Positions 1 to 64,000 of a stretch of DNA of 64,000 nt are shown piece after piece. The stretch spans positions 20,522 through 84,521 of the forward strand of contig JAFQFD010000012.1 of NCBI GenBank assembly GCA_017415715.1, in the 5' to 3' direction. The DNA is from Bacteroidales bacterium. GTDB taxonomy: Bacteria; Bacteroidota; Bacteroidia; Bacteroidales; UBA932. A model generated the notes under the pieces. That model had not been told where the DNA came from, ran no database searches, and saw only the letters and a list, made by a program, of their open reading frames with translations. Position 1 is the stretch's first letter, and each line of letters begins with the position of its first letter. The translations under genes and the position numbers were made by a program.

Positions 1-116
1 TATACGCCTCCCTGGGCGTATCCTTCTATCTTTATATACTTGTCGCGATTCATGGTGCAGGAGAGCACCGACGCCATGAATGCGACCACAAAAAACATTC
101 TGATTTTATTTCCCAT
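1..116 (-). CDS. Lipoprotein N-terminus (partial), possibly ApbE-like FMN transferase
   Basis: Only the first 38 codons lie in the window. The ATG is at 116-114 on the minus strand. The reading begins with MGNKIRMFF, then a short hydrophobic stretch ending in a lipobox (VLSC), so the mature protein should be a lipidated periplasmic or outer-membrane protein. The next residues, YIKIEGYAQGG, look like the first strand of ApbE-family FAD:protein FMN transferases, which often begin with a similar aromatic/EG.AQG motif. The match is short, so the family call is an inference. ApbE would suit an organism with an Nqr complex, whose subunits carry covalent FMN, but the nqr genes are at the opposite end of this window. 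A perfect TAnnTTTG box lies 28 bases upstream of the start. Confidence 0.5.
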   Translation of the reverse strand, partial: MGNKIRMFFVVAFMASVLSCTMNRDKYIKIEGYAQGGV

Positions 117-143
117 ATCGGTCCGTAAGGCAAAGTATTTGTA

Positions 144-151
144 CAAAGGTA
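144..151 (-). promoter_or_regulatory. -7 box (TACCTTTG) for the edge lipoprotein
   Basis: The minus strand reads TACCTTTG, a perfect match to the Bacteroidota TAnnTTTG element, 27 bases before the ATG of the edge lipoprotein. No good TTTG was seen at the expected -33 distance. Confidence 0.55.
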
Positions 152-173
152 GCGGTTTTTCAAATTAATTCAC

Positions 174-181
174 GATATTTG
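174..181 (+). promoter_or_regulatory. Weak -7 box (GATATTTG) before the FISUMP lipoprotein
   Basis: GATATTTG matches TAnnTTTG at all fixed positions but the first. It ends 32 bases before the ATG at 214, the expected distance for a short leader. The -33 element is not clear. Confidence 0.3.
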
Positions 182-213
182 CACGATTATACACCTAAAA
201 ACAACGATTGGAA

Positions 214-1287
214 ATGAGTTTCAGAAAACTGACATCCATTACATTCATCATAGCGGCCGCGCTTTGTACACTTTCCTGCAAGGATGACGACGAGACAACC
301 GTACCTCCGTCACTCAGCGGAGCCCTGGATTTCGACCTGCCGCAATATATTCTCCCTGAAACAGTGATCGAGATGGTCCCTTCAGGAGTCACACATCCTG
401 ACGAAGGAGAGCTGGGATACTATTGGAGAGTATCACCTTCTATGAAGAAGTCAGACACCACAAGATTCGAGAACGGACTGGACAAGAACGGAAATCCGTC
501 TGACGGATCATTCACTCACAAGTTCTCTGACACTCTTCAGACATATACAGTGCAGGGTTATGCCTATGCCAAAGGATATTCATATGTATCCAAGACAAGC
601 TACACCACTGTCGTAAAGGGCGGAATCGACGGTTCGATAACCAATCTCTGGTTGAAAGACAGGCCTTTCTTCAAAGAAGGAGACATAATATATCCATATG
701 TAACAATAGGATCCACTGACTGGCTCTGCCGCAACGTCGCAGATGCGTCTGCCGGGGCCCCATTCGCCAACTGCAAGGCAATGGGAGATGTATTCGGAAG
801 ATATTATTCATATGAAGAGGCACTTGAGGTATGTCCTGAAGGATGGCAGCTGCCTACTGAGGCCGACTGGCTCGAGGCTGCAGCGGCAGCCGGAGCAGAA
901 GGCGCTCAAGCATATGACACAATCGAAGGTGTAGCTGCTGCGCTCATGGGCAACGGATATTTCAATGAAAGTCTGATGTGGGAATATTGGCCTCAGGTCG
1001 GTGACATCACAAACACCACAGGGCTGTCATTAATCCCTACTGGATATGCGATGCTAGGAGCCAAGGCGGCATCTCCTCAGGAAAATGCATATCTTGATCA
1101 AAGATACCCTCAGGCACAGTTCAAAGGATACAGCGAGTACGCAGCATTCTGGACAGCAGACCTTGTTGAAGGATCAGAGGGCATGGCATACTACAGATAC
1201 CTCATCAGCGAGGTGCCAGACCTGATGGTCAGCATGGGAGACACAAAGACATTCGGAGCTGCAGTAAGATGCGTCCGCAAGAAATAG
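214..1287 (+). CDS. FISUMP-domain surface lipoprotein
   Basis: A 357-residue predicted lipoprotein. The frame opens at a TTG at 208, but the ATG at 214 (MSFRKLTSI) gives a cleaner signal peptide, so it is preferred. The signal peptide ends in the lipobox LSC, and the Cys is followed by KDDDE, an acidic run like the Bacteroidota lipoprotein export signals, which suggests display on the cell surface. Residues of roughly 30-150 look like an extracellular beta-sandwich. From about 165 to the end the sequence follows the Fibrobacter succinogenes major paralogous (FISUMP, TIGR02145-like) pattern: IGSTDWLCRNV, CPEGWQLPTEADW, then AAFWTADL and a final AVRCVRK. The family has no established enzymatic role and is usually treated as a surface or adhesion domain. 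The gene stands alone, divergent from the edge lipoprotein and convergent with the LolA-like gene 11 bases downstream. Confidence 0.8.
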   Translation: MSFRKLTSITFIIAAALCTLSCKDDDETTVPPSLSGALDFDLPQYILPETVIEMVPSGVTHPDEGELGYYWRVSPSMKKSDTTRFENGLDKNGNPSDGSFTHKFSDTLQTYTVQGYAYAKGYSYVSKTSYTTVVKGGIDGSITNLWLKDRPFFKEGDIIYPYVTIGSTDWLCRNVADASAGAPFANCKAMGDVFGRYYSYEEALEVCPEGWQLPTEADWLEAAAAAGAEGAQAYDTIEGVAAALMGNGYFNESLMWEYWPQVGDITNTTGLSLIPTGYAMLGAKAASPQENAYLDQRYPQAQFKGYSEYAAFWTADLVEGSEGMAYYRYLISEVPDLMVSMGDTKTFGAAVRCVRKK

Positions 1288-1298
1288 ACTGAAATAAC

Positions 1299-1910
1299 TT
1301 ATCTCAGATCTGTCACTATCCAAGCCTCGTCGAAAGACATAGAAGGGCGGAAGAAAGTGACAGATTTCTTTTCCTCCACCTTCATAGATCTGACCTTGAC
1401 ATCCATCTTTCCGCCATCGGAAAGCTCGATGATGGCAGAAACTATGGTACCGTCCGGCTTGAGAGTCAGCTCGGCAGACTTGATGCCACAATCGTCTACA
1501 GCCTCAAGTGTATAGACTTCAACGCTGCCGGAAGTCTTATTATCGGCAACCTTGAAGTACTTGTCCAGATTCTGGAAAAAGATTGCCGGATCATTCAGCA
1601 TTTCATTACCTGATGACTGAATATAAGCCTCCTTTATATTCGGATCGACAGTCCACACTGTCTCCCCGTCACTGAAGACAAGTACCCCGGTACAATCCAC
1701 GACATATGCCCTGCCCTGCACCTTGATGTCCGCCTCAGTATTGAAACGTATCTCAGACATATCAAAGCTGTAAGCGCAATCCAGACATACGCATGATTGC
1801 GAAAGCGCAGAGCACAGCTTGGCCAAAGCTGTACCCTGCGTATTCTGAGCCATCAGGCATGTCATCGAAATGACAACTGCCGACATGGCTGATATGATTC
1901 TTCTAAACAT
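1299..1910 (-). CDS. LolA-like outer-membrane lipoprotein carrier
   Basis: A 203-residue protein with an N-terminal signal peptide (cleavage near MAQ, about residue 21). The body alternates beta-strands in the way of the LolA/LolB fold: SFDMSEIRFNTEADIKVQGRAY, then FSDGETVWTVDP, then DPAIFFQNLDKYF. The carrier ferries lipoproteins from the LolCDE complex across the periplasm to the outer membrane. The FtsK-LolA gene order is common in Bacteroidota and supports the call. The start ATG lies three bases after the ftsK stop, so the two are probably translated from one mRNA. Two Cys residues near 40-44 (CVCLDC) are unusual for this family and might form a disulfide or be incidental. Confidence 0.75.
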   Translation of the reverse strand: MFRRIISAMSAVVISMTCLMAQNTQGTALAKLCSALSQSCVCLDCAYSFDMSEIRFNTEADIKVQGRAYVVDCTGVLVFSDGETVWTVDPNIKEAYIQSSGNEMLNDPAIFFQNLDKYFKVADNKTSGSVEVYTLEAVDDCGIKSAELTLKPDGTIVSAIIELSDGGKMDVKVRSMKVEEKKSVTFFRPSMSFDEAWIVTDLR

Positions 1911-1913
1911 ATT

Positions 1914-4358
1914 CTACTGGTTAAGGAACGGCTCGATCACCTCTGCAAGTTCGTCAAGTGTGGCAACCAGCACCTGGCGCGGCTTCGAGCCCTCCTGAGG
2001 GCCTACGATGCCTGCCGCCTCAAGCTGATCCATCACTCTGCCTGCTCTTGCATATCCCATACCAAGCTTTCTCTGGAGGTCAGATGTCGATCCCTTCTGG
2101 GAGATGACCACAGTCCTTGCGGCCTCCTCGAACATCGAATCTATATTCTGCATGTCAATGTTTCCACCGCCAGGTTCACCTTCCTGAGATTCAGGAACAG
2201 GGAGGTAATATGGCGTGCTGTAACACTGCTTGTAGCCACCCTGATCACCGATGAACTTGGTTATCTTGTTGATCTCGGCCATACTTACAAGGGCACACTG
2301 GATACGCTCCACCTTGACTCCTGCATAATAGAGCATATCTCCCTTACCGATCAGGTTTTCTGCGCCGACCGCGTCAAGGATAGTTCTGGAATCCACTCCG
2401 GAAAGGACACGGAAAGCGATTCGAGTCGGGAAGTTTGCCTTGATGAGACCTGTGATGACATTCACCGACGGACGCTGAGTCGCTATGATCACATGAATGC
2501 CGGCCGCACGGCCCTTCTGCGCGAGACGGATGATGTATGCCTCGATATTCTTCGCAGACTTCCTGTCCTCAGGACTTGAGCCTCCGGCCATGATCAAGTC
2601 AGCGTACTCATCAATCACGACAACGAGATATGGGAGGAACTGATGACCGTCTGTAGGAAGGAGATGGCGGTCTTTGTACTTCTCATTATAGAGCTTGAAG
2701 TCATTGACACCGGCCTTTGCGAGAAGGTCATATCTTGCATCCATCTCTATGCAGAGGGAATGAAGAACCTGCTCCGCCTGCTTCGCCTTCTTGACGATCG
2801 CATTCTTCTTCTCCTCCTCTTCGTCTCCCGCCACAGGAAGGACGGCAAGATAATGCTTGAGGAGAGAATTATATGATGTGAACTCCACAGCCTTAGGGTC
2901 GATGAACACGAACTTGAGCTCCGAAGGATGCTTTGCGTAAAGGAGAGACGATATGATGACGTTCAGTCCTACTGACTTACCCTGCTTTGTGGCACCCGCA
3001 ACGAGAAGATGCGGAGCATCAGAAAGGTCGAATGTCTTTACCTTCTGCGCGAGCGTCGAGTATCCGATTGCTACCGGAAGCTCTGCCGAGCTGTTGCGGA
3101 AGGAGTCGTCATTGAGCATCGACTTGAGAGGAACTATCGAAGGAGTGCTGTTAGGCACCTCGATGCCCACACTGCCCGGAAGCGTCACTACTCTGACTCC
3201 GCCGACCTCAAGGGCCATCGCTATCTCTCTGTGCACCTGCTCTATCGACGCAACCCTCATTCCGGGAGCCAGAACGATCTTATACAATGTTACCGTAGGG
3301 CCGACAACAGCCGTAACCTTCTCTACCTCAATCTTATAGTTCTTAAGAGTATTGCGGATAAGGAGATTGTTCTTGTCGAGCTCCGCCTGACTCACCTCAT
3401 GAACACCTTCGGTGTAGTCCTTCAGGAGGTCGAGCGGAGGAAACTCGAATCTCTCGAGCTCTTCCCTGTTGTCTATCCTTGGAAGGTCTTCGACTACTTC
3501 TGTGACGACATCGCCTCTTATCACTTCGAGATTCTGATCTTCAGGATCAGGAACCGGAACATCCTCAACTACTACGACAGGCTCATCCTCTTTGACCGTA
3601 ACCGGATCTTCTTCGACTACCGGGACCGTCACTTCGTCTACAACAACAGCAGGTATGTCTTCCGGCTGCGGCTGCGGCACGTCAATGATCTCAGGATCCT
3701 CCGCCTCATCTGTCTGCTCAGCCGGTTCGTCCTGCGCCACAGGCTTCTTTTCTCCTGTGATGGCAAACCAATGTGCAAACCTGCCGCTTGCAAAAAGCAG
3801 CCACACCACTACTGCAGCAACAAGCAGGAGGACGGGCACGATCGGCCCTACAAGATTTGCCATCCATGACATCACCGCATGTCCGGCATCACCTCCAAGA
3901 CCTCCGTCAAGAAGCCTTGGCGATCCTATGAGAGACAGGCCCAGAGACAAAAGGAATGCGCCGCTGACTGAAAGGAAGGTTATCCTCATGAGTCCTATGC
4001 TCCTCTGCCAGAAGAACAGCCTGTATGAAAACACAGAAAACAGGAATACGAAAACATAGCTGGCAAGTCCGAACATGCCGCTGATCAGGAAACGACCCCA
4101 CATGTAGCCTAGCTTTCCGGCCATGTTATGAGCCTCCACCGACTTATGCATCATATCCGGATTGGAGAACAGGCTCTTGTCCGGCTGCCATGTGAACATG
4201 TATGAGAACATCGCCACAAAGGTGAACACCGTAAACAGGAACACCAGGACGCCGGCACACTTGAGAAGTATCGACTTCAGCTCGGGGTCCATATCTGCAA
4301 AGAAAGAGAAGAACCTCTTCTCCTTCTGTTTAGCTGTCTTTATCTTTTTTCCTGCCAT
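1914..4358 (-). CDS. ftsK: DNA translocase FtsK/SpoIIIE
   Basis: An 814-residue septal DNA pump that moves chromosome dimers and termini through the closing septum. The N-terminus has four hydrophobic segments (about residues 29-54, 92-115, 125-145 and 170-190). A low-complexity acidic Val/Pro/Glu linker follows, to about 300. The motor then has a Walker A of the form GATKQGKS near residue 455 and a Walker B VVVIDEYADL near 583. The end (about 735-800) is the winged-helix gamma domain that reads polar DNA motifs, recognisable from SDLQRKLGMGYARAGRVMDQLEAAGIVG. Length and domain order are normal for the family. Walker A reads TKQGKS where many proteins have TGSGKS. This variant is frequent in FtsK. 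The start is one base after the stop of the DUF4290 gene. Confidence 0.97.
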   Translation of the reverse strand: MAGKKIKTAKQKEKRFFSFFADMDPELKSILLKCAGVLVFLFTVFTFVAMFSYMFTWQPDKSLFSNPDMMHKSVEAHNMAGKLGYMWGRFLISGMFGLASYVFVFLFSVFSYRLFFWQRSIGLMRITFLSVSGAFLLSLGLSLIGSPRLLDGGLGGDAGHAVMSWMANLVGPIVPVLLLVAAVVVWLLFASGRFAHWFAITGEKKPVAQDEPAEQTDEAEDPEIIDVPQPQPEDIPAVVVDEVTVPVVEEDPVTVKEDEPVVVVEDVPVPDPEDQNLEVIRGDVVTEVVEDLPRIDNREELERFEFPPLDLLKDYTEGVHEVSQAELDKNNLLIRNTLKNYKIEVEKVTAVVGPTVTLYKIVLAPGMRVASIEQVHREIAMALEVGGVRVVTLPGSVGIEVPNSTPSIVPLKSMLNDDSFRNSSAELPVAIGYSTLAQKVKTFDLSDAPHLLVAGATKQGKSVGLNVIISSLLYAKHPSELKFVFIDPKAVEFTSYNSLLKHYLAVLPVAGDEEEEKKNAIVKKAKQAEQVLHSLCIEMDARYDLLAKAGVNDFKLYNEKYKDRHLLPTDGHQFLPYLVVVIDEYADLIMAGGSSPEDRKSAKNIEAYIIRLAQKGRAAGIHVIIATQRPSVNVITGLIKANFPTRIAFRVLSGVDSRTILDAVGAENLIGKGDMLYYAGVKVERIQCALVSMAEINKITKFIGDQGGYKQCYSTPYYLPVPESQEGEPGGGNIDMQNIDSMFEEAARTVVISQKGSTSDLQRKLGMGYARAGRVMDQLEAAGIVGPQEGSKPRQVLVATLDELAEVIEPFLNQ

Positions 4359-4359
4359 A

Positions 4360-5013
4360 TTACTTGTTATGCTTTCTCTTGTTCTGATTGCCTCTCTGCC
4401 TCTGGTTCTTGCCCTGCTTCTGTCCCTGTCTCATCACCATCACATCCTGCTTTGCAAGCTGCAATCCTTCCGGAACCTTGATGCGATAGTCTGACATCCT
4501 CTCTATATCCTGGAATATCGTCTGGTCCGAGACAGTGTCTTTGTTCCATATCAGATATTGCTGCCTCATGTATATCGCAAGCGAACGTATCATGGAAGTC
4601 TTCGACTCGCCGTCCTCGACATTTGCGATGAACTCTATCATGTTCTCGATGTTGCGCCCGTAATGCGCAGCCTTCACCGGCTTGCCGGGATATGGTATCT
4701 TGCGAGGCTTCTCATTCAGGCTCTCAGGAGCAGGAGCCGGATATGGAGAATCCACATCCAGATCGAACCCTGAAATAATATGGAGATGATCCCAGAGCTT
4801 CTGCTCATAATTGTCCTGAAGATGCACGGCCGGATTGATTATCTCCATGACCTTGATGATGGCCCTGGCCTGCTCATTGCGCTTCTCTCTGTCCTCAATG
4901 GTCTTGAGATAGTCGACCATCTTCTGGACATTTCGTCCATATTCAGGGATATAAAGAGTTACTCTCTCAGTATTATATAGAAGTTTGTAAGTATCTGTTC
5001 CGGTATTTTCCAT
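4360..5013 (-). CDS. DUF4290 protein
   Basis: A 217-residue cytoplasmic protein of a family restricted to Bacteroidota, annotated as DUF4290. The frame extends to a GTG at 5022, but the ATG at 5013 (MENTGTDTYKLLYNTE) is the more natural start. Characteristic features are the repeated motif IPEYGRNVQKMVDYL (about residue 20) and its echo AAHYGRNIENMIEFI (about 117), suggesting an internal duplication of a helical unit. The C-terminus is a basic Gln/Lys/Arg/Asn-rich tail that could bind nucleic acid. No function is established. Position directly before ftsK, with one base between stop and start, suggests a role in chromosome segregation or division, but that is only context. A promoter-like box lies at 5043-5050. 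Confidence 0.85.
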   Translation of the reverse strand: MENTGTDTYKLLYNTERVTLYIPEYGRNVQKMVDYLKTIEDREKRNEQARAIIKVMEIINPAVHLQDNYEQKLWDHLHIISGFDLDVDSPYPAPAPESLNEKPRKIPYPGKPVKAAHYGRNIENMIEFIANVEDGESKTSMIRSLAIYMRQQYLIWNKDTVSDQTIFQDIERMSDYRIKVPEGLQLAKQDVMVMRQGQKQGKNQRQRGNQNKRKHNK

Positions 5014-5042
5014 ACTATTCACACATAATTCGTTGTAACTTG

Positions 5043-5072
5043 CAAATATACAAAATAATCTTTAGAGAACAG
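5043..5072 (-). promoter_or_regulatory. Promoter for DUF4290-ftsK-lolA
   Basis: The minus strand has TATATTTG at 5050-5043 (perfect TAnnTTTG) and CTG at 5072-5070, 19 bases upstream, a weak form of the -33 TTG. It lies in the 48-base gap after addA, about 30 bases before the DUF4290 start. Confidence 0.55.
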
Positions 5073-8000
5073 CATACTCTCCGGTGTGAACATACCATAA
5101 AACTGACGAAACATTTTCATAGCCCATACGCTTCCACATATCGGCATACTTGGCAAGCTGCCTCTCGTATGACTTGCGATGCTCTCCGAACTTATAGTCT
5201 ATGACTATTACCTTGTTGCCGTCAATGACTACCCTGTCCGGTCTGAAGACACTGCCGTCCACATCAATCAGGCTGGTTTCATTCAGCACGCGCGCCGAGT
5301 CCGGGAACCAGCCACGGGCCACGCCCTCGGATATTCTCTCAGACAAGAGTCTGCGTATCTCCTCGGCCTCCTCCGGGGTGACCTCACCGCATGAAAGCGA
5401 ACGGTCGACAGCCCCGTCAAGGTCCTGAGGGGCCACCACCGAGGCCAGGATATCATGCAGCACAACGCCCCTGATCCTGTTGGAGGCCGAAATTCCGGCA
5501 TCGCCATCAGCAGAGAAGAAATCAAGAGAGTCAGCTGAAAACTTCAGGCGTCCACGTTCTCTTACATCCGCTTCGTCGTCACCAGACTCCGGATTCAACG
5601 CGAAGGATGGGTACGCCCCTCCTTCTTCAATCTGAAACGCCAGGACATCCGACTCCTTTTCTTTCCTCAGAGATGCAAAATCCACCATTTCTCCCACATC
5701 AAACCTGACAAAGCCTTCGCCTCCCGACCTCCTGACATCTTTCATCTTGCCGGAAGCCGCCACAAACCAATACAATATCTGAGAAAAGTCAGAATATGCA
5801 TAAGGCGCATTCTCCTTGACGGCATCCAGGCACTTCTGAGCAGGTGTACGGGCGATGACATGCATTCCCAATGCGGCTCGAGTCATTGCGACATATATGG
5901 TGTTGATATTGTCCACCTGCTGCAGGAACCTTTCACTTTTATAATGCTCAGAGAACAAAGAAGACTCAGAAGACTGTGACAGATATACATCGTATACTCC
6001 TTCTGCGACGCCTTCCAGCGGCGACCCAGCCAGATCCGGCGAGCACCATCTGCTGTCCGCCTTGAAGAGAGTTATGTTTTCCGCGAAAGGTATGATCACA
6101 TATGGGAAGTCAAGTCCCTTCGACTTATGGATGGTCATGACTCGCACACTGTCTCCCGACGACGGAGAAGATATTGACGGATCCTGGTCTTCCCAATACT
6201 TCAGGAACCCCCTGAGATTGTTGCCATTATTTGCCACATAATCCTGCAGGTGGTCCATAAACGACTGGACATGAAGGATCTCTCCCTCAACCACCCCGTC
6301 TGCATCAACGGACTTCAACTCTCTGATGACAGCTTCCGCCATGTCTATCAGCGATGTGTATCCATCAGGAACCTTTATGTCGAGAACCTCGGCCAGATAA
6401 CTGCTGACAGTATTTTCAGGATTATCCACAAAGGAAAGCAGAGACACAAGACGGCGCACCGTCACGGCGCTCTTCACCTTAAGGGAATCATCAGTGATTA
6501 CGGTTATGCCATTGTCAATAAGATATTCCGCAACACTTTCTCCTGTGGCGTTGCTCCTGACAAGGACGGCTATCTCCGAAAGGCGGGCACCGGCGGCTAT
6601 CGCCTCCTGCACGCTTTCCAGCACCTTATGCAGTTCCCCTTCCTTCGGACAGAAGGTGACACTGACACTTCCAGCCGGTTTGTCCAGCTTGGAAACCTCC
6701 TGCTCCACATCGGAATATATATGCGAAATCCTTCCGTCCTTATCTCCGTTAAGATCATCCAGAACCTCCGCAGCAGCCTTGAAATATTCATTATTGAACT
6801 TTACCACATTCTTGAGGCTCCTGTAATTGGTGTCAAGCACCTCGGTCCCCGCATCCGGGAAAGTCGCAGGAACCTCATTGGCAAGAAGGTTCCAGTCAGA
6901 CCCTCTCCACCTGTATATGCTCTGCTTGACATCTCCGACAATCAGGTTCTCATTGCCCTGAGAGTCACTGTTCCTGAGAAGCGGGCTGAAATTGGTCCAC
7001 TGCACGGACGATGTATCCTGGAACTCATCGAGAAGGAAATGGTCGAAACGGACGCCTATCTTCTCGTAAATGAACGGAGCGTCAGACTTGTCTATGATGT
7101 CTCTTAGAATCACATTGGAGTCGTCAATGCATAGTACATTCTTCTCTTTCATCAACTCCTTGAAGGCTGCGGACAACTCCCGAGCCACTCCAAGTCCGTA
7201 TATCTGGCCGTCAAGAATCACGGCTGTCTGATAGACAGAGTATTCCTTTCCCCACAGATTACAGAAGGCAAGCAGCGGTTCCATCAGACCCGGATACACT
7301 TTAGGAAGAAGAGTCTTGGCTTTCGCCGCCGAGAACCACTTATCACTATCCGGAGCCTTTTCCATAAAGGACGCCGTCGGAGGCGTGACAGGCTCATGTT
7401 CTTTCAGTTCCGCATATGCATGCAGAGCCTTCATGAACCCTCTGTTGCTGTCCTTGGCTTCCACCTTGGCATCAGTCAGCACCGCGACAGCCGCTGCCGC
7501 GTTTTCACGGACTGCCTTTCTGAAATCAGCAATGATCTGTCTGCAGGCCTTACGGATATTCCCAAGAGTCTTAGGAGAATATGCCGTTTCCTCATCTATG
7601 CCTGCCTTATCCAGTTCCTCCTGACGCTGGGCTGACTTCATTCGCAGCGCCAGCTTCATCAGATTTGCATCGGCACTGTAACGCCCCCCTTGCTCGATCT
7701 GTTCCAGCACGTTAGCAGTAAGCCATGACAGGAGGCCGGTATCGGCCTCTGTCAGCGAGTCCAGCACACGGTCAACGCTCTCGGCTACAAGCGAATTCCT
7801 GTCAAGCTCGACCTGATATGATGCGAACTGACCGATTTCACGAGAGAAAGCCTTCAGAGTCTGCTGAAAGAACCTGTCTATCGTGCTCACAGCAAAAGCG
7901 CTGTAATCATGCAGGATATCCCTGAGGACTCTTGCCGCCTTGGCGCTGATCTCCGCATCAGACGGAAGCAGCGCCGGGACAAAATCGTCGTGATAGTCCG

Positions 8001-8202
8001 ACTTTGCCGGATCGGTGGCCAGGATATGCAGTTCCTTCAATATCCTGCTCTTCATCTCCTCCGTCGCCTTGTTTGTAAAGGTAACAGCCAGAATATGCCT
8101 GTATGCATACCTGTCATCATTCTGGAGAAGCAGCCTTATGTATGTCTTGGCGAGGTTATAGGTCTTTCCCGAACCCGCCGATGCCTTCATTATTCTGATC
8201 AT
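5062..8202 (-). CDS. AddA-like UvrD-family helicase/nuclease
   Basis: A 1046-residue superfamily 1 helicase with a C-terminal nuclease domain, the AddA/RecB-type partner for processing double-strand breaks. Walker A is at the very start (KASAGSGKT, residues 6-14). Walker B with the Q motif is DEFQDTSS near 392, followed by VGDVKQSIYRWRG near 420. The later helicase motif TIHKSKGLDFPYVI is near 692. At the C-terminus, PDRVVIDGNKVIVIDYKFG fits the PD-(D/E)XK nuclease pattern with the D...DxK residues in place. The start is three bases after the stop of the AddB-like gene, so the two subunits are co-translated. The pair would resect DNA ends to load RecA for recombination. Bacteroidota AddAB proteins are divergent, so the name is given by domain layout and not by close similarity. 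Confidence 0.88.
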   Translation of the reverse strand: MIRIMKASAGSGKTYNLAKTYIRLLLQNDDRYAYRHILAVTFTNKATEEMKSRILKELHILATDPAKSDYHDDFVPALLPSDAEISAKAARVLRDILHDYSAFAVSTIDRFFQQTLKAFSREIGQFASYQVELDRNSLVAESVDRVLDSLTEADTGLLSWLTANVLEQIEQGGRYSADANLMKLALRMKSAQRQEELDKAGIDEETAYSPKTLGNIRKACRQIIADFRKAVRENAAAAVAVLTDAKVEAKDSNRGFMKALHAYAELKEHEPVTPPTASFMEKAPDSDKWFSAAKAKTLLPKVYPGLMEPLLAFCNLWGKEYSVYQTAVILDGQIYGLGVARELSAAFKELMKEKNVLCIDDSNVILRDIIDKSDAPFIYEKIGVRFDHFLLDEFQDTSSVQWTNFSPLLRNSDSQGNENLIVGDVKQSIYRWRGSDWNLLANEVPATFPDAGTEVLDTNYRSLKNVVKFNNEYFKAAAEVLDDLNGDKDGRISHIYSDVEQEVSKLDKPAGSVSVTFCPKEGELHKVLESVQEAIAAGARLSEIAVLVRSNATGESVAEYLIDNGITVITDDSLKVKSAVTVRRLVSLLSFVDNPENTVSSYLAEVLDIKVPDGYTSLIDMAEAVIRELKSVDADGVVEGEILHVQSFMDHLQDYVANNGNNLRGFLKYWEDQDPSISSPSSGDSVRVMTIHKSKGLDFPYVIIPFAENITLFKADSRWCSPDLAGSPLEGVAEGVYDVYLSQSSESSLFSEHYKSERFLQQVDNINTIYVAMTRAALGMHVIARTPAQKCLDAVKENAPYAYSDFSQILYWFVAASGKMKDVRRSGGEGFVRFDVGEMVDFASLRKEKESDVLAFQIEEGGAYPSFALNPESGDDEADVRERGRLKFSADSLDFFSADGDAGISASNRIRGVVLHDILASVVAPQDLDGAVDRSLSCGEVTPEEAEEIRRLLSERISEGVARGWFPDSARVLNETSLIDVDGSVFRPDRVVIDGNKVIVIDYKFGEHRKSYERQLAKYADMWKRMGYENVSSVLWYVHTGEYAVL

Positions 8203-8205
8203 ATC

Positions 8206-11148
8206 CTATCTTCCGCAAATTGTCTTGAAATCACAATAACCGCAAACACTCTTATCCGTAGTCCTTCTGAAAGGAACTTCCGGATTGTCTATCTCTGCCA
8301 TCAGGCGGGCCAGATGTTCCGACGAGGCATTGAAGAATACCGGATGCACAGGGATAGCCTCGGGAAGCTTGCCGAACAGGCGCGATGTCGAATATACGCA
8401 ATTGTGCAGCTTTCGACCCTGCACCTCCGGCCTTCCCTGGACAAGCAGATCATATATATAAAACTGAAATGCAATCTTTGGTCTGTCCTTGATATCAGGA
8501 GCAAATATCCTGTCCGCAATGTCAAGGGCATTGTCATCATCTATATATATGTCATCATCGAGTACCCTTCCGGTCTTATAATCCACCACGCGCACCTCAT
8601 CCGGTCCGAAAGCATCAAGCCTGTCTATGAATCCCTTGAATCTGAATCCGAAATGCTCTCCCTTCACACGAAGTTCGCGTCCGAGAATCTCAAACGATTC
8701 CTTGCCGGCATCCTCAAGAAGCTTAAGGTCACTATGCAATGTCTTCTTCACATAACGCACAATGACATCCGCAACGACAAGGTTTCTTCCCGTAACCTCT
8801 ATGGCATTCATCTGATGGACAATCAAGGCCTTGACCTTGGCCTTGATATCCTCTTCACGGTCCAGCCAGCTGTTTATATAATCTCGTGAAACATGTCTGA
8901 GGACATTCTTCAGAGACTTCGCTCCGCCAAGACCGTCAAAGAAGAATTCCGGATCCATCGCTTCCTCTGAAGTATAAAGAGAACGCATCATCTCGTGGAA
9001 GATGTTTCCGAACATTCCGGCATCAAGAGTCTCTGCCACCTCTTCCTCACTCACAAGTCCCTTGACGACAGAATAATAGAACTTTGCCGGACATGCCAGA
9101 TAATTCTGTATCGCTGTCGCGGACATTTCCGTACTCTTGATCTTCGCCATATCCTCCGGAGCCTTGGCTATGTCAGGAAGCTCTGCCGCCTTCATGGTAT
9201 CCATCATCACCACATATCTTTTCAATGGCAGGCCGAAGTGGTATTCCATCTGTCTGATATATCGGCTTTCCTCCCCCGACTTGATGCCTTCTGTCCTGGA
9301 ATCCACCAGCATCCAGACATTATCCGCGCGTGAGATCATCCTATAGAAGTAATAGGCCCATATGGCATCCTGGAGCTCATATGTAGGCAGATCGAACCCT
9401 TTTCGAAGCTCAGGCGGAATAAAGGACGAACTTACGCTTCTGCGAGGGAAGACTCCCTCGTTGGATGACATTATTATGATGTTGTTGAAGTCCAGTGCCC
9501 TGGTCTCCAGCGGTCCCATGATCTGCAAACCCTTGAGAGGTTCGCCTCTGAAAGGGACAGATGACGCTCCCACAGTCTGAGCGAGAAGTCTTATATAAGT
9601 CAAAGGAAGAATCTCCAGGTCATCAGTTTCGCCCACTTCCGACAGACTGTCCTGAAGCATGTTGATGCCCTTGTAGTATTCTTTTGCATACTCCAGTTCC
9701 AACGCCAGATGCATATCTTCAGCCGCAGACGGCGCCACTGCCACTATCACAGCCTTGAAATATTCGGACATTGCGGCGATCTGCGCAAGGTCTCTTGACT
9801 TCGGGTCAGTCACAGCCGCCTGGAAAACGGCATCCAGAAGCGGAGTTCCGTTCAACTCTTCCTGAGGGATATAATATTTGGCTGAAGCCTTCACTTCCTT
9901 TACGATCTCCTTCGTCCTCTCGTCCATTGCATTCTTGAACAACGCATTGGAGAAAAGGTCCCATACCTGCTTGTGATAGAAATTCCAGCTTCCCTTTCGA
10001 TTTGTTGCATGCAGCTGAATTGCCGCTACGGTCTCCATCATCGTATACAGGATGCTGCCCTTCATCGGCAGTCCCATCGTCACATTGATATCCTGTATGT
10101 GCGGAGGTATCGAATTCAGGACTGGGACAAGAAGGTTCTCATCAGGAAGGACAATGGCGCAATCCTTTCCCTGCGGCACCGTCTTGAGAATATCGGGTAT
10201 CCTCTTGGCCTGACCCACAGAAGAAGAGACGCTTACTACGTTGACCGACGGAACGCTCACACCTTCAGAATCCCATCGGGCTGCCTGCCCGAACTCCCTG
10301 ACATTCTCCTCCATGAAAAGTGACGACCTGTTCTGCCTGTCCGTGATCATGTCTCCGCTGTAATCCCAGCAGAATTCCGCACGGGAGGCCTTCTTCAGCT
10401 CGCGAAGGAGGGTCTTTTCACATTCGTTCAACGTGTTGAGACCCACAAACACAAACTTCACATCCGGAGAAAAAGCGTCCGCAAAGACTGCATCTACAGA
10501 TGTCGCTTTCAGTCTCTCGGCCAGATCACGATATACCATTCCTTCATATGCCAGTCCCTTTTCGCTCAGCAAGGCACGGAAATCCTTATATAAAGGATAT
10601 AATATGTTCCATATCTGAAGGAAACGCTCCTTTACTTTAGGATCGTCGGAATCAAGATCCACCGTCAGCTTGCCGGACCTGTCACTGAAATGGCTCACGA
10701 ATGCATCTATTGCATTCCGCTGGACTTCAGTCAGGAAAGAATAGTCCGCCTGGATCTGCTTGAGATCGGCAACATTTGCAAACAGCTGCTTTGGATCGAC
10801 CAGATATTTGTCAACATCATTGAAGTCACCGAGAATGACATCACCCCAGAAAACAAATTCATCCAGGGCCTCCGCCTTTGGATTGAGTTTTCTATAACAT
10901 TGATATAAATACAGAAGCAGCCTGACCTTGTCGGCCGGCGCCTGGCCGCTGACTTTGAAGAAGAAGTCATTGATCGTAAGCATCTGCGGTGCGATGAAAG
11001 GCACTGCATCAGAAGATGCGGCCACCGCCTCCGAAAGATATTTGCGGAAGAAGGTCATCGAACGTCTGTTCGGAAAGATGAAGCATCTGTCCGATATGTT
11101 TCCGAGCGAATAGAAATGCTCTGCTACCTGTTTCAGGAAAGGTGTCAT
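8206..11148 (-). CDS. AddB-like PD-(D/E)XK nuclease subunit
   Basis: A 980-residue partner of the adjacent helicase. The N-terminus (CFIFPNRRSMTFFRKYL) has the helicase-like fold but I see no Walker A, so the motor is probably inactive and the subunit structural, as in several AddB/RexB proteins. The C-terminal third carries the nuclease: SATAIQNYLACPAKFYY near 684, FKGFIDRLD and RVVDYKTGR with the catalytic Asp...Asp-x-Lys. The protein ends in VCGYCDFKTICGR. That CxxC...C set plus the Cys of ACPAK forms the four-Cys pattern of the 4Fe-4S staple known in AddB-type nucleases. The promoter at 11166-11195 gives a leader of roughly a dozen bases. Confidence 0.85.
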   Translation of the reverse strand: MTPFLKQVAEHFYSLGNISDRCFIFPNRRSMTFFRKYLSEAVAASSDAVPFIAPQMLTINDFFFKVSGQAPADKVRLLLYLYQCYRKLNPKAEALDEFVFWGDVILGDFNDVDKYLVDPKQLFANVADLKQIQADYSFLTEVQRNAIDAFVSHFSDRSGKLTVDLDSDDPKVKERFLQIWNILYPLYKDFRALLSEKGLAYEGMVYRDLAERLKATSVDAVFADAFSPDVKFVFVGLNTLNECEKTLLRELKKASRAEFCWDYSGDMITDRQNRSSLFMEENVREFGQAARWDSEGVSVPSVNVVSVSSSVGQAKRIPDILKTVPQGKDCAIVLPDENLLVPVLNSIPPHIQDINVTMGLPMKGSILYTMMETVAAIQLHATNRKGSWNFYHKQVWDLFSNALFKNAMDERTKEIVKEVKASAKYYIPQEELNGTPLLDAVFQAAVTDPKSRDLAQIAAMSEYFKAVIVAVAPSAAEDMHLALELEYAKEYYKGINMLQDSLSEVGETDDLEILPLTYIRLLAQTVGASSVPFRGEPLKGLQIMGPLETRALDFNNIIIMSSNEGVFPRRSVSSSFIPPELRKGFDLPTYELQDAIWAYYFYRMISRADNVWMLVDSRTEGIKSGEESRYIRQMEYHFGLPLKRYVVMMDTMKAAELPDIAKAPEDMAKIKSTEMSATAIQNYLACPAKFYYSVVKGLVSEEEVAETLDAGMFGNIFHEMMRSLYTSEEAMDPEFFFDGLGGAKSLKNVLRHVSRDYINSWLDREEDIKAKVKALIVHQMNAIEVTGRNLVVADVIVRYVKKTLHSDLKLLEDAGKESFEILGRELRVKGEHFGFRFKGFIDRLDAFGPDEVRVVDYKTGRVLDDDIYIDDDNALDIADRIFAPDIKDRPKIAFQFYIYDLLVQGRPEVQGRKLHNCVYSTSRLFGKLPEAIPVHPVFFNASSEHLARLMAEIDNPEVPFRRTTDKSVCGYCDFKTICGR

Positions 11149-11165
11149 ATTCTTGTTTTAGTGTT

Positions 11166-11195
11166 CAAATATAGGCCTTCAAGTTGCCAAAACAA
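11166..11195 (-). promoter_or_regulatory. Promoter for the addBA-like operon
   Basis: The minus strand has TTG at 11195-11193 and TATATTTG at 11173-11166, with a 19-base spacer. This matches the Bacteroidota vegetative promoter and ends 17 bases before the addB-like ATG. Confidence 0.75.
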
Positions 11196-11254
11196 GGCAC
11201 AACAATAAAATTACAATATTTTTCAAAAAAATGTTACAAAATATCGAATATAAA

Positions 11255-11285
11255 TTTGGAGATAAAGAAATTTTTCCTACCTTTG
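11255..11285 (+). promoter_or_regulatory. Promoter for rubrerythrin
   Basis: TTTG at 11255-11258 and TACCTTTG at 11278-11285 are separated by 19 bases, a perfect match to the Bacteroidota consensus. The expected transcript has a leader of about 55 bases, AT-rich, with a purine stretch (AAAAGGATAAAG) before the ATG at 11348. Confidence 0.85.
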
Positions 11286-11347
11286 CATTAGAAACAATTT
11301 GGAATTATTCAAAATTAGATATTATTAACAATTAAAAGGATAAAGTT

Positions 11348-11899
11348 ATGACAAAGAAATTCAGATGCCTCGTTTGCGGTTATATTCATGAAGGTGAGAA
11401 TGCTCCTGAGGAGTGCCCATTGTGCCATGTAGGTGCAGAGAATTTTGAGGAGATCGTTGAGACTGAAGGCGACCTCACATGGACAGACGAGCACAGGCTC
11501 GGCGTAGCACAGGGAGTTGACCCCGTGATCCTCAAGGGTCTTCGCGACCACTTCGCAGGTGAGTGCTCAGAGGTTGGAATGTACCTCGCCATGAGCCGTC
11601 AGGCAGACAGAGAGGGATACCCTGAGATTGCCGAGGCATTCAAGAGATATGCATGGGAAGAGGCTGAGCACGCAGCAAAGTTCGCCGAGCTCCTCGGAGA
11701 GTGCGTATGGGACACAAAGACCAACGTAGAGAAGAGAATGCTCGCTGAGCAGGGCGCATGCGAGGACAAGATGCGCATAGCAAAGCTCGCAAAGCAGCAG
11801 AACCTCGACGCAATCCACGACACAGTTCATGAGATGTGCAAGGATGAGGCTCGCCACGGTGCAGGCTTCCAGGGTCTCTTCAAGAGATATTTCAAGTAA
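11348..11899 (+). CDS. Rubrerythrin, rubredoxin-first type
   Basis: A 183-residue non-haem iron protein that reduces hydrogen peroxide in anaerobes. The rubredoxin-like Fe(Cys)4 site is at the N-terminus: C7 and C10 (CLVCGY) and C23 and C26 (CPLC). The ferritin-like diiron four-helix domain follows, with repeated E..H motifs such as [18 protein letters not shown] and [15 protein letters not shown]. This reversed order, compared with classical rubrerythrin, defines the reverse rubrerythrin group. The gene is monocistronic, with a strong promoter and a rho-independent terminator. Codon use is biased to a small set (ctc, gag, gca), as expected of a highly expressed protein. It is divergent from the addBA-like genes, but no shared function is implied. 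Confidence 0.95.
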
Positions 11900-11920
11900 G
11901 ATAAGATGATGGATAAACGA

Positions 11921-11948
11921 AGGCGACTAAATTTAGTCGCCTTTTTTT
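11921..11948 (+). terminator. Rho-independent terminator of rubrerythrin
   Basis: A perfect 10-bp inverted repeat (AGGCGACTAA ... TTAGTCGCCT) with a two-base loop is followed by seven T. It ends inside the stop codon of the convergent Hsp15-like gene and may also serve that side. Confidence 0.9.
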
Positions 11949-12336
11949 ATTCATCGTAATCAAGATTTTCCCAAAGTTCTTCCATCTGGCGGCGGTCCTT
12001 CTTGGTCGGACGGCCTGTGCCTCTGTCGCGTTTGAGGAAGAATGTCTCCACCGGAGCACGCAGTTTTGCGATTTCTTCCGGAGGGGTAAGATCCTCGGCG
12101 TAATCTGGCACCAGCTTCGCTCCCTGACGCTTGTCTATCAGCTGAAGGACCTTGTAGGTATATAGGACTGCACCTTTACGTGCGGTTATGACATCGCCTA
12201 CCTTGACGCATTTCGAAGGTTTTACGTCATCTCCGTTGACACGGACCTTTCCTCCCTTGCATGCGTCTGTGGCATCAGTGCGGGTCTTATAGACCCTGAT
12301 CGCCCAAAGATATTTATCTATCCTTACTTCGTCCAT
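11947..12336 (-). CDS. Hsp15-like S4-domain RNA-binding protein
   Basis: A 129-residue protein with an S4 RNA-binding domain at the N-terminus (RIDKYLWAIRVYKTRTDATDAC, then GGKVRVNGDDVKPSKCVKVGD). A basic tail follows (RDRGTGRPTKKDRRQMEEL), typical of the HslR/Hsp15 family. Hsp15 binds free 50S subunits that carry stalled nascent chains and helps recycle them. The tail motif GRPTKKDRR is well conserved in this family. The start codon is one base after the manA stop, so it is the last gene of the long minus-strand run. The stop codon overlaps the T tract of the rubrerythrin terminator. Confidence 0.88.
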   Translation of the reverse strand: MDEVRIDKYLWAIRVYKTRTDATDACKGGKVRVNGDDVKPSKCVKVGDVITARKGAVLYTYKVLQLIDKRQGAKLVPDYAEDLTPPEEIAKLRAPVETFFLKRDRGTGRPTKKDRRQMEELWENLDYDE

Positions 12337-12337
12337 A

Positions 12338-13681
12338 CTAACTGAAGAAGTTCAACGGAGATGCTCCTGCAGGCCCCATAGGCTCGCCATCTGACTCATC
12401 CTCGACGCCTTCATAGTCCTCACCCTCAAGGAATGCCTCCGTATCGGGATCAATGTATCCGTCGACTTCCTCAACAGGCCTGGTCGTACCTTCAAGAAGG
12501 AGTGTGGAACGGTCGCGAGGTACAAGGAAGAAGTCCTGCATGTCTGCCGGAACGAGAACAGTCTCACCCTTTGCAAACTCATAGTTGTCCATGCATGCCT
12601 CGCCCTTCTCGTTTACAGAAGGCACCTGGATCGAAGCAGCACCCTCAAGGCATATGTATACAATGAAGCTCTGGAACTTCTCCGTATAGATATGAAGCGG
12701 ATCTGAAAGGGCTATCTTCGATACCGTAAACTGCGGTACATCTACAAGGGTCTGGACCATCTGTCCCTCCTGACTTTCCTGATGGCAGTGGCATTCGTGT
12801 CCTTCCTCATGGCAGTGACACTCCCCACCCTCATGACAGCCGCAATCGCAGTCATCATCGCAGCCGCAACCGCACGAGCATCCGCTCGGACTGCAGGCCA
12901 CATATGAAGCCTCATCGCCCCAAAGAGGTCCCTTCCTGTAAAGGCCAGGATCAAAAGCACGGTAGTCGATCACATCGATCGCCTCGTCAAGATGAGTCTT
13001 GCGCGCTGTCTTAGGGTCGAATTCCCTGCCCCAGTCATATAATCTGAAGGTCATGTCTGAAGACTCCTGGATCTCTGCTATGAGAAGTCCTCCGTCAGCA
13101 GCGTGGACAGTACCTGGAGTGATATATATGACATCACCCTTTCTTGGCTCGATGACATTGAGGATTTCATCCACAGTACCATTCTTGCACCTGTCATAGA
13201 ACTCCTGGGCAGAAACCTCGCGGGTGAATCCGCAGTACATCTTTGCTCCAGGCTTGGCATCCATCACATACCATATCTCGGCCTTTCCGAGAGAATCATA
13301 TCTCTCAGCCGCGACCTCGTCATCAGGATGCACCTGAACCGAAAGCTTGTCGTTGATATCCAGGAACTTGATGAGCAGAGGGAACTGACGTCCATAATAG
13401 TTATAGACATCCTCTCCGACAATTCTCTCAAGATAGGTCTCCATGAGCTCGCTTATGGTATTGCCTGCAAGCCAGCCATTTGCGACAACGGAATCTTCAA
13501 TGCCCATATCGGCAAGCTCCCAGCTTTCGCCGATAAGCACGTCAGGACCGAGAACTGTCTCGTTGCCGTCTTCGTCGACCTCTACAAAGTGCTTGCCCAT
13601 TTCTGTAACAAGGGCGCTTCCTCCCCATGGTCTCCTTGACGGAACGGGAATGAACTTGAAAGGATATAGTTTCTTTTCCAT
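12338..13681 (-). CDS. manA: Class I mannose-6-phosphate isomerase with Cys/His-rich insert
   Basis: A 447-residue cytoplasmic enzyme that interconverts mannose-6-phosphate and fructose-6-phosphate. The cupin metal site is intact: Q116 and H118 (SVQVHPDDE), E135 (GKAEIWY) and H193 (ITPGTVHAA). The early motif RPWGG and GESWELAD are typical of the short bacterial class I form, normally about 320 residues. This protein is longer, and part of the excess is a striking segment between the two cupin halves (residues 263-300, about 12779-12898). It has 12 Cys and 6 His in 38 residues, with runs such as GCSCGCGC and ECHCHEE. That looks like a metal-binding module. An acidic tail follows the second cupin. 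The stop codon of the YbjN-like gene immediately precedes the start. Confidence 0.9.
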   Translation of the reverse strand: MEKKLYPFKFIPVPSRRPWGGSALVTEMGKHFVEVDEDGNETVLGPDVLIGESWELADMGIEDSVVANGWLAGNTISELMETYLERIVGEDVYNYYGRQFPLLIKFLDINDKLSVQVHPDDEVAAERYDSLGKAEIWYVMDAKPGAKMYCGFTREVSAQEFYDRCKNGTVDEILNVIEPRKGDVIYITPGTVHAADGGLLIAEIQESSDMTFRLYDWGREFDPKTARKTHLDEAIDVIDYRAFDPGLYRKGPLWGDEASYVACSPSGCSCGCGCDDDCDCGCHEGGECHCHEEGHECHCHQESQEGQMVQTLVDVPQFTVSKIALSDPLHIYTEKFQSFIVYICLEGAASIQVPSVNEKGEACMDNYEFAKGETVLVPADMQDFFLVPRDRSTLLLEGTTRPVEEVDGYIDPDTEAFLEGEDYEGVEDESDGEPMGPAGASPLNFFS

Positions 13682-14065
13682 TTACAGATTTCTTATCGTA
13701 TCATAAAAATTGAGACGGGCACCCTTGAGTATTTTCATCATACGAGGTATCAGGTCCTCAAAATCCGGTGTCTGGTCGATGAGGAACTCCGCAACAACCC
13801 AGACGTCATCTTTTCTGACAAGCGCCTTCACTACCTTTACATTGTCATTGACCTGATTTGCAGCATAGAGAGCGTCATCTCTATTGTTATCGTCCACATC
13901 GAAAATACCAGGGAGCGTCAGGCTGAGGTATCGAGGGTCATCTGCATCCCAGAAAACATGATAGCTGAGATCCTCAAAATTGAAGTGGAAACCGTATGGC
14001 TTATCTTCCGGGCGCAGTCCTTCCTTTGAAAGGTACGCACCGAGCTGCTCTTTAATTGTACTCAT
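13682..14065 (-). CDS. YbjN-like protein 1
   Basis: A 127-residue protein resembling YbjN and the type III secretion chaperone fold: short alpha, beta-sheet, and a C-terminal helix (FEDLIPRMMKILKGARLNFYDTI). It is paralogous to the protein at 20101-20469. Both share the plan S-x-x-K/KEQL...YL..EGL.P, then LPGIFDVDDNNRD or MPGIYDVNDENRD, then a Val/Lys strand, W/V-x-E-x-LID-x-TP-x-F-x-DL-PR. The closely spaced DVDDNNRD could bind a cation, but that is only a look. Proteins of this fold act as small chaperones or adaptors. It lies between the kinase-AAA gene and manA. Role unknown, and the pairing with the kinase-AAA protein is inferred from order. Confidence 0.65.
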   Translation of the reverse strand: MSTIKEQLGAYLSKEGLRPEDKPYGFHFNFEDLSYHVFWDADDPRYLSLTLPGIFDVDDNNRDDALYAANQVNDNVKVVKALVRKDDVWVVAEFLIDQTPDFEDLIPRMMKILKGARLNFYDTIRNL

Positions 14066-14084
14066 AATAAATATGTTTAATTGT

Positions 14085-15824
14085 TTAATATCCTATCTTT
14101 CTTCTTGCCTGCTGCGGAGAGCCGAGCGACGACTTGTTGCTCTTCACTGAATTGAGAAGATGGCTGTGACCGATCAGTTCGTCAGCAAGTGCTGCGGTCA
14201 TGGCGGCCTCATTCACAATGAAAGCAAGGTCTGATGCCGAATAGTTGTCGGTAAGCCGTACAAGTTCGTCATAGTCGATATTCTCATCGAGAGGCCTGTC
14301 CTTCAGGTGAAGGGCGAAAATCGCCTTCCTTGTTTCTGGATCCGGAGCAGGGATTTCTATATGAAGGTCCATTCTACCCTTTCTGAGCACAGCAGGATCG
14401 ATGAGTTCTATCCTGTTTGTAGTTCCTATCACGAATATGCCTCTCTGCGAGCAGTTGTTCAGCTGAGCGAGGAATTCATTGACTTCCTCTCCTCTCTGAT
14501 TGGCATCCATCGAGCCTCTGGCCGGAACGAATGAGTCAAACTCGTCAAAGCACAGGATCGAAGGAGCCTTCGCCTCAGCATCCTTGAACAGGCTTGCAAT
14601 CTTGCCCTGTGTTCCGTGGAGATATGTACTGCCGAGATCCGATCCGCTGACCATTGAGAAATTGAACTGGGCCTCCTCGGCGAACTTCTCGGCAAAATAT
14701 GTCTTGCCGCAGCCCGGAGGGCCGTAAAGAATCATGCCGTTCGGCGGTGTGAGCCTGTATTTCTGAGCCTTTTCCTTATCCTTGAGAACCCATATGACTC
14801 TCTTGGTCAGTTCCTCCTTGAGTGTCTCCATTCCTGCCACGTCAGCAAATCCGCCACCGCTCTTCTTCTTGATCTGCACCGTTGTGGCAACCGCACTCTC
14901 GTGAGTTCCCTCCTGAGGTTTTGACTTATGGTCATCGCCATCCTTCCTCGAGAACTGAGGGGCAGACTCTCCTGTCAGAAACTTGAGCAGGTCCGACACA
15001 GTCAGACGCGCACGCGAATCAAAGGCAAGGCCTTCAGTAATCAAGTCAATATCTCGCTTGGACAATCCCTTTCTTTCCAGTTCACGCACTTCAAGAGGCT
15101 GCTTTCTGGCTGCCCTGACAGCCCTCTTCTTTGCAGGATAAGGCATTCCTGCAGTGAGCTCCGCATCCCATGGGGCTACGCCTGTAATCATATGATACAT
15201 GATCGCCATTGCAGAGAACGAATCGCTGGTCTCATCGAAGCATCCGCTGAGAGTCTCCGGCGCGCAATACTGAAGGGCGAGATCCTCGACAGGGAAAGGC
15301 ACAGCACCGCTGAAAGGCTGGCTCAGATGTCCCAGGTCAATGATTCTCGGGACATAAGATCCGGCCGATACCTCCTCGAGGAGTATGTTGCGGGGAGTTA
15401 TGTCATTATGCGTCATTCCAAGGGCATCGTGAATGTATACGAGTCCTTTCAGGACGCAAGTCATTATGTCCTTTGCCTCTTCCCAGGTGTATGTATAATA
15501 TGAGGCAAGGTCTTCCGACAGAAGTTTTCCCCTGAAAAACCTGGTGACTATGTAGCTGTACTCCCTTTCGTCAGACAATGTCACACGACCGTCTGCATGA
15601 TGGGAAATCACATATTCGTTATTGACCTTCCTGGAATATGCTATCTCACGCACCTCTCCGTTCTCCTTCATGGACTCCGGAGTTGCCTCCAGGTCATACA
15701 GCTTCATGAAATATGAGGCTCCGTCCTTGTCAGAGACCCTGTAGGTCGTGTTATAAATGCCTTTCTTGATAAAACATTCGACAGTGTAACCGTCTACTAC
15801 ATCATTGGGATTGAGTATGATCAT
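14085..15824 (-). CDS. Protein kinase-AAA+ ATPase fusion
   Basis: A 579-residue two-domain protein. Residues about 10-285 are a eukaryotic-like Ser/Thr kinase: Lys K41 (YFMKLY), a catalytic loop reading THNDITPRN (D141, N146, with HND in place of HRD), a metal-binding DLG at 163-165 in place of DFG, APE at 188-190 and a TGVAPW motif near 214. Catalytic Lys, Asp and Asn are kept, so it may be active. A charged linker (about 288-325) leads to one AAA+ module: Walker A GPPGCGKT (368-375), Walker B ILCFDEFD (423-430), sensor 1 GTTN (467-470) and arginine-finger region RKGRMD (481-486), then a small helical lid. The AAA part resembles FtsH/Cdc48-type ATPases but has no protease domain and no membrane segment. 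I infer a phosphorylation-controlled unfoldase. Confidence 0.88.
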   Translation of the reverse strand: MIILNPNDVVDGYTVECFIKKGIYNTTYRVSDKDGASYFMKLYDLEATPESMKENGEVREIAYSRKVNNEYVISHHADGRVTLSDEREYSYIVTRFFRGKLLSEDLASYYTYTWEEAKDIMTCVLKGLVYIHDALGMTHNDITPRNILLEEVSAGSYVPRIIDLGHLSQPFSGAVPFPVEDLALQYCAPETLSGCFDETSDSFSAMAIMYHMITGVAPWDAELTAGMPYPAKKRAVRAARKQPLEVRELERKGLSKRDIDLITEGLAFDSRARLTVSDLLKFLTGESAPQFSRKDGDDHKSKPQEGTHESAVATTVQIKKKSGGGFADVAGMETLKEELTKRVIWVLKDKEKAQKYRLTPPNGMILYGPPGCGKTYFAEKFAEEAQFNFSMVSGSDLGSTYLHGTQGKIASLFKDAEAKAPSILCFDEFDSFVPARGSMDANQRGEEVNEFLAQLNNCSQRGIFVIGTTNRIELIDPAVLRKGRMDLHIEIPAPDPETRKAIFALHLKDRPLDENIDYDELVRLTDNYSASDLAFIVNEAAMTAALADELIGHSHLLNSVKSNKSSLGSPQQARRKIGY

Positions 15825-15845
15825 AAGAATTTTCCATTAATCCCT

Positions 15846-15853
15846 CAAATTTA
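15846..15853 (-). promoter_or_regulatory. -7 box (TAAATTTG) before the kinase-AAA gene
   Basis: The minus strand reads TAAATTTG in the 51-base gap after the Ca2+-ATPase stop, 22 bases before the kinase-AAA ATG. It could give separate transcription of kinase-AAA, YbjN-like, manA and the Hsp15-like gene. There is no good -33 element. Confidence 0.4.
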
Positions 15854-15875
15854 TGAAAAATTCTGCAATTACCCG

Positions 15876-18584
15876 CTACTTCATGAAAATAGTTTTGACG
15901 ATACGCTTGACTTCAGGGATCAGCAGCACAACCGAGGTAACTGCAATTATCCTCCACCAGTCACCTGCGGCAAGTGCAGCCACGTCGAAGAATCTGCCTA
16001 AATGATTGACGATAAGGTACTGACCTGCAAGGATGACCAGAACTATCAGATAGAACGCTCCGCTGAAGCTGTTCTTCGAGAACATCGTGAGGAAGAACGA
16101 TCCTTCCGTCCTGTAATTCTTCGCATTGAAGATGTTCCAGAACTGCATCATGACGAACGTAGTGAAGAATATGCCCATCTCATATCTGGTCATTTCTGCC
16201 GATGTCGCACCGATGGTGCCGGCAAGACCGCTCTTTATCGTATCCCAACGGAGAAGCTGAGCGACACTCTGCACATCGGTGTGAAGCATTATCTCCCACA
16301 GCAGGATGAGGACAACAAAGAAGAAGATGCCGCCGAACAGTATCCTTTTGAGCATGGACCTGTCTATGATATGGCTATTGGGATCTCTCGGCTTGTCATC
16401 AAAGACTTTCGGATCAGCCGGAAGCGACGACAATGCCATGGCCGCGAATGTATCCATGATCAGGTTGACCCAAAGCATCTGGGTCACCGTCAGCGGCGAA
16501 TCGACACCGAGGAAGGCTCCGACCAGGACAAGCAGGCAAGCACACACGTTGATTGTCATCTGGAAGTATATGAACCTCCTGATATTCAGATACAAAGAAC
16601 GTCCCCAGAGGATTGCCTTGTTGATACTTACAAACGAATTGTCCAGAATAGTTATGTCGCTGACCTCCTTCGCACGCGCCGTACCGTCTCCCATAGAAAG
16701 ACCAACCTGGGCTTTCTTGAGTGCCAATGCGTCATTTGTTCCGTCTCCTGTCACTGCAACGACCTCACCTCGCTTCTGGAGAAGTCCCACCAGCCTTGAC
16801 TTGTCCTCAGGACGCGCTCTGGACAGAATTCGCAGATCGCCTATCACCTCCATCGCCTCATCATCGGACATTGCGGCAAACTGCTGTCCGGACAACGATC
16901 TTGGCGCTTCGCCATCATCAAACAGTCCGATTTCCGCACCTACATGTTCAGCTGTAGCCGCCACATCGCCGGTCACGACGATCACCTTCACTCCCGCACG
17001 CTTCCTGCAGGTCTCGATAGCCTCTTTCACATCCGGACGGACAGGGTCCGCGATGCCGACTATTCCCGCAAAGCGGAGGTCGTCATCGACTCCCATATGC
17101 TGGACTGCAAACCCCAAGGTCCTCAATGCATTGTGCTGATACTCGGAAAGACGCTCCCTTATCGACGCCGCCTCTTCCGCTTCATATGAGCCATAACACA
17201 TGCTCAGAACATATTCAGGGGCACCCTTCACAAATCTGAACCTCTCACCTGTCACGCGATTGACAGCGATGGTCTCCATATATTTGGTCTGAGTCGAAAA
17301 CGGAACAAGAGACTCCACTTTGTACATGCCACGGATCTGACGATAATCTGCCTTGTATTCATCTGTAATCCATCTCAGAAGCGCACACTCGGTCGGATTG
17401 CCGATCGCCTGAACGCTGCCGTCATCAGCCACGGACAGGTCCGCTGTGGAATTCACGGAGATTCCATGCATTATCATCTCCTCGTCACATGCGAACTCCT
17501 TAGACAGCACGCTCATCCTGTTCATCGTCAGAGTTCCCGTCTTGTCTGTACAGATGACAGTGGTCGCGCCCATGGTCTCGCAAGCATGAAGCTTGCGTAC
17601 CAGATTCTTGACCTTCAGCATCTTACGCATGCTGAGAGCCAGACTTATCGTAACGCTCATCGGAAGGCCTTCAGGCACTGCGACAACAATAAGCGTCACC
17701 GCTATCATTATGGAATTAAGCGTATAGTCAAATATCTGCAGAAGGTCCGAATTATTTGCCGGATCACCATCAAATGCGAAATAATACACAGTCCTTCCTA
17801 TGACTATCAGAGCTGCCAGGACATAGCTTATCTTTGTGATCAGATTGCCGAGATCGCCAAGTTGCCTGTTGAGAGGAGTCTCAACCTCTTCATCTTCCAT
17901 TATCTTCAGTGCACCTTTACCTTCTTCTGTATCGACACCGACAGCCGTAACCCGGTACAGACAGAAGCCTTCGAGCACGATGGAACCCCTGAGAAGAAAA
18001 TCGGCATCATAGGCCGCTTCTTCTTCGGCCTGTGACTTGTCCTCATACTTCATAGCATAAGGTTCCCCGGTAAAGGCTGACTCATCCATCCTCAACTGCT
18101 CGCAAGAGAGCACGCGTCCGTCGGCCGGCACCTCGTCTCCGCCTTCCAGGCGGACGATGTCGCCGACCGCCACGTCAGACTTCTTTATTGTCATAAGACG
18201 AGGCTGGGACTTGTCATTCTTCCTGCGCACCACTTTGACAGGTCTGTCATCCTTGACCTGATTCAGCACGTCGAACTCCTTGTCCGCCTTTGTCTCGAAT
18301 ATGAATCCGATGCCAGTCGACAGGAATATGGCCATGAGGATTCCCGCAGGCTCAAACAGGAGCTGATAATCGTGGGTATGATAGAACTCATAAGCCGTCA
18401 CTACACATGACAGCCCCAATATCACAAGCAATATTATTATAAGGGGATCCTTGAACTTGTCAAGATATCTGAGCCACAGCGGACGCTTAGGCGGAGCCGG
18501 TATCACATTCTTTCCCACCGCGTCCTTGACTCTATGAGAGGACTCAGAAAGACATTCCTTCCATAAATTATAATCTGCTGACAT
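15876..18584 (-). CDS. Ca2+-transporting P-type ATPase (PMCA/SERCA type)
   Basis: A 902-residue P2-type cation pump. Motifs in order: actuator loop TGEP near 172, PEGLPM in the fourth membrane helix, the phosphorylation site DKTGTLT near 341, KGAPE in the nucleotide domain, TGD near 570, and GDGTNDALALKKA. The C-terminal block has six hydrophobic segments, with NLIMDTFAAMALSS in the sixth helix, a form of the Ca2+ site. The acidic and Asn residues there favour Ca2+ or Mn2+ over Na+/K+. The frame extends to an ATG at 18626, but M15 (18584, MSADYNLWKE) is preferred because it follows a purine-rich site and the longer start lies above a promoter-like box. It lies between the TerB-like and kinase-AAA genes, where export of Ca2+ may be tied to their function. 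Confidence 0.92.
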   Translation of the reverse strand: MSADYNLWKECLSESSHRVKDAVGKNVIPAPPKRPLWLRYLDKFKDPLIIILLVILGLSCVVTAYEFYHTHDYQLLFEPAGILMAIFLSTGIGFIFETKADKEFDVLNQVKDDRPVKVVRRKNDKSQPRLMTIKKSDVAVGDIVRLEGGDEVPADGRVLSCEQLRMDESAFTGEPYAMKYEDKSQAEEEAAYDADFLLRGSIVLEGFCLYRVTAVGVDTEEGKGALKIMEDEEVETPLNRQLGDLGNLITKISYVLAALIVIGRTVYYFAFDGDPANNSDLLQIFDYTLNSIMIAVTLIVVAVPEGLPMSVTISLALSMRKMLKVKNLVRKLHACETMGATTVICTDKTGTLTMNRMSVLSKEFACDEEMIMHGISVNSTADLSVADDGSVQAIGNPTECALLRWITDEYKADYRQIRGMYKVESLVPFSTQTKYMETIAVNRVTGERFRFVKGAPEYVLSMCYGSYEAEEAASIRERLSEYQHNALRTLGFAVQHMGVDDDLRFAGIVGIADPVRPDVKEAIETCRKRAGVKVIVVTGDVAATAEHVGAEIGLFDDGEAPRSLSGQQFAAMSDDEAMEVIGDLRILSRARPEDKSRLVGLLQKRGEVVAVTGDGTNDALALKKAQVGLSMGDGTARAKEVSDITILDNSFVSINKAILWGRSLYLNIRRFIYFQMTINVCACLLVLVGAFLGVDSPLTVTQMLWVNLIMDTFAAMALSSLPADPKVFDDKPRDPNSHIIDRSMLKRILFGGIFFFVVLILLWEIMLHTDVQSVAQLLRWDTIKSGLAGTIGATSAEMTRYEMGIFFTTFVMMQFWNIFNAKNYRTEGSFFLTMFSKNSFSGAFYLIVLVILAGQYLIVNHLGRFFDVAALAAGDWWRIIAVTSVVLLIPEVKRIVKTIFMK

Positions 18585-18606
18585 CTGCTTCCGTTTTTGA
18601 ACAGTG

Positions 18607-18614
18607 CAAATATC
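18607..18614 (-). promoter_or_regulatory. Weak -7 box (GATATTTG) before the Ca2+-ATPase
   Basis: The minus strand reads GATATTTG, seven of eight positions against TAnnTTTG counting the free ones, 22 bases before the ATG at 18584. It lies inside the longer frame, which argues for the shorter start. Confidence 0.3.
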
Positions 18615-18664
18615 CGCATTAATCATGCAAGACTGCCACGAAATCCAAGCGTTTGGATTTTAAA

Positions 18665-20101
18665 TCAGAGAAGACGTCTCCACAGGTCTGAAGACGAGAG
18701 CATCCCGACTTCCCTGGAAAGATCCGAACATACGCGGAACGAGGCTATGTCCGCGGCGATTCCATAAGATTTGGATTCGCTGTCAAAGGAAACGCAATAG
18801 CGCTCCGGATCGGCAAGCGCCCCGGAATCAGCAAATCCTTTATTTATATAATTCTTCAGAGAACTCCTGTTCCTGAACATACTTTCTATATATCCGAGGA
18901 ACTTCCTGCCTGATGCCTCTTTTGAAGATACAGCGGAATATATCACTACGGCATTATACACAAGCCGGGCAACCTCGGAAGCTTCCTTTCGCAATGATAC
19001 CATGAACTCTTCCATGGAGAACGGACCGTCATCAGGAATGCCTCCCAGATAGTTGAGTGCCTGCTCAAACAGTTTCTGGCTTACGCCTGCAGCACCATAT
19101 CTGAGAAGAAGGAGATAGAACGAGCGTGCTTGTGGAGACGACTCGAACGTGATACGAGCCATATCCTGCTCCATCAGGCAGAACTCGTATCGGTCATCAA
19201 GGACGATGCGGTTCACCTTCTTTATTGCTCTGCTCATATAATCATACAGGATCTTGTAGCAGCCCTCATATGATATCTCCTCGGAGTGATTGTCAAACTT
19301 TGAGATGAAAGAGTATATCCTTTCCTTTACATTCTCCCGCATGTCGACTACAAAGAAGTCCACACCTTTGCTCAGGTTGTTGTCATCATCAAGGGAGTAA
19401 CTGTCCCTGATCTTGAGCAGGAGAAATGACGATGTGCCCAGAGTACTCACATCAATCTTGTATCTAGAGAGCAGGAAATAGAAGAACCCATCCGAATTGA
19501 CTTCAGAAAGTCGGGCTGCCTCTCTCGTGATTCCCGCAGGAACGAGATACCTCATGGCCTCGTCCAGCAGCTCTCTTTTCTTCTGTTCGCCACGGAGCAC
19601 ATCCGGGAGATAGAAGAACTCAAGCCCGAGGTCATTCAATGACTTTGTGACCAGAAGCTTGTCATATTCGTTATCAAAAAGCCGATGTACTTCGGCATTA
19701 GGGGACGATTCGAGATAAAGTATCTGCTTCAGCGAAGTCTCGTCCATGACTCCGGATGAAGACACGACATTGCACCAGTCCCTGGTCTGCGGATTAAGCG
19801 ACATGTAGACAGACGTAAACAATATGTTTTCGTCATAGTCTATGTCATTGTCGACACACATGACCTCGGACAGGATGCCAAGCACTGCCTCTGCAGAATA
19901 CGAATCAAGCTCCTTCAGGCTGCTGACAGCCTGTTGGAGCGTGATGTAATGTATTCTGTCAAGATCGTCCTGCGAAAGCTCAAAGCGCTCACGCAGAGAA
20001 GACAATATGCCGACTTCCCCGCCGTGTATCCTGCCGTCAGCCTTTACAAGGTCGACGGCGATACGCAGAACGGCAAGCTTGTTCAGATATGTCAGATGCA
20101 T
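18665..20101 (-). CDS. TerB-like domain protein
   Basis: A 478-residue soluble protein of unknown function. The first 105 residues look like a TerB domain: LRIAVDLVKADGRIHGGEVGIL and its second half ILSEVMCVDNDIDYDENILF, two helical hairpins with conserved acidic residues that bind metal in TerB. The middle is mostly helical. Near 330, ESSPQARSFYLLLLRYGAAGVS resembles a short domain (PxxxAxYLLFLxxPEGI) found at the ends of Bacteroidota regulatory proteins. The C-terminal 60 residues have a strand-rich finish. No enzyme motif or membrane segment was seen. The start ATG overlaps the stop of the upstream YbjN-like gene by one base (TAATG), so translation is likely coupled. TerB proteins take part in envelope and chemical-stress complexes that often include kinases and Ca2+-binding partners. 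Confidence 0.6.
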   Translation of the reverse strand: MHLTYLNKLAVLRIAVDLVKADGRIHGGEVGILSSLRERFELSQDDLDRIHYITLQQAVSSLKELDSYSAEAVLGILSEVMCVDNDIDYDENILFTSVYMSLNPQTRDWCNVVSSSGVMDETSLKQILYLESSPNAEVHRLFDNEYDKLLVTKSLNDLGLEFFYLPDVLRGEQKKRELLDEAMRYLVPAGITREAARLSEVNSDGFFYFLLSRYKIDVSTLGTSSFLLLKIRDSYSLDDDNNLSKGVDFFVVDMRENVKERIYSFISKFDNHSEEISYEGCYKILYDYMSRAIKKVNRIVLDDRYEFCLMEQDMARITFESSPQARSFYLLLLRYGAAGVSQKLFEQALNYLGGIPDDGPFSMEEFMVSLRKEASEVARLVYNAVVIYSAVSSKEASGRKFLGYIESMFRNRSSLKNYINKGFADSGALADPERYCVSFDSESKSYGIAADIASFRVCSDLSREVGMLSSSDLWRRLL

Positions 20102-20469
20102 TATTCTCCGAACTGGTTATATGCATGCTGGAGGATACGGAGAGCGCGAGGTACCAGGTCGCTGAACACCGGAGTAGAGTCGATGAGCATCTCGCAATAG
20201 AGCCATACAGACTCGTCGTTCACAAGACTTGCCTTGGCCACCTTGACACCTGCATTCATCTTGTCCATCGCCCTGTAGACGAAATCCCTGTTTTCATCAT
20301 TCACGTCATAGATTCCCGGCATCACAAGCTGGAAGAACTCTGGATCTTCATCATTGTTGAAGTAAACGAAATTCTTCATCTGGTAACGGAATGTAATACC
20401 GAAAGACTCTTCGGTAGGCTGAAGGCCTTCGCTGCGAAGGTACTCCAGCATCTTTTTAGTGTTGCTCAT
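20101..20469 (-). CDS. YbjN-like protein 2
   Basis: A 122-residue paralogue of the protein at 13682-14065. It shares MLEYLRSEGLQPTEES, VMPGIYDVNDENRDFVY, a Lys/Val strand, EMLIDSTPVFSDLVPRAL and a C-terminal helix. The two proteins are alike along the whole length but clearly diverged, so the duplication is old. This copy precedes the TerB-like gene, with a one-base stop-start overlap, and follows pgi by 24 bases. The fold suggests a chaperone or adaptor. Two copies flanking a kinase, an ATPase and a TerB-like protein suggest that each serves one large partner, but no partner is shown by the sequence. Confidence 0.65.
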   Translation of the reverse strand: MSNTKKMLEYLRSEGLQPTEESFGITFRYQMKNFVYFNNDEDPEFFQLVMPGIYDVNDENRDFVYRAMDKMNAGVKVAKASLVNDESVWLYCEMLIDSTPVFSDLVPRALRILQHAYNQFGE

Positions 20470-20493
20470 AATCTGAAGTTTATTGTAGTTATG

Positions 20494-21834
20494 TTAGAGT
20501 CTGGCCTTAAGCGCCTCTGCCTGAGCCTCGTATCCAGGCTTGCCAAGAAGGGCGAACATGTTCTTCTTGTATGCCTCCACGCCAGGCTGGTCAAACGGAT
20601 TCACGCCAAGGATGTAGCCGCTGATTCCGCATGCCTTCTCGAAGAAGTAGAAAAGGGCTCCGAGGTTATGCTCGTCGATGCACTCGATAGAGAGCGAGAG
20701 CTGAGGTACGCCGCCGTCGATGTGAGCGAGCTTTGTTCCGAGTTCTGCCATCGCGTTGCACTCCTCCACGTGCTTTCCTGCAAGGAAGTTAAGACCGTCG
20801 AGATTCTGAGGATCGCTCTCGATGAGCATAGAGCGTCTGCTCTTCTCCACTGTAACAACAGTCTCCATGAGGGTGCGCTCACCGTCCTGGATGTACTGGC
20901 CCATAGAGTGAAGGTCTGTGGTGAAGTTCACTGATGCCGGGAAGATGCCGAGGCCGTCCTTGCCTTCAGACTCTCCGTAGAGCTGCTTCCACCACTCGCC
21001 GAGGTATGTGAGCTTAGGGTTATATGCAACGAGGATCTCGATCTTCTTGCCCTGTGCATAAAGTGCGTTACGCATTGCGGCATACTGCACTGCAGGGTTG
21101 CACTCGCACTTCTTCGCGCAGAGCTCCTCCATCTCGAGGGCTCCCTGGAGCATTGCGTTCATGTCGAATCCTGCGAGAACTATAGGGAGGATTCCTACCG
21201 GAGTGAGCACTGAGAAGCGTCCTCCTACGTTGTCCTCGATCACGAATGTCTTGTATCCCTCCTGGGTAGAAAGCGACTTGAGGGCTCCGCGGGCCTTGTC
21301 AGTAACAGCCACGATGCGCTCTGCAGCCTCTGCCTTTCCGTATGTATCCTCAAGATATTTCTTCACGAGGCGGAATGCCACTGCAGGCTCCGTTGTGGTA
21401 CCTGACTTCGAGATCACCACGCATGCTGCGTTTCTCTCCTGCACGAGATCCATGAGCTCGCACATATATTCTTCTGAAAGGTTCTGTCCCGCGAATACGA
21501 TTTCAGGAGCAGCGCCCTTTGTCTTGAGCTGCTTTGCGAACTGATGCGAAAGAGCCTCGAGAGCGCACTTTGCGCCGAGATATGAACCTCCGATGCCGAT
21601 GACCACGACGAGATCCACGCCCTTTGCCTTCCATGCATCCCTTACCGCCTCGCACTCAGCGACAAGACCGCTTTTGAGAGTCTCTGAAGGAAGATGCTTC
21701 CATCCGAGGAAGTCATTTCCCTTGCCGGTCTCGTTTTCAAGAACTTCAAGAGCTGCGAGAGCCTTCTCTACATATGCCTGATATTCTGCATCTTTTACAA
21801 AGGAGCTGCAACCTCCAAGATTTACCTTTACCAT
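20494..21834 (-). CDS. pgi: Glucose-6-phosphate isomerase
   Basis: A 446-residue glycolytic enzyme that interconverts glucose-6-phosphate and fructose-6-phosphate. The SIS sugar-phosphate site is visible as VVIGIGGSYLGAKCALEAL and VVISKSGTTTEPAVAFR. The active-site loop is GRFSVLTPVGILPI. The later ESEGKDGLGIFPASVNFTTDLHSMGQ and the C-terminal NPFDQPGVEAYK are typical of the short bacterial and archaeal-like Pgi of about 440-450 residues. Codon use is strongly biased, as in other highly expressed genes here (rubrerythrin, nqrA). It is the first gene of the minus-strand run that leads on to the YbjN/TerB/Ca2+-ATPase block. I saw no consensus promoter directly upstream. Confidence 0.95.
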   Translation of the reverse strand: MVKVNLGGCSSFVKDAEYQAYVEKALAALEVLENETGKGNDFLGWKHLPSETLKSGLVAECEAVRDAWKAKGVDLVVVIGIGGSYLGAKCALEALSHQFAKQLKTKGAAPEIVFAGQNLSEEYMCELMDLVQERNAACVVISKSGTTTEPAVAFRLVKKYLEDTYGKAEAAERIVAVTDKARGALKSLSTQEGYKTFVIEDNVGGRFSVLTPVGILPIVLAGFDMNAMLQGALEMEELCAKKCECNPAVQYAAMRNALYAQGKKIEILVAYNPKLTYLGEWWKQLYGESEGKDGLGIFPASVNFTTDLHSMGQYIQDGERTLMETVVTVEKSRRSMLIESDPQNLDGLNFLAGKHVEECNAMAELGTKLAHIDGGVPQLSLSIECIDEHNLGALFYFFEKACGISGYILGVNPFDQPGVEAYKKNMFALLGKPGYEAQAEALKARL

Positions 21835-21945
21835 AATTCTGCAATTATTACAATTTATACGTTCCTAACCTTAAACAAAGCCTCCGCCGAGGCACATCAA
21901 AGGCAAAGTTAACATTTTTTAAACAAACTCTATTAAATAAATGAC

Positions 21946-21953
21946 TATATTTG
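21946..21953 (+). promoter_or_regulatory. -7 box (TATATTTG) before the phosphodiesterase
   Basis: A perfect TAnnTTTG, 23 bases before the ATG at 21977. It lies within the longer frame that opens at 21941, so that longer start cannot be used from this promoter. Confidence 0.6.
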
Positions 21954-21976
21954 CTGTCACTAAGACAATTCAGATT

Positions 21977-22783
21977 ATGAGAAAGGCAATATTGGTCATT
22001 TCAGCACTTGCGGCCCTGCTCTCGATTCCGGCAGAGGCCTATGCACAGAAGCAGACAGGCATCGTAGCACACCGAGGATTCTGGAACTGCGATGAAGCGG
22101 GACATGCAAAGAACTCCGTAGCAGCTCTCCGCTGCGCGCAGGAGGCCGGCTTCTGGGGCAGCGAGTTCGACGTCAACATGACTTCTGACGGTGAGCTCAT
22201 AGTATATCATGACAGCGATGTAGAAGGCAAGAAGATAGAAGAACACCCATATTCGGAATTCAAGGACTTCAAGATAGCCAACGGAGAGACCATCCCTACC
22301 ATAGACCAATACCTCGAGCAGGGTAAGAAATACCCTGAAACCATGCTTGTATACGAGCTCAAGCCTCATTCATGCGGCGAAGTAGAAGACAGATTCGTGG
22401 AAATCACATACAAGAAGCTCGAAGAGCACGGGCTCATGGACCCGGAGAGAGTGATGTTCATATCGTTCAGTCTGCACATGTGCGAGAAGATCGCAAAGGA
22501 GCATCCGGAATTCACAGTGCAGTTCCTCGGCTCAAGCAAGAATCCGGAAGAGCTCGCAAAAATGGGCATCAACGGAGTAGACTACAACCACATGGTGTTC
22601 ACCTTATATAAGAAATGGTACAGGCTCGCCCGCAAGAATGACATGAGCGTGAACGCATGGACCGTGAACAAGGACGGCGACATGAGGAGGATGCTCAAGC
22701 TCGGAGTCGACCAGCTGACCACGGACAACCCTCTGGAAGCCAGGGCGATAATGAAAGACATGAAAATAACCGAACTCAAATAG
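21977..22783 (+). CDS. Secreted glycerophosphodiester phosphodiesterase
   Basis: A 268-residue TIM-barrel phosphodiesterase with a signal peptide (MRKAILVISALAALL, cleavage after AYA near residue 23). The family motifs are present: AHRG at 31-34, an acidic pair (SEFDVNM, E63 and D65) and H78 in VYHDSDV. The pocket side shows YELKPH and VNAWTVNKDGDM. It would hydrolyse glycerophosphodiesters from lipids to glycerol-3-phosphate and alcohol in the periplasm. The frame opens at 21941, but the ATG at 21977 gives the signal peptide at the right place and lies below the -7 box. It converges on umuC, with a hairpin at the junction. Confidence 0.85.
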   Translation: MRKAILVISALAALLSIPAEAYAQKQTGIVAHRGFWNCDEAGHAKNSVAALRCAQEAGFWGSEFDVNMTSDGELIVYHDSDVEGKKIEEHPYSEFKDFKIANGETIPTIDQYLEQGKKYPETMLVYELKPHSCGEVEDRFVEITYKKLEEHGLMDPERVMFISFSLHMCEKIAKEHPEFTVQFLGSSKNPEELAKMGINGVDYNHMVFTLYKKWYRLARKNDMSVNAWTVNKDGDMRRMLKLGVDQLTTDNPLEARAIMKDMKITELK

Positions 22784-22790
22784 GTTCATG

Positions 22791-22819
22791 GAGGTGCGCC
22801 GGCGATGCTAGCGCACCTC
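22791..22819. terminator. Shared hairpin between the phosphodiesterase and umuC
   Basis: GAGGTGCGC and its complement GCGCACCTC, 11 bases apart, form a stable stem, and the right side is followed by the T/A-rich TATTATATCTT. The stop of umuC is inside the loop. A terminator for the plus-strand gene is likely. A minus-strand role is less clear. Confidence 0.55.
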
Positions 22820-24073
22820 TATTATATCTTCCAGCGAAGTTGTATACAGTCTGGAGCGGAAGTCGCTCCTGATGCCGTCAGCGAAATGTCCCGGGCGCTG
22901 TGAGGCAAGACGCAGCATCGAGGATCCGGCCTGCCCGTTCACGGCATCCATTACCGCCGACAGACGGTCCTGCCTGCTGCGGAGTTCTTCATCAAAGCCG
23001 AATATCGTGCCCTGGATTTCATCCGCCGGCACAATATTGCTCACGATCACGCCGGCTTTCTTATATTGATAGCCTGGTCTATATATAGTCCTGAGGCACT
23101 TCATTGCCGTTCCGACAATCTCCTGCGCGCTGTTTGCCGCCACATCCAGACGTATAGTGGCAGATGGGAAATACTGTTTCAGGTCGTCACGGAACCTGTT
23201 GGTATACATGAACACCGTCACATCATACGCCGCCGACTTTTCCCTGCGCAGCTTGGAAGCACATAAGGCTGCGAAATCCGACACTCTCAAGGCCAGTTCC
23301 TGCACGTCCTCGATCATATCTGCAAAAGACCTCGATGTACATATGGACTTGCGTCTGTCTTCATTCTCCTCCGTCACACAGGCATTGCCGTTCAGCTCCT
23401 CCCAGATTTTCAGGCCGTTCACTCCAAGATTTGCGGAAACCCATTCGCGAGGGCGCCGAGCGAAGTCCAGAGCCGTGACAACACCCCACCCCTGCATCTT
23501 AGGCACAAGTCTGCGCCCGACACCCCACACCTCGCCTATCGGGCTCATTTCCAATGCCTTGACGCGCTTGCTGTCATCATCCATCATGCACACTCCCTTA
23601 TATCCCTTATAGGTCTTTGCAAAGTGGCTGGCAAGCTTGGCCAGGGTCTTCGTGGGAGCGACGCCGATGCTAACCGGCACACCGACCCACCTGCGCACCT
23701 TGGCCACAAGGTCACGACATAACTTCTGCATCTCACAAGGCTTCACTCCTTCCAGATGAAGGAACGCCTCGTCAATGGAGTATATCTCGATATGCGGGAC
23801 AGCATCAGAGAGGATTGACATCACACGGGAAGAAAGGTCTCCATACAGAGCATAGTTGGATGAAAACGCATGCAGTCTGCCCTGCTCCACCAGGTGCTTG
23901 ACCTGAAAGAACGGAGTGCCCATCTTTATGCCCATAGCCTTGCTTTCGTTGCTGCGCGCGACGACGCAACCGTCATTGTTGGAAAGCACAACGACAGGTT
24001 TTCCGTCCAGGTCGGGCCGGAAGACCCTCTCGCATGAGACGAAGAAGTTATTGCAGTCAACGAGCGCGTACAT
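22808..24073 (-). CDS. umuC: Y-family DNA polymerase V catalytic subunit
   Basis: A 421-residue translesion polymerase. The catalytic acidic residues are in VDCNNFF (D6) and SIDEAF (D101 and E102). The palm/finger motif VVVLSNNDGCVVARS is diagnostic of UmuC. A helix-hairpin-helix near 170-190 and the little-finger domain follow, and length is normal. The partner umuD overlaps the start by 17 bases (24057-24073), so the two are translationally coupled. Together they form the error-prone polymerase used after DNA damage. I saw no clear LexA box upstream of umuD, so control by SOS is presumed only from the family. Confidence 0.95.
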   Translation of the reverse strand: MYALVDCNNFFVSCERVFRPDLDGKPVVVLSNNDGCVVARSNESKAMGIKMGTPFFQVKHLVEQGRLHAFSSNYALYGDLSSRVMSILSDAVPHIEIYSIDEAFLHLEGVKPCEMQKLCRDLVAKVRRWVGVPVSIGVAPTKTLAKLASHFAKTYKGYKGVCMMDDDSKRVKALEMSPIGEVWGVGRRLVPKMQGWGVVTALDFARRPREWVSANLGVNGLKIWEELNGNACVTEENEDRRKSICTSRSFADMIEDVQELALRVSDFAALCASKLRREKSAAYDVTVFMYTNRFRDDLKQYFPSATIRLDVAANSAQEIVGTAMKCLRTIYRPGYQYKKAGVIVSNIVPADEIQGTIFGFDEELRSRQDRLSAVMDAVNGQAGSSMLRLASQRPGHFADGIRSDFRSRLYTTSLEDIIEVR

Positions 24074-24458
24074 TCTTTATTACATAGGTGACAATGCCCC
24101 ACACCTTGAAATCCGTATCCTCACCGACTTCTATTGAAGGATAGCGGTCGTTTGCGGGCTGAAGGGTGAGGCCGCCCGGATGAAAGCGAAGATATTTCAG
24201 CGTGAACTCTCCGTCCACAAAGCACACCGCCATATCCCCCTCCTGCGGTTCCAGCGACTTGTCTATCACAAGGATATCTCCCTCGTCAACACCTGCATCT
24301 ATCATGGAATCACCCACCACGCGACCATAAAAGGTCGCTGCAGGGTGCCTCACAAGTTCCTTGTTCAGGTCGATTGCCTGAGTCATATAATCGGTCGCAG
24401 GCGAAGGGAAGCCGGCGTGTATCCCCGACTGCGCCATACCGCATTTCACATCATCCAT
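24057..24458 (-). CDS. umuD: UmuD, self-cleaving S24 peptidase
   Basis: A 133-residue LexA-like protein. The cleavage site Ala15-Gly16 (SGIHAGFPSP) lies near the N-terminus, and the Ser-Lys catalytic dyad is S51 (GDSMIDAG) and K88 (GEFTLKYLRF). This is the usual length and arrangement. RecA-stimulated self-cleavage would give UmuD prime, which activates polymerase V. The gene is followed at once by umuC with a 17-base overlap. A divergent gene for a GNAT-like protein lies 70 bases away. Confidence 0.94.
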   Translation of the reverse strand: MDDVKCGMAQSGIHAGFPSPATDYMTQAIDLNKELVRHPAATFYGRVVGDSMIDAGVDEGDILVIDKSLEPQEGDMAVCFVDGEFTLKYLRFHPGGLTLQPANDRYPSIEVGEDTDFKVWGIVTYVIKNVRAR

Positions 24459-24478
24459 ATTGCCTTGTCTTTACTGCA

Positions 24479-24506
24479 CAAAAATAACAAGAATATCGTA
24501 TCTTTG
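24479..24506. promoter_or_regulatory. Divergent -7 boxes for umuDC and the GNAT-like gene
   Basis: On the minus strand TATTTTTG (24486-24479) lies 20 bases before the umuD ATG. On the plus strand TATCTTTG (24499-24506) lies 21 bases before the ATG at 24528. The two perfect -7 boxes are 12 bases apart, so transcription of the two genes could compete or be controlled together. Confidence 0.5.
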
Positions 24507-24527
24507 TCTGGACAAGGACATGAAGTT

Positions 24528-25415
24528 ATGAACAATCTATGCCGGGACATATCAGACTTTCTCGAGAGCGAAGGCTTTGCGAATTCCGTACATGATCTCG
24601 ATGGAGTTCCCGTCATCAGCGCGAAGAGCGCCAGGGGCGACATTCGCAAAATACTGCCCGTCAGCATATTGTCCGGATCTATCCAGGACGCGGAAGCACA
24701 CAGCAATGCACTGGCGGAGTGGATGAAAGGCATCGACGAGAAGTTCATAATCATCACAGAAGACAGATGGAACAGGCAGCAGGAAATGATGAAGGCCAGG
24801 CTGCTCGCCCATCTGGAAAGGTTCACCTCCCTATACGCCCGCAACTGCGAGATCCGGAGGATCGACAAACCGACCGCCGCAGCCTTTCTTCAGGCATGCC
24901 ACAGCTACGGCGACGCCTCATGCAGATACCGATACGGAATGTTTCTGAAAAGGCACACAGGACATCTGGCCCGGAGCGGCGGCCTGCCGCCAGGCACTCT
25001 GGTCGCCGTCGCAGAGTTCTCCAACGCCCGCAGATGGATCAAGGACGGACAGGAGATAAGGTCCTATGAATGGACGCGTTACGCATCGCTCCCCGGAGTC
25101 CGCATCAGCGGAGGCATGGGCAGGATGCTCCATCATTTCATCAAGGAGACAGCTCCGGATGACATCATGAGTTATGCGGACCTGGAATGGTCAGAAGGCA
25201 ATGCTTATGAGCAGCTCGGCTTTGTCGCTGAGGGAGTCAAGGAGCCTGTAACGTTTACTGTTGACGCCCTGTGGAGGAGATGCCCGGTCAGGCCGGGCAT
25301 GACGGGAGTGGCCGGGAAGACCGAGAAGGCCGGGATGGCCGACGGGGCGGAGGTTCGGTATTTCAGGAACTTCGGAAGCCGAAAATACCGTCTCAAACTT
25401 ACCGACTATAAATAA
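24528..25415 (+). CDS. GNAT-like protein of unknown function
   Basis: A 295-residue soluble protein. The frame runs upstream through umuD, so I take the ATG at 24528 (MNNLCRDISDFLESEGF), which follows a perfect -7 box. The N-terminal third has charged helices. The second half is reminiscent of GNAT-like and phage acyltransferase families: a pattern TRYASLPGVRISGGMGRMLHHFI, then MSYADLEWSEGNAYEQLGF near residue 225. That last stretch resembles the (S)YADRRWSxGxLYExLGF motif of phage proteins. Exact substrate unknown. Near the C-terminus (about 25282-25299) the gene contains a palindromic dispersed repeat read as RPGMTG and a Gly/Lys/Ala-rich tail. It is divergent from umuDC, which may tie it to damage response. 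Confidence 0.5.
   Translation: MNNLCRDISDFLESEGFANSVHDLDGVPVISAKSARGDIRKILPVSILSGSIQDAEAHSNALAEWMKGIDEKFIIITEDRWNRQQEMMKARLLAHLERFTSLYARNCEIRRIDKPTAAAFLQACHSYGDASCRYRYGMFLKRHTGHLARSGGLPPGTLVAVAEFSNARRWIKDGQEIRSYEWTRYASLPGVRISGGMGRMLHHFIKETAPDDIMSYADLEWSEGNAYEQLGFVAEGVKEPVTFTVDALWRRCPVRPGMTGVAGKTEKAGMADGAEVRYFRNFGSRKYRLKLTDYK
25281..25299. repeat. Dispersed palindrome read in frame (VRPGMTG)
   Basis: TGCCCGG and CCGGGCA, seven bases each, flank a five-base loop. The sequence is of the kind seen as dispersed repeats near genes in many bacteria. Here it is translated as part of the C-terminus of the GNAT-like protein, followed by low-complexity Gly/Lys/Ala residues. Confidence 0.55.
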
Positions 25416-25422
25416 ATTTTCC

Positions 25423-25430
25423 TATCTTTG
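25423..25430 (+). promoter_or_regulatory. -7 box (TATCTTTG) before purC
   Basis: A perfect TAnnTTTG, 39 bases before the purC ATG. It starts just after the stop of the GNAT-like gene. No TTTG lies at the standard distance upstream. Confidence 0.55.
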
Positions 25431-25469
25431 TGGATTGGGTAATTATGAAATAATTAAACTTAAATACAT

Positions 25470-26414
25470 ATGGAAGCAATTGTAAAGACAGATTTCAGTT
25501 TTCCCGGCCAGACCGGTCACTATGTAGGCAAGGTTCGCGATGTATACAGCATTGGCAATGAATACCTTGTCATGGTCGTATCTGACCGCATTTCAGCATT
25601 TGACGTCGTACTTCCGAAGGGAATTCCTTTCAAGGGACAGGTCCTCAACCAGATCGCCGCCAAGTTCCTTGACGCGACTGCTGACATCCTTCCTAACTGG
25701 AAGATCGCGGTTCCGGACCCTATGGTGACCGTAGGACACAAGTGTGAGCCTTTCAAGGTGGAGATGGTCATCCGCGGATACCTTTCAGGACATGCCTGGA
25801 GAGAGTACAAGGCAGGAAAGCGCACAATCTGCGGTGTGGAGATGCCTGAGGGAATGGTCGAGAACCAGAAGTTCCCTGAGCCTATCATCACTCCTACAAC
25901 CAAGGCTGCAGAAGGCCACGACGAGGACATTTCAAAAGAGGAGATCATCGCCCAGGGCATCGTAAGCAAGGAAGACTACGAGCAGCTCGAGGCATACACC
26001 CGTGCGATCTTCCAGAGAGGAACAGAGATCGCCGCAAAGATGGGACTCATCCTCGTGGACACCAAATATGAGTTCGGAAAGAAAGACGGACAGATCTATC
26101 TCATGGACGAGATCCACACTCCTGACTCATCACGCTATTTCTATGCAGAGGGCTATCAGGAGCGCCTCGCTGCAGGTCAGAAGCAGAAGCAGCTCTCAAA
26201 GGAGTTCGTACGCGAATGGCTCATGGCCAACGGCTTCCAGGGCCAGGAAGGCCAGCAGGTTCCTGAGATGACGGAAGAGATCGTAAACGGCATCACCGAC
26301 CGTTATGTAGAGCTCTACGAAAACATCACAGGAGAACAGTTCGAGAAGGCGGAAGGCACTGATATCAATGCCCGCATCGAAAAGAACGTGACAGACTTCC
26401 TCGCAACACTCTAA
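25470..26414 (+). CDS. purC: SAICAR synthase
   Basis: A 314-residue purine biosynthesis enzyme that joins aspartate to CAIR using ATP. The N-terminal ATP site is visible as [30 protein letters not shown]. The second motif is [14 protein letters not shown] in the form [23 protein letters not shown] near 210 is the diagnostic SAICAR synthase signature. Codon use is biased to the highly expressed set. It is followed 10 bases later by a sialate esterase gene of unrelated function, so a shared transcript is possible but not required. No other purine gene is in the window. Confidence 0.96.
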
Positions 26415-26424
26415 TTTCAAAGAA

Positions 26425-27870
26425 ATGAAGCGCCTTATAACATCCATAGCTCTGGCCCTCCTGCTTTGTGCAGCATCGGAGGCGAAGCTCACCGTATCAA
26501 GCATCTTCACAGACAGCATGGTCCTTCAGCAGAACACCGAAGCGGCCATCTGGGGAAAAGCTGATGCAGGCTCACAGATTACAGTAACGACTTCATGGAA
26601 CGGAAAGTCATACCGCGCCAAGACAGATTCTGACGGAAGATGGGAAGTGAAAGTAACGACTCCAGCGGGAAGTTACAAGCCATACAGCGTCACAGTAAAA
26701 GGCAACGGAGGTTCAATCACCCTGAACGACGTTCTCATCGGAGAGGTATGGCTCGCATCAGGACAGAGCAACATGGAGATGCCGATGAGAGGTTTCTACA
26801 ATTCTCCTGTCGAGCATGCGCAGGAATACATCTGCGCGCCTGCCGCAAAGGAAAAGGTGAGAATGTTCCATGTGCATGTAAAGCAGTCTTATGAGCCGCT
26901 TGAAGAGGTTGCGGATTCGAAATGGGTCGGAGCCGAGCCGTCGACCGTACAGTGGATGAGCGCCACAGCATACTTCTTTGCAAACAGACTTAACAGAATG
27001 CTTGACATTCCGGTAGGTATTGTCTCTTGCGCATATGGCGGAGCAAGGATCGAGAGCTGGACTCCGAAGGAGATCCTCGAGACTTATCCGGACGAGGACC
27101 TCAGCCGTGAGACCATAGAGGCGATGACACATTATCATCGTCCATATCTGGCATACAATGCAATGCTCTGTCCGGTAATGGGATACACCATCAAGGGATT
27201 CATCTGGTACCAGGGATGCTCGAATGTCGGAAAGCACGAGCAGTTCTGCGAGAGGATGAGCAACATGGTCAACCATTGGAGAGAGTGCTGGGATGACACT
27301 GAGGCAAAGCTGCCGTTCTACATGGTGGAGATCGCGCCGTACAGATACAAGCCTCAGACCGAGACCAGCTACGCCGCTCTGCTTCGTCAGGCTCAGCACG
27401 AGGCGGCCCGTCAGATCCCGAACAGCGCCATCGTCGTGACCAATGACCTCGTTGAAAGCTTCGAGCAGGACAATATCCATCCGATGAAGAAGCTCGAGGT
27501 CGGAGACAGACTTGCAAGACTCGCCCTCAACAGAGACTATGGAATGCACGCAGTTGCATGCTACAGCCCTGAAGCGACCTCATGCAGGCTTGGAGAAAGA
27601 CCTAACGAACTCGTTGTATATCTTTCACACAGCGAAAACGGACTCAACAGATGGATGGAAATCGAAGGTCTTGAGGTAGCAGGCAGCGAAGGCATATTCT
27701 ACCCTGTGACATATGCCTACTTCGTATGGGGAGAGAATGCACTGCTCGTGAGATCGGAATTCGTTCCGGACCCTTGCCAGGTACGCTATGGCTGGGGAGA
27801 CTTCAAGCCGGGCAACCTCAAGAACTGCGAAGGCATGCCGGTATCACCATTCTGGCTAAAGGTTGAATAA
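26425..27870 (+). CDS. Sialate O-acetylesterase
   Basis: A 481-residue secreted SGNH hydrolase, with a signal peptide of about 20 residues (MKRLITSIALALLLCAASEA). An Ig-like beta domain (30-100) precedes the SGNH domain, in which the nucleophile Ser is S115 of SGQSNMEMP. The catalytic Asp/His are in DNIHPMKK near 352. The typical family block GEVWLASGQSN and the GGARIESW motif are both present. It removes acetyl groups from sialic acids so that sialidases can act on them. No sialidase is seen in this window. The final base overlaps the ATG of the next gene, a secreted nuclease. Confidence 0.9.
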   Translation: MKRLITSIALALLLCAASEAKLTVSSIFTDSMVLQQNTEAAIWGKADAGSQITVTTSWNGKSYRAKTDSDGRWEVKVTTPAGSYKPYSVTVKGNGGSITLNDVLIGEVWLASGQSNMEMPMRGFYNSPVEHAQEYICAPAAKEKVRMFHVHVKQSYEPLEEVADSKWVGAEPSTVQWMSATAYFFANRLNRMLDIPVGIVSCAYGGARIESWTPKEILETYPDEDLSRETIEAMTHYHRPYLAYNAMLCPVMGYTIKGFIWYQGCSNVGKHEQFCERMSNMVNHWRECWDDTEAKLPFYMVEIAPYRYKPQTETSYAALLRQAQHEAARQIPNSAIVVTNDLVESFEQDNIHPMKKLEVGDRLARLALNRDYGMHAVACYSPEATSCRLGERPNELVVYLSHSENGLNRWMEIEGLEVAGSEGIFYPVTYAYFVWGENALLVRSEFVPDPCQVRYGWGDFKPGNLKNCEGMPVSPFWLKVE

Positions 27871-29495
27871 TGACCAAGAAAATCACATCACTTCTTGTAT
27901 TGTTCCTCATGCTCACAGCATGTGGACCGGACAGTCCTGTGATTCAGGACCCGGACACAGACGGCACGGAACAGGGTCCTGTAAATCCAGGACCGGAGGA
28001 CCCAGATCCTGAGACGCCAGGACCGGAGGATCCTGAAGCACAGTCTGCGTTCTATGTTGAGGTGGCAGAGTCGCTTTCAGACTGGAGCGGAGATTACCTC
28101 ATCACATATTCGACAAGCGGTTCCATCCTCGTGTTTGACAGCTGGAACGGAGATACTGCCGGAGGTTCCGAGAATGACATCCATGCTTCTCTCACGGCAG
28201 ATGGCATCCCTGCTGAGAACGGAGACCCATATAAGGCGGTAGTCACAAAATCCGGCAGCGCATATACAGTCTATGTGACCGGGATCGGATATATCGGACT
28301 TGAGAGCAGCAAAAATGCCCTCAACAAAGCTTCCGGCATACCTTCCGGATCGGAAGACAATTACCTCTGGACATTCTCATACAAAGATGGAGGAAGTGTC
28401 TGGATGCGAAATGTCGCATACGACGGCAGGAGACTCCAATGGAATGCCGACGCAGAGATGTTCAGATGCTATACAGGAGGGCAGAAAGATCTTACATTCT
28501 ATCGCAGAAGCACATCAGCAGGCAGCATTCCTGATCCGGACAAGCCGGACACTCCGGATCCGACTCCGGATCCGACTCCGGACCCTACGCCCGACCCTGA
28601 TCCGACACCTGATCCTGGAGACGACGAGGATATTCCAGAGCCTGTCCCAGGAGCCAGCGGTCTGTATGGATGGTATGAGCTTCCTCAGATAAATTATTCG
28701 AAATCAGGTTCATACCTGATCGACAGCAACAATAAGGACCTATATTACGCACACCACATGTGCGCAGGTAACGAGAAGGGTCCTGGCGGAAAGAAGGCCA
28801 GGAACTATACAGTATGCTACAGCGCAGAGCACCACTGCCCTGTCTGGGTTGCCGCACCAAGACACAAGATGTATCAGAGCGGTGCAAGCAGGACCGATGC
28901 ATACGGCAAAGACCCGAGCATTCCTTCTGACATACAGTACAATTCAAAGAGCACAGGCGGCGGCTGCAACAAGGGACATATGCTCGGTTCGGCTGAGCGT
29001 CTCTCCACCACTGCTACAAACAAGCAGGTGTTCTATTATACCAACATAGCGCCTCAGTACTCGAACTCCTTCAATACCGGTGGCGGAGGATGGAACACCC
29101 TTGAAGACTGGGTGGACAAGCAGGTGTGTTCTGACACGCTGTATGTAGTGATCGGAACATATTTCGAGACATACACTGATAAACGAGGTTACACAGACTC
29201 TCCGAAAACCATTTCATTCGGAGGCAGGAGCGACGTGACACGCCCGTCCATGTTCTACTACATACTGATGAGGACAAAGAGCGGAAGCAGCGGCAAGCCT
29301 CTGTCTCAGTGCAAGTCATCTGAGATCAAGTGCGCGGCATTCGTCAGAAGTCATGCCACACCAAAAGGCGTTGCTGTCAGTGCCAAAGACCTCATGTCAG
29401 TGAGCGACCTCGAGAAGCTTACGGGATTCACATACTTCCCTAACGTGCCGCAGGCGCCAAAAGATACGTACTCAGCATCAGACTGGGGTCTATGA
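27870..29495 (+). CDS. DNA/RNA non-specific endonuclease lipoprotein with Pro/Asp linkers
   Basis: A 541-residue lipoprotein (lipobox LTACGPD near residue 19). A Pro/Glu/Asp-rich linker leads to a 150-residue domain of beta-strands (WSGDYLITYSTSGSILVF), with no family I can name. A second linker of PDPT repeats leads to the nuclease. The active site is NKGHMLGSAERL near residue 370, which corresponds to the DRGH signature, followed by YYTNIAPQYSNSFN. The His and the Mg2+-binding Asn are kept. The first residue of DRGH is Asn, which may affect activity. The start overlaps the esterase stop by one base. A second nuclease paralogue follows, and the two probably digest nucleic acid outside the cell. 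Confidence 0.88.
   Translation: MTKKITSLLVLFLMLTACGPDSPVIQDPDTDGTEQGPVNPGPEDPDPETPGPEDPEAQSAFYVEVAESLSDWSGDYLITYSTSGSILVFDSWNGDTAGGSENDIHASLTADGIPAENGDPYKAVVTKSGSAYTVYVTGIGYIGLESSKNALNKASGIPSGSEDNYLWTFSYKDGGSVWMRNVAYDGRRLQWNADAEMFRCYTGGQKDLTFYRRSTSAGSIPDPDKPDTPDPTPDPTPDPTPDPDPTPDPGDDEDIPEPVPGASGLYGWYELPQINYSKSGSYLIDSNNKDLYYAHHMCAGNEKGPGGKKARNYTVCYSAEHHCPVWVAAPRHKMYQSGASRTDAYGKDPSIPSDIQYNSKSTGGGCNKGHMLGSAERLSTTATNKQVFYYTNIAPQYSNSFNTGGGGWNTLEDWVDKQVCSDTLYVVIGTYFETYTDKRGYTDSPKTISFGGRSDVTRPSMFYYILMRTKSGSSGKPLSQCKSSEIKCAAFVRSHATPKGVAVSAKDLMSVSDLEKLTGFTYFPNVPQAPKDTYSASDWGL
28531..28620 (+). repeat. Tandem Pro-Asp linker repeats
   Basis: A near-12-bp direct repeat (ctccggatccga) that encodes PDPT units. 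It forms the flexible linker between the beta domain and nuclease domain of the secreted endonuclease. Copy number in such linkers often varies between strains. Confidence 0.7.
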
Positions 29496-29505
29496 CCCAT
29501 CGATC

Positions 29506-30417
29506 ATGCGTAGAACGCTCTTCATATCAGTCCTCATAGTTCTGACAGGCATCACTTGTCTGGCACAAAGGCACCCGTCTGGCTATCTCAAATGCTTTGA
29601 GATGCCGGACATCGACGTGTCAGAAAATACGAGGAAAGGTACTGTAAAAGAAATATACGGCACATCAAACGCACTCACATACGACATTTCCACAACTCAA
29701 AGGATGGTGATTCATACTTTTGCCGACCGTGGAAAGGTTCAAAGGAACTATTCCTTCCTTTATGACTACACAAAGCGCTGTCCGCTGTGGGTCGCATACC
29801 CGATGAACAAAGGATTCTGCAGCAGCGAGGGCAGCAGGACAAATGCATGGTGCGCAGACCCGGCGGTAAATGAGAACAGACAGCCGGCTCTGTACAAATC
29901 ATACTGCTCAGAAGGGAAGCCATACAACAGGGGGCACCTGCTGTCCTCACATGCAAGGACCGGAAACACAGTCGCAAACCAGCAGACATTCTACTTCACC
30001 AACATGGTTCCGCAGCTCAGCTCCACATTCAACTGCGGAGGCAGCTGCTGGAACGCACTGGAAGAAGCCGAAGTAGCAGCAACCCCTTATGGCAGAGACA
30101 CCTTATATGTAGTGACAGGATGCATCTTTGAAGACGGGCACAAGTCTGTCAGGAACAGGAACGACGGCATTGACTGCGCTGTCCCGGACAGTTTCTTCAA
30201 ATGCTACATGAAATGCTCTTTTGACTCATCGGGAACGGTGACAAGTGCGAAAGCAATAGGCTACATAATACCGCACAACGCCCCAAAGAACACATACTAT
30301 TCCCTATATGCAGCAAGCATTGACAAGATCGAGTCCATCACAGGATGGGATTTCTTCGCCAATGTTCCTGAAGCCATACAGGAAAAAGCTGAAGCCACAA
30401 TGACAAAAATACTATAA
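29506..30417 (+). CDS. Secreted DNA/RNA non-specific endonuclease
   Basis: A 303-residue exported nuclease without the linkers of its neighbour. The signal peptide (MRRTLFISVLIVLTGITCLAQ) has TCLAQ at its end, so a standard cleavage is more likely than lipidation. The active site NRGHLLSSHAR near residue 144 and FYFTNMVPQLSSTFN give the NUC signature. It resembles the C-terminal domain of the preceding gene along the whole length, so it is a tandem paralogue. The gap is 10 bases. Four or more Cys (CGGSCWN, DCAVP, CYMKC) suggest disulfides, as expected in an extracellular enzyme. Confidence 0.9.
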   Translation: MRRTLFISVLIVLTGITCLAQRHPSGYLKCFEMPDIDVSENTRKGTVKEIYGTSNALTYDISTTQRMVIHTFADRGKVQRNYSFLYDYTKRCPLWVAYPMNKGFCSSEGSRTNAWCADPAVNENRQPALYKSYCSEGKPYNRGHLLSSHARTGNTVANQQTFYFTNMVPQLSSTFNCGGSCWNALEEAEVAATPYGRDTLYVVTGCIFEDGHKSVRNRNDGIDCAVPDSFFKCYMKCSFDSSGTVTSAKAIGYIIPHNAPKNTYYSLYAASIDKIESITGWDFFANVPEAIQEKAEATMTKIL

Positions 30418-30422
30418 TCAAT

Positions 30423-30998
30423 ATGAAAGGCACATACATATTCCTTGCTGACGGTTTCGAGATTTCAGAAGCCCTCACTACTGTCAACATGCTCCGCAGA
30501 GGCGGAATAAACGTAAAGACCGTATCCATATATGACGACAGGATCGTGACAAGTTCAAACCGCATCCCGGTCGTAGCCGACATGGCATTCGGAGAGTTCA
30601 GGGCATCGACATCCTTCGGTCCTTGCCTGCCGTCAGACGTGATGATCTTCCCTGGAGGAATGCCAGGCTCCGCAAACCTCGCTGCATTCAAGAAGCTCAT
30701 GGACATCATGGTGCAGCACTATGAGGAAGGTGGCACAGTGGCAGCCATCTGCGCTGCTCCAAGCGTAGTCCTCACCCTGCTTCCTTCAATCGAGGGCAAG
30801 AAGATGACATGCTACGACGGATTTGAAGAGGCGTTGGGAGCCAAAGGCGCCGTTTACGTCAAGGAAGGCGTCGTGGTTGACGGCAACATGATCACAGGCC
30901 GCGGACCGGGCTGGGCGCAGGAGTTCGGACTCACTATCCTCGCCCATGTCAAGGGTCAGGAAGTGGCTGAGAAGGTAAAGGCAGGCCTGATGCTATAA
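30423..30998 (+). CDS. DJ-1/PfpI-family protein
   Basis: A 191-residue alpha/beta protein. The nucleophile elbow is AAICAAPSVV (C110) and the conserved Glu is in GFEISEAL (E16). This matches the DJ-1 group of the DJ-1/PfpI superfamily, many members of which act on carbonyls such as methylglyoxal or protect against oxidation. MIFPGGMPGSANL before the Cys and ITGRGPGWAQEFGL near the end are typical. It starts five bases after the nuclease stop and is followed by an SDR and a VOC gene. That trio could form a carbonyl-stress unit, but the evidence is context only. Confidence 0.9.
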   Translation: MKGTYIFLADGFEISEALTTVNMLRRGGINVKTVSIYDDRIVTSSNRIPVVADMAFGEFRASTSFGPCLPSDVMIFPGGMPGSANLAAFKKLMDIMVQHYEEGGTVAAICAAPSVVLTLLPSIEGKKMTCYDGFEEALGAKGAVYVKEGVVVDGNMITGRGPGWAQEFGLTILAHVKGQEVAEKVKAGLML

Positions 30999-31025
30999 CA
31001 AGACAAAGTACTAAAACCATATATT

Positions 31026-31814
31026 ATGTTGGAATTCAAGAACAAGACCGTCCTGATCACGGGCGGCGGAAGTGGCATCGGAGAGGCACTCGCATATCAG
31101 TATGCCGCAAAGGGAGCCAACGTCATCCTCACAGGAAGGCGCTTGGAAACCCTTGAGAAGGTGCAGAAGAAGTGCATCGAAATGGGAGTCAAGTCATGGT
31201 GCAAGACCGTGGATGTAGAGAAGCCGGAGTCGATTGACGAGCTCGTGGCATGGGTGCATGCGGAAGGTCACCTCATCGACTTCCTCCTCCTGAACGCAGG
31301 CATCTCACAGAGAGCCCTCACACTCGAGACGGACATCAGCGTGGACCGCAGACTCATGGAGGTCAATTATTTCGGAGGAATATATCTGGTGAAATGTCTC
31401 AAGGACATGTTCATAGAAAGAGGTGTACACATTGCTGTCGTTTCATCAGTGTCGGGAGTGTTCGGTTTCCCTGTACGCTCAGCATACTGCGCGTCGAAGC
31501 ATGCAATCCACGGATTCTATGAGACCATAGCCCTCGAATATCCCCAGATCAAGACCACCATCCTCATACCTGGACGCATTCACACTGACGTGTCAAAGAA
31601 CGCCTTGGACGGAAGCGGAAAGGCGACTGGCATCATGGATCCGGGTCAGGCAAACGGCTACGATGTGAACAAGTGCGCAAAGATTGCGATCAAGGCCATC
31701 GCGCGCTGCAAGCACGAGAAGGTGATAGGAGGATTTGACACCATCATGGTGCCGTTCTACAGATATATCACCCCTCTCTTCCGCCTTATCGCAAGAAATG
31801 TTTCAGCTAGGTAA
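31026..31814 (+). CDS. Short-chain dehydrogenase/reductase
   Basis: A 262-residue SDR oxidoreductase. The cofactor motif is TGGGSGIGEA (residues 12-21), LLNAGIS gives the NAG motif, the catalytic Ser is in VSSVSG, and the catalytic Tyr-Lys is in SAYCASKHA near 155-159. This is the classical SDR length. TGRR after the second strand (residue about 38) favours NADP(H). C-terminal residues are hydrophobic (VPFYRYITPLFRLIA), which may anchor it to the membrane as in the DHRS7-like group. The substrate cannot be told from the sequence. It lies between the DJ-1 and VOC genes. Confidence 0.9.
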   Translation: MLEFKNKTVLITGGGSGIGEALAYQYAAKGANVILTGRRLETLEKVQKKCIEMGVKSWCKTVDVEKPESIDELVAWVHAEGHLIDFLLLNAGISQRALTLETDISVDRRLMEVNYFGGIYLVKCLKDMFIERGVHIAVVSSVSGVFGFPVRSAYCASKHAIHGFYETIALEYPQIKTTILIPGRIHTDVSKNALDGSGKATGIMDPGQANGYDVNKCAKIAIKAIARCKHEKVIGGFDTIMVPFYRYITPLFRLIARNVSAR

Positions 31815-31824
31815 TCTTATTGAT

Positions 31825-32898
31825 ATGGAAAAAAGAAAAGTGATCTGCGGAGTGCAGCAGGTCGGAATCGGAGTAAGAAACGTTGAAGAGTCCTGGGCTT
31901 GGTACAAGGACGTATTCGGATTTGATATAAAGCTGTTTGGCGACGTAGGCGTTGCGGAGAGGATGCTGCCATATACAGGCGGCAAGCCTCAGCCAAGATA
32001 CGCCATCCTCGTGCTCAATCTTCGCGGAGGCGGCGGATTCGAGGTGTGGGAGCCGCGCGAGCGCGAGCTCAACTACATCCAGTTCACCCCCGAGTTCGGT
32101 GATTATGGAATATTCTGCTGCAAGGTGAAGTCACGCGATGTGCGCGCGGCATACGAGGATATGAAGAAGAAGGGTGTAAACATCCTTACAACTCCACAGG
32201 CAAACCCTGCAGGAAAGGAACATTTCTTCGTCCTGGACCCATGGGACAACCTTTTCGATATCGAGACAGACGACTATTGCTTCTACAATGAGGACAAGAA
32301 CACAGGAGGAAACAATGGAGCCATCCTCGGAGTTTCTGACATGGACAAGTCCATCAAGTTCTACGGAGGCATCATGGATTATGACAAGGTCGAATATGAC
32401 GTGACTGAAGTATTCGAAGACCTCAAAGGTGTCCCTGGCGGACAGTACAAGCTACGCAGGGTGATGCTCACACGCTCGAAGCCGATAGAAGGCCCGCTCA
32501 GCCAGGTGATGGGAACATCACATATCGAGCTGGTTCAGAGAATTGAAGAAGAAGGAGTCCCTGCGCCTCGCAAGCTCTATGAAGGACGTCTGTGGGGAGA
32601 CCCTGGATTCATCCACCTCTGCTTTGACGTCAGGAACATGGAGGAGATCCGCAAGGCCGCAGCAGGATTCGGACACGAATTCGTATGCGACGGCGGACGC
32701 GACTTCAAGATGGGCGAGGCTAACGGACACTTCACATACATCGAAGATCCGGACGGAACACTCATCGAGTTCGTGGAGACTTTCAAGATTCCGATCCTCA
32801 AGAAATTCGGCATCTACCTGCATCTCGAGAACAGAGACGACCTCAAGCCACTCCCTGCATGGATCCTCAAATGCCTGAGATTCATGAAGAGCAAGTAA
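31825..32898 (+). CDS. Double-VOC-domain glyoxalase-like protein
   Basis: A 357-residue protein made of two vicinal-oxygen-chelate units. The first starts at VQQVGIGVRNVEESWAWYKDVFGF. The second starts at AILGVSDMDKSIKFYGGIMDY. Each has the strand-helix pattern and His/Glu candidates for metal (FFVLDPWDNLFDIE and FTYIEDPDGTLIEF). The frame opens at 31735 within the SDR gene, but the ATG at 31825 (MEKRKVICGV) is the likely start, 10 bases after the SDR stop. VOC proteins include glyoxalases and ring-cleaving dioxygenases, and the sequence does not decide which. A terminator follows within 10 bases of the stop. Confidence 0.85.
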   Translation: MEKRKVICGVQQVGIGVRNVEESWAWYKDVFGFDIKLFGDVGVAERMLPYTGGKPQPRYAILVLNLRGGGGFEVWEPRERELNYIQFTPEFGDYGIFCCKVKSRDVRAAYEDMKKKGVNILTTPQANPAGKEHFFVLDPWDNLFDIETDDYCFYNEDKNTGGNNGAILGVSDMDKSIKFYGGIMDYDKVEYDVTEVFEDLKGVPGGQYKLRRVMLTRSKPIEGPLSQVMGTSHIELVQRIEEEGVPAPRKLYEGRLWGDPGFIHLCFDVRNMEEIRKAAAGFGHEFVCDGGRDFKMGEANGHFTYIEDPDGTLIEFVETFKIPILKKFGIYLHLENRDDLKPLPAWILKCLRFMKSK

Positions 32899-32902
32899 CA
32901 TG

Positions 32903-32932
32903 AAAAGACCTTCCGCGGCGGAAGGTCTTTTT
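32903..32932. terminator. Bidirectional terminator
   Basis: The 11-13-bp inverted repeat AAAGACCTTCC ... GGAAGGTCTTT is preceded by A and followed by T runs, so it works on both strands. It ends the DJ-1/SDR/VOC transcript and the macro-TIR operon. Confidence 0.9.
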
Positions 32933-32934
32933 CG

Positions 32935-34023
32935 TTATTTCTCATGGATTCTGGCGAATTCTATTCCTGAATATAGTTTCTGTCTGTCCAACTTCTGAGT
33001 TGTGAAATCCAGATAATCACGATAGATCATATTCATATCTATTCTTGTATGGTAAGATGACTTGTCCAGACGGACCGGGATGATGTGTTTGTCAAGACTT
33101 ACAGAATATTCGATTTCCATGGTGACATACTTGGATTTCGCCGAATTCTCCGAAACGACGAACACAACGGAAGATGCCTTGCGGATTGCTTTTGTTATAA
33201 CCTCCTGGAAATGCTCACCGCTGTGGATTGACTCTTCGTCTATCCAATATTTTATTCCCTTTTCAGCAAGAGCATCTTTTATCATCTTGATCTTTCCACT
33301 ATGACTATCTTCCCTTGCATAGCTGATAAACACTTCATGATCCATCTCATCAGCCGACCTGAAAGGAGTCTGCTCTAAATCTGACTCTTGATCATGCTCT
33401 TCAGAATAATCGTTGTAATTGGACGATCTGATTTTTGATGCAGCTGCATTGACAGCCAGATTCTCGAATAAGTCAATGTAGTCCATCTCATTTACCTTGC
33501 CGTGCTCTGCATATAAATATAGCTCTACATGAAGTGAACGGTTTGTTGACGAAAGATTAGCTGATATTACTTCCGCCATCATACGGCCGACAACCGGCAT
33601 AGGAATCTCGGCATTTCCAGCACCTATATATGGAAAAGCAATAGAATCAAGTTCGAGGGCGTCGAGTATTCTGAAACATTTATCTGCTGAATGCCTGATG
33701 ACAAATTCCCGAAGGTCCTCTGCCGTCACAAGACCGCTGGGGAGTCTGTGGAAATCCTTTGTCATACAATGAAACACGAACTTCTGATGGGGCAGCTTTC
33801 CGGATGTCGACACAACGACATCACCTAATTTAGACGGAGTGTGCCTCTGCGCATCGCGCTGAATCTCCTCGCCACCGGCAAGAAGGATAGCCCGCGAGAC
33901 ACCTCCTCTCATAGAGATATCCGTATCATCTGAACTGACAATGACACTCGCCTTGCTGGTCGTAATGTCTCCGAAGATTACGGTCAATGTCGATTTGTTG
34001 AAAGTGTAAGTTCTAGAATCCAT
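32935..34023 (-). CDS. Macro-TIR fusion protein
   Basis: A 362-residue protein with two domains. Residues 1-185 are a macro (ADP-ribose-binding) domain: VIFGDITTSKASVIVSSDDT, GGVSRAILLAGGEEIQRDA, and IAFPYIGAGNAEIPM give the binding loops. The usual NAAN is replaced by SSDD, so catalysis as a hydrolase is doubtful and a sensor is more likely. A polar, acidic linker (186-228) leads to a TIR domain (229-345): EVFISYAREDS, a BB-loop-like KYWIDEESIHSGEHF, and SKYVTMEIEY, where E303 matches the catalytic Glu of NADase TIRs. No membrane segment is seen. The gene is three bases after the CCA-enzyme stop. TIR domains in bacteria make NAD-derived signals and macro domains read them, so both ends of a signalling loop may be in one chain. 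Confidence 0.85.
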   Translation of the reverse strand: MDSRTYTFNKSTLTVIFGDITTSKASVIVSSDDTDISMRGGVSRAILLAGGEEIQRDAQRHTPSKLGDVVVSTSGKLPHQKFVFHCMTKDFHRLPSGLVTAEDLREFVIRHSADKCFRILDALELDSIAFPYIGAGNAEIPMPVVGRMMAEVISANLSSTNRSLHVELYLYAEHGKVNEMDYIDLFENLAVNAAASKIRSSNYNDYSEEHDQESDLEQTPFRSADEMDHEVFISYAREDSHSGKIKMIKDALAEKGIKYWIDEESIHSGEHFQEVITKAIRKASSVVFVVSENSAKSKYVTMEIEYSVSLDKHIIPVRLDKSSYHTRIDMNMIYRDYLDFTTQKLDRQKLYSGIEFARIHEK

Positions 34024-34026
34024 ATG

Positions 34027-35286
34027 TTATCCATTATTGTTTCTATTCATGAGAGCTTCCAAGGCTTCAGATTGTGTGAGTCTTGGGTTTTTGAAGGCCA
34101 GGCTCAGCAGATATTCCTGACACTCCTTGATCATTGGTCCTGGCGTAAGGCCCAACTCATTTATTATATCTTTCCCTGAAACCGGAAGCTTGTAGCCATA
34201 CATTGCCGTTCCGTCTTCGGTCATGGCTGACGATCGGTGCTTGATTTCAATAATCTTTGCTTCCCCGTCGGACAATGATGCAGCAAGAAGAAGAACCTCT
34301 TTGAATCTGTCAGCGGTGACGCACTTATGCTGCATTTCTCTTATCCTGGAGTCCTCGACAGTTTCCCATTGCAAGACTTCCGAACAGCATTGGATCAGGC
34401 AGGTGATGTCTGAGACTTCAGCGATAGAAAGTCTAAGTCTGTCCATGATGTCGCGAGCTCTCTGACTATCATAAAGCAAAGCAGCAAGCCTGAGACGCAT
34501 ATCGGCTGTCTCCAATGACAGTGTCCTCAAAGCCCTTATGGCAGCATTTGATGGCATTTCCTGCAAGACATATTCAACAGCCCCTATGGTGCAGAGCAGT
34601 TCGACTGCCATTGCCGGCCTGTCGTCCTGAAGCATTTTCAGGAACTCCTCGCTGATTCTCGCCGGAGTCAGTATAGACATTCTCGGCACCATTGCCTTCA
34701 TCGCTGCGAGAGTCTCTTTTTCTATCTCCCAGCCGAAGCGGGCGGCGAAGCGGACGCATCGCAGGATGCGGAGCGGGTCCTCGTCGTATGTGCGATATGG
34801 GTCTGCCGGTGTACGGATTATATGATCATGTATATCCTCCAGGCCTTTGCCTGTGATATCTACGATTTCTCCAGTTGAAACATTCTGATATAAAGCATTC
34901 ACAGTCAAGTCTCTGCGCATGCAATCTTCCTCGTGAGTGCCATATGATGTCACAGGATTGCGACTCTCCCTGTCAGGATATGACTCCTTACGGGTCTGGA
35001 CTGACTCCAGTTCTATTTCAGGGTATTCAGCAAGACGGAACTTGGCGGTATGATAATCATGAAAGACAGAGGGTTCAGAAACTGTATGACCTTCTGCATG
35101 AAGCCACTGTGCCAGTCTGATGCCTCCGTCTGGAAGCGCCACCGATATGTCTATGTCCTTGATCTCGCATCCCATGATGTCATCACGGCAGCATCCACCC
35201 ACAAAAAAGACCCTGTTCTCGAACTCTGTGTCCGAGATCAGCGTCTTCAGACGGTCTCTTATCTCTATGTATATAGATTTGTCCAA
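34027..35286 (-). CDS. cca: CCA-adding tRNA nucleotidyltransferase
   Basis: A 419-residue class II nucleotidyltransferase. The catalytic head has FFVGGCCRDD (residues about 28-35) and DIDISV with the two metal-binding Asp (44 and 46). RRDLTVNALYQ and PLRILRCVRFAARFGW are the diagnostic downstream motifs, the last for template-like base recognition. An HD-like and helical tail completes the normal length. It adds or repairs the CCA end of tRNAs. The macro-TIR gene follows by three bases, and the phosphatase stop lies one base upstream. This is the middle gene of a three-gene operon. Confidence 0.93.
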   Translation of the reverse strand: MDKSIYIEIRDRLKTLISDTEFENRVFFVGGCCRDDIMGCEIKDIDISVALPDGGIRLAQWLHAEGHTVSEPSVFHDYHTAKFRLAEYPEIELESVQTRKESYPDRESRNPVTSYGTHEEDCMRRDLTVNALYQNVSTGEIVDITGKGLEDIHDHIIRTPADPYRTYDEDPLRILRCVRFAARFGWEIEKETLAAMKAMVPRMSILTPARISEEFLKMLQDDRPAMAVELLCTIGAVEYVLQEMPSNAAIRALRTLSLETADMRLRLAALLYDSQRARDIMDRLRLSIAEVSDITCLIQCCSEVLQWETVEDSRIREMQHKCVTADRFKEVLLLAASLSDGEAKIIEIKHRSSAMTEDGTAMYGYKLPVSGKDIINELGLTPGPMIKECQEYLLSLAFKNPRLTQSEALEALMNRNNNG

Positions 35287-35793
35287 CTATTGGAGTCCTT
35301 CTTTTATCTCGTCAAACAGATTCTTACATGCATCCTCCAGAAGGTCCAGGACCATTCCGAAGCCCTCGCTTCCCATATAATAAGGGTCAGGAATATATGT
35401 CATCCTGCTGTTTTTCAGATAGCTGGCCATCCTCTTGATCTTGTGCGTGGCTTCCACTGAAGGGGCAAGATGCATAAGGTCCTCATAATTCCTGTCGTCC
35501 ATAGCTATGATCAGGTCAAAATCAAGAAAGTCCAGGGACGATACAGGTCTGGAGCGATGCGTCAGGGCGAAGCCGCGGTAGAGCGCAGCCGTACGCATGC
35601 GACGGTCCGGCAGCTCGCCTCTGTGACCGCCATATGTACCCGCAGAGTCCGCCTCAATCCTGTCCTCCATCCCGTTCTCTCGCACAAAATGCTCTAATAT
35701 ACCCTGAGCCGCCGGAGAACGGCATATATTCCCAAGGCACACGAAAAGGACTTTGTATTTGTTATTGATATTCAAATCGTTATGATTATTCAT
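35287..35793 (-). CDS. Low-molecular-weight protein tyrosine phosphatase
   Basis: A 168-residue phosphatase. The P-loop is VCLGNICRSPAA (C19 and R25) and the general acid is in YIPDPYYMG near 125. The frame extends to an ATG at 35895, but a perfect -7 box at 35854-35861 is inside that extension, so M35 (35793, MNNHNDLNINN) is the better start. These enzymes act on phosphotyrosine proteins or control polysaccharide kinases. Here it is the first gene of a run with cca and macro-TIR. It ends at the start of cca. Confidence 0.88.
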   Translation of the reverse strand: MNNHNDLNINNKYKVLFVCLGNICRSPAAQGILEHFVRENGMEDRIEADSAGTYGGHRGELPDRRMRTAALYRGFALTHRSRPVSSLDFLDFDLIIAMDDRNYEDLMHLAPSVEATHKIKRMASYLKNSRMTYIPDPYYMGSEGFGMVLDLLEDACKNLFDEIKEGLQ

Positions 35794-35853
35794 ATTTTTA
35801 TGGTTTACACTACGGTTTACAATATCTTCTATTGTATTTTCTGTAAGTCTCTG

Positions 35854-35861
35854 CAAAGATA
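35854..35861 (-). promoter_or_regulatory. -7 box (TATCTTTG) for the phosphatase-cca-macro-TIR operon
   Basis: A perfect TAnnTTTG on the minus strand, 60 bases before the chosen ATG at 35793. I saw no matching -33 TTTG. The 170 bases on the other side (35896-36041) hold no feature that I can name. Confidence 0.55.
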
Positions 35862-36041
35862 AGTAAAGTTTTTCTTTTTCGTCTGCTGTTTTCAAGGGGG
35901 AGTTCCCCTCGCCAGACGGTATTGTCTACCCCGCTTAAAGTTAATCTAATCGCCGAGATTGACAGATAGTTTTACTCGGCAAATTCACGAAAACAATTCA
36001 CGAAATCACTCTATTACCGAGGTGTATTAAATATAAATCAC

Positions 36042-36049
36042 TACATTTG
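36042..36049 (+). promoter_or_regulatory. -7 box (TACATTTG) for the AT-rich lipoprotein
   Basis: A perfect TAnnTTTG, 26 bases before the ATG at 36076, at the usual distance. Confidence 0.6.
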
Positions 36050-36075
36050 TGTACCTCATATAAACTAATCTGCTT

Positions 36076-36831
36076 ATGAAAAAGCTTCTATTTTTATTTC
36101 TCGTCATTGCTCTTGCATCTTGCAATAGTGTCGGTAACGCCCCTACCGTAATAGATGAGAAATTCGACCCGACATTAGATTCATTATATATCCAATGTAA
36201 AGACTTAAAAGGCATTGGAGAACTTCGTATAGGAAAAGTCACGTATCGACAAGTCAAGAAAGATAAAGGCATTACTCTTTCTCCTATCTTATTCGACACA
36301 TACACCAATTTTTATAATGGCTTTTGGGGTGAATCCAGTAGTATGGAGTTAGCAAACTACATTGAAGATAACGCGACTAAAATTAAGCAATTTCACGTTG
36401 GTAAGTATAAAGTTGGCGAACTGACTATTGACGATGTTGACCTTGCTTTCTATCGCGACACATTGGTTGCAATCTCATTCGACTGTTCCGATAAACTGCT
36501 GGAACATTACAAATCAAAGTATGGAAACGGCAAGGGGAGCAACTACCGTTACACATATTCTCGTGGTGAATATGGTGAAAAGGGATATGTGTTTGAATGC
36601 AAGGAAAAAGAAGACAGAATGTGGGCAAATGAACGTGTCACGATGAAATATGAGCATTACTGGGACCAACGTACGGCTACGGACGAAAGACAAAGGGTAT
36701 ATGGTTCAACATCGTGCGTAATTTCATCTAACGATAGATACGACGATTTTCTTAATGAGTTAAATAAACATAAGAAAGCATATAAGGAACTGAAAGAAGC
36801 AAAAACCCAAGCTTCATATGACAGTCTTTAA
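36076..36831 (+). CDS. Hypothetical lipoprotein, AT-rich
   Basis: A 251-residue predicted lipoprotein (lipobox ALASCNS near residue 16). No family is recognised. The mature part has short charged strands and a Lys/Glu-rich helical tail (NELNKHKKAYKELKEAK). Base composition and codon choice (aaa, tta, gat, cgt) are visibly more AT-rich than the neighbours, which points to recent acquisition. The gene has its own promoter and stands alone, with no mobility gene next to it. It lies upstream of a pair of REP-like elements and a minus-strand terminator. Confidence 0.6.
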   Translation: MKKLLFLFLVIALASCNSVGNAPTVIDEKFDPTLDSLYIQCKDLKGIGELRIGKVTYRQVKKDKGITLSPILFDTYTNFYNGFWGESSSMELANYIEDNATKIKQFHVGKYKVGELTIDDVDLAFYRDTLVAISFDCSDKLLEHYKSKYGNGKGSNYRYTYSRGEYGEKGYVFECKEKEDRMWANERVTMKYEHYWDQRTATDERQRVYGSTSCVISSNDRYDDFLNELNKHKKAYKELKEAKTQASYDSL

Positions 36832-36879
36832 TGTATTCAAAAATCAAGTGTATTCAGAAAAATCGAGAGTCTGTCAGAG

Positions 36880-36915
36880 AAAAGAAAAAGGCATTCAGCG
36901 AGGGCTGAATGCCTT
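36880..36915 (-). terminator. Rho-independent terminator after alanine racemase
   Basis: The perfect 12-bp inverted repeat AAGGCATTCAGC ... GCTGAATGCCTT has a four-base loop. On the minus strand it is followed by a T-rich tract (TTTTTCTTTTC overlapping the stem end). It lies 190 bases beyond the alr stop, after the REP-like pair. Confidence 0.75.
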
Positions 36916-36986
36916 ATCCGTTGAAGCATCCGTTGAAGTTGCATTCCCTGTATAGTAGCTAAAGAACCTATTATCGCCTTGTCCAA

Positions 36987-37097
36987 GCGTCCATCATCAA
37001 AACACTCGAAAACCTGTCGGACGGTACCTGAAATCGGGTAATTCTCACAAATTCCGGCACCGTCCATCATCAAAATGCCCGAAATAATGTCGGACGC
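36987..37097. repeat. Pair of 38-nt REP-like elements
   Basis: Two copies, 36987-37024 and 37060-37097, each 38 nt, begin (C/G)CGTCCATCATCAAAA and end TGTCGGACG. The ends are partly complementary (CGTCC/GGACG). The inner 13 bases differ. They lie 73 bases apart start to start, with a 35-base spacer whose own ends (CGGTACC/GGCACCG) can pair with one wobble. The same pair recurs at 42196-42306. Confidence 0.8.
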
Positions 37098-37103
37098 TTC
37101 CGT

Positions 37104-38213
37104 TTATTTCACGACTATGCGTTCTATGCGGCGCGGAACCGAGGTCAGGATTTCATATGGTATGGTACCCAGTCTCTCCGCCAGTTCCGTGATTGTCGGG
37201 TCTTCGCCGAATATTGTCACTGTGTCACCGACCTTTACATCAAGTCCTGTGACATCAAGCATGCACATGTCCATGCATATGTTTCCTATTGTCGGAACTC
37301 TGTGGCCGTTTACCGAAAAGAAACCCTTGCCGCAACTCAGATGACGGTCTACACCGTCGGCATATCCTACTGGAATGGTTGCGACCACTGTGCCTTCCGG
37401 TGCTATGATTCCACGACGGCCATATCCTACTGTTCCATCTTCGGGTTTGAGAGTCTTCACCTGAAGGACCTTGCACTTGAACGATGCCACCGGAGCCAGC
37501 TTCCTGCCAGGAATCGCGCTCACGCCATAGATGCCGATGCCGAGACGGACCATGTCGAACTGATATTCAGGAAACCTCTCGATTCCTGCAGAATTCAGTA
37601 TATGATATAACGGCTTGTAGCCTAATGATGCAGTCAATGCGTCTGCATTCTCATTGAAAAGTCTGATCTGCTCCAATGTGAATTCATCACAGGCAGGATC
37701 GTCAGATGCAGCAAGATGCGAATATACCGACTTGACTTTCACCGCCTTGCAGGTCTTGAGGAAGTCCATAAGTTCAGGTAGTTCGTCGGTCATGAAACCG
37801 AGCCTGTGCATTCCTGTATCAAGCTTTATATGTATAGGATAGTCTGTCACTCCCCTCTCATCGAGTACGTCGCAGAGGACGCGGAGGGCATACATGTTCG
37901 GAATCCCCGGCTCAAGCCCATAGCTGACGATGCCTCCGAAGGAGTCCGTTCCTGCAGTCAGCACCATTATAGGAGACTTTATGCCTGCCTGGCGCAGTTC
38001 CATTCCCTCCACAGGATAAGCCACTGCAAGATAGTTTGCTCCAGCCTTCTCCATCAGCGAAGCGAACTGCACTGCTCCGTGGCCATATGCATTGGCCTTC
38101 ACCAGCACCAGAAGCCTGGTCGACTCCTTGAGCATAGACCTGAAATATTTATAATTCTCAAGACATCCTTCAAGGTCAATCTCCAGTCTTGAGAAATCAC
38201 TGCTTATATACAT
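37104..38213 (-). CDS. alr: Alanine racemase
   Basis: A 369-residue PLP enzyme that makes D-alanine for peptidoglycan. The PLP lysine is K39 in VKANAYGHGAV. The C-terminal domain contains the motif VGYGRRGI and the acidic GNICMDMCMLDVT near 310. SIP-type residues around the phosphate (RLGIGIYGV) are in place. Length is normal. The gene stands alone, divergent from a zinc metallopeptidase gene, with back-to-back -7 boxes between them. Its transcript may run through a pair of REP-like elements to the terminator at 36880-36915. Confidence 0.94.
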   Translation of the reverse strand: MYISSDFSRLEIDLEGCLENYKYFRSMLKESTRLLVLVKANAYGHGAVQFASLMEKAGANYLAVAYPVEGMELRQAGIKSPIMVLTAGTDSFGGIVSYGLEPGIPNMYALRVLCDVLDERGVTDYPIHIKLDTGMHRLGFMTDELPELMDFLKTCKAVKVKSVYSHLAASDDPACDEFTLEQIRLFNENADALTASLGYKPLYHILNSAGIERFPEYQFDMVRLGIGIYGVSAIPGRKLAPVASFKCKVLQVKTLKPEDGTVGYGRRGIIAPEGTVVATIPVGYADGVDRHLSCGKGFFSVNGHRVPTIGNICMDMCMLDVTGLDVKVGDTVTIFGEDPTITELAERLGTIPYEILTSVPRRIERIVVK

Positions 38214-38238
38214 GACGTTTCTTATCTTATAAGACTGA

Positions 38239-38276
38239 CAAAATTACGAAATTATCTGATAAATATGCTATTTTTG
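38239..38276. promoter_or_regulatory. Divergent -7 boxes for alr and the zinc metallopeptidase
   Basis: The minus strand has TAATTTTG (38246-38239) 26 bases before the alr ATG. The plus strand has TATTTTTG (38269-38276) upstream of the metallopeptidase, which implies a leader of about 95 bases for that gene. A hairpin (CTGCTTT/AAAGCAG, 38285-38306) lies in the leader. Confidence 0.5.
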
Positions 38277-38380
38277 TGAGTGGTCTGCTTTTTGCTCATA
38301 AAGCAGCCGCCATGACCCGGCTATAGCTATGCCCGGTTACGGACAAAATGTCAGTTTAACTTTTAATCAGATATAGAATC

Positions 38381-39052
38381 ATGAACATCTGGATCATTAT
38401 GATCGTCATCATGGGTCTGAGCATGCTGGTTCAGTTCATGCTCCAGAACCGTTTCAACAAGTATTCACAGGTAGGTCTTCCTAACGGCATGACGGGAGCG
38501 GACGTAGCCCGCAAGATGCTGCAGGACAACGGCATCTATGACGTACAGGTCGTTCCTACCAGAGGAATGCTTACAGACCACTATAACCCGCAGACCAAGA
38601 CCGTCGCTCTGAGCGAAGGCGTATATGCCAGCAGGAGCGTCGCTGCTGCGGCCGTGGCGGCGCACGAGTGCGGCCACGCAGTGCAGCACGCGCACGGCTA
38701 CGCGGCGCTCCGCCTCCGCTCTGCGCTCGTTCCGGTAGTGAACTTCGCGTCCAACATAGTGCAGTGGGTGCTGCTGGCTGGACTGATATTCATCAATGTA
38801 TTCCCTGGACTTCTCTGGATCGGAATCATATTGTTTGCCTCAACCACATTATTCAGTTTCGTGACCCTTCCTGTCGAGATCAACGCCAGCAGCAGGGCCA
38901 TCGGATGGCTTACACAGACCGGCATCACACAAGGCGAGACACGCACAATGGCCATTGACGCCCTCAAATGGGCTGCATACACATATGTGATCGCTGCGCT
39001 CGGATCGCTTGCCACACTGCTTTATTACATCGGCCTCGCAAGAAGAGACTAA
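38381..39052 (+). CDS. Membrane zinc metallopeptidase (YugP-like)
   Basis: A 223-residue membrane protein. An N-terminal membrane helix (IIMIVIMGLSMLVQFML) is followed by a soluble part with the zinc motif HECGH (H95, E96, H99). Hydrophobic segments then run from about 115 to 160 and 195 to 215. Family members are annotated as neutral zinc metallopeptidase, DUF/YugP type, and have no firmly known substrate. The glutamate that completes the site may be in VEINASSRAIGWL, whose helix carries an E in the right place. It is followed by an M16 peptidase, 16 bases away, so the two may be co-transcribed. Confidence 0.85.
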   Translation: MNIWIIMIVIMGLSMLVQFMLQNRFNKYSQVGLPNGMTGADVARKMLQDNGIYDVQVVPTRGMLTDHYNPQTKTVALSEGVYASRSVAAAAVAAHECGHAVQHAHGYAALRLRSALVPVVNFASNIVQWVLLAGLIFINVFPGLLWIGIILFASTTLFSFVTLPVEINASSRAIGWLTQTGITQGETRTMAIDALKWAAYTYVIAALGSLATLLYYIGLARRD

Positions 39053-39068
39053 TTCAATCCCCATTCAT

Positions 39069-41966
39069 ATGAAAAGAACCGCAATCCTGGTCGCAGCAGC
39101 TATCAGCCTGTTCCTGACCGCCTGCTCACAGTACAAGTATGAGACTGTGGCAAATGACCCGCTTGAGACAAAGATGTATACCCTGGACAATGGACTCAAG
39201 GTATACATGAGCGTCAACAAGGAGACACCGCGCATCCAGACCTACATCGCAGTGAAGGTCGGAGGCAAGAACGACCCTTCAGAGACCACAGGTCTCGCCC
39301 ACTACTTCGAGCACCTCATGTTCAAGGGCTCGCAGCAGTTCGGAACTTCAGACTATGCTGCCGAGAAACCGCTTCTGGACGAGATAGAAGCGCTTTTTGA
39401 GGTATATAGAAACACAACCGACGAGGCAGAAAGGGCAAAGCTGTATCATCAGATCGACTCTGTCAGCTACCTCGCATCGGACTACTTCATTCCTAACGAA
39501 TATGACAAGCTGATGTCAATCATCGGAGCGCAGGGAACCAACGCATACACATCGACTGACATGACAGTGTATGTGGAGGACATTCCTTCAAACCAGATCG
39601 AAAACTGGGCGCGCATCGAGGCTGACCGCTTCATGAATCCTGTAATCCGCGGATTCCACACAGAACTTGAGACCGTATATGAGGAGAAGAACATGTCGCT
39701 CACACGCGACTTCCGCAAGGCTCTCGAGACTATGGACGGAATGCTCTTCCCGGACCATCCGTACGGCACCCAGACTGTCCTTGGAACACAGGAACACCTG
39801 AAGAATCCTTCAATCACAAACATCAAGAACTACCACAAGACTTATTATGTACCTAACAATATGGCAATCTGTCTGAGCGGTGACTTCGACCCTGACGAGA
39901 TGCTTGCCATCATTGAGAAGTACTTCGGTCAGATGGAGCCAAACAAGGACCTCCCTGAGCTCAAGTTCGAGACTGCCAGTGTAATCGAGTCGCCTATGTC
40001 AAAGGACGTTTACGGACTTGATGCTGAGAACGTCATGATCGGATGGAAATATCCTGGAGCCGGCACGCATGAGGCCATGGTTGCAGATGTCGTTTCATAC
40101 ATCCTTTCAAACGGTTCTGCCGGTCTTATCGACCTCAACCTCAACCAGCAGCAGAAGGTGCTGGGAGCGCAGGCGATGTCATACACACGCCCTGACGCCG
40201 GAGAATTCATCATCATGGCAAATCCTAAGCATGGACAGTCTCTTGAAGAGGTCAAGGATCTCGTTCTTGCAGAGATCGCAAAGCTCCGCAACGGCGAGTT
40301 TGACGAAAGCCTTCTTACTGGAACAATCAACAACCTCAAGCTCAACATGATGGAGGTGATGGAGGAGAACTCCGGAAGAGCCGACATGTATGTACAGTCA
40401 TTTATCAACGGCACAGACTGGGCTGACGAGGTTGCTTGGCTTGACAACCTCAGCAAGGTTACGAAGCAGGACGTGATTGACTGGGCTTCAAAATATCTCG
40501 CTGACAACAACTACGCTGTCGTTTACAAGCGTCAGGGCGAGGATACAACAGTACAGAAGGTTACCGCTCCGAAGATCACCCCTATCAAGTCCAACAGAGA
40601 TGCCCAGAGCGCATTCCTTGCAGAAATCCAGGCGACTGAAGTAAAGCCTATAGAGCCTGTATACGCAGACTACAGCAAGGACATGAGCGTCCTCGACGTA
40701 AAAGGGATTGAGGTTCTTTATGCGCAGAACAAGCTCAATGATATAGCTGGCATCTCATTCGTGTACGAAACAGGAACTGAAGCAGACCCTGCTCTCAATC
40801 TTGCATTCACATACCTCAGCTACCTCGGCACTCCGACAAGAAGCGCGGAGGAAATTGCGCAGCAGATGTATCAGCTCGCATGCAACTTCGGTCTGAGCGC
40901 AGGAAGCAACCGTACATATATTTATGTCAACGGTCTTGCCGAAAACATGCCTGAGGCTATTGCCATCGTCGAAGACCTGGTATACAATGCAGTTGCTGAC
41001 GAAACCATCCTTGCAAACCTCAAGGCAGACATGCTCAAGTCGCGCGCAGATGCAAAGCTCAACCAGAGCGCATGCTTCGGACAGCTTCAGGAGTACATTT
41101 TCTACGGACCTGAGTTCATCAGGAAGACAACCATGACTGACGAGCTGATCAAGAACATCACTTCCGAGGAACTCCTTGCCAAGGTTCGCGATCTTCTAGG
41201 ATGTCAGCATGAGATCCGCTACATAGGCCCGGCATCTGAAACAGAGGCTGCGAGGTTCATAGAAGAGAACCACCTCATTGCAGAGGACCTCAAGCCGCTT
41301 GAGAAGAAGCGTGCTGCGTATCTTCCTGTAGATGCAAGCAAGGTATATCTCGTTCAGTATGACGCAAAGCAGATCTACTATCTGCAGTACTCCAACAGAG
41401 GCGAGAAGCTCGACCTCAAGGCTGACCCATATGTAGCTCTCTACAATGAATATTTCGGTGGCGGAATGAACGCCATCGTGTTCCAGGAGATGCGTGAGGC
41501 GCGCGGTCTTGCATACTCTTCAAGCGCAAGACTCTATCAGCCGTCACACAAGGACGATTCATATATGTATTATGCCTTCATCGCGACACAGAACGATAAG
41601 ATGAAGACCGCTATCGAGGCGTTTGACGAGATCATCAACCAGATGCCGGAGTCCGAGGCTGCATTCAACATCGCCAAGGAAGCGCTCATCAGCGGCATCA
41701 GGACCGACAGGACTACAAGCAGGAACATCCTGAACAAGTACCTGTCTGACCGCGAGCTTGGAGTGACAGAGCCACGCAACAAGCAGATATTCGAAGTTGC
41801 GCAGACACTCACTCTCGAAGACGTGAAGGCAGCGCAGGAGCAGTGGGTGAAGGATCGCACATATGTCTACGGCATCCTCGGCGACATCAAGGACCTTGAC
41901 ACAGACTACCTCAAGACTCTGGGGCCTGTCCAGACACTCACCCTGACAGACATCTTCGGATATTAA
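39069..41966 (+). CDS. M16 (insulinase-family) peptidase lipoprotein
   Basis: A 965-residue zinc peptidase with a lipobox (FLTACSQ near residue 19). The frame opens at 39009 inside the preceding gene, but the ATG at 39069 gives the signal peptide. The inverted zinc motif HYFEH is at 78-82, with the third ligand Glu expected near 155 (ELETVYEEKNMS). A second, inactive M16 unit fills the C-terminal half (GMNAIVFQEMREARGLAYSSSARLY), as expected for a clam-shell protease of this length. It would digest peptides in the periplasm or at the surface. No terminator is obvious directly after the stop, but a strong hairpin lies 77 bases downstream. Confidence 0.93.
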   Translation: MKRTAILVAAAISLFLTACSQYKYETVANDPLETKMYTLDNGLKVYMSVNKETPRIQTYIAVKVGGKNDPSETTGLAHYFEHLMFKGSQQFGTSDYAAEKPLLDEIEALFEVYRNTTDEAERAKLYHQIDSVSYLASDYFIPNEYDKLMSIIGAQGTNAYTSTDMTVYVEDIPSNQIENWARIEADRFMNPVIRGFHTELETVYEEKNMSLTRDFRKALETMDGMLFPDHPYGTQTVLGTQEHLKNPSITNIKNYHKTYYVPNNMAICLSGDFDPDEMLAIIEKYFGQMEPNKDLPELKFETASVIESPMSKDVYGLDAENVMIGWKYPGAGTHEAMVADVVSYILSNGSAGLIDLNLNQQQKVLGAQAMSYTRPDAGEFIIMANPKHGQSLEEVKDLVLAEIAKLRNGEFDESLLTGTINNLKLNMMEVMEENSGRADMYVQSFINGTDWADEVAWLDNLSKVTKQDVIDWASKYLADNNYAVVYKRQGEDTTVQKVTAPKITPIKSNRDAQSAFLAEIQATEVKPIEPVYADYSKDMSVLDVKGIEVLYAQNKLNDIAGISFVYETGTEADPALNLAFTYLSYLGTPTRSAEEIAQQMYQLACNFGLSAGSNRTYIYVNGLAENMPEAIAIVEDLVYNAVADETILANLKADMLKSRADAKLNQSACFGQLQEYIFYGPEFIRKTTMTDELIKNITSEELLAKVRDLLGCQHEIRYIGPASETEAARFIEENHLIAEDLKPLEKKRAAYLPVDASKVYLVQYDAKQIYYLQYSNRGEKLDLKADPYVALYNEYFGGGMNAIVFQEMREARGLAYSSSARLYQPSHKDDSYMYYAFIATQNDKMKTAIEAFDEIINQMPESEAAFNIAKEALISGIRTDRTTSRNILNKYLSDRELGVTEPRNKQIFEVAQTLTLEDVKAAQEQWVKDRTYVYGILGDIKDLDTDYLKTLGPVQTLTLTDIFGY

Positions 41967-42042
41967 TACATTGACAGCATAGTGGCAGAGTCCATGGCTG
42001 TCCTTCCCGATGTCCGGAGGATGACATAGTAAAACTTCTGAT

Positions 42043-42088
42043 AAGAAAGCCGGCGATATGTATGTCTCAACATATCGCCGGCTTTCTT
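42043..42088. terminator. 18-bp perfect hairpin downstream of the M16 gene
   Basis: AAGAAAGCCGGCGATATG and its perfect complement are 10 bases apart, so 18 base pairs of stem. The ends read AAGAAA...TTTCTT, which could serve as the U-rich part of a terminator on either strand, but no clean T run follows. Also compatible with a mobile-element remnant. Confidence 0.5.
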
Positions 42089-42159
42089 GTAAATGTCAGG
42101 ATACTGTTCGGCCCGTTTCTGATAGAAACGCATGTTTTCAGGCAAAGCTGCACCCTTTC

Positions 42160-42306
42160 CCGTCAAAAACAGCTCCAGTCTTGCCGTTGTCGGAAGCGTC
42201 CATCATTAAAATGGCCAGAAAGATGTCGGACGGTGTCGAAAACAGAGCAAAAAAAGCATAATTCACTACCGTCCATCACAAAAACAGCCTTTTTTCTGTC
42301 GGACGA
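42160..42306. repeat. REP-like elements: one degenerate and two full 38-nt copies
   Basis: Full copies at 42196-42233 and 42269-42306 have the same ends and length as those at 36987 and 37060, and the same 73-base start-to-start distance. A degenerate copy runs from 42160 to 42197 and keeps the CCGTC start and TGTCGG at the same 28-base offset. Copy 4 has CAAAAACA and TTTTTT in the middle in place of the usual sequence. Confidence 0.75.
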
Positions 42307-42329
42307 TCCACCAACATGCATTTCCCAAG

Positions 42330-42745
42330 CAGCGAAGCGGACGTGGCGGTACCAAGATGCGCTTCACGGATGAAATTTGCAGACATTCAGAACTACAGCG
42401 GCAGCGAAGCGGACGAGAAGGGTTACTGGTGGGCTTCGCGGATGGGAAAGGTCAGATTTAACGATTTTCCTGACAGCGAAGCGGACGGGAAGGAGACATG
42501 ATGGGCTTCGCAGACGGAAAAGGCAAGGGGTCTGGGGCTTCATGACAGCGAAGCGGACGAGAAGGGTTACAGGTAGGCTTCGCGGATAGGAAAGGTCAGA
42601 TTTCACGATTTTCATGACAGCGAAGCGGACGGGAGGGAGACATGATGGGCTTCGCAGACGGAAAAGGAAAGGGGTCTGGGGCTTCTTGGCAGCGAAGAGG
42701 ACGGGAACGGTTCCTGGTGGGCTTCGCGGAATGGCGAGGCCCGCT
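42330..42745. repeat. Six-copy 72-bp tandem repeat array
   Basis: CAGCGAAG starts at 42330, 42402, 42474, 42546, 42618 and 42690, exactly 72 bases apart with no indel. Copies 2 and 4 are alike, and copies 3 and 5 are alike, so there is a 144-bp higher-order unit. Each copy from 2 onward carries GCGAAGC (copy 6 GCGAAGA) and GCTTCGC, about 22 bases apart, which can pair. One forward frame reads SEAD...WASR in most copies, but stops occur in copies 3, 4 and 5. No open gene is seen. Confidence 0.8.
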
Positions 42746-42830
42746 ATCTGGTTGAAGATAGCGGGGCTTGTCGATATTGCACACTGGAGATTGTCAGCTG
42801 GTGGGATAGCATGCTGAAGATAGTCAGCAT
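42740..42830. other. Two hairpins beyond the SusCD operon end
   Basis: CCCGCTATC/GATAGCGGG (9 bp, loop 8) at 42740-42765 and ATGCTGA/TCAGCAT (7 bp, loop 6) at 42811-42830 lie just past the lipoprotein stop at 42877. They may protect or end the minus-strand transcript. There is no T run. Confidence 0.35.
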
Positions 42831-42876
42831 GGACAGTATGCCGGGGCGTCTGAATGCAGACACCGAAGTCAGCCGA

Positions 42877-43335
42877 CTACTCTGCTACAGGAATGTTGTC
42901 CACGCGGATAAACTGCTGCGTGAATGAAGGGTCGTCTGTCGCCACCCAGAGCATTTCCTTTTCAGTGAGGCTCTTGATTGCGTAGCGATGCGCCCATTCG
43001 CCTCCATCGTGGTCGTAGTTTCCACGGATGATGGCTCCGAGTTCCTCATCAGTATAGAGGAAGTATGAGCCGGTGAGGACGTGAGGGACGTCGATGAAGC
43101 TGTCCATGTTCTGATACATGGTGAATGTCTTGTCATTGCGGACAATGTCAAGGTATACATATGTACCCTCAGCGAGTTCTTCACCGTTCCACTCCTTCAG
43201 TTGCCACTGTCCTGAAATGGTGTGGGCATTTACTTCGAGCTGAACCGGCTGCGGCTCTGAAAGGTCTTTCTTGTCACATGAAATCACTGCAGCAGAAAGT
43301 GCAATGACTGCGATCAGACTGATTATTCTTTTCAT
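42877..43335 (-). CDS. Lipocalin-like lipoprotein
   Basis: A 152-residue lipoprotein (lipobox AAVISCDKK near residue 20). The body has the strand pattern and the early motif ISGQWQLKEWNGEEL that starts many lipocalin-like domains of Bacteroidota. The rest (YVYLDIVRNDKTFTMYQ, LTGSYFLYTDEELGAI, EMLWVATDDPSFTQQFIRV) fits an eight-strand barrel. Ligand unknown. It is the last gene of the run that begins with SusC, and the intergenic space to the DUF1573 gene is 21 bases. Confidence 0.65.
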   Translation of the reverse strand: MKRIISLIAVIALSAAVISCDKKDLSEPQPVQLEVNAHTISGQWQLKEWNGEELAEGTYVYLDIVRNDKTFTMYQNMDSFIDVPHVLTGSYFLYTDEELGAIIRGNYDHDGGEWAHRYAIKSLTEKEMLWVATDDPSFTQQFIRVDNIPVAE

Positions 43336-43356
43336 ATTGTTGTTTTAACTTTGTTA

Positions 43357-44217
43357 TTATTTAGATTCCTCGACTTCGCTCGGAATGACAGGTAGGGAGC
43401 TCGGAATGACATCCGGGGAGTTCGGAATGACATCCGGAGAGCTCGGAATGACAACGGTTATGGTTGACTTGGATGGCGGAAGGCCGAGGCTTTTGAGGAT
43501 GATTTTCATCGTTTCTCTGATTCCGGGCTTTGAAGGATCGAAGGCGATTCTGATCCGACCTTCTGCCCCCGGCTGCAATGTCACCGGGACCGTGGAGAAT
43601 TCAAGGCACTCTGGCAGGAATGCTGTCTCACATTGAAGTTCGACAGGTCTGTCTCCGACATTTATGAAACGTATTGTCTCGACTGCCTTGCCGACTCCAG
43701 AGAAAGACACTTCCGAACGCCTCAGGCGGACCGGGCCCATCTGGACGGGCCACTCCGCCGAAAGGTCGGCGCCGCTTGACACATCAACGGAAAGTCTCAG
43801 GACGGCTGCTGGAGCATTCCCCTTCTGCGTGTATACGAACACCTTTCTCTCAAAGCGTCCGGGATGTCCCTTTGGATTATATTTCACCCTGATTTCCGCC
43901 TTCTGTCCCGGTTCTACATCCTTTATAGAGCAGGTTGCCGAAGCGCATGAACAGGTTGAAACAAGTCTTTCTATATGCAGAGTCGAGTAGCCTGCATTGG
44001 TGAAAGCATACACGAAGATCTGCGGAGCATCATCTTCATTCATAGGATCAGCGACTATGTGCCTGACATCAAACCGCAGAGATGCAGAATCGGCGCTCAG
44101 GCGCGGGCTGGAAACTTCTTCCAGCCTGTCCTGAGGGACGATTCTTATCTGCGCAGATGCTGTCGCGGCCGCAATGACCGCAACACACATTGCCAATATT
44201 AATCCATATACTCTCAT
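43357..44217 (-). CDS. DUF1573 protein with repeat-derived C-terminus
   Basis: A 286-residue exported protein with a signal peptide (MRVYGLILAMCVAVIAAATASAQ). Two Ig-like units follow. The first has FTNAGYSTLHIERLVSTCSCASATC and PGQKAEIRVKYNPKGHPGRF, the DUF1573 signature with its CSC. The second (VRLRRSEVSFSGVG...FINVGDRPVEL) is similar. The last 30 residues are VIPSSPD repeats and end in VIPSEVEESK. They come from a 21-bp tandem repeat on a dispersed element and are unlikely to fold. No function is established for DUF1573. Confidence 0.8.
   Translation of the reverse strand: MRVYGLILAMCVAVIAAATASAQIRIVPQDRLEEVSSPRLSADSASLRFDVRHIVADPMNEDDAPQIFVYAFTNAGYSTLHIERLVSTCSCASATCSIKDVEPGQKAEIRVKYNPKGHPGRFERKVFVYTQKGNAPAAVLRLSVDVSSGADLSAEWPVQMGPVRLRRSEVSFSGVGKAVETIRFINVGDRPVELQCETAFLPECLEFSTVPVTLQPGAEGRIRIAFDPSKPGIRETMKIILKSLGLPPSKSTITVVIPSSPDVIPNSPDVIPSSLPVIPSEVEESK
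43364..43452. repeat. 21-bp tandem repeat from a dispersed element
   Basis: TCGGAATGAC occurs at 43380, 43401, 43422 and 43443, each 21 bases apart, encoding VIPxSxx on the minus strand. The first unit is a full dispersed element (GATTCCTCGACTTCGCTCGG...). A diverged direct copy lies at 44220-44246. Confidence 0.8.
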
Positions 44218-44219
44218 CA

Positions 44220-44246
44220 GATTTCTCGACTACGCTCTAAATGACA
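44220..44246. repeat. Diverged copy of the dispersed element before the DUF1573 gene
   Basis: It matches about 21 of 25 bases of the element at 43364, in the same orientation, and fills the 30-base gap between the S8 peptidase stop and the DUF1573 start. The DUF1573 gene is thus bracketed by direct repeats. Confidence 0.65.
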
Positions 44247-44247
44247 A

Positions 44248-46266
44248 CTAAAGCCATCCGTTGCCGTTCGCTGTCTCACGGACAGTGATTACGAATCTGT
44301 CGGTCCTCGAACCGGTCACTGTAGCTTCGGTCTGACCGGTCTTGAGACCCTTCACTATGATCTTACCGCCCTCGACTGACGCTGTAGCGACACTCTGATC
44401 AGCCACAGTTACTGAGAATGAGGTTCCGTCCATGTACATAGACGGATCGGCTGTCACCTGTCCGCCTGCTGCCACATAAAGGTTAGGGAAAGTCATTTCA
44501 ACTCCTGATCCTTCAATAGCCTTGAGAAGAGCATATGCGTTCACCTGACCATGTCCCATTCCGCCTTTGAAGGCTGCCATGTCAAACGACATCATAGGTG
44601 AAGAACCCTCAAGGTCTGCTACATATTTCTTATACTGCTTTATGCCGGTCATGTACCTGTCTATAGGGGTTGCCGTCTCATACAGCAAGGCCTTGAATTC
44701 CTCAGCAGTGAAGTGGCGTCTGAGCTTTGCGGCATAAGAAAGTCCTAGAGCCGCGACTCCTGACACATGTGGACAAGCCATGGACGTTCCTTCCATATAT
44801 CCATATCCGCTTTCACTCACATTGAGAGGAAGCGTAGAGAGAATGCATCCGATCTCTCCAACCCAGTGGTCATCGTCTGCATACTCCCAGTAATAATCCT
44901 GGTCTCCGCCCGGAGCCGAAATCGTTGTTCCCGGTCCATAATTGCTGTATACCGCAGGGGTGAAGTCACCTGCCGTCGCAGCAACCGCCACGAAATCAGG
45001 ATAAGCTCCAGGATAGCTGGCTGCAGGAGCAGCCTCGTTTCCACCGGCGAATATGGCCAGACCGCCGTCAATCACACCATCTGGAGAACCAGCATGGTGA
45101 ATGAAGTAATCAAGGGCCTTTCTTTCAAGCACATTGTATGACTCCCACTCCTCATCTGTAGAATACTGCGGGGTCCAGTCATATGGATTGGCGGCACCTG
45201 AAATATAGCCCCAGCTGCACTGGAGGATCACTGCTCCGTTGTCGGCTGCATACTTGATGGCACGAACCTCTTCGAGAACGGTACCGGCATACATTCCTGA
45301 GAATATCTGGCAGGACATGATCTTCACTCCTGGTGCCGAACCGTCACCTCCTGCTATCGAACTGATTCCTATTCCATTATTATTTGTCGCCGCAATAACT
45401 CCAGCAACATGGCTTCCATGTCCGGAATCATACTTGGAGTCTGTAGAGATGACACCCGTCTTCTGCACAAAGTTATAACCGTGATAGTCTCCGGCATATC
45501 CATTACCGTCATTATCCTCGGTCGAGCGCCATATTTCATCCTCATTCACCCACATGCTGGCCTTGAGGTCCGGATGGGTCACATCCACACCTTCGTCAAG
45601 AACTGCAACGATTATAGAAGGATCGCCATAGCATCCGAGCTCAGTCCAAGCCTTTTCAACCTGAACATCAGCATCCTTGACAAACTTGGTCGGACGGAGG
45701 TCTCCGTTATTGACAAGATGCCACTGATCGGCAAGCAGCGGATCATTGAATGCAGAAGACGAGGTCTTCGCCGTCAGCTGACGCAGCTTCTCTGCAGTCA
45801 ACGGCACAGCCTTGCTTTCGCTGGCCCTCTTCAGTGTACGGTTGAACTCCACCTTGCTCACCTCGCCGAGTCTCGAAAGATTCTCAGCCACCTGCGCGAC
45901 CGGACAATCCTCATTGAAACGGACTACATACCACAGATGAAGTCCCTCTTCGCGAGCCTTTGACTCGCTTCGCGGATCTGCCGGAAATACTCTCTCTATA
46001 GAATATCCGTCTACAAGGTCAAGCACCTCGTCCACGCTGAGAATTCCGGAACGGGTCATTGGAGCGGCAGGACCGCTCTTTGTCAGACCTGCCTTGTCCA
46101 GGATTTCTGCGACATGTGGATCGAAGCGAACGAGAAGCTGACCGGGTACAGCATCAATTGCAGCATCCGGACGATGCTTTACTTCTTCCTGCGGAGCCTC
46201 GACGGCGCAGGAAGCGACTCCGGCCACAATTGCGGAAAGTATCAATATCTTATTTATGAATTTCAT
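44248..46266 (-). CDS. Subtilisin-like S8 peptidase lipoprotein
   Basis: A 672-residue surface or periplasmic lipoprotein (lipobox VASCAVE near residue 19). An N-terminal inhibitor-like prodomain (PGQLLVRFDPHV ... YVVRFNEDCPVAQVAENLSRLGEVSKVEFNR) precedes the catalytic domain. The triad is Asp in VAVLDEGVDVTHPDL (about 224), His in GHGSHVAGV (about 282) and Ser in GTSMACPHVSG (about 494). An Ig-like domain closes the protein (VADQSVATASVEGGKIIVKG). The start (ATGATG) overlaps the stop of the upstream BACON gene by one base if the second ATG is used. In a SusCD operon this protease would supply peptides to the transporter. Confidence 0.93.
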   Translation of the reverse strand: MKFINKILILSAIVAGVASCAVEAPQEEVKHRPDAAIDAVPGQLLVRFDPHVAEILDKAGLTKSGPAAPMTRSGILSVDEVLDLVDGYSIERVFPADPRSESKAREEGLHLWYVVRFNEDCPVAQVAENLSRLGEVSKVEFNRTLKRASESKAVPLTAEKLRQLTAKTSSSAFNDPLLADQWHLVNNGDLRPTKFVKDADVQVEKAWTELGCYGDPSIIVAVLDEGVDVTHPDLKASMWVNEDEIWRSTEDNDGNGYAGDYHGYNFVQKTGVISTDSKYDSGHGSHVAGVIAATNNNGIGISSIAGGDGSAPGVKIMSCQIFSGMYAGTVLEEVRAIKYAADNGAVILQCSWGYISGAANPYDWTPQYSTDEEWESYNVLERKALDYFIHHAGSPDGVIDGGLAIFAGGNEAAPAASYPGAYPDFVAVAATAGDFTPAVYSNYGPGTTISAPGGDQDYYWEYADDDHWVGEIGCILSTLPLNVSESGYGYMEGTSMACPHVSGVAALGLSYAAKLRRHFTAEEFKALLYETATPIDRYMTGIKQYKKYVADLEGSSPMMSFDMAAFKGGMGHGQVNAYALLKAIEGSGVEMTFPNLYVAAGGQVTADPSMYMDGTSFSVTVADQSVATASVEGGKIIVKGLKTGQTEATVTGSRTDRFVITVRETANGNGWL

Positions 46267-47921
46267 CATTCAACAATATTACTCGGATTATACTTCTTGT
46301 TAGGATACAGTCTATAATAGTCGTCAAGACTGGTCGGTTCGTTGCTGAAGCCTGCATTCCTTCCGTCCTTGGTCTTGCCTTCCTGCGAGAAGACGAGCGA
46401 GAACGGCGCCCAGAGGTCGAGCTTAGGATGCTTGAGAAGCCATTCCGGAATCCTTCCCGTAAAGCGATTGTAGTTGATCGCAAAGAAACGCGTGTCAGGA
46501 AGAACCTTAGGAAGGTTCTGGAGTTCTGTCGGAAGCGCTGTCAGACCTGTTGCCAAAGAATCCTTCAGTTCCTCGAAAGTCCAAACCGGAAGTCCTTCGT
46601 CTGTCATATCCGGGAGTTCTCCCTGCAGATAATTCACCGAAAGACGGACAGTGTCCAGCTGGTTCCACTTGAGTATCCTCTTGAAGGACTCCATTCCGGC
46701 CTCGGTCCTCAGATCATCTGCAATCAGACCGCCGACATTCTCCCTCACATCATTGCTGAGGTCATATATTGTATGACGCTGATTCGCATTCATTACAAGA
46801 GCGTGAAGGTTCGGGAAGTTTTCCGGAGTCAATATGTCAGGAACAGACTCGAAGCAGTTGGAACTGAGGTCCAGATATTCGAGATTCTTGAGATTGACGA
46901 AATCAGGATGCAGTGATGTAAGACCATATGCTCCGATAGTAAGCCTCTTGAGACCTGTGAGCTTAGTGATATACTCGCCGGTGTCAAGGCTGCGGAGGAA
47001 GTGGTTGGCATTTGAATATATGGCAATCTCCTCTGCGGCAGTAAGGTACTGGATTTCATAAGGTATCGCCTCCTGGGTCTTGAACATGAAGAACTGAACA
47101 TATCTGACACGTCCCTTGTTCGGTCCGTCCTTCCACACAGCCACATTGTTCCAATGCTCCAGCCTCTCCGAAGTCTCCCACTCGGTGAACATTCCAAGCG
47201 CACGGCTCACTGCAAGAATGGCGAGAGAGTCTCCTGCTGGTGTTCCGACCTCTATAGGCAGGGCTGCCTTCTGTATCACTTTGAGGCCGTCATGACGAGC
47301 CATCTGCACATCTTCCTTCGGCTGGAAGACCACATCTGCTATTCTTTCCACGTCACGGGAATTGACCTTCCAGTCAAACCTCACCACTGTCTCACGCGGC
47401 CTTGATCCCCTGTCAAGTACAAGGTCTGATTTCTTGAACGAAAGCCATGACGCCGCACCTTCAGGAAGCCTGACATCAAAGTCTACATTCGACCTGACCC
47501 TGACCTCGAAATGTCTGTCGTCATAACCCGCATAGTCCTCTACGTTCTTCTCGGTCTCCTTCAGAGTCAGCTGGTAGTCGTAGCCGCTCTGGATGATCTC
47601 AAAATCCTTCTTGTCATCCGAGTCATCCAGGCTCTGGATCCTGACTGCACCTGTGCGCTGTCCGAACACAAGAGTAGTATCTATGCTTATGGTGCACTCC
47701 TGAGAGCCACGTCCGTTGGCCGGAGAAATCGTTATCCACGGTGACTCGGTCATAGCAACCCAGCTGCCAGGTGCTGTTACCTGCACAGTCCTTCTGCCAC
47801 CTTCTGCTCCGATCTGGATGCTTGTCTGATCGACACCGAGTTCCACCTGCGATGCCGGCACGCATGCCGCTGAGATCAAAGCCGCGGCAGCAGCAAATAT
47901 TATTCTTCGTATGAGTTTCAT
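46266..47921 (-). CDS. BACON-domain and LRR lipoprotein
   Basis: A 551-residue lipoprotein (lipobox ISAACVPAS near residue 20). A BACON domain (about 28-115, with WVAMTESPWITISPANGRGSQ) is followed by a second, similar unit (about 120-220, with WLSFKKSDL). Leucine-rich repeats then run from about 290 to 500, with LKRLTIGAYGLTSL, LEYLDLSSNCFESVP, and TRFFAINYNRFTGRIPEWL. Both domain types bind sugars or proteins at the cell surface. The stop overlaps the start of the protease gene, which suggests a fixed ratio of the two. The upstream LRR gene is 16 bases away. Confidence 0.88.
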   Translation of the reverse strand: MKLIRRIIFAAAAALISAACVPASQVELGVDQTSIQIGAEGGRRTVQVTAPGSWVAMTESPWITISPANGRGSQECTISIDTTLVFGQRTGAVRIQSLDDSDDKKDFEIIQSGYDYQLTLKETEKNVEDYAGYDDRHFEVRVRSNVDFDVRLPEGAASWLSFKKSDLVLDRGSRPRETVVRFDWKVNSRDVERIADVVFQPKEDVQMARHDGLKVIQKAALPIEVGTPAGDSLAILAVSRALGMFTEWETSERLEHWNNVAVWKDGPNKGRVRYVQFFMFKTQEAIPYEIQYLTAAEEIAIYSNANHFLRSLDTGEYITKLTGLKRLTIGAYGLTSLHPDFVNLKNLEYLDLSSNCFESVPDILTPENFPNLHALVMNANQRHTIYDLSNDVRENVGGLIADDLRTEAGMESFKRILKWNQLDTVRLSVNYLQGELPDMTDEGLPVWTFEELKDSLATGLTALPTELQNLPKVLPDTRFFAINYNRFTGRIPEWLLKHPKLDLWAPFSLVFSQEGKTKDGRNAGFSNEPTSLDDYYRLYPNKKYNPSNIVE

Positions 47922-47937
47922 ATGTTTTCCTCCGGCA

Positions 47938-50559
47938 TTAGTTGATCAGTATGTCACAGTTCCTGATATCCTGCGTCTTGTCATAAATCAATATGTATGC
48001 ACCTGTCTGTATGGCATAGCAGACATCTGATGCATCGAAGATAATCTCAGGATTGTCACTGATGTCAAGATAATAGCATATCGTCGAAATAGTGTCTTCT
48101 ATCTTGCCAAGGTTATTCGAACCTATATAGAATCCGCGCAGTCCCCTGTGCTGGTAAATGCCCTCCGGCCAGTCTGACAGGCACCTTTCACCATTCTCAT
48201 CGCGCTGCGACCTGATGGCGAAGACAGTCAGATACTGGCTGTCAAGCGGCTCCCAAGGGAATTCCTTGAATCTGTTGTGAGACAGCTCTACACCATAGAG
48301 GTACGGGAGATTTCCTGCATGCATATCTCTCGGCAGATCTGAAAGATCGTTGTATGAAAGATCAAGAGATGACAGGTATATGGCGTTCTCATATTCGAAC
48401 GATCCTTCCGGAATGACCTCCATGTTGCATCCTCTCAGATTGACATACATCACAATGGAATTCGACTTTGCCAGTTCAATCGGATAAGCCTTGATTCCCG
48501 GATTGTTGGCCAGAGTGAGGGTCTCCACATTGACACCCTTGAAAGCGTCACCATTCTGGAAACGGGTAATCCTGTTATAAGAGAAGTCAATCGACACAAT
48601 AGTATATATGGACTTCGCCGAGAAAATGTCAGGGAACTCAGTGAAAAGGTTATTGCGGACAGAGAATGTCTCAGTATCCTCGGTAAAGCAGAAGACTCCC
48701 TGCTCATTTACCGGGAAAGAAGACAGGCGGTTGTTGTCGAGGAACAGCTGAACCGGCTTGATCTCGTTGCCCCAGGCCTCTTCTATCGTATGAATCCTGT
48801 TGGAAGAGAAATCCAGAAGTCCCATCTTCTTCATCTTCTTGATCTCCTTAGGGATCACCTCAAGACTGTTTTCATTGAAATACAGGATCTGGATCTTTTC
48901 AGCAGAAGGTCCCTCCGCCAGAGCCTTGATACCCTTCAATGCCTCCTCGGCACTCCACTGGGAATTGTTGGCAAGGTTGAGCGACACCAGTTCCGGCATC
49001 CTGGCCAGAGCCATAGGGAACTCTGTCATCTCAGGACAGTTATAAACCTCAATGTCTGTGCATGACACCAGACCGGACATTTCCTTCGGAAGAGTGGTCA
49101 GTTCTCCGTTTGCAATGAAGAGCTGCTCAAGCTTGGCAAGCTTTCCGATTTCCGGAGGAAGACTCAGAAGACCATTGGTAAGCTTTCCGTGATTCATGTC
49201 CATAGGCTTGATCCTCATGCGACCGGTAGTCTCATCTATTATGTCAGACTCCTGCATGTACCTGTACATTGCCGTCTCCGGAATCACTATGTCATGCTCG
49301 GCCAACGCTCTGGCTACAGGCTCGGACATCTGCTCTGCCGGATGAAGAGCCCTCATATGCTCCTTATGTCTCTCGAAGCGGTTTCTGGTTCCCTTGCCCG
49401 GCTGCACCGTAGGATCATATGCAGACTGGTTGCTGTCATTGTGAGAACCGAGATACAGCTCCACCAGCTCGGTAAGCTGGCCGAGTGCCGCAGGCATATG
49501 GCCATGGAAACCGAAGCCGCTGAGATTTATCATGGCAACTCGTCCGTTCGAGTGGAGAGAGACACCAGGCTGGTCACCCCAGAGGTCAGGATCCTTGTTG
49601 AAGTCCCAGTTGATTCCGACAGGATAGTCCTCTCCATTATAATACCACTCATCACCGTTCAGAGCCTTCCATATCTCATAAAGGGCATAATAGTCCTTTA
49701 TGTACTCGTCTGTATGATAGAGCCTTACGGGAACATCCACCTCAGTAGTCCTGTTGTCCTCTATGACAAAACCGGCCACATTCCTGTTGCTCGTCTCAAG
49801 GAGACTGCGTCCTGAGTCATAAGCCTCATATGACTCGACTACATACTCGCCGGCAACCAGAGACAGCAGCGTATCACACTGGAGGCTCGATGTACGGTAG
49901 CCGTCCTCAACATCATCCGTCTCGTCAAAATGCAGTGAGAACTTTGCCGGAAGCTTTTCAAACTTTGTCTTGACTCCCTCCTTGGATCTCACTGACAACG
50001 TGATGAACTTGATTTCATCAAAAGTGTAAGGACGGGCAGGAGCCTTTGTAACCTGTTCAAAGTCAGACATATCCTTGACAATGGTAAATCTGACCTTACC
50101 CCTTTCAACCACATTGGCCAGAAGATCATGGACACAAAGACCGCCGGGAATCACCTCAAAAGACATCTGAGATGAAGCCGGAGTGCCCTCATAAATCACT
50201 TCGTCCAGCTTGTTGAAGAGGGAGAAGTTCAGGACATCATATTTTCCGGCCAGAAGCTTGAGCTTGTCACTTCTCAGGCCGAACTCGGCCGCATTGTCGT
50301 CCGACGCATTGACCGGAAGTGTCTGTGATATCCTGTTGCCTTCATAATCCAGGGCCACCTTTATCTTGGTGACATCCTTCAGATAGTCCAGCTGCTCAAG
50401 CACAGCCTTGGTCTGAGTGTCATCATATGAGGCGGCCTTATACAGCTTGAACTGTACATGACCATACTGGTGATCGCGGTAATCCGGCTCCGCCTGAGTA
50501 CAGGCGGCTGCCGTCAATACCGCTGACAGCCAGATGACAATATTCTTAATATATCTCAT
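47938..50559 (-). CDS. DUF4458-type and leucine-rich-repeat lipoprotein
   Basis: An 873-residue lipoprotein (lipobox LTAAACTQAE near residue 20). The first 300 residues form strand-rich Bacteroidota-type domains (YGHVQFKLYKAASYDDTQTKAVLE..), matching what I recall as DUF4458, with a second similar unit near 160-280. From about 320 to 860 there are many LRR units, for example LEQLFIANGELTTLPKEM, IQILYFNENSLEVIPKEI and LSSLDLSYNDLSDLPRDM. They would form a long curved binding face outside the cell. The stop is 16 bases before the BACON/LRR gene. The DUF4458 name is from memory of the family and is less certain than the LRR call. Confidence 0.8.
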   Translation of the reverse strand: MRYIKNIVIWLSAVLTAAACTQAEPDYRDHQYGHVQFKLYKAASYDDTQTKAVLEQLDYLKDVTKIKVALDYEGNRISQTLPVNASDDNAAEFGLRSDKLKLLAGKYDVLNFSLFNKLDEVIYEGTPASSQMSFEVIPGGLCVHDLLANVVERGKVRFTIVKDMSDFEQVTKAPARPYTFDEIKFITLSVRSKEGVKTKFEKLPAKFSLHFDETDDVEDGYRTSSLQCDTLLSLVAGEYVVESYEAYDSGRSLLETSNRNVAGFVIEDNRTTEVDVPVRLYHTDEYIKDYYALYEIWKALNGDEWYYNGEDYPVGINWDFNKDPDLWGDQPGVSLHSNGRVAMINLSGFGFHGHMPAALGQLTELVELYLGSHNDSNQSAYDPTVQPGKGTRNRFERHKEHMRALHPAEQMSEPVARALAEHDIVIPETAMYRYMQESDIIDETTGRMRIKPMDMNHGKLTNGLLSLPPEIGKLAKLEQLFIANGELTTLPKEMSGLVSCTDIEVYNCPEMTEFPMALARMPELVSLNLANNSQWSAEEALKGIKALAEGPSAEKIQILYFNENSLEVIPKEIKKMKKMGLLDFSSNRIHTIEEAWGNEIKPVQLFLDNNRLSSFPVNEQGVFCFTEDTETFSVRNNLFTEFPDIFSAKSIYTIVSIDFSYNRITRFQNGDAFKGVNVETLTLANNPGIKAYPIELAKSNSIVMYVNLRGCNMEVIPEGSFEYENAIYLSSLDLSYNDLSDLPRDMHAGNLPYLYGVELSHNRFKEFPWEPLDSQYLTVFAIRSQRDENGERCLSDWPEGIYQHRGLRGFYIGSNNLGKIEDTISTICYYLDISDNPEIIFDASDVCYAIQTGAYILIYDKTQDIRNCDILIN

Positions 50560-50568
50560 AGTTTATTG

Positions 50569-52509
50569 TTATTCTGCAGTTTCACGAAGATCAAGAGTAC
50601 ATACGAGAACCAGTATCGTCTCGTCGGCAGAGTTGGAGAATATGATGTTGCCACGAAGGTAATCCCTTCCTTCCGGCATCTCCATATATATGGTCACACC
50701 ACCATCTACAAGAGCCACGCCTCCGAGAACTCCATTCACGAAGTCCTCGTCATACTTGAGGTCATTCACCCTGATATTATGCCTGAACATATACGGATTG
50801 ACCGTATGCTTCTTGATTGAAGACGGGATGGATATCGTCATCGGCATCGCAGGCATCGTATAACGGAGATGATATACAAGCGCTTGTCCTTCACGATATT
50901 GGCTGAACGACGGATCCTCACTTACATCTTCGAGGGTCGCGCCGACCATCGGAGCATACATGACGCTCTCTCCTATGAAGGCCACATCGGCAACTTCTCC
51001 GATAATCTCTTCCGGATCAAAGCGGCACTCGATGACAGCAAGCACATTGCCTGTAGCTCCATACAGCACAACATGACCGGTCTGAGCGGTTTCTGAAACC
51101 ATATCCACGACTCCTCCCTTCATATCCTCGTCAAGTGTCATTGAAAGGAAGCCGTTCTCGTCGAACACCTTATATGATGTCACTGCCGATGTGAAGATCA
51201 TTCTTGCGTTGTCTCTTGCATACTGATTTGTATAGACAAGTTCATAGGCATATCTTGTCTGTCCGAACCTGTTATAGAGATCCTCATTTTCCGAAACCGC
51301 GAATGTCGCTCCGCCGGCCGCCATGTCCGATGGATTGGCCAACATGGAAATGAATTCCTGATCGCTTGAAAGCTGTGTCACAGGAACTGAATACTGCTTA
51401 TACTCTTCCTTGATCTCGGCTCCATCGAACAGGTCTGAAGCCACAACTGTGAGTGTCGGAGGCAGGAACAGGAGAGCCGCATGGCGGTTGTCTCCCTCAT
51501 TCAGTGCAGCCGATACTGTAAAGTTCCTCTGCTGAAGGACATCAGCACCTTCAGTCCGGTCATATTCCGCCACGTTCACCTCCAGCCATGAAGGAGCATC
51601 GGCCGAGAAACCTGACTCATTCCTGCTGAGAGCAATGACTCTGATTCCGTCCGCACCGGAAACATAACCGGTTGCAGGACCGTCAATGAAGCCTGTAGCC
51701 ACCTTGATCTGGCCTTGATAGTTGAACTCCAGCTCAGTGAGGCTCATATCCATCTTGTATGAGAAAATATCCTTGCATCCCGGAATATTGACTGTATATT
51801 CCTTCACAACCTTCTCTCCTGACATGAACTGAAGTTTGCCTGAAGCGGCATCCAGAGGATATGCAGAAGGCACTCCATAGACAATGAGATTCTTCTCGCC
51901 CACTCCGTCCGAAGGGACATCGACCCTCGCCCACTCAGGGGTCTTGATTGACCAGTTATAATTTGACTCGACCTTGATCGGAAGCCTGAATTCGGTGCCT
52001 GTCCATATCATGTCGACAGACTCCGCCTCCTCTGTTTCATATAGATATGAGTCTCCTGTCTCGTTGAACTGGACCTCTCCGTCCGCAACGACTGCCACAT
52101 ATACGGTCAGATGCTTTTCCTTGGAAGGACGGACAAGCCTTGCGATCACCTTGGATTCTCCACCCATTTTCATCGTAACTTCGCATACACGGTCATTGTC
52201 GAACTCCTCGGTTGCGGAAACCCCTATCACGACCTCTGCCTCACCGGCCTTTCCGCTGAGTCTGTACAGCTGAAACGCCCCGTCCTGGATCCAGAACCAC
52301 TGTAGGCCGTTCTCCGGAACTGAGATTTCCCAATCCATATTTGCATGAACAGGTATTGTCACAGACTCGCCGGGAGCGACAGTCTTCTCAATGAGCTGAG
52401 GAAACTCCGGCACCGGAGTCTCTCCTGACGGCTTTTCGCAAGAAGCCGCAAACAATGCAGATCCCATCACGAGGGCTGCAAAAAATCCTGATATATTGTT
52501 CTTCTTCAT
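50569..52509 (-). CDS. DUF5003-like, BACON-containing lipoprotein
   Basis: A 646-residue lipoprotein (lipobox FAASCEKP near residue 23). The first domain (about 35-120, EKTVAPGESVTIPVHANMDWEISV) has a BACON-type strand pattern with a conserved W, and a second similar unit (about 165-250, ESNYNWSIKTPEW) follows. The rest (about 260-646) is strand-rich without a fold I can name, and is similar to DUF5003 proteins of SusCD operons. It lies between a DUF4984-like gene and the LRR gene, with gaps of 21 and 9 bases. Likely on the cell surface. Confidence 0.7.
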   Translation of the reverse strand: MKKNNISGFFAALVMGSALFAASCEKPSGETPVPEFPQLIEKTVAPGESVTIPVHANMDWEISVPENGLQWFWIQDGAFQLYRLSGKAGEAEVVIGVSATEEFDNDRVCEVTMKMGGESKVIARLVRPSKEKHLTVYVAVVADGEVQFNETGDSYLYETEEAESVDMIWTGTEFRLPIKVESNYNWSIKTPEWARVDVPSDGVGEKNLIVYGVPSAYPLDAASGKLQFMSGEKVVKEYTVNIPGCKDIFSYKMDMSLTELEFNYQGQIKVATGFIDGPATGYVSGADGIRVIALSRNESGFSADAPSWLEVNVAEYDRTEGADVLQQRNFTVSAALNEGDNRHAALLFLPPTLTVVASDLFDGAEIKEEYKQYSVPVTQLSSDQEFISMLANPSDMAAGGATFAVSENEDLYNRFGQTRYAYELVYTNQYARDNARMIFTSAVTSYKVFDENGFLSMTLDEDMKGGVVDMVSETAQTGHVVLYGATGNVLAVIECRFDPEEIIGEVADVAFIGESVMYAPMVGATLEDVSEDPSFSQYREGQALVYHLRYTMPAMPMTISIPSSIKKHTVNPYMFRHNIRVNDLKYDEDFVNGVLGGVALVDGGVTIYMEMPEGRDYLRGNIIFSNSADETILVLVCTLDLRETAE

Positions 52510-52530
52510 AATTCAAACAGTCTTGTGATT

Positions 52531-53433
52531 CTACATTCCTTCCCTTTTGAGACGCTCGGCCTCCTCGTCACTTATCCATTCCATGATATTATAGAAATGT
52601 CCTACCGTTCCTACAGGGGTTCCCAGATTCTCCACATACATTTCCGTCCAGATGTAGAGATAGCTGCCACAAGGATAGAATATGGATTCATTCAAGGCGC
52701 TGCTTCTGACCTGTATGCGGTCATCTCCATGAGCCGTTCCAAAGAATGAACCCTCATCCGAAGCGACCTGTCCCTCGTCCATTGTCACCAGAGGTTTCAT
52801 AGGGTCCTCAGGGTGGAATGTCATTGTCACGTCATAGCCGTCATTTATCCAGTTACGACATATGATCATGTTCTCCTGAGTCGGATGTTTCTCGGTATAC
52901 ACCAGTTTCTGGTAAGAACCGGTGATGCTGTACTGATACAGGAACATTGAAGTAAGCACACAGTATCCTGTGAAGTTGTTGATGTCGAACGGACAGCTCT
53001 TCATCAGAACAGCCTTGGTACTGCTGCCGTAGAGAGGCATTTCAAGCCTTTCGTCCATGACCAGACGCAACTGGAATCCCAGGGAGTCCGTTGCCTCGAT
53101 ATTATCATAGAAACCATGAACCAGGACATCTGCACGCATTTCGCCCGCCTTGATTGTCACGGTGTTGGACTTAAGACGATAGTGCAGATTCTCTATAGCG
53201 TTGTTTCCCTTGTCTATGACCTCTACACCGAATGTACGGTCATAATCACGCACGACGGTGGACACCACCGGAATGCTGAAGTACTCGACATCCATACGGA
53301 CAGGATATGTCGCCATGGTGTCGGCAAACATGACATATTCGGCATCGTCATATGTCACATAATTCTCCTTGCAGCCGGTCAATACAACAGCGGCAAGGAA
53401 AGAAATTGCAATGTATCTGAATATATGCTTCAT
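52531..53433 (-). CDS. DUF4984-like lipoprotein
   Basis: A 300-residue lipoprotein (lipobox VVLTGCKEN near residue 20). After the Cys, YVTYDDAEYVMFADTMATYPV and YFSIPVVSTVVRDYDRTFGVEV form an Ig-like domain, the part that I match to DUF4984. A C-terminal beta-rich domain (GYCVLTSMFLYQYSITGSYQ, YLYIWTEMYVENLG) completes it. It follows susD-like by 11 bases, where many SusCD operons put an accessory surface lipoprotein. The role is probably substrate binding. Confidence 0.75.
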   Translation of the reverse strand: MKHIFRYIAISFLAAVVLTGCKENYVTYDDAEYVMFADTMATYPVRMDVEYFSIPVVSTVVRDYDRTFGVEVIDKGNNAIENLHYRLKSNTVTIKAGEMRADVLVHGFYDNIEATDSLGFQLRLVMDERLEMPLYGSSTKAVLMKSCPFDINNFTGYCVLTSMFLYQYSITGSYQKLVYTEKHPTQENMIICRNWINDGYDVTMTFHPEDPMKPLVTMDEGQVASDEGSFFGTAHGDDRIQVRSSALNESIFYPCGSYLYIWTEMYVENLGTPVGTVGHFYNIMEWISDEEAERLKREGM

Positions 53434-53444
53434 ACGTCATCAAT

Positions 53445-54962
53445 TTATCTGTTGCTCTCATTTGGCTGGATCTGGGATCCCGGAGAAGACAGTTCGTGAT
53501 TAGGTATAGGCCATACGAACAAAGGATCGCCGGCCTTTATCTTCAGAGAACTTCCTTCTGACTGGGTCTGAGACTGCGGAGTGCGTTCAAAGCCCATATC
53601 CCATCGCTTCAGGTCATGGAGTCGGAAGCCTTCCATATAAAGCTCGCGTACTCTTTCATCCGAGATCGCCTGCAGCCAGTTTGAGGAATTGACTGCGGTG
53701 GCACCTCCGCTTACATATCTGGACTCGCGAAGAGTGGTGAGATCGGCAGACGCCGCACCATAGTCGCCTTTCCTGCAATAAGCCTCCGCACGGATGAGAT
53801 ACTGCTCTGCAAGACGGAGCGGCTTCGGCATATTCACATGATAGATCATGTTGGCCATCAGCGACTCGTTACCGAAATACTTCACCAGGAGAGGCCATGT
53901 GAGACCGTGTGCATAGCCAGTCTGGGCATTTGCGAAATAGGCGTTATATCGAGCATCTCCGGATCCGTAAAGCTTGAGAACCCACTGTGCAGGTACATAG
54001 TCAGGGTAATAATAAGTATAGTCTGTGGTGAAATTGAGGAAGACAGATCCGATGGCTCCGCCATAGGATGTCGCGGTGTAGCCTATCCTCCATATGTTCT
54101 CGAAAGAACTGTCATTGGTCCACATGTAATCCAGATATGTCTGGCTTGAAGTATAATAGCTTCTTGCAGAAGCAAGTGCGAAGGAATCGGAATCTATCAG
54201 CTTCGAAGACTCCGAAACCGCCATATCCCAATCCTGCATGTACAAAGCGGTCCTGGCATGGATGGCATGAGCGGCCGCATTTGTAAAATATGGAGAATTA
54301 TAGGCGTCATTTTCCTCATCAAGCATTTCCTCAGCCTTCGCTAGGTCTGAAAGAATGAACTGGTAGGATTCATACAGGCTTGCACGCTTCTGAGGCTTCT
54401 CACCGAAATATGTATCGGCGAGGACAACTCCAAGCTCATTCTCTGCAGTTGCAGGATCATAGGCCTTGCAGAAGCACTTGACCAGTTCAGAATATGCCAG
54501 AGCCCTGGCGCAGTAGACCTCTCCTGTATAGTAGTCGAGATATTTGATCTGCTCATCATCCGTCAGGCTGTCACGAAGCTCGTCAACCTGGTCAAGATAG
54601 AAGTTGCATCTTCCGATCACTCTGTAAAGAGATGCATAAACGGCCTCGACCTCGGCATTTGTGGAACGGATGTCCCACTGCCACAAGGTGCCGAATGTAT
54701 TGGTATTTCCCTGAACGGCATAAACCAGGTCCGCCTGGATGTCCGGGCAGAGGGTCAGGTAGCCGCTGTAGAGGCCGCTGCTCATGTAGGCCGTGTAGAT
54801 GCCGGTCAGGATCTGCTCGGCATCGTCCAGACTCTTCATGCTTTCGGTCTCGAGGATGGCATCGCCAGGGAACTTCTCCAGACACGAAGCAAGGCTGAAG
54901 GATACGGCAATCACTGCCGCCATCCTCATAAGTTTCATATATATGTTCTTCATCATCTTCAT
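53445..54962 (-). CDS. SusD/RagB-family surface lipoprotein
   Basis: A 505-residue lipoprotein that forms the lid of the SusC-type channel. The frame opens at 55094 inside the SusC gene, but the ATG at 54962 (MKMMKNIYMKLMRM...) lies one base after the SusC stop and gives the signal peptide with lipobox SLASCLEKFPGD. The body has the SusD TPR fold: LDDAEQILTGIYTAYMSSG, VIGRCNFYLDQV, and YTGEVYCARALAYSELVKCF. Near the C-terminus, LRLAEQYLIRAEAYCRKGDY and RVRELYMEGFRLHDLKRW are diagnostic. It is coupled to the transporter, as usual. Confidence 0.95.
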   Translation of the reverse strand: MKMMKNIYMKLMRMAAVIAVSFSLASCLEKFPGDAILETESMKSLDDAEQILTGIYTAYMSSGLYSGYLTLCPDIQADLVYAVQGNTNTFGTLWQWDIRSTNAEVEAVYASLYRVIGRCNFYLDQVDELRDSLTDDEQIKYLDYYTGEVYCARALAYSELVKCFCKAYDPATAENELGVVLADTYFGEKPQKRASLYESYQFILSDLAKAEEMLDEENDAYNSPYFTNAAAHAIHARTALYMQDWDMAVSESSKLIDSDSFALASARSYYTSSQTYLDYMWTNDSSFENIWRIGYTATSYGGAIGSVFLNFTTDYTYYYPDYVPAQWVLKLYGSGDARYNAYFANAQTGYAHGLTWPLLVKYFGNESLMANMIYHVNMPKPLRLAEQYLIRAEAYCRKGDYGAASADLTTLRESRYVSGGATAVNSSNWLQAISDERVRELYMEGFRLHDLKRWDMGFERTPQSQTQSEGSSLKIKAGDPLFVWPIPNHELSSPGSQIQPNESNR

Positions 54963-54963
54963 A

Positions 54964-57909
54964 TTAGAATAAGAGGTCAAGACCGAATGTATACTGGCGG
55001 GACATAGGATACTGTGCCGCATAAATGTTTGATACACCTTCAGGATCAAGACCTGAGAAGTTGGTGAATGTAAGGAGGTTCTGTCCCTGTGCATATATCC
55101 TGAGTCCCCTTATGAAACCTGTCTTCTTGAGAAGGCCCGAAGGGAGAGAATATGAAAGCATCAGGTTCTTGAGGCGGAGGAACGACGCATCCTCGAGGAG
55201 GCGGCTGTCGAACTCCGTGTAGACGCCGTGACGAGGGATGTCCGTGATGTCGCCCGGCTGCTTCCAGCGGTCAAGGAGCCTCTTTGACTGGTTGTATGTC
55301 ATGAAGCGTCCGTTCGACTCATCGAAGTAGCGGTCGTTGTTGATCATCCAGCGGTCACCCACCCAGCTGAACTGGGCGCTGAGGCTCAAGCCTTTCCATG
55401 AAAGGTTGGTGCCAAAACCGCCCTGCCATGGAGCATGGTAGGTCTTTCCGACCAGAACCTTGTCCTCGTCGCGAAGCTCATTGGTGATCCTTCCGTCCTT
55501 GTCATACCAGAGCGCATCACCGTTTGCAGGGTTTACTCCGGCATAACGGTTTACATAGAACTCTCCGATCGGATGTCCCACCACGAGCTTGGTGCTGGTG
55601 TTGGATGTCTCATATTCATCGACTCCGTTGTACAGTTCGGTGAGCCTGTTGTGGTTATATCCTACATTGGCGTTCACCGCCCACATGAAGTCCTTGATCT
55701 GCAGGACCGTAGCATTCACGTTGAGTTCGACTCCCCTGTTGACCATGGCGCCGACATTTGACCACTTGTAGCCATATCCGTTGGACTGCGAGAATGCCAG
55801 AGGAACAGACATCAGCATGTCGGTAGTAAGCTTGTTGTACAGTTCAAGATCCACATTGAGCCTGTTCCAGAATCCGAAATGGAAGGCAAGATTTGAAGTC
55901 CATGTATTTTCCCATGTAAGGTCTTCGTTGCCCGGCTGTATAGGCGCGATGCCTGCATCTCCGATATAGTCAGAGCCGCCACCGATCAGTGCAAGATGCT
56001 CATAATTAGGAATTTCAGAGTTTCCAGATGTTCCCGAACTGAGAGCGACCTGAGCCATGGTAAGCCAGCTGCGCGAATCAGCCATGAAGTCCTCGTTGCG
56101 AAGGTTCCACATGAATCCTACAGCGCCGAACACACCCCAGCGGTTGTTCTTTCCGAATCTTGACGATCCGTCCGTACGGAGCGAGACCTCACCATAGTAG
56201 CGGTCTGCATAGTTATACTCGGCACGACCGAAGAAAGACACACGGGAATAATCCGAGGTTGAATTGCTGGTCCATGAGGTCGCTCTCGTTCCTGTCGACA
56301 CGTCAGTAAGCTTGGAGTTGTTCTGTCCCGCCGTACTGATGCTGAATCCCTCCGAATGATAATCCTGCCACTCATGACCGAGCAGGAAATTGAAATCATG
56401 GATGTTGTCTATATCGAAACGATAGGTCAACGTATTTGACAGCTGCAGGTTCAGACCGTCACTCGAGCTTCTGGCTGCGCTTCCCTCTCCGAGATTTGGA
56501 GCATAGTCAGGGAAAGACTGGCTGAAGCCTGTCGTATGCGAGAAGTCCACACCGAACTGAGACTTGAACACGAGGTTCTTGTAAAGAGTAAGTTCGGCAA
56601 AGACAGTCGAGAACAATTTGTATTTCTTGTATGCAAGAGGGTTGTTCGCCAGCCACTCCAGAGGATTCTGGCCCGAGCCCTTCCATGAACCGTCATTGAT
56701 GGATGCCAGGGATCCGTCCGCCTTGTAAGGGTTCCAGTATGGCTGCATGAATCGAGCTGCAGAAATCGGTGTCACCAGAGTATATGCTCCTTCATCTGCC
56801 TGAAGAATGTCCTGGTAGTTGAACATGGTGTTTGTTCCCATCTTGAGCCATCTGGCCATCTGCTGCTCGAAGTTGAATCGCATCGAATAACGAGTGAACT
56901 GCGAGCCTGGAGCAATACCCTCCTGGTCATAGTATCCACCAGAAAAGTAGTAGTTTGTAGTCTCGGTCGCTCCCGAAACAGACACCTCATGGCTCTGAAG
57001 CATCGCCGAGTCATTGAATACAACATCCATCCAGTTCACATCGATGCCTGAGAGATAGTCATAGTTCTGACCGGCTGTCAGTCCGAGTTCCTTCTCATAC
57101 TGGATGCGCTCTGCCGTGTTCATCAGGTCCCACTTTCCCTGAGCCAGGGCAGACCATCCCATCTGCATGCGATAGTTCACATTGGGTCTTTCCATGTTAC
57201 GTCCGCGCTTGGTCGTGATCACGATCACACCGTTGGCGGCACGAGCACCATAGATCGATGTCGATGACGCGTCCTTCAGAACGGACATGCTCTCGATGTC
57301 GGCAGGATTGATGGTATTGAAGTCAGATGCTGAGATAGCGACTCCGTCAAGAATGTAAAGCGGCGCGGTTCCGGAGTTGATCGAGTTTGTACCACGGATT
57401 GTCATCGTTGCAGACGCACTTGGCTCACCGGTGCTCGAAAGCACGGTAAGACCTGCGACCTGACCCTGAAGAGCCTGGTCAAATGCTGCTGTCGGAGTGT
57501 TTTCGAGCTTCTCCGACTTCACGGTCGAAACCGAACCGGCAACCGTACCCTTCTTTCTCACTCCGTATGCGATCACCACCACATCGTCGAGCTGAAGACT
57601 TTCAGGCTGCATGACTACATTGTGGACAAACTCGGCCACAGAAGGCACTGTCACTTTCTCGTCCACAAAGCCTATGCTTGAGAAGACAAGCTCAGTACCC
57701 GGGGCCACTTCGATGACATAGTCTCCGTCAAGCGATGTTATCACACCGTTGCCGGGACCGGCCATGACTCCCACGCCCATCATCGGCAGTCCGTCCTCGG
57801 CCGAGGTCACCACTCCGGTCACCTTCACCTGAGTCTGGGCATATGCAGAGACGCTTCCGAGAGCCAGAACTGCAATGACAGAAATTAAATACAACTTAAA
57901 ATTTTTCAT
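54964..57909 (-). CDS. SusC/RagA TonB-dependent outer-membrane transporter
   Basis: A 981-residue outer-membrane protein. The signal peptide ends near AYAQ. A carboxypeptidase-regulatory-like domain (about 30-105, VKVTGVVTSAEDGLPMMGVGV) precedes the TonB box area and plug (VVVIAYGVRKKGTVAGSV, AFDQALQGQVAGLTVLSSTG, then APLYILDGV). The rest is a long beta-barrel that ends in LDLLF, with Phe as last residue. It imports oligomers or peptides using TonB energy. A perfect promoter lies 31 bases upstream. The length of about 980 is close to peptide-handling RagA/SusC proteins, but length alone does not decide the substrate. Confidence 0.96.
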   Translation of the reverse strand: MKNFKLYLISVIAVLALGSVSAYAQTQVKVTGVVTSAEDGLPMMGVGVMAGPGNGVITSLDGDYVIEVAPGTELVFSSIGFVDEKVTVPSVAEFVHNVVMQPESLQLDDVVVIAYGVRKKGTVAGSVSTVKSEKLENTPTAAFDQALQGQVAGLTVLSSTGEPSASATMTIRGTNSINSGTAPLYILDGVAISASDFNTINPADIESMSVLKDASSTSIYGARAANGVIVITTKRGRNMERPNVNYRMQMGWSALAQGKWDLMNTAERIQYEKELGLTAGQNYDYLSGIDVNWMDVVFNDSAMLQSHEVSVSGATETTNYYFSGGYYDQEGIAPGSQFTRYSMRFNFEQQMARWLKMGTNTMFNYQDILQADEGAYTLVTPISAARFMQPYWNPYKADGSLASINDGSWKGSGQNPLEWLANNPLAYKKYKLFSTVFAELTLYKNLVFKSQFGVDFSHTTGFSQSFPDYAPNLGEGSAARSSSDGLNLQLSNTLTYRFDIDNIHDFNFLLGHEWQDYHSEGFSISTAGQNNSKLTDVSTGTRATSWTSNSTSDYSRVSFFGRAEYNYADRYYGEVSLRTDGSSRFGKNNRWGVFGAVGFMWNLRNEDFMADSRSWLTMAQVALSSGTSGNSEIPNYEHLALIGGGSDYIGDAGIAPIQPGNEDLTWENTWTSNLAFHFGFWNRLNVDLELYNKLTTDMLMSVPLAFSQSNGYGYKWSNVGAMVNRGVELNVNATVLQIKDFMWAVNANVGYNHNRLTELYNGVDEYETSNTSTKLVVGHPIGEFYVNRYAGVNPANGDALWYDKDGRITNELRDEDKVLVGKTYHAPWQGGFGTNLSWKGLSLSAQFSWVGDRWMINNDRYFDESNGRFMTYNQSKRLLDRWKQPGDITDIPRHGVYTEFDSRLLEDASFLRLKNLMLSYSLPSGLLKKTGFIRGLRIYAQGQNLLTFTNFSGLDPEGVSNIYAAQYPMSRQYTFGLDLLF

Positions 57910-57940
57910 CTATTTTGAATATAGTTTTATCAAAAGCGTG

Positions 57941-57971
57941 CAAAGATATGGATATTTCGTTGTAAAACAAA
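57941..57971 (-). promoter_or_regulatory. Promoter for the SusCD operon
   Basis: The minus strand has TTTG (57971-57968) and TATCTTTG (57948-57941), 19 bases apart, 31 bases before the SusC ATG. It fits the Bacteroidota vegetative consensus exactly, so the operon may be transcribed without a special sigma factor. No regulator gene is next to it. Confidence 0.85.
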
Positions 57972-58023
57972 TAATTATTACATTGATATAATCATAGGTT
58001 AAGTTAATATCTATAAGCAGATA

Positions 58024-58060
58024 CTCCCTTCATGCTTACATATTATAAGCACAAAGGGAG
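58024..58060. other. Two-part hairpin upstream of the SusCD promoter
   Basis: CTCCCTT/AAGGGAG and an inner TGCTTA/TAAGCA form a 37-base hairpin with a symmetrical two-base internal loop. It lies between the DUF6359-type gene and the SusCD promoter. It could end the upstream transcript, although no T run follows, or bind a protein. The bases from 57972 to 58023 show nothing else. Confidence 0.4.
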
Positions 58061-58120
58061 CAACGATTAAAAACGGGGTGAATTGAGAACCTCTTGCAGA
58101 GGGTATGGCTCAGCAAGGAC

Positions 58121-59188
58121 TTACAATTTGTAATCTGAAATATTCTTTATTCCAGGGATTCCATAATATGCCTCGACAATATCGCCTTTAATATAGACCT
58201 TCATACCAAGAAGCGATGAATCATCCACGAGATTCAGAGCATCGCGGAACTCACCGGCAGGAAGCTGGACGGAGAGGCACGAAGCCTTCTGAGAGGTCGA
58301 CGATTTTGGTCCTATGAGAATATTTGTGCGCGATTTGAACGGAGCAGAAAAGGAAGCAGACGATGACGTAAGATCTCCCCCGACTATATATCCACAGACC
58401 CACACTCCCTGGGTTCCCACCGATGCAAGAGCCTGTGAAACCGTCATGGCAGAAGACGGTTCACTTCCTTTTCCTGAAGCTCCTCCTATCTCATAAGCAT
58501 CTGATACCCAAACCCGTGACGTATCAACCACAACTTTAATACGAGCCGACGTCCTGTCTGGCTGGGAAGACGAGGAAGCCGCCACATCCACCTTCAGGTC
58601 GAGAACCTCACCCGCCTGAAGCGTCCTTGTCATCAGCACCTCATCCACACTCCCTCTGCTGAGCATCAGGGATACCTGTCCCGGCAAGAAGTATGCAATC
58701 CTTTTTTCGGAATATCCATACATCAGTTTCCCTTCGGGAGACTTCAGAAAAAGGACACCGTCAGGATATGCAGTCAGGAAATCCGGATCCACTTTCAATC
58801 TGACACCACTGTTCTGCTGATTGCACTCCAGCTTGACATCAGCCGCAGTCCCGTCTTTGACAACGACACACTGCTCATCTCCATACTGAGGGGCAGAAAA
58901 TGCGGGCTTCTTGAAATCGGCAGACAAGGCGCTTACCACATAGCTTCCGGAAGGAACCTCCAGTTCCTCGGGGCATGCACTGTACAGCCCGGAATACACA
59001 CTCCTTCCTTTGGAATCGGCTACAGTAATGGTAAAGTCATCGGCATCCGGAATCTCAGCCGACGTACGGGTCATTTCTTCCTGACCATCGGCAAATGACA
59101 CGCGCAGTATTCCTGTGCCATCATCACCTACTCCCAACGCTTCACACGAAACAGCTGCAAGCAGCAGCCAGAACATTTTTTTCATCAT
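58121..59188 (-). CDS. DUF4493/DUF6359-type lipoprotein
   Basis: A 355-residue lipoprotein. The frame opens at 59236, but ATG at 59188 (MMKKMFWLLLAAVSCEAL) follows a strong GGAGGAG site and a -7 box, and gives the lipobox AAVSC. Residues about 25-220 form strand-rich domains (LRVSFADG, FTITVADSKGRSVYSGLYS), as in DUF4493 proteins. The last 130 residues (AYEIGGASGKGSEPSSAMTV, VGTQGVWVCGYIVGG, SLLGMKVYIKGDI) match my memory of DUF6359, an OB-like fold. Surface exposure is likely. It has its own promoter and is not clearly part of the SusCD operon, but it lies upstream of it on the same strand. Confidence 0.6.
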   Translation of the reverse strand: MMKKMFWLLLAAVSCEALGVGDDGTGILRVSFADGQEEMTRTSAEIPDADDFTITVADSKGRSVYSGLYSACPEELEVPSGSYVVSALSADFKKPAFSAPQYGDEQCVVVKDGTAADVKLECNQQNSGVRLKVDPDFLTAYPDGVLFLKSPEGKLMYGYSEKRIAYFLPGQVSLMLSRGSVDEVLMTRTLQAGEVLDLKVDVAASSSSQPDRTSARIKVVVDTSRVWVSDAYEIGGASGKGSEPSSAMTVSQALASVGTQGVWVCGYIVGGDLTSSSASFSAPFKSRTNILIGPKSSTSQKASCLSVQLPAGEFRDALNLVDDSSLLGMKVYIKGDIVEAYYGIPGIKNISDYKL

Positions 59189-59233
59189 CTTTCTCCTCCA
59201 TATCTTTAAATCACTGCGACATTGCAGCGGAAG

Positions 59234-59241
59234 CAAAAGTA
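59234..59241 (-). promoter_or_regulatory. -7 box (TACTTTTG) for the DUF4493-type gene
   Basis: A perfect TAnnTTTG on the minus strand, 45 bases before the ATG at 59188. It overlaps the longer frame start at 59236, which it excludes. The gap to the helicase stop at 59479 holds a polypurine/T-rich tract and no recognised gene. Confidence 0.5.
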
Positions 59242-59478
59242 TGAAAGGTGATCGAGAAAGGGGATAAAAAAAAGAAAAAGATTTTTTTCTTTTCTTAAAC
59301 GCAGATTTTTCTTTTTTTGAAGCTGATTGTCAGGGATTTTTATAAGGAGGATAGCGATGACAGAACGCTATCCTTCCGAAAAAAAATTCACGGAGCAATC
59401 GCACTCACTGCGACTGCCCCGCTACTTAACCTAAACTTAAACTATGAAAAACTTCGACGCAAAGATAGTAAATTTTAC

Positions 59479-61941
59479 CTATTGACCAACGTTTACGACA
59501 CGAATTTTTGCATATTTTAAGATTAAAATCTTCTCTCCATGCTCATCAAAGGCAATTTTTGCCTTCAAATCAGCCGGATTTCCCGAAATTTCAAGAATCT
59601 TTCCGAACCCGAAACGGTTATGCTCCACCCTCTGGCCCACGCGAAGTTCCAGAATAGGAGTCGGCTCAAAATCTGCTGCAGGTACTCTCTGCGGAACTGT
59701 CTGAGGACGTCGCACCGGAGTCGGCTCAGTCCTGCGCTGCAGCGGCTGCGCCGGACGTGGCGACTGCCCTGGCGTACGACGGACAACCTCCGGTCTTGAA
59801 GACTGTCCATACTGGTATCCTGGTCTGCCCTGGCCACCATCCTTCTTCCATGTTCCGAAGGATTGTCGTCTCACCTCGCCTTCCTCACGCTCTCTGGACA
59901 AAGGATTTGCTATGTATGCCGGATCGACTTCAGTTACAAATCTGCTTGGAGAGTTTGACTCATGCTTTCCATTCCTCATTCTGGTCTGGGCGAAAGAGAA
60001 CGCCACAGCCTTCTTGGCACGGGTCATGGCAACGTAGAATAGTCTCCTTTCCTCTTCGATTTCACTCTCGGAAGCCATCCATCCGCCCGACGGAAATATG
60101 TTTTCCTCCATTCCCACGACATATACATATGGGAACTCAAGGCCCTTTGACGAATGCACGGTCATGAGAACCACCTTGTTGGTTCCTTCCTCGTCATCTT
60201 CCATGTCCACAGCGCTCAGGAGAGATATGTTTTCCAGGAAATCACCCAGAAGTACCTTCGGAAGATCTGAAGCAGCGATTTCCACTCCTTCACCTACCGT
60301 GCCTTCTGCCTGCATTTCCTCAAACATCTCATTCTGCTTCTCCTCAACATATGCCTTCACATAGTTAAGAAGTTCTTCGACATTTGCTGTGCGGGACTGC
60401 CCCTCGATACTTGTGTCTGCCTTATAAAAGGCGAGCAGGCCCGACTGCGTTGCAAGCGCCACTGCAACATCATATGCATCATCCTTCAACGCCCGGACAG
60501 CCAGACCGTTTATGATCTCGCAGAACTCACGTATCTTCTTGACCGCCGCAGCTTTAAGTCCATATGACTCAAGATCTTCAGCATATGCCGCCTTGAACAG
60601 CGATGTCTGATGACCGACAGCGGCTGCCACCAAGGCATTCAAAGATGTTTCTCCAATCCCTCGAGCCGGTTTGTTGACCACCCTCTTGAAGGATTCGTCA
60701 TCACTCGGATTGGCTGCCAGCTTGAAGTACGCCATCATGTCCTTCACCTCAGCACGCTCGAAGAACGAGTGACCCGAATAAATGACATATGGGATATTGC
60801 GCTTTCGCAATGCCTCTTCAAGGGCACGAGACTGGTTATTCGTCCTGTAAAGTATGGCAAAGTCTTGATACTGAGCACTTGCCGAATGTATTCTTGACAC
60901 AATAGACGATGCTACGAGCAACGCCTCCTCCTGCTCCGTATAAGCCTGGATCAGGCGGATCTTCTCACCTTCGTCCCCCCTCGAGTAGCACTCTTTCGGG
61001 ATCCTCGCCGAGTTCCTGGCAATCAGCGAGTTGGCAGCATTCACGATCACCTGTGTGGAACGGTAGTTCTGCTCCAGGCGGAAGATGTGATGCTGAGGAT
61101 AGTCCTTCTTGAAGTTGAGGATATTCTCGATCTTGGCTCCACGGAAGGCATAGATGGACTGCGAGTCATCACCCACCACACAGATGTTCTGATGGAGCTG
61201 ACTCAGCTTCTTCAATATGAGATACTGCGCGAAGTTGGTGTCCTGATACTCGTCTACCATGATGTAGTCGAAACGTCCGGCGATGGACATGAAGGCCTCC
61301 TGGCTGTCGCGAAGCAATATGTTCATATTCAGGAGGATATCATCGAAATCCATAACTCCCGAAAGCTTGCACTTATGGGCATAAAGCTCATAAATGTCCA
61401 CTATGCGCGGCTTCTTGGCGGCAGCATCGTTCTGCTGCGCCGTAGCATTGCGACGATAAGCGCCCGGAGTCACAAGGTTGTTCTTCGCCATGGATATGCG
61501 CGAAAGCACATCCTTCGGCTTATAGACCTTTTCGTCAAGCTGTAGTTCCTTTATACATGCCTTGATGGCGCTGACAGAGTCGCTTGTGTCATAGATTGTG
61601 AATGTCTTCGGATATCCGAGAACCTCCGCGAATTCGCGAAGGAACCTGATGAAGACAGAGTGGAATGTTCCCATATAAAGCCGCCGCGCACGCTTCTCGC
61701 CCACCATGAGGGCGATTCGCTCCTTCATCTCCGAAGCGGCCTTCTTCGTAAATGTCAAAGCCAGAATCCTTGCCGGATCGCACTGTTTCTCTGCGAGAAT
61801 GTATGCAATCCTGCTTGTGAGCACCCTGGTCTTTCCCGATCCCGCACCCGCTACTATCAGCACAGGTCCGTCAACACAGCTGACAGCGGCAACCTGCTCG
61901 CTGTTCAGTCCTTCCAAGATAGCGTTTCCCTTGTTTCCCAT
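59479..61941 (-). CDS. PcrA/UvrD-type ATP-dependent DNA helicase
   Basis: An 820-residue superfamily 1A helicase. The frame opens at 61998, but the ATG at 61941 (MGNKGNAILEGLNSEQ) sits below a -7 box and starts the normal Q motif. Walker A is VAGAGSGKT near residue 32. Walker B is VDEYQDTN near 225. The motif QNYRSTQ and VMTVHSSKGLEFPYVYVVG follow. A C-terminal Arg/Pro/Gln-rich tail (about 690-770) leads to a Tudor-like end (VGQRVEHNRFGFGKILEI), as in PcrA. It works in mismatch and excision repair and removes RecA from DNA. Confidence 0.93.
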   Translation of the reverse strand: MGNKGNAILEGLNSEQVAAVSCVDGPVLIVAGAGSGKTRVLTSRIAYILAEKQCDPARILALTFTKKAASEMKERIALMVGEKRARRLYMGTFHSVFIRFLREFAEVLGYPKTFTIYDTSDSVSAIKACIKELQLDEKVYKPKDVLSRISMAKNNLVTPGAYRRNATAQQNDAAAKKPRIVDIYELYAHKCKLSGVMDFDDILLNMNILLRDSQEAFMSIAGRFDYIMVDEYQDTNFAQYLILKKLSQLHQNICVVGDDSQSIYAFRGAKIENILNFKKDYPQHHIFRLEQNYRSTQVIVNAANSLIARNSARIPKECYSRGDEGEKIRLIQAYTEQEEALLVASSIVSRIHSASAQYQDFAILYRTNNQSRALEEALRKRNIPYVIYSGHSFFERAEVKDMMAYFKLAANPSDDESFKRVVNKPARGIGETSLNALVAAAVGHQTSLFKAAYAEDLESYGLKAAAVKKIREFCEIINGLAVRALKDDAYDVAVALATQSGLLAFYKADTSIEGQSRTANVEELLNYVKAYVEEKQNEMFEEMQAEGTVGEGVEIAASDLPKVLLGDFLENISLLSAVDMEDDEEGTNKVVLMTVHSSKGLEFPYVYVVGMEENIFPSGGWMASESEIEEERRLFYVAMTRAKKAVAFSFAQTRMRNGKHESNSPSRFVTEVDPAYIANPLSREREEGEVRRQSFGTWKKDGGQGRPGYQYGQSSRPEVVRRTPGQSPRPAQPLQRRTEPTPVRRPQTVPQRVPAADFEPTPILELRVGQRVEHNRFGFGKILEISGNPADLKAKIAFDEHGEKILILKYAKIRVVNVGQ

Positions 61942-61971
61942 ACAATTTACATCATTACGATAACGAGGACG

Positions 61972-61979
61972 CAAAATTA
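61972..61979 (-). promoter_or_regulatory. -7 box (TAATTTTG) for the helicase gene
   Basis: A perfect TAnnTTTG on the minus strand, 30 bases before the ATG at 61941. A TTTG lies 16 bases upstream, shorter than the usual 19. Confidence 0.45.
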
Positions 61980-62036
61980 TATAAAACATTGCAATCAAAA
62001 AAGGGCTTTTTACTTCGTAAATAGGTAAAAATTGCG

Positions 62037-62044
62037 TATCTTCG
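62037..62044 (+). promoter_or_regulatory. Weak -7 box (TATCTTCG) for the nqr operon
   Basis: TATCTTCG differs from TAnnTTTG at one position. It lies 40 bases before the nqrA ATG at 62085. No good -33 is seen. Confidence 0.35.
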
Positions 62045-62084
62045 CGGGCGATTTTTGAAATCTATACTCAAAACGGTTTATATA

Positions 62085-63440
62085 ATGTCAAACAACATCT
62101 ATTTGAAACAGGGGCTGGACATTCCGATTTCAGGAGTGGCTGCCCAGAACACCAGGAAGGTGATCACACCTGATGTTGTGGCCGTGAAGCCGACCGATTT
62201 CAGAGGCCTCGTACCGAAGCTTCTGGTAAGAGAAGGCGACAGGGTCCTTGCAGGTACACCAGTACTGGCAGACAAGATGTCTCAGAACATCCTCTTCGCG
62301 TCACCGGTAAGCGGTACAGTCGCTGAGGTTGTAAGAGGCGAGAAGAGAAAGTTGCTTGAGGTCCGCATCAAAGCTGATGAGAAGCAGGAGTATGTAGACT
62401 ACGGAGTGAAGAGAGTGGCAGACATGTCTGCAGAGCAGATCAAGGAAGCCCTCCTCGCTGCAGGTCTCTGGCCGGCTCTCACACAGAGGCCTTACGGCAT
62501 CATCGCTAACCCTGACGTAAAGCCTAAGGCAATCTTCGTGTCGGCATTCTCGACCGCACCGCTTGCAGCAAGTCCTGAGTTCACTCTCCAGGGTGACCTC
62601 GCAGACATCCAGACTGCAGTCGACGCTCTCGGCAAGCTCACTGACGGCGGAGTACACCTTTCACTTAACTCAGCCAACTATTCAGGCACACCTTTCCACA
62701 AGCTCACCAATGTGATCGTTCACACATTCGAGGGCAAGCATCCGGCTGGAAACGTAGGCGTGCAGATCCACCACATCAGCCCTATCCGCAAAGGCGAGAC
62801 AGTATGGACAGTGTCACTGCTCATGCTCGCAGCAATAGGAAAGCTCTTCAACACAGGTAAGTACGACGTAAGAAGAAAGATCGCCGTTACAGGACCTAAG
62901 GCAGTAAATCCTGCATACGTTGACGGCTACCCTGGCATCTCGATGAAGGACATCAAGGAGTTCTATGAGACACCTGAGAACCTTCGTTTCATCAGCGGAG
63001 ACGTACTCACCGGTACAAACATCGGAGCAGAGGGATACCTCGGATTCTTCGACAACCAGGTGACCATCCTCGAAGAGGGTAACAAGTACGAGCTTCTCGG
63101 ATGGGCAAAGCCATTCAGACCAGGCCAGTTCAGTTCGTCACGCACATACTTCTCATGGCTCACTCCAAAGAAGAAGTATGACATGGACACAAACCTCCAC
63201 GGAGGTCCGCGCGCATTCGTGCTGAACGATGTATACAGCAAGGTTCTCCCTATGGAGCTCTACCCTGTATATCTTCTCAAGGCATGCCTCGCAAACGACA
63301 TCGACAAGATGGAGAAGTTCGGCATCTATGAGGTACTCGAGGAGGACTTCGCTCTCTGCGAGTATGTATGTCCATCAAAGATCGATATCCAGCAGATCAT
63401 CACTGACGGTATCGCTCTCATGTTGAAAGAAATGTGCTAA
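62085..63440 (+). CDS. nqrA: Na+-translocating NADH:quinone reductase subunit A
   Basis: A 451-residue peripheral subunit of the sodium-pumping NADH dehydrogenase. The frame opens at 62055, but the ATG at 62085 (MSNNIYLKQGLDIPI) is the standard start. Signatures include GLDIPISGVA, ILFASPVSGTVAEVVRGEKR (a biotinyl-like fold) and the C-terminal LCEYVCPSKIDIQ. Length matches the family. NqrA binds quinone near its N-terminal domain. Codon use is biased as for a strongly expressed gene. nqrB begins 12 bases after the stop. The helicase gene diverges upstream. Confidence 0.96.
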   Translation: MSNNIYLKQGLDIPISGVAAQNTRKVITPDVVAVKPTDFRGLVPKLLVREGDRVLAGTPVLADKMSQNILFASPVSGTVAEVVRGEKRKLLEVRIKADEKQEYVDYGVKRVADMSAEQIKEALLAAGLWPALTQRPYGIIANPDVKPKAIFVSAFSTAPLAASPEFTLQGDLADIQTAVDALGKLTDGGVHLSLNSANYSGTPFHKLTNVIVHTFEGKHPAGNVGVQIHHISPIRKGETVWTVSLLMLAAIGKLFNTGKYDVRRKIAVTGPKAVNPAYVDGYPGISMKDIKEFYETPENLRFISGDVLTGTNIGAEGYLGFFDNQVTILEEGNKYELLGWAKPFRPGQFSSSRTYFSWLTPKKKYDMDTNLHGGPRAFVLNDVYSKVLPMELYPVYLLKACLANDIDKMEKFGIYEVLEEDFALCEYVCPSKIDIQQIITDGIALMLKEMC

Positions 63441-63452
63441 AAGCTAAGAATA

Positions 63453-64000
63453 TGAGTGGATTAAGAAATTTTGTAGACAAGATCAAGCCGACCTTTGAGA
63501 AAGGCGGCAAGCTCGGATTCCTTCATTCGACATTCGACGCTTTTGAGACATTCCTCTTCGTTCCGAACACAGTTACCCGCAAGGGAGCTCATGTAAGGGA
63601 CTGCGTCGACTTGAAGAGAGTCATGATCATGGTTGTGCTCGCCCTCGTTCCTGCAATGCTTTTCGGTATCTGGAATGTAGGTTATCAGCACAAGCTCGCT
63701 TTCGGCCTCGCTGACTGGGGCTTCTGGAACATCGTTCTTTACGGTCTCGTAAAGGTGCTTCCTCTCTATATCGTATCATACCTTGTAGGTCTCGGCATCG
63801 AATTCGTGTCTGCCCAGATCCAGGGTCATGAAGTGAACGAGGGATATCTCGTTTCAGGTATGCTCATCCCGCTTATCGTTCCTGTTGATGTTCCTCTCTG
63901 GATGCTCGCCATCGCCGTGGCATTCGCAGTGATCATCGGCAAGGAGGTATTCGGCGGCACAGGTATGAACATCTGGAACCCTGCACTCCTTACACGTGCA
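63453..64000 (+). CDS. nqrB: Na+-translocating NADH:quinone reductase subunit B (partial)
   Basis: The first 182 codons of the membrane subunit, cut by the window end. The start is MSGLRNFVDKIKPTFEKGG. FLFVPNTVTRKGAHVRD matches the N-terminus of NqrB. Hydrophobic segments follow (MIMVVLALVPAMLFGIW, VLYGLVKVLPLYIVSYLVGL, GMLIPLIVPVDVPLWMLAIAVAFAVIIGKEVFGGTG). The covalent FMN threonine is beyond the window. NqrB carries FMN and riboflavin and pumps Na+. An ApbE flavin transferase would be needed for maturation. Confidence 0.95.

Follow-up and report, generated by a model that had tools for sequence, protein, structure and literature searches.

A TerB-domain protein paired with a predicted PMCA-type Ca2+ pump and a kinase-AAA+ fusion form two modules in one row of genes in a Bacteroidales genome

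The five genes described here, which encode two small YbjN/TY-chaperone-like proteins, a TerB-domain protein, a predicted Ca2+ pump and a kinase fused to an AAA+ ATPase, are two modules in one row and not one fixed five-gene system. They lie in a 64,000-nucleotide stretch of Bacteroidales DNA, referred to below as the window. In the first module, the TerB protein is a putative dedicated partner of the PMCA-type pump, the two co-occurring almost perfectly among related genomes. In the second, the kinase-AAA+ fusion is a member of a wider Bacteroidota family whose other loci mostly lack the pump.

As the first-pass annotation had it, all five genes are open reading frames on one strand, the minus strand, and the stop codon of the first YbjN-like gene overlaps the start of the TerB gene by one base (TAATG, at 20101). 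The row exceeds these five, with pgi 24 nt upstream and a manA-like gene and an S4-domain gene 0 and 1 nt downstream, respectively. In 5' to 3' order on the minus strand, the genes and the one sub-feature discussed below are:

20494..21834, minus strand: glucose-6-phosphate isomerase gene pgi (PF00342, 95 bits), gene 1 of the likely operon
20101..20469, minus strand: YbjN/TY-chaperone-like protein 1, 122 aa, 37% identical to protein 2
18665..20101, minus strand: TerB-domain protein, 478 aa
15876..18626, minus strand: predicted PMCA-type Ca2+ P-type ATPase, 916 aa (902 aa if it starts at 18584)
14085..15824, minus strand: kinase-AAA+ fusion, 579 aa
14085..14099, minus strand: codons for the fusion's IGF-like tail, stop included
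13682..14065, minus strand: YbjN/TY-chaperone-like protein 2, 127 aa
12338..13681, minus strand: mannose-6-phosphate isomerase-like (manA-like) gene (PF20511, 37.9 bits), same likely operon
11947..12336, minus strand: S4-domain gene, Hsp15-like (63.4 bits for Hsp15, where the cut-off is 148), same likely operon

From pgi to the S4-domain gene the intergenic gaps are 24, -1, 38 (or 80), 51, 19, 0 and 1 nt, and this spacing of -1 to 51 nt (or 80) makes it likely that the eight genes form a single operon. All eight are found in the same order in a close relative (G090), with protein identities of 88-99% where measured, and since gene order is kept in relatives, the row is not an artefact of open reading frame calling. 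A Bacteroidota-type promoter pattern gave two matches within the window, none of them upstream of the operon.

The call of a calcium P-type ATPase was borne out. The protein passes the PMCA-type model TIGR01517 above its curated cut-off (592.2 bits against 507.05), its best solved relatives are the plasma-membrane Ca2+ pumps of plants and animals, and it carries the catalytic and ion-site motifs (PEGLP at 318, DKTGT at 361, TGDGTNDA at 626 and WVNLIMDT at 719), which we take to belong to the Ca2+ ion site and the phosphorylation site. We class it as a PMCA-type Ca2+ ATPase, and Ca2+ transport is predicted; its homologues favour the start at 18584, which gives a protein of 902 aa. It is also the only membrane protein of the five, as no hydrophobic segment of transmembrane strength was found in the TerB protein, the two YbjN-like proteins or the fusion.

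The assignment of its neighbour to TerB stands at the level of the family and not of the single protein. On its own, the window protein reaches 21.3 bits against PF05099, under the Pfam gathering score of 24.4, but TerB matches at E<=0.1 were obtained for 6/10 of the relatives in its alignment (best 7.6e-6), and the family profile hits PG_1108, a protein of solved structure (2h5n) that is presumably TerB-like, at 3.3e-11 over residues 8-105. The TerB head thus delimited covers approximately residues 1-105, and four of its acidic residues (D22, E29, D84 and E91) are invariant across the 10 alignment rows. Searches of Pfam, NCBIfam, PADLOC and the PDB sequences returned nothing for the C-terminal part, approximately residues 110-478.

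The pairing of this protein with the pump was followed in an even sample of 200 genomes of the genus, chosen from a larger group and taken as the same set in the TerB, pump and fusion searches. The TerB protein was matched at E<=1e-8 in 9/200 of them, seven of these strongly (7.0e-102 or better), and the pump at E<=1e-100 in 8/200. The pump is present in every one of the seven strong TerB genomes (G000, G021, G080, G090, G091, G106 and G210, which are 71-100% complete); among the other 193 it was found in one only, G024, where it is 38% identical and no TerB hit accompanies it (Fisher 3.5e-12, uncorrected for relatedness). The line for a strong match was set after the gap between 7.0e-102 and 3.5e-11 had been seen, and it leaves out of the count G030 and G188 (E<=1e-8, 26-28% identity, partial) and G025 (1.6e-4), for none of which the hit list contains such a pump. 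In five of the genomes with the pair the pump is 56-73% identical to that of the window, so those five are not near-copies of the window's genome. The two genes adjoin in 5/7 genomes (G000, G090, G080, G106, where the pump is interrupted by a stop, and G021), lie about 10 kb apart in G091 and are on separate contigs in G210. They are adjacent once more in G056, from a different family of the same order (25% identity for TerB, 48% for the pump). The pair is nevertheless rare, because a search of 395 genomes of the phylum for the TerB family found only the window's own genome (1/395). A scan of 84,980 species with the single TerB protein, which reaches close relatives only, returned two loci, in Bacteroidales metagenome genomes from the rectum of roe deer and water buffalo, which we take to be G090 and G080 again.

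The second module centres on the fusion, and here the claim of a kinase joined to an AAA+ ATPase proved correct. Its kinase domain (residues 21-281; Pkinase, PF00069, 85.9 bits against a cut-off of 31.7) is followed by an AAA domain (364-492; 117.6 bits, likewise above cut-off), an AAA lid (515-545) and the C-terminal tail RRKIGY, and the active-site residues are present in both halves (K41, HND at 139-141 and DLG at 163-165; Walker A and Walker B). The AAA part is nearest to the CDC48/FtsH class. Identity as an FtsH-like protease or as CDC48 was rejected, as there is a single AAA module and no peptidase domain, and the NCBIfam scores are 169.3 against a required 600 for FtsH and 175.2 against 802.65 for CDC48.

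Homologues of the fusion occur in 20/200 genomes of the genus at E<=1e-60 (in two of these, G136 and G086, the called gene is without the kinase half). A profile search at E<=1e-70 found them in 14/344 genomes of the order and 7/395 of the phylum, and the window's own is counted in all three figures. The window's genome itself holds a second fusion on another contig (L036), next to a YbjN-like gene. Across 39 fusion loci, a YbjN-like neighbour was seen in 12 (WIN, L036, L037, L039, L068, L069, L070, L077, L115, L121, L123 and L124), an Hsp70-like neighbour in 14 and a ClpP neighbour in six (L038, L074, L075, L076, L078 and L039, which has the YbjN-like gene too); none of the three was seen in eight (L071, L072, L073, L081, L082, L101, L119 and L122), among them L081, the sole called gene on its contig. 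A maximum-likelihood tree of 32 full-length fusions places 13 Hsp70-linked members together with L119, which is without an Hsp70 gene, on one side of a branch with support of 100/98, and the YbjN- and ClpP-linked fusions on the opposite side.

The small proteins beside the fusion were called YbjN-like from the window alone, where both in fact fall below the Pfam threshold; what survives is the family-level assignment, as among 10 family members YbjN was matched by 5/10 (best 1.1e-8) and TY-Chap1 by 6/10 (best 2.2e-8), both at E<=0.1. At this family level the two window proteins belong to the YbjN/TY-chaperone superfamily, and they may share its fold and its binding of peptides.

On the Hsp70-linked sister branch the fusion sits in a cassette of its own, with the order 490-610 aa protein (13/14 loci), coiled-coil protein of about 300 aa (12/14), Hsp70-like protein (14/14, by clustering), fusion and TerB-like protein (11/14). 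The Hsp70-like protein is partial at a contig end in L011, and the L099 cassette likewise ends at a contig end. PF00012 was matched with 193.6-229.1 bits by the four Hsp70-like proteins tested, and TerB at E<=0.1 by 11/11 of the cassette TerB-like proteins (best 1.1e-6), whose profile matches 2h5n at 0.0015. The protein of about 300 aa may, with moderate confidence, be GrpE-like: hhalign gave 40% against GrpE with 12 clean rows (controls <=2%), and 64% when a wrong-frame row was included. Pfam returned GrpE for 2/12 of these proteins (best 0.005) and DivIC for 3/12, with many coiled-coil families too, and one genome gave a sub-threshold GrpE hit (0.0096). More weakly, the 490-610 aa protein may be J-like, with hhalign values for a J-domain of 71-84% over 22 columns (controls <=2%) and of 31-53% in an earlier alignment that included some wrong-frame rows; DnaJ was absent from 13/13 Pfam scans of this protein. 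In several Hsp70-linked fusions (for example L040, L011, L041 and L096) the catalytic Asp of the HxD motif is replaced by Glu, which suggests that their kinase may be inactive and that kinase activity is perhaps not general to the family.

A C-terminal [IVL]G[FYL] motif with no more than seven residues after it is found in 28/32 full-length fusions (the exceptions are L039, L098, L099 and L100), against 0/23 other AAA proteins from related genomes and 8/421 neighbouring proteins. When a basic residue was also required ahead of the motif, 28/40 fusions, fragments included, still matched, against 1/421. The tail is conserved irrespective of the neighbouring genes. In ClpX and ClpA, an IGF motif docks in the hydrophobic sites of ClpP, although there it is an internal loop and not a tail, according to the available portion of PMC9035409.

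In five genomes (G008, G143, G104, G132 and G082), the clpP gene next to the fusion encodes the sole ClpP found (E<=1e-10). Two ClpP proteins occur in G021, one of housekeeping type and the other, with 41% identity to the query, encoded next to a fusion that ends in VSGL; ClpP of both types matches PF00574. In G000, G021, G034 and G090 clpP stands in a tig-clpP-clpX arrangement, the gene names having been tested, that of tig in three of the four. ClpX went undetected in 6/6 genomes with the ClpP-linked fusion branch (the five above plus G201, where clpP lies elsewhere; 78-94% complete) against 4/30 others (Fisher 1.1e-4, uncorrected for relatedness). Five of these six fusions form one clade of the tree, the split fusion of G082 having been left out, and the absence of ClpX may thus reflect a single event.

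Whether the two modules belong together is a separate question. The first-pass annotation had put the five genes forward as a possible stress system, in which the ATPase, the kinase-AAA protein and the TerB-like protein may form a Ca2+-responsive unit, and had proposed to look for them as a set; the search upheld the TerB protein with its pump and did not uphold the five as a fixed set, as the modules occur apart and the fusion is present in 4/7 genomes with the TerB-pump pair. An obligate five-gene system was rejected on the same grounds, the pair and the fusion module each being found separately. The fusion is linked to the pair in only 3/7 genomes (the window, G090 and G021), two of which are close relatives, and in G106 the two modules are on different contigs. 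Conversely, the fusion lacks the pair in 16/20 genomes that carry it, and the pair lacks the fusion in 3/7. The association between them is therefore modest, at 4/7 against 16/193 (Fisher 0.002, uncorrected).

These figures give weight to the main rival explanation, a chance neighbourhood in which the TerB-pump pair is real and the kinase-AAA/YbjN module, unrelated to Ca2+, landed beside it in one small lineage. We hold this to be a serious possibility, which the presence of housekeeping genes in the same operon also favours. It does not readily explain why the diverged genome G021 keeps both modules linked in a different order at only 38% (TerB), 55% (pump) and 44% (fusion) identity, or why TerB-type genes recur beside the Hsp70-linked members of the fusion family. 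TerB-type genes stand near the fusion family in two well-supported settings, that of the window and that of 11/14 Hsp70 cassettes, and in a weak third, and this is the best argument that the modules belong together. The weak setting is G199, where the fusion adjoins FHA, PP2C, an NTPase-like gene and an M48 peptidase whose C-terminal part has a weak TerB match (14.3 bits, below cut-off).

Our preferred reading, tentative and in our judgement somewhat short of an even chance, has the TerB protein as a Ca2+ sensor that controls the pump and the fusion as an unfoldase governed by its own kinase, both of them answering to one stress. The acidic motifs of the TerB head would bind Ca2+, or else a different divalent metal, upon which the cytosolic TerB protein would alter the activity of the pump, as calmodulin does that of PMCA. 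The kinase-AAA protein would be a ring-shaped unfoldase whose kinase sets its activity by phosphorylating itself, an adaptor or a client; the YbjN-like proteins would present clients to it, and its IGF-like tail would dock on a partner, most likely ClpP. In this manner the operon could connect the handling of Ca2+ with the quality control of proteins in stressed cells. The metal binding, the contact between TerB protein and pump and the direction of control between them are what we infer, as are the activities of the fusion, its kinase targets, its docking on ClpP and the Ca2+ responsiveness of the gene block.

A bolder extension, which we regard as unlikely, would make the kinase-AAA family a new class of Clp unfoldase, a kinase-controlled ring of the CDC48/FtsH type that docks on ClpP by its IGF tail and took the place of ClpX within a single branch of the genus, and that in the window would be coupled to intracellular Ca2+ through YbjN adaptors and a TerB Ca2+ sensor that also gates the pump. 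Counter-cases to such a replacement, and to the link with ClpP in the preferred reading, are G018, G019 and G023, which have neither ClpX nor a fusion hit, G199, in which ClpX went undetected yet the fusion is without the tail, and G021, whose fusion stands next to a ClpP but ends in VSGL; the internal position of the known IGF loop also speaks against that link.

Less probable still is that the fusion and the YbjN-like proteins serve to assemble the pump or to control its quality, by folding, inserting or turning over the ATPase. The CDC48/FtsH class of the AAA part and the adjacency of the genes would suit such a role, as would the description of YbjN-type proteins as peptide-binding chaperones in the part of PMC9503650 available, but the fusion lacks a transmembrane segment, usually occurs where the pump does not and keeps its tail whatever its neighbour. 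An anti-phage or conflict system, with kinase-AAA protein, TerB and chaperones as a sensor-effector set, we consider very improbable: single-domain PADLOC matches (IetA 110.9 bits, mad6 90.9 bits), the patchy distribution and the FHA, PP2C and NTPase-like genes of the G199 cassette point that way, but the NCBIfam scores are far below their cut-offs (IteA 95.9 against 510, MADS6 56.9 against 460), the other four proteins have no PADLOC match, the operon is otherwise housekeeping and no nuclease or toxin domain was found among the eight operon proteins searched. IetAS, MADS or another known defence system was rejected on the curated cut-offs.

On the preferred reading, the TerB protein, as the companion of a PMCA-type pump, becomes a direct candidate, open to test, for the regulator of a bacterial Ca2+ pump; if true, this would provide a concrete role for TerB, a domain whose function is unclear. 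For gut Bacteroidales, the IGF-like tail, the ClpP neighbours and the hosts without detectable ClpX suggest a way into the Clp protease that is under kinase control. Neither the TerB-pump pair nor the kinase-AAA family was found described in those portions of the open-access literature that were available, subscription papers being outside the scope of the search.

The eukaryotic PMCA Ca2+ pump is regulated by calmodulin. The window resembles this arrangement in its PMCA-type pump and in a small acidic protein domain of metal-binding type as proposed regulator; it differs in that the candidate regulator consists of a TerB domain with a 370-residue C-terminal part and is no EF-hand protein. With the Ter systems, as far as the available parts of PMC7824862 and PMC11090510 describe them, the window shares the TerB domain, nearby kinase genes and a proposed link to metals, but TerC, TerD, TelA and TerY-type proteins were not found among the eight operon proteins searched, and the kinase is fused to an AAA domain rather than to a zinc ribbon as in the TerY-P triads. 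ClpXP, in the portion of PMC9035409 consulted, likewise combines an AAA+ unfoldase with an IGF-type motif, and a ClpP gene is adjacent in some relatives of the fusion; here, however, the motif is a C-terminal tail, the AAA domain is of the CDC48/FtsH class, a kinase is fused to it and docking is putative. Proteins of the FtsH and CDC48 types are the closest to the fusion in AAA sequence class, from which it departs with its one AAA module, its lack of a peptidase and its N-terminal kinase. The YbjN/TY-chaperones treated in the available text of PMC9503650 are of the same family as the small window proteins, but occur there with ADP-ribose systems and here with a kinase-AAA fusion. Finally, the GTPase-centred and CoCoNuT systems place Hsp70 (and GrpE) beside a motor NTPase, going by the available parts of PMC7159879 and PMC11090510, as does the sister branch of the fusion. 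In that branch, however, the motor joins a kinase to the AAA domain and the set includes a TerB-like gene, and the window block holds no Hsp70.

Among relatives of the kinase-AAA fusion, a conserved gene cassette present in several families of the phylum was observed at L040, L041, L079, L096, L097, L098, L116, L117 and L120. It encodes, in the usual order, a protein of 490-610 aa, a coiled-coil protein of ~300 aa that is possibly GrpE-like, an Hsp70-like protein, the fusion itself and a TerB-like protein; this five-gene cassette is absent from the window. The window's own genome carries a second kinase-AAA and YbjN-like pair (L036, contig G000:C14, 8615-10776), with both the TerB protein and the pump absent alongside. 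Further relatives, and an insertion near the block, are as follows.

L181 (G199), 2987-7287: kinase-AAA fusion adjoined by genes for FHA, PP2C and M48-peptidase
L123, region 7547-11276: fusion relative, only the AAA part in the called gene, 331 aa
L124, region 8154 onward: fusion relative, only the AAA part in the called gene, 340 aa
Window 12776-12895, minus strand: manA-like protein, 40-residue insertion rich in Cys and His

The M48-peptidase at L181 matches TerB weakly, and the adjoining fusion is without the IGF-like tail. At both L123 and L124, two YbjN-like genes come after the AAA-only gene; upstream at L123 lies another AAA protein, and one of the two YbjN-like proteins of this locus does not itself match any Pfam family. 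A stretch similar to the Cys/His-rich insertion occurs in the close relative G090.

The IGF-like tail resembles the IGF loop, internal rather than terminal, by which ClpX and ClpA dock on ClpP. ClpX was not found in G008, G082, G104, G132, G143 and G201, all of which have ClpP, and in five of these six genomes clpP directly follows the kinase-AAA gene.
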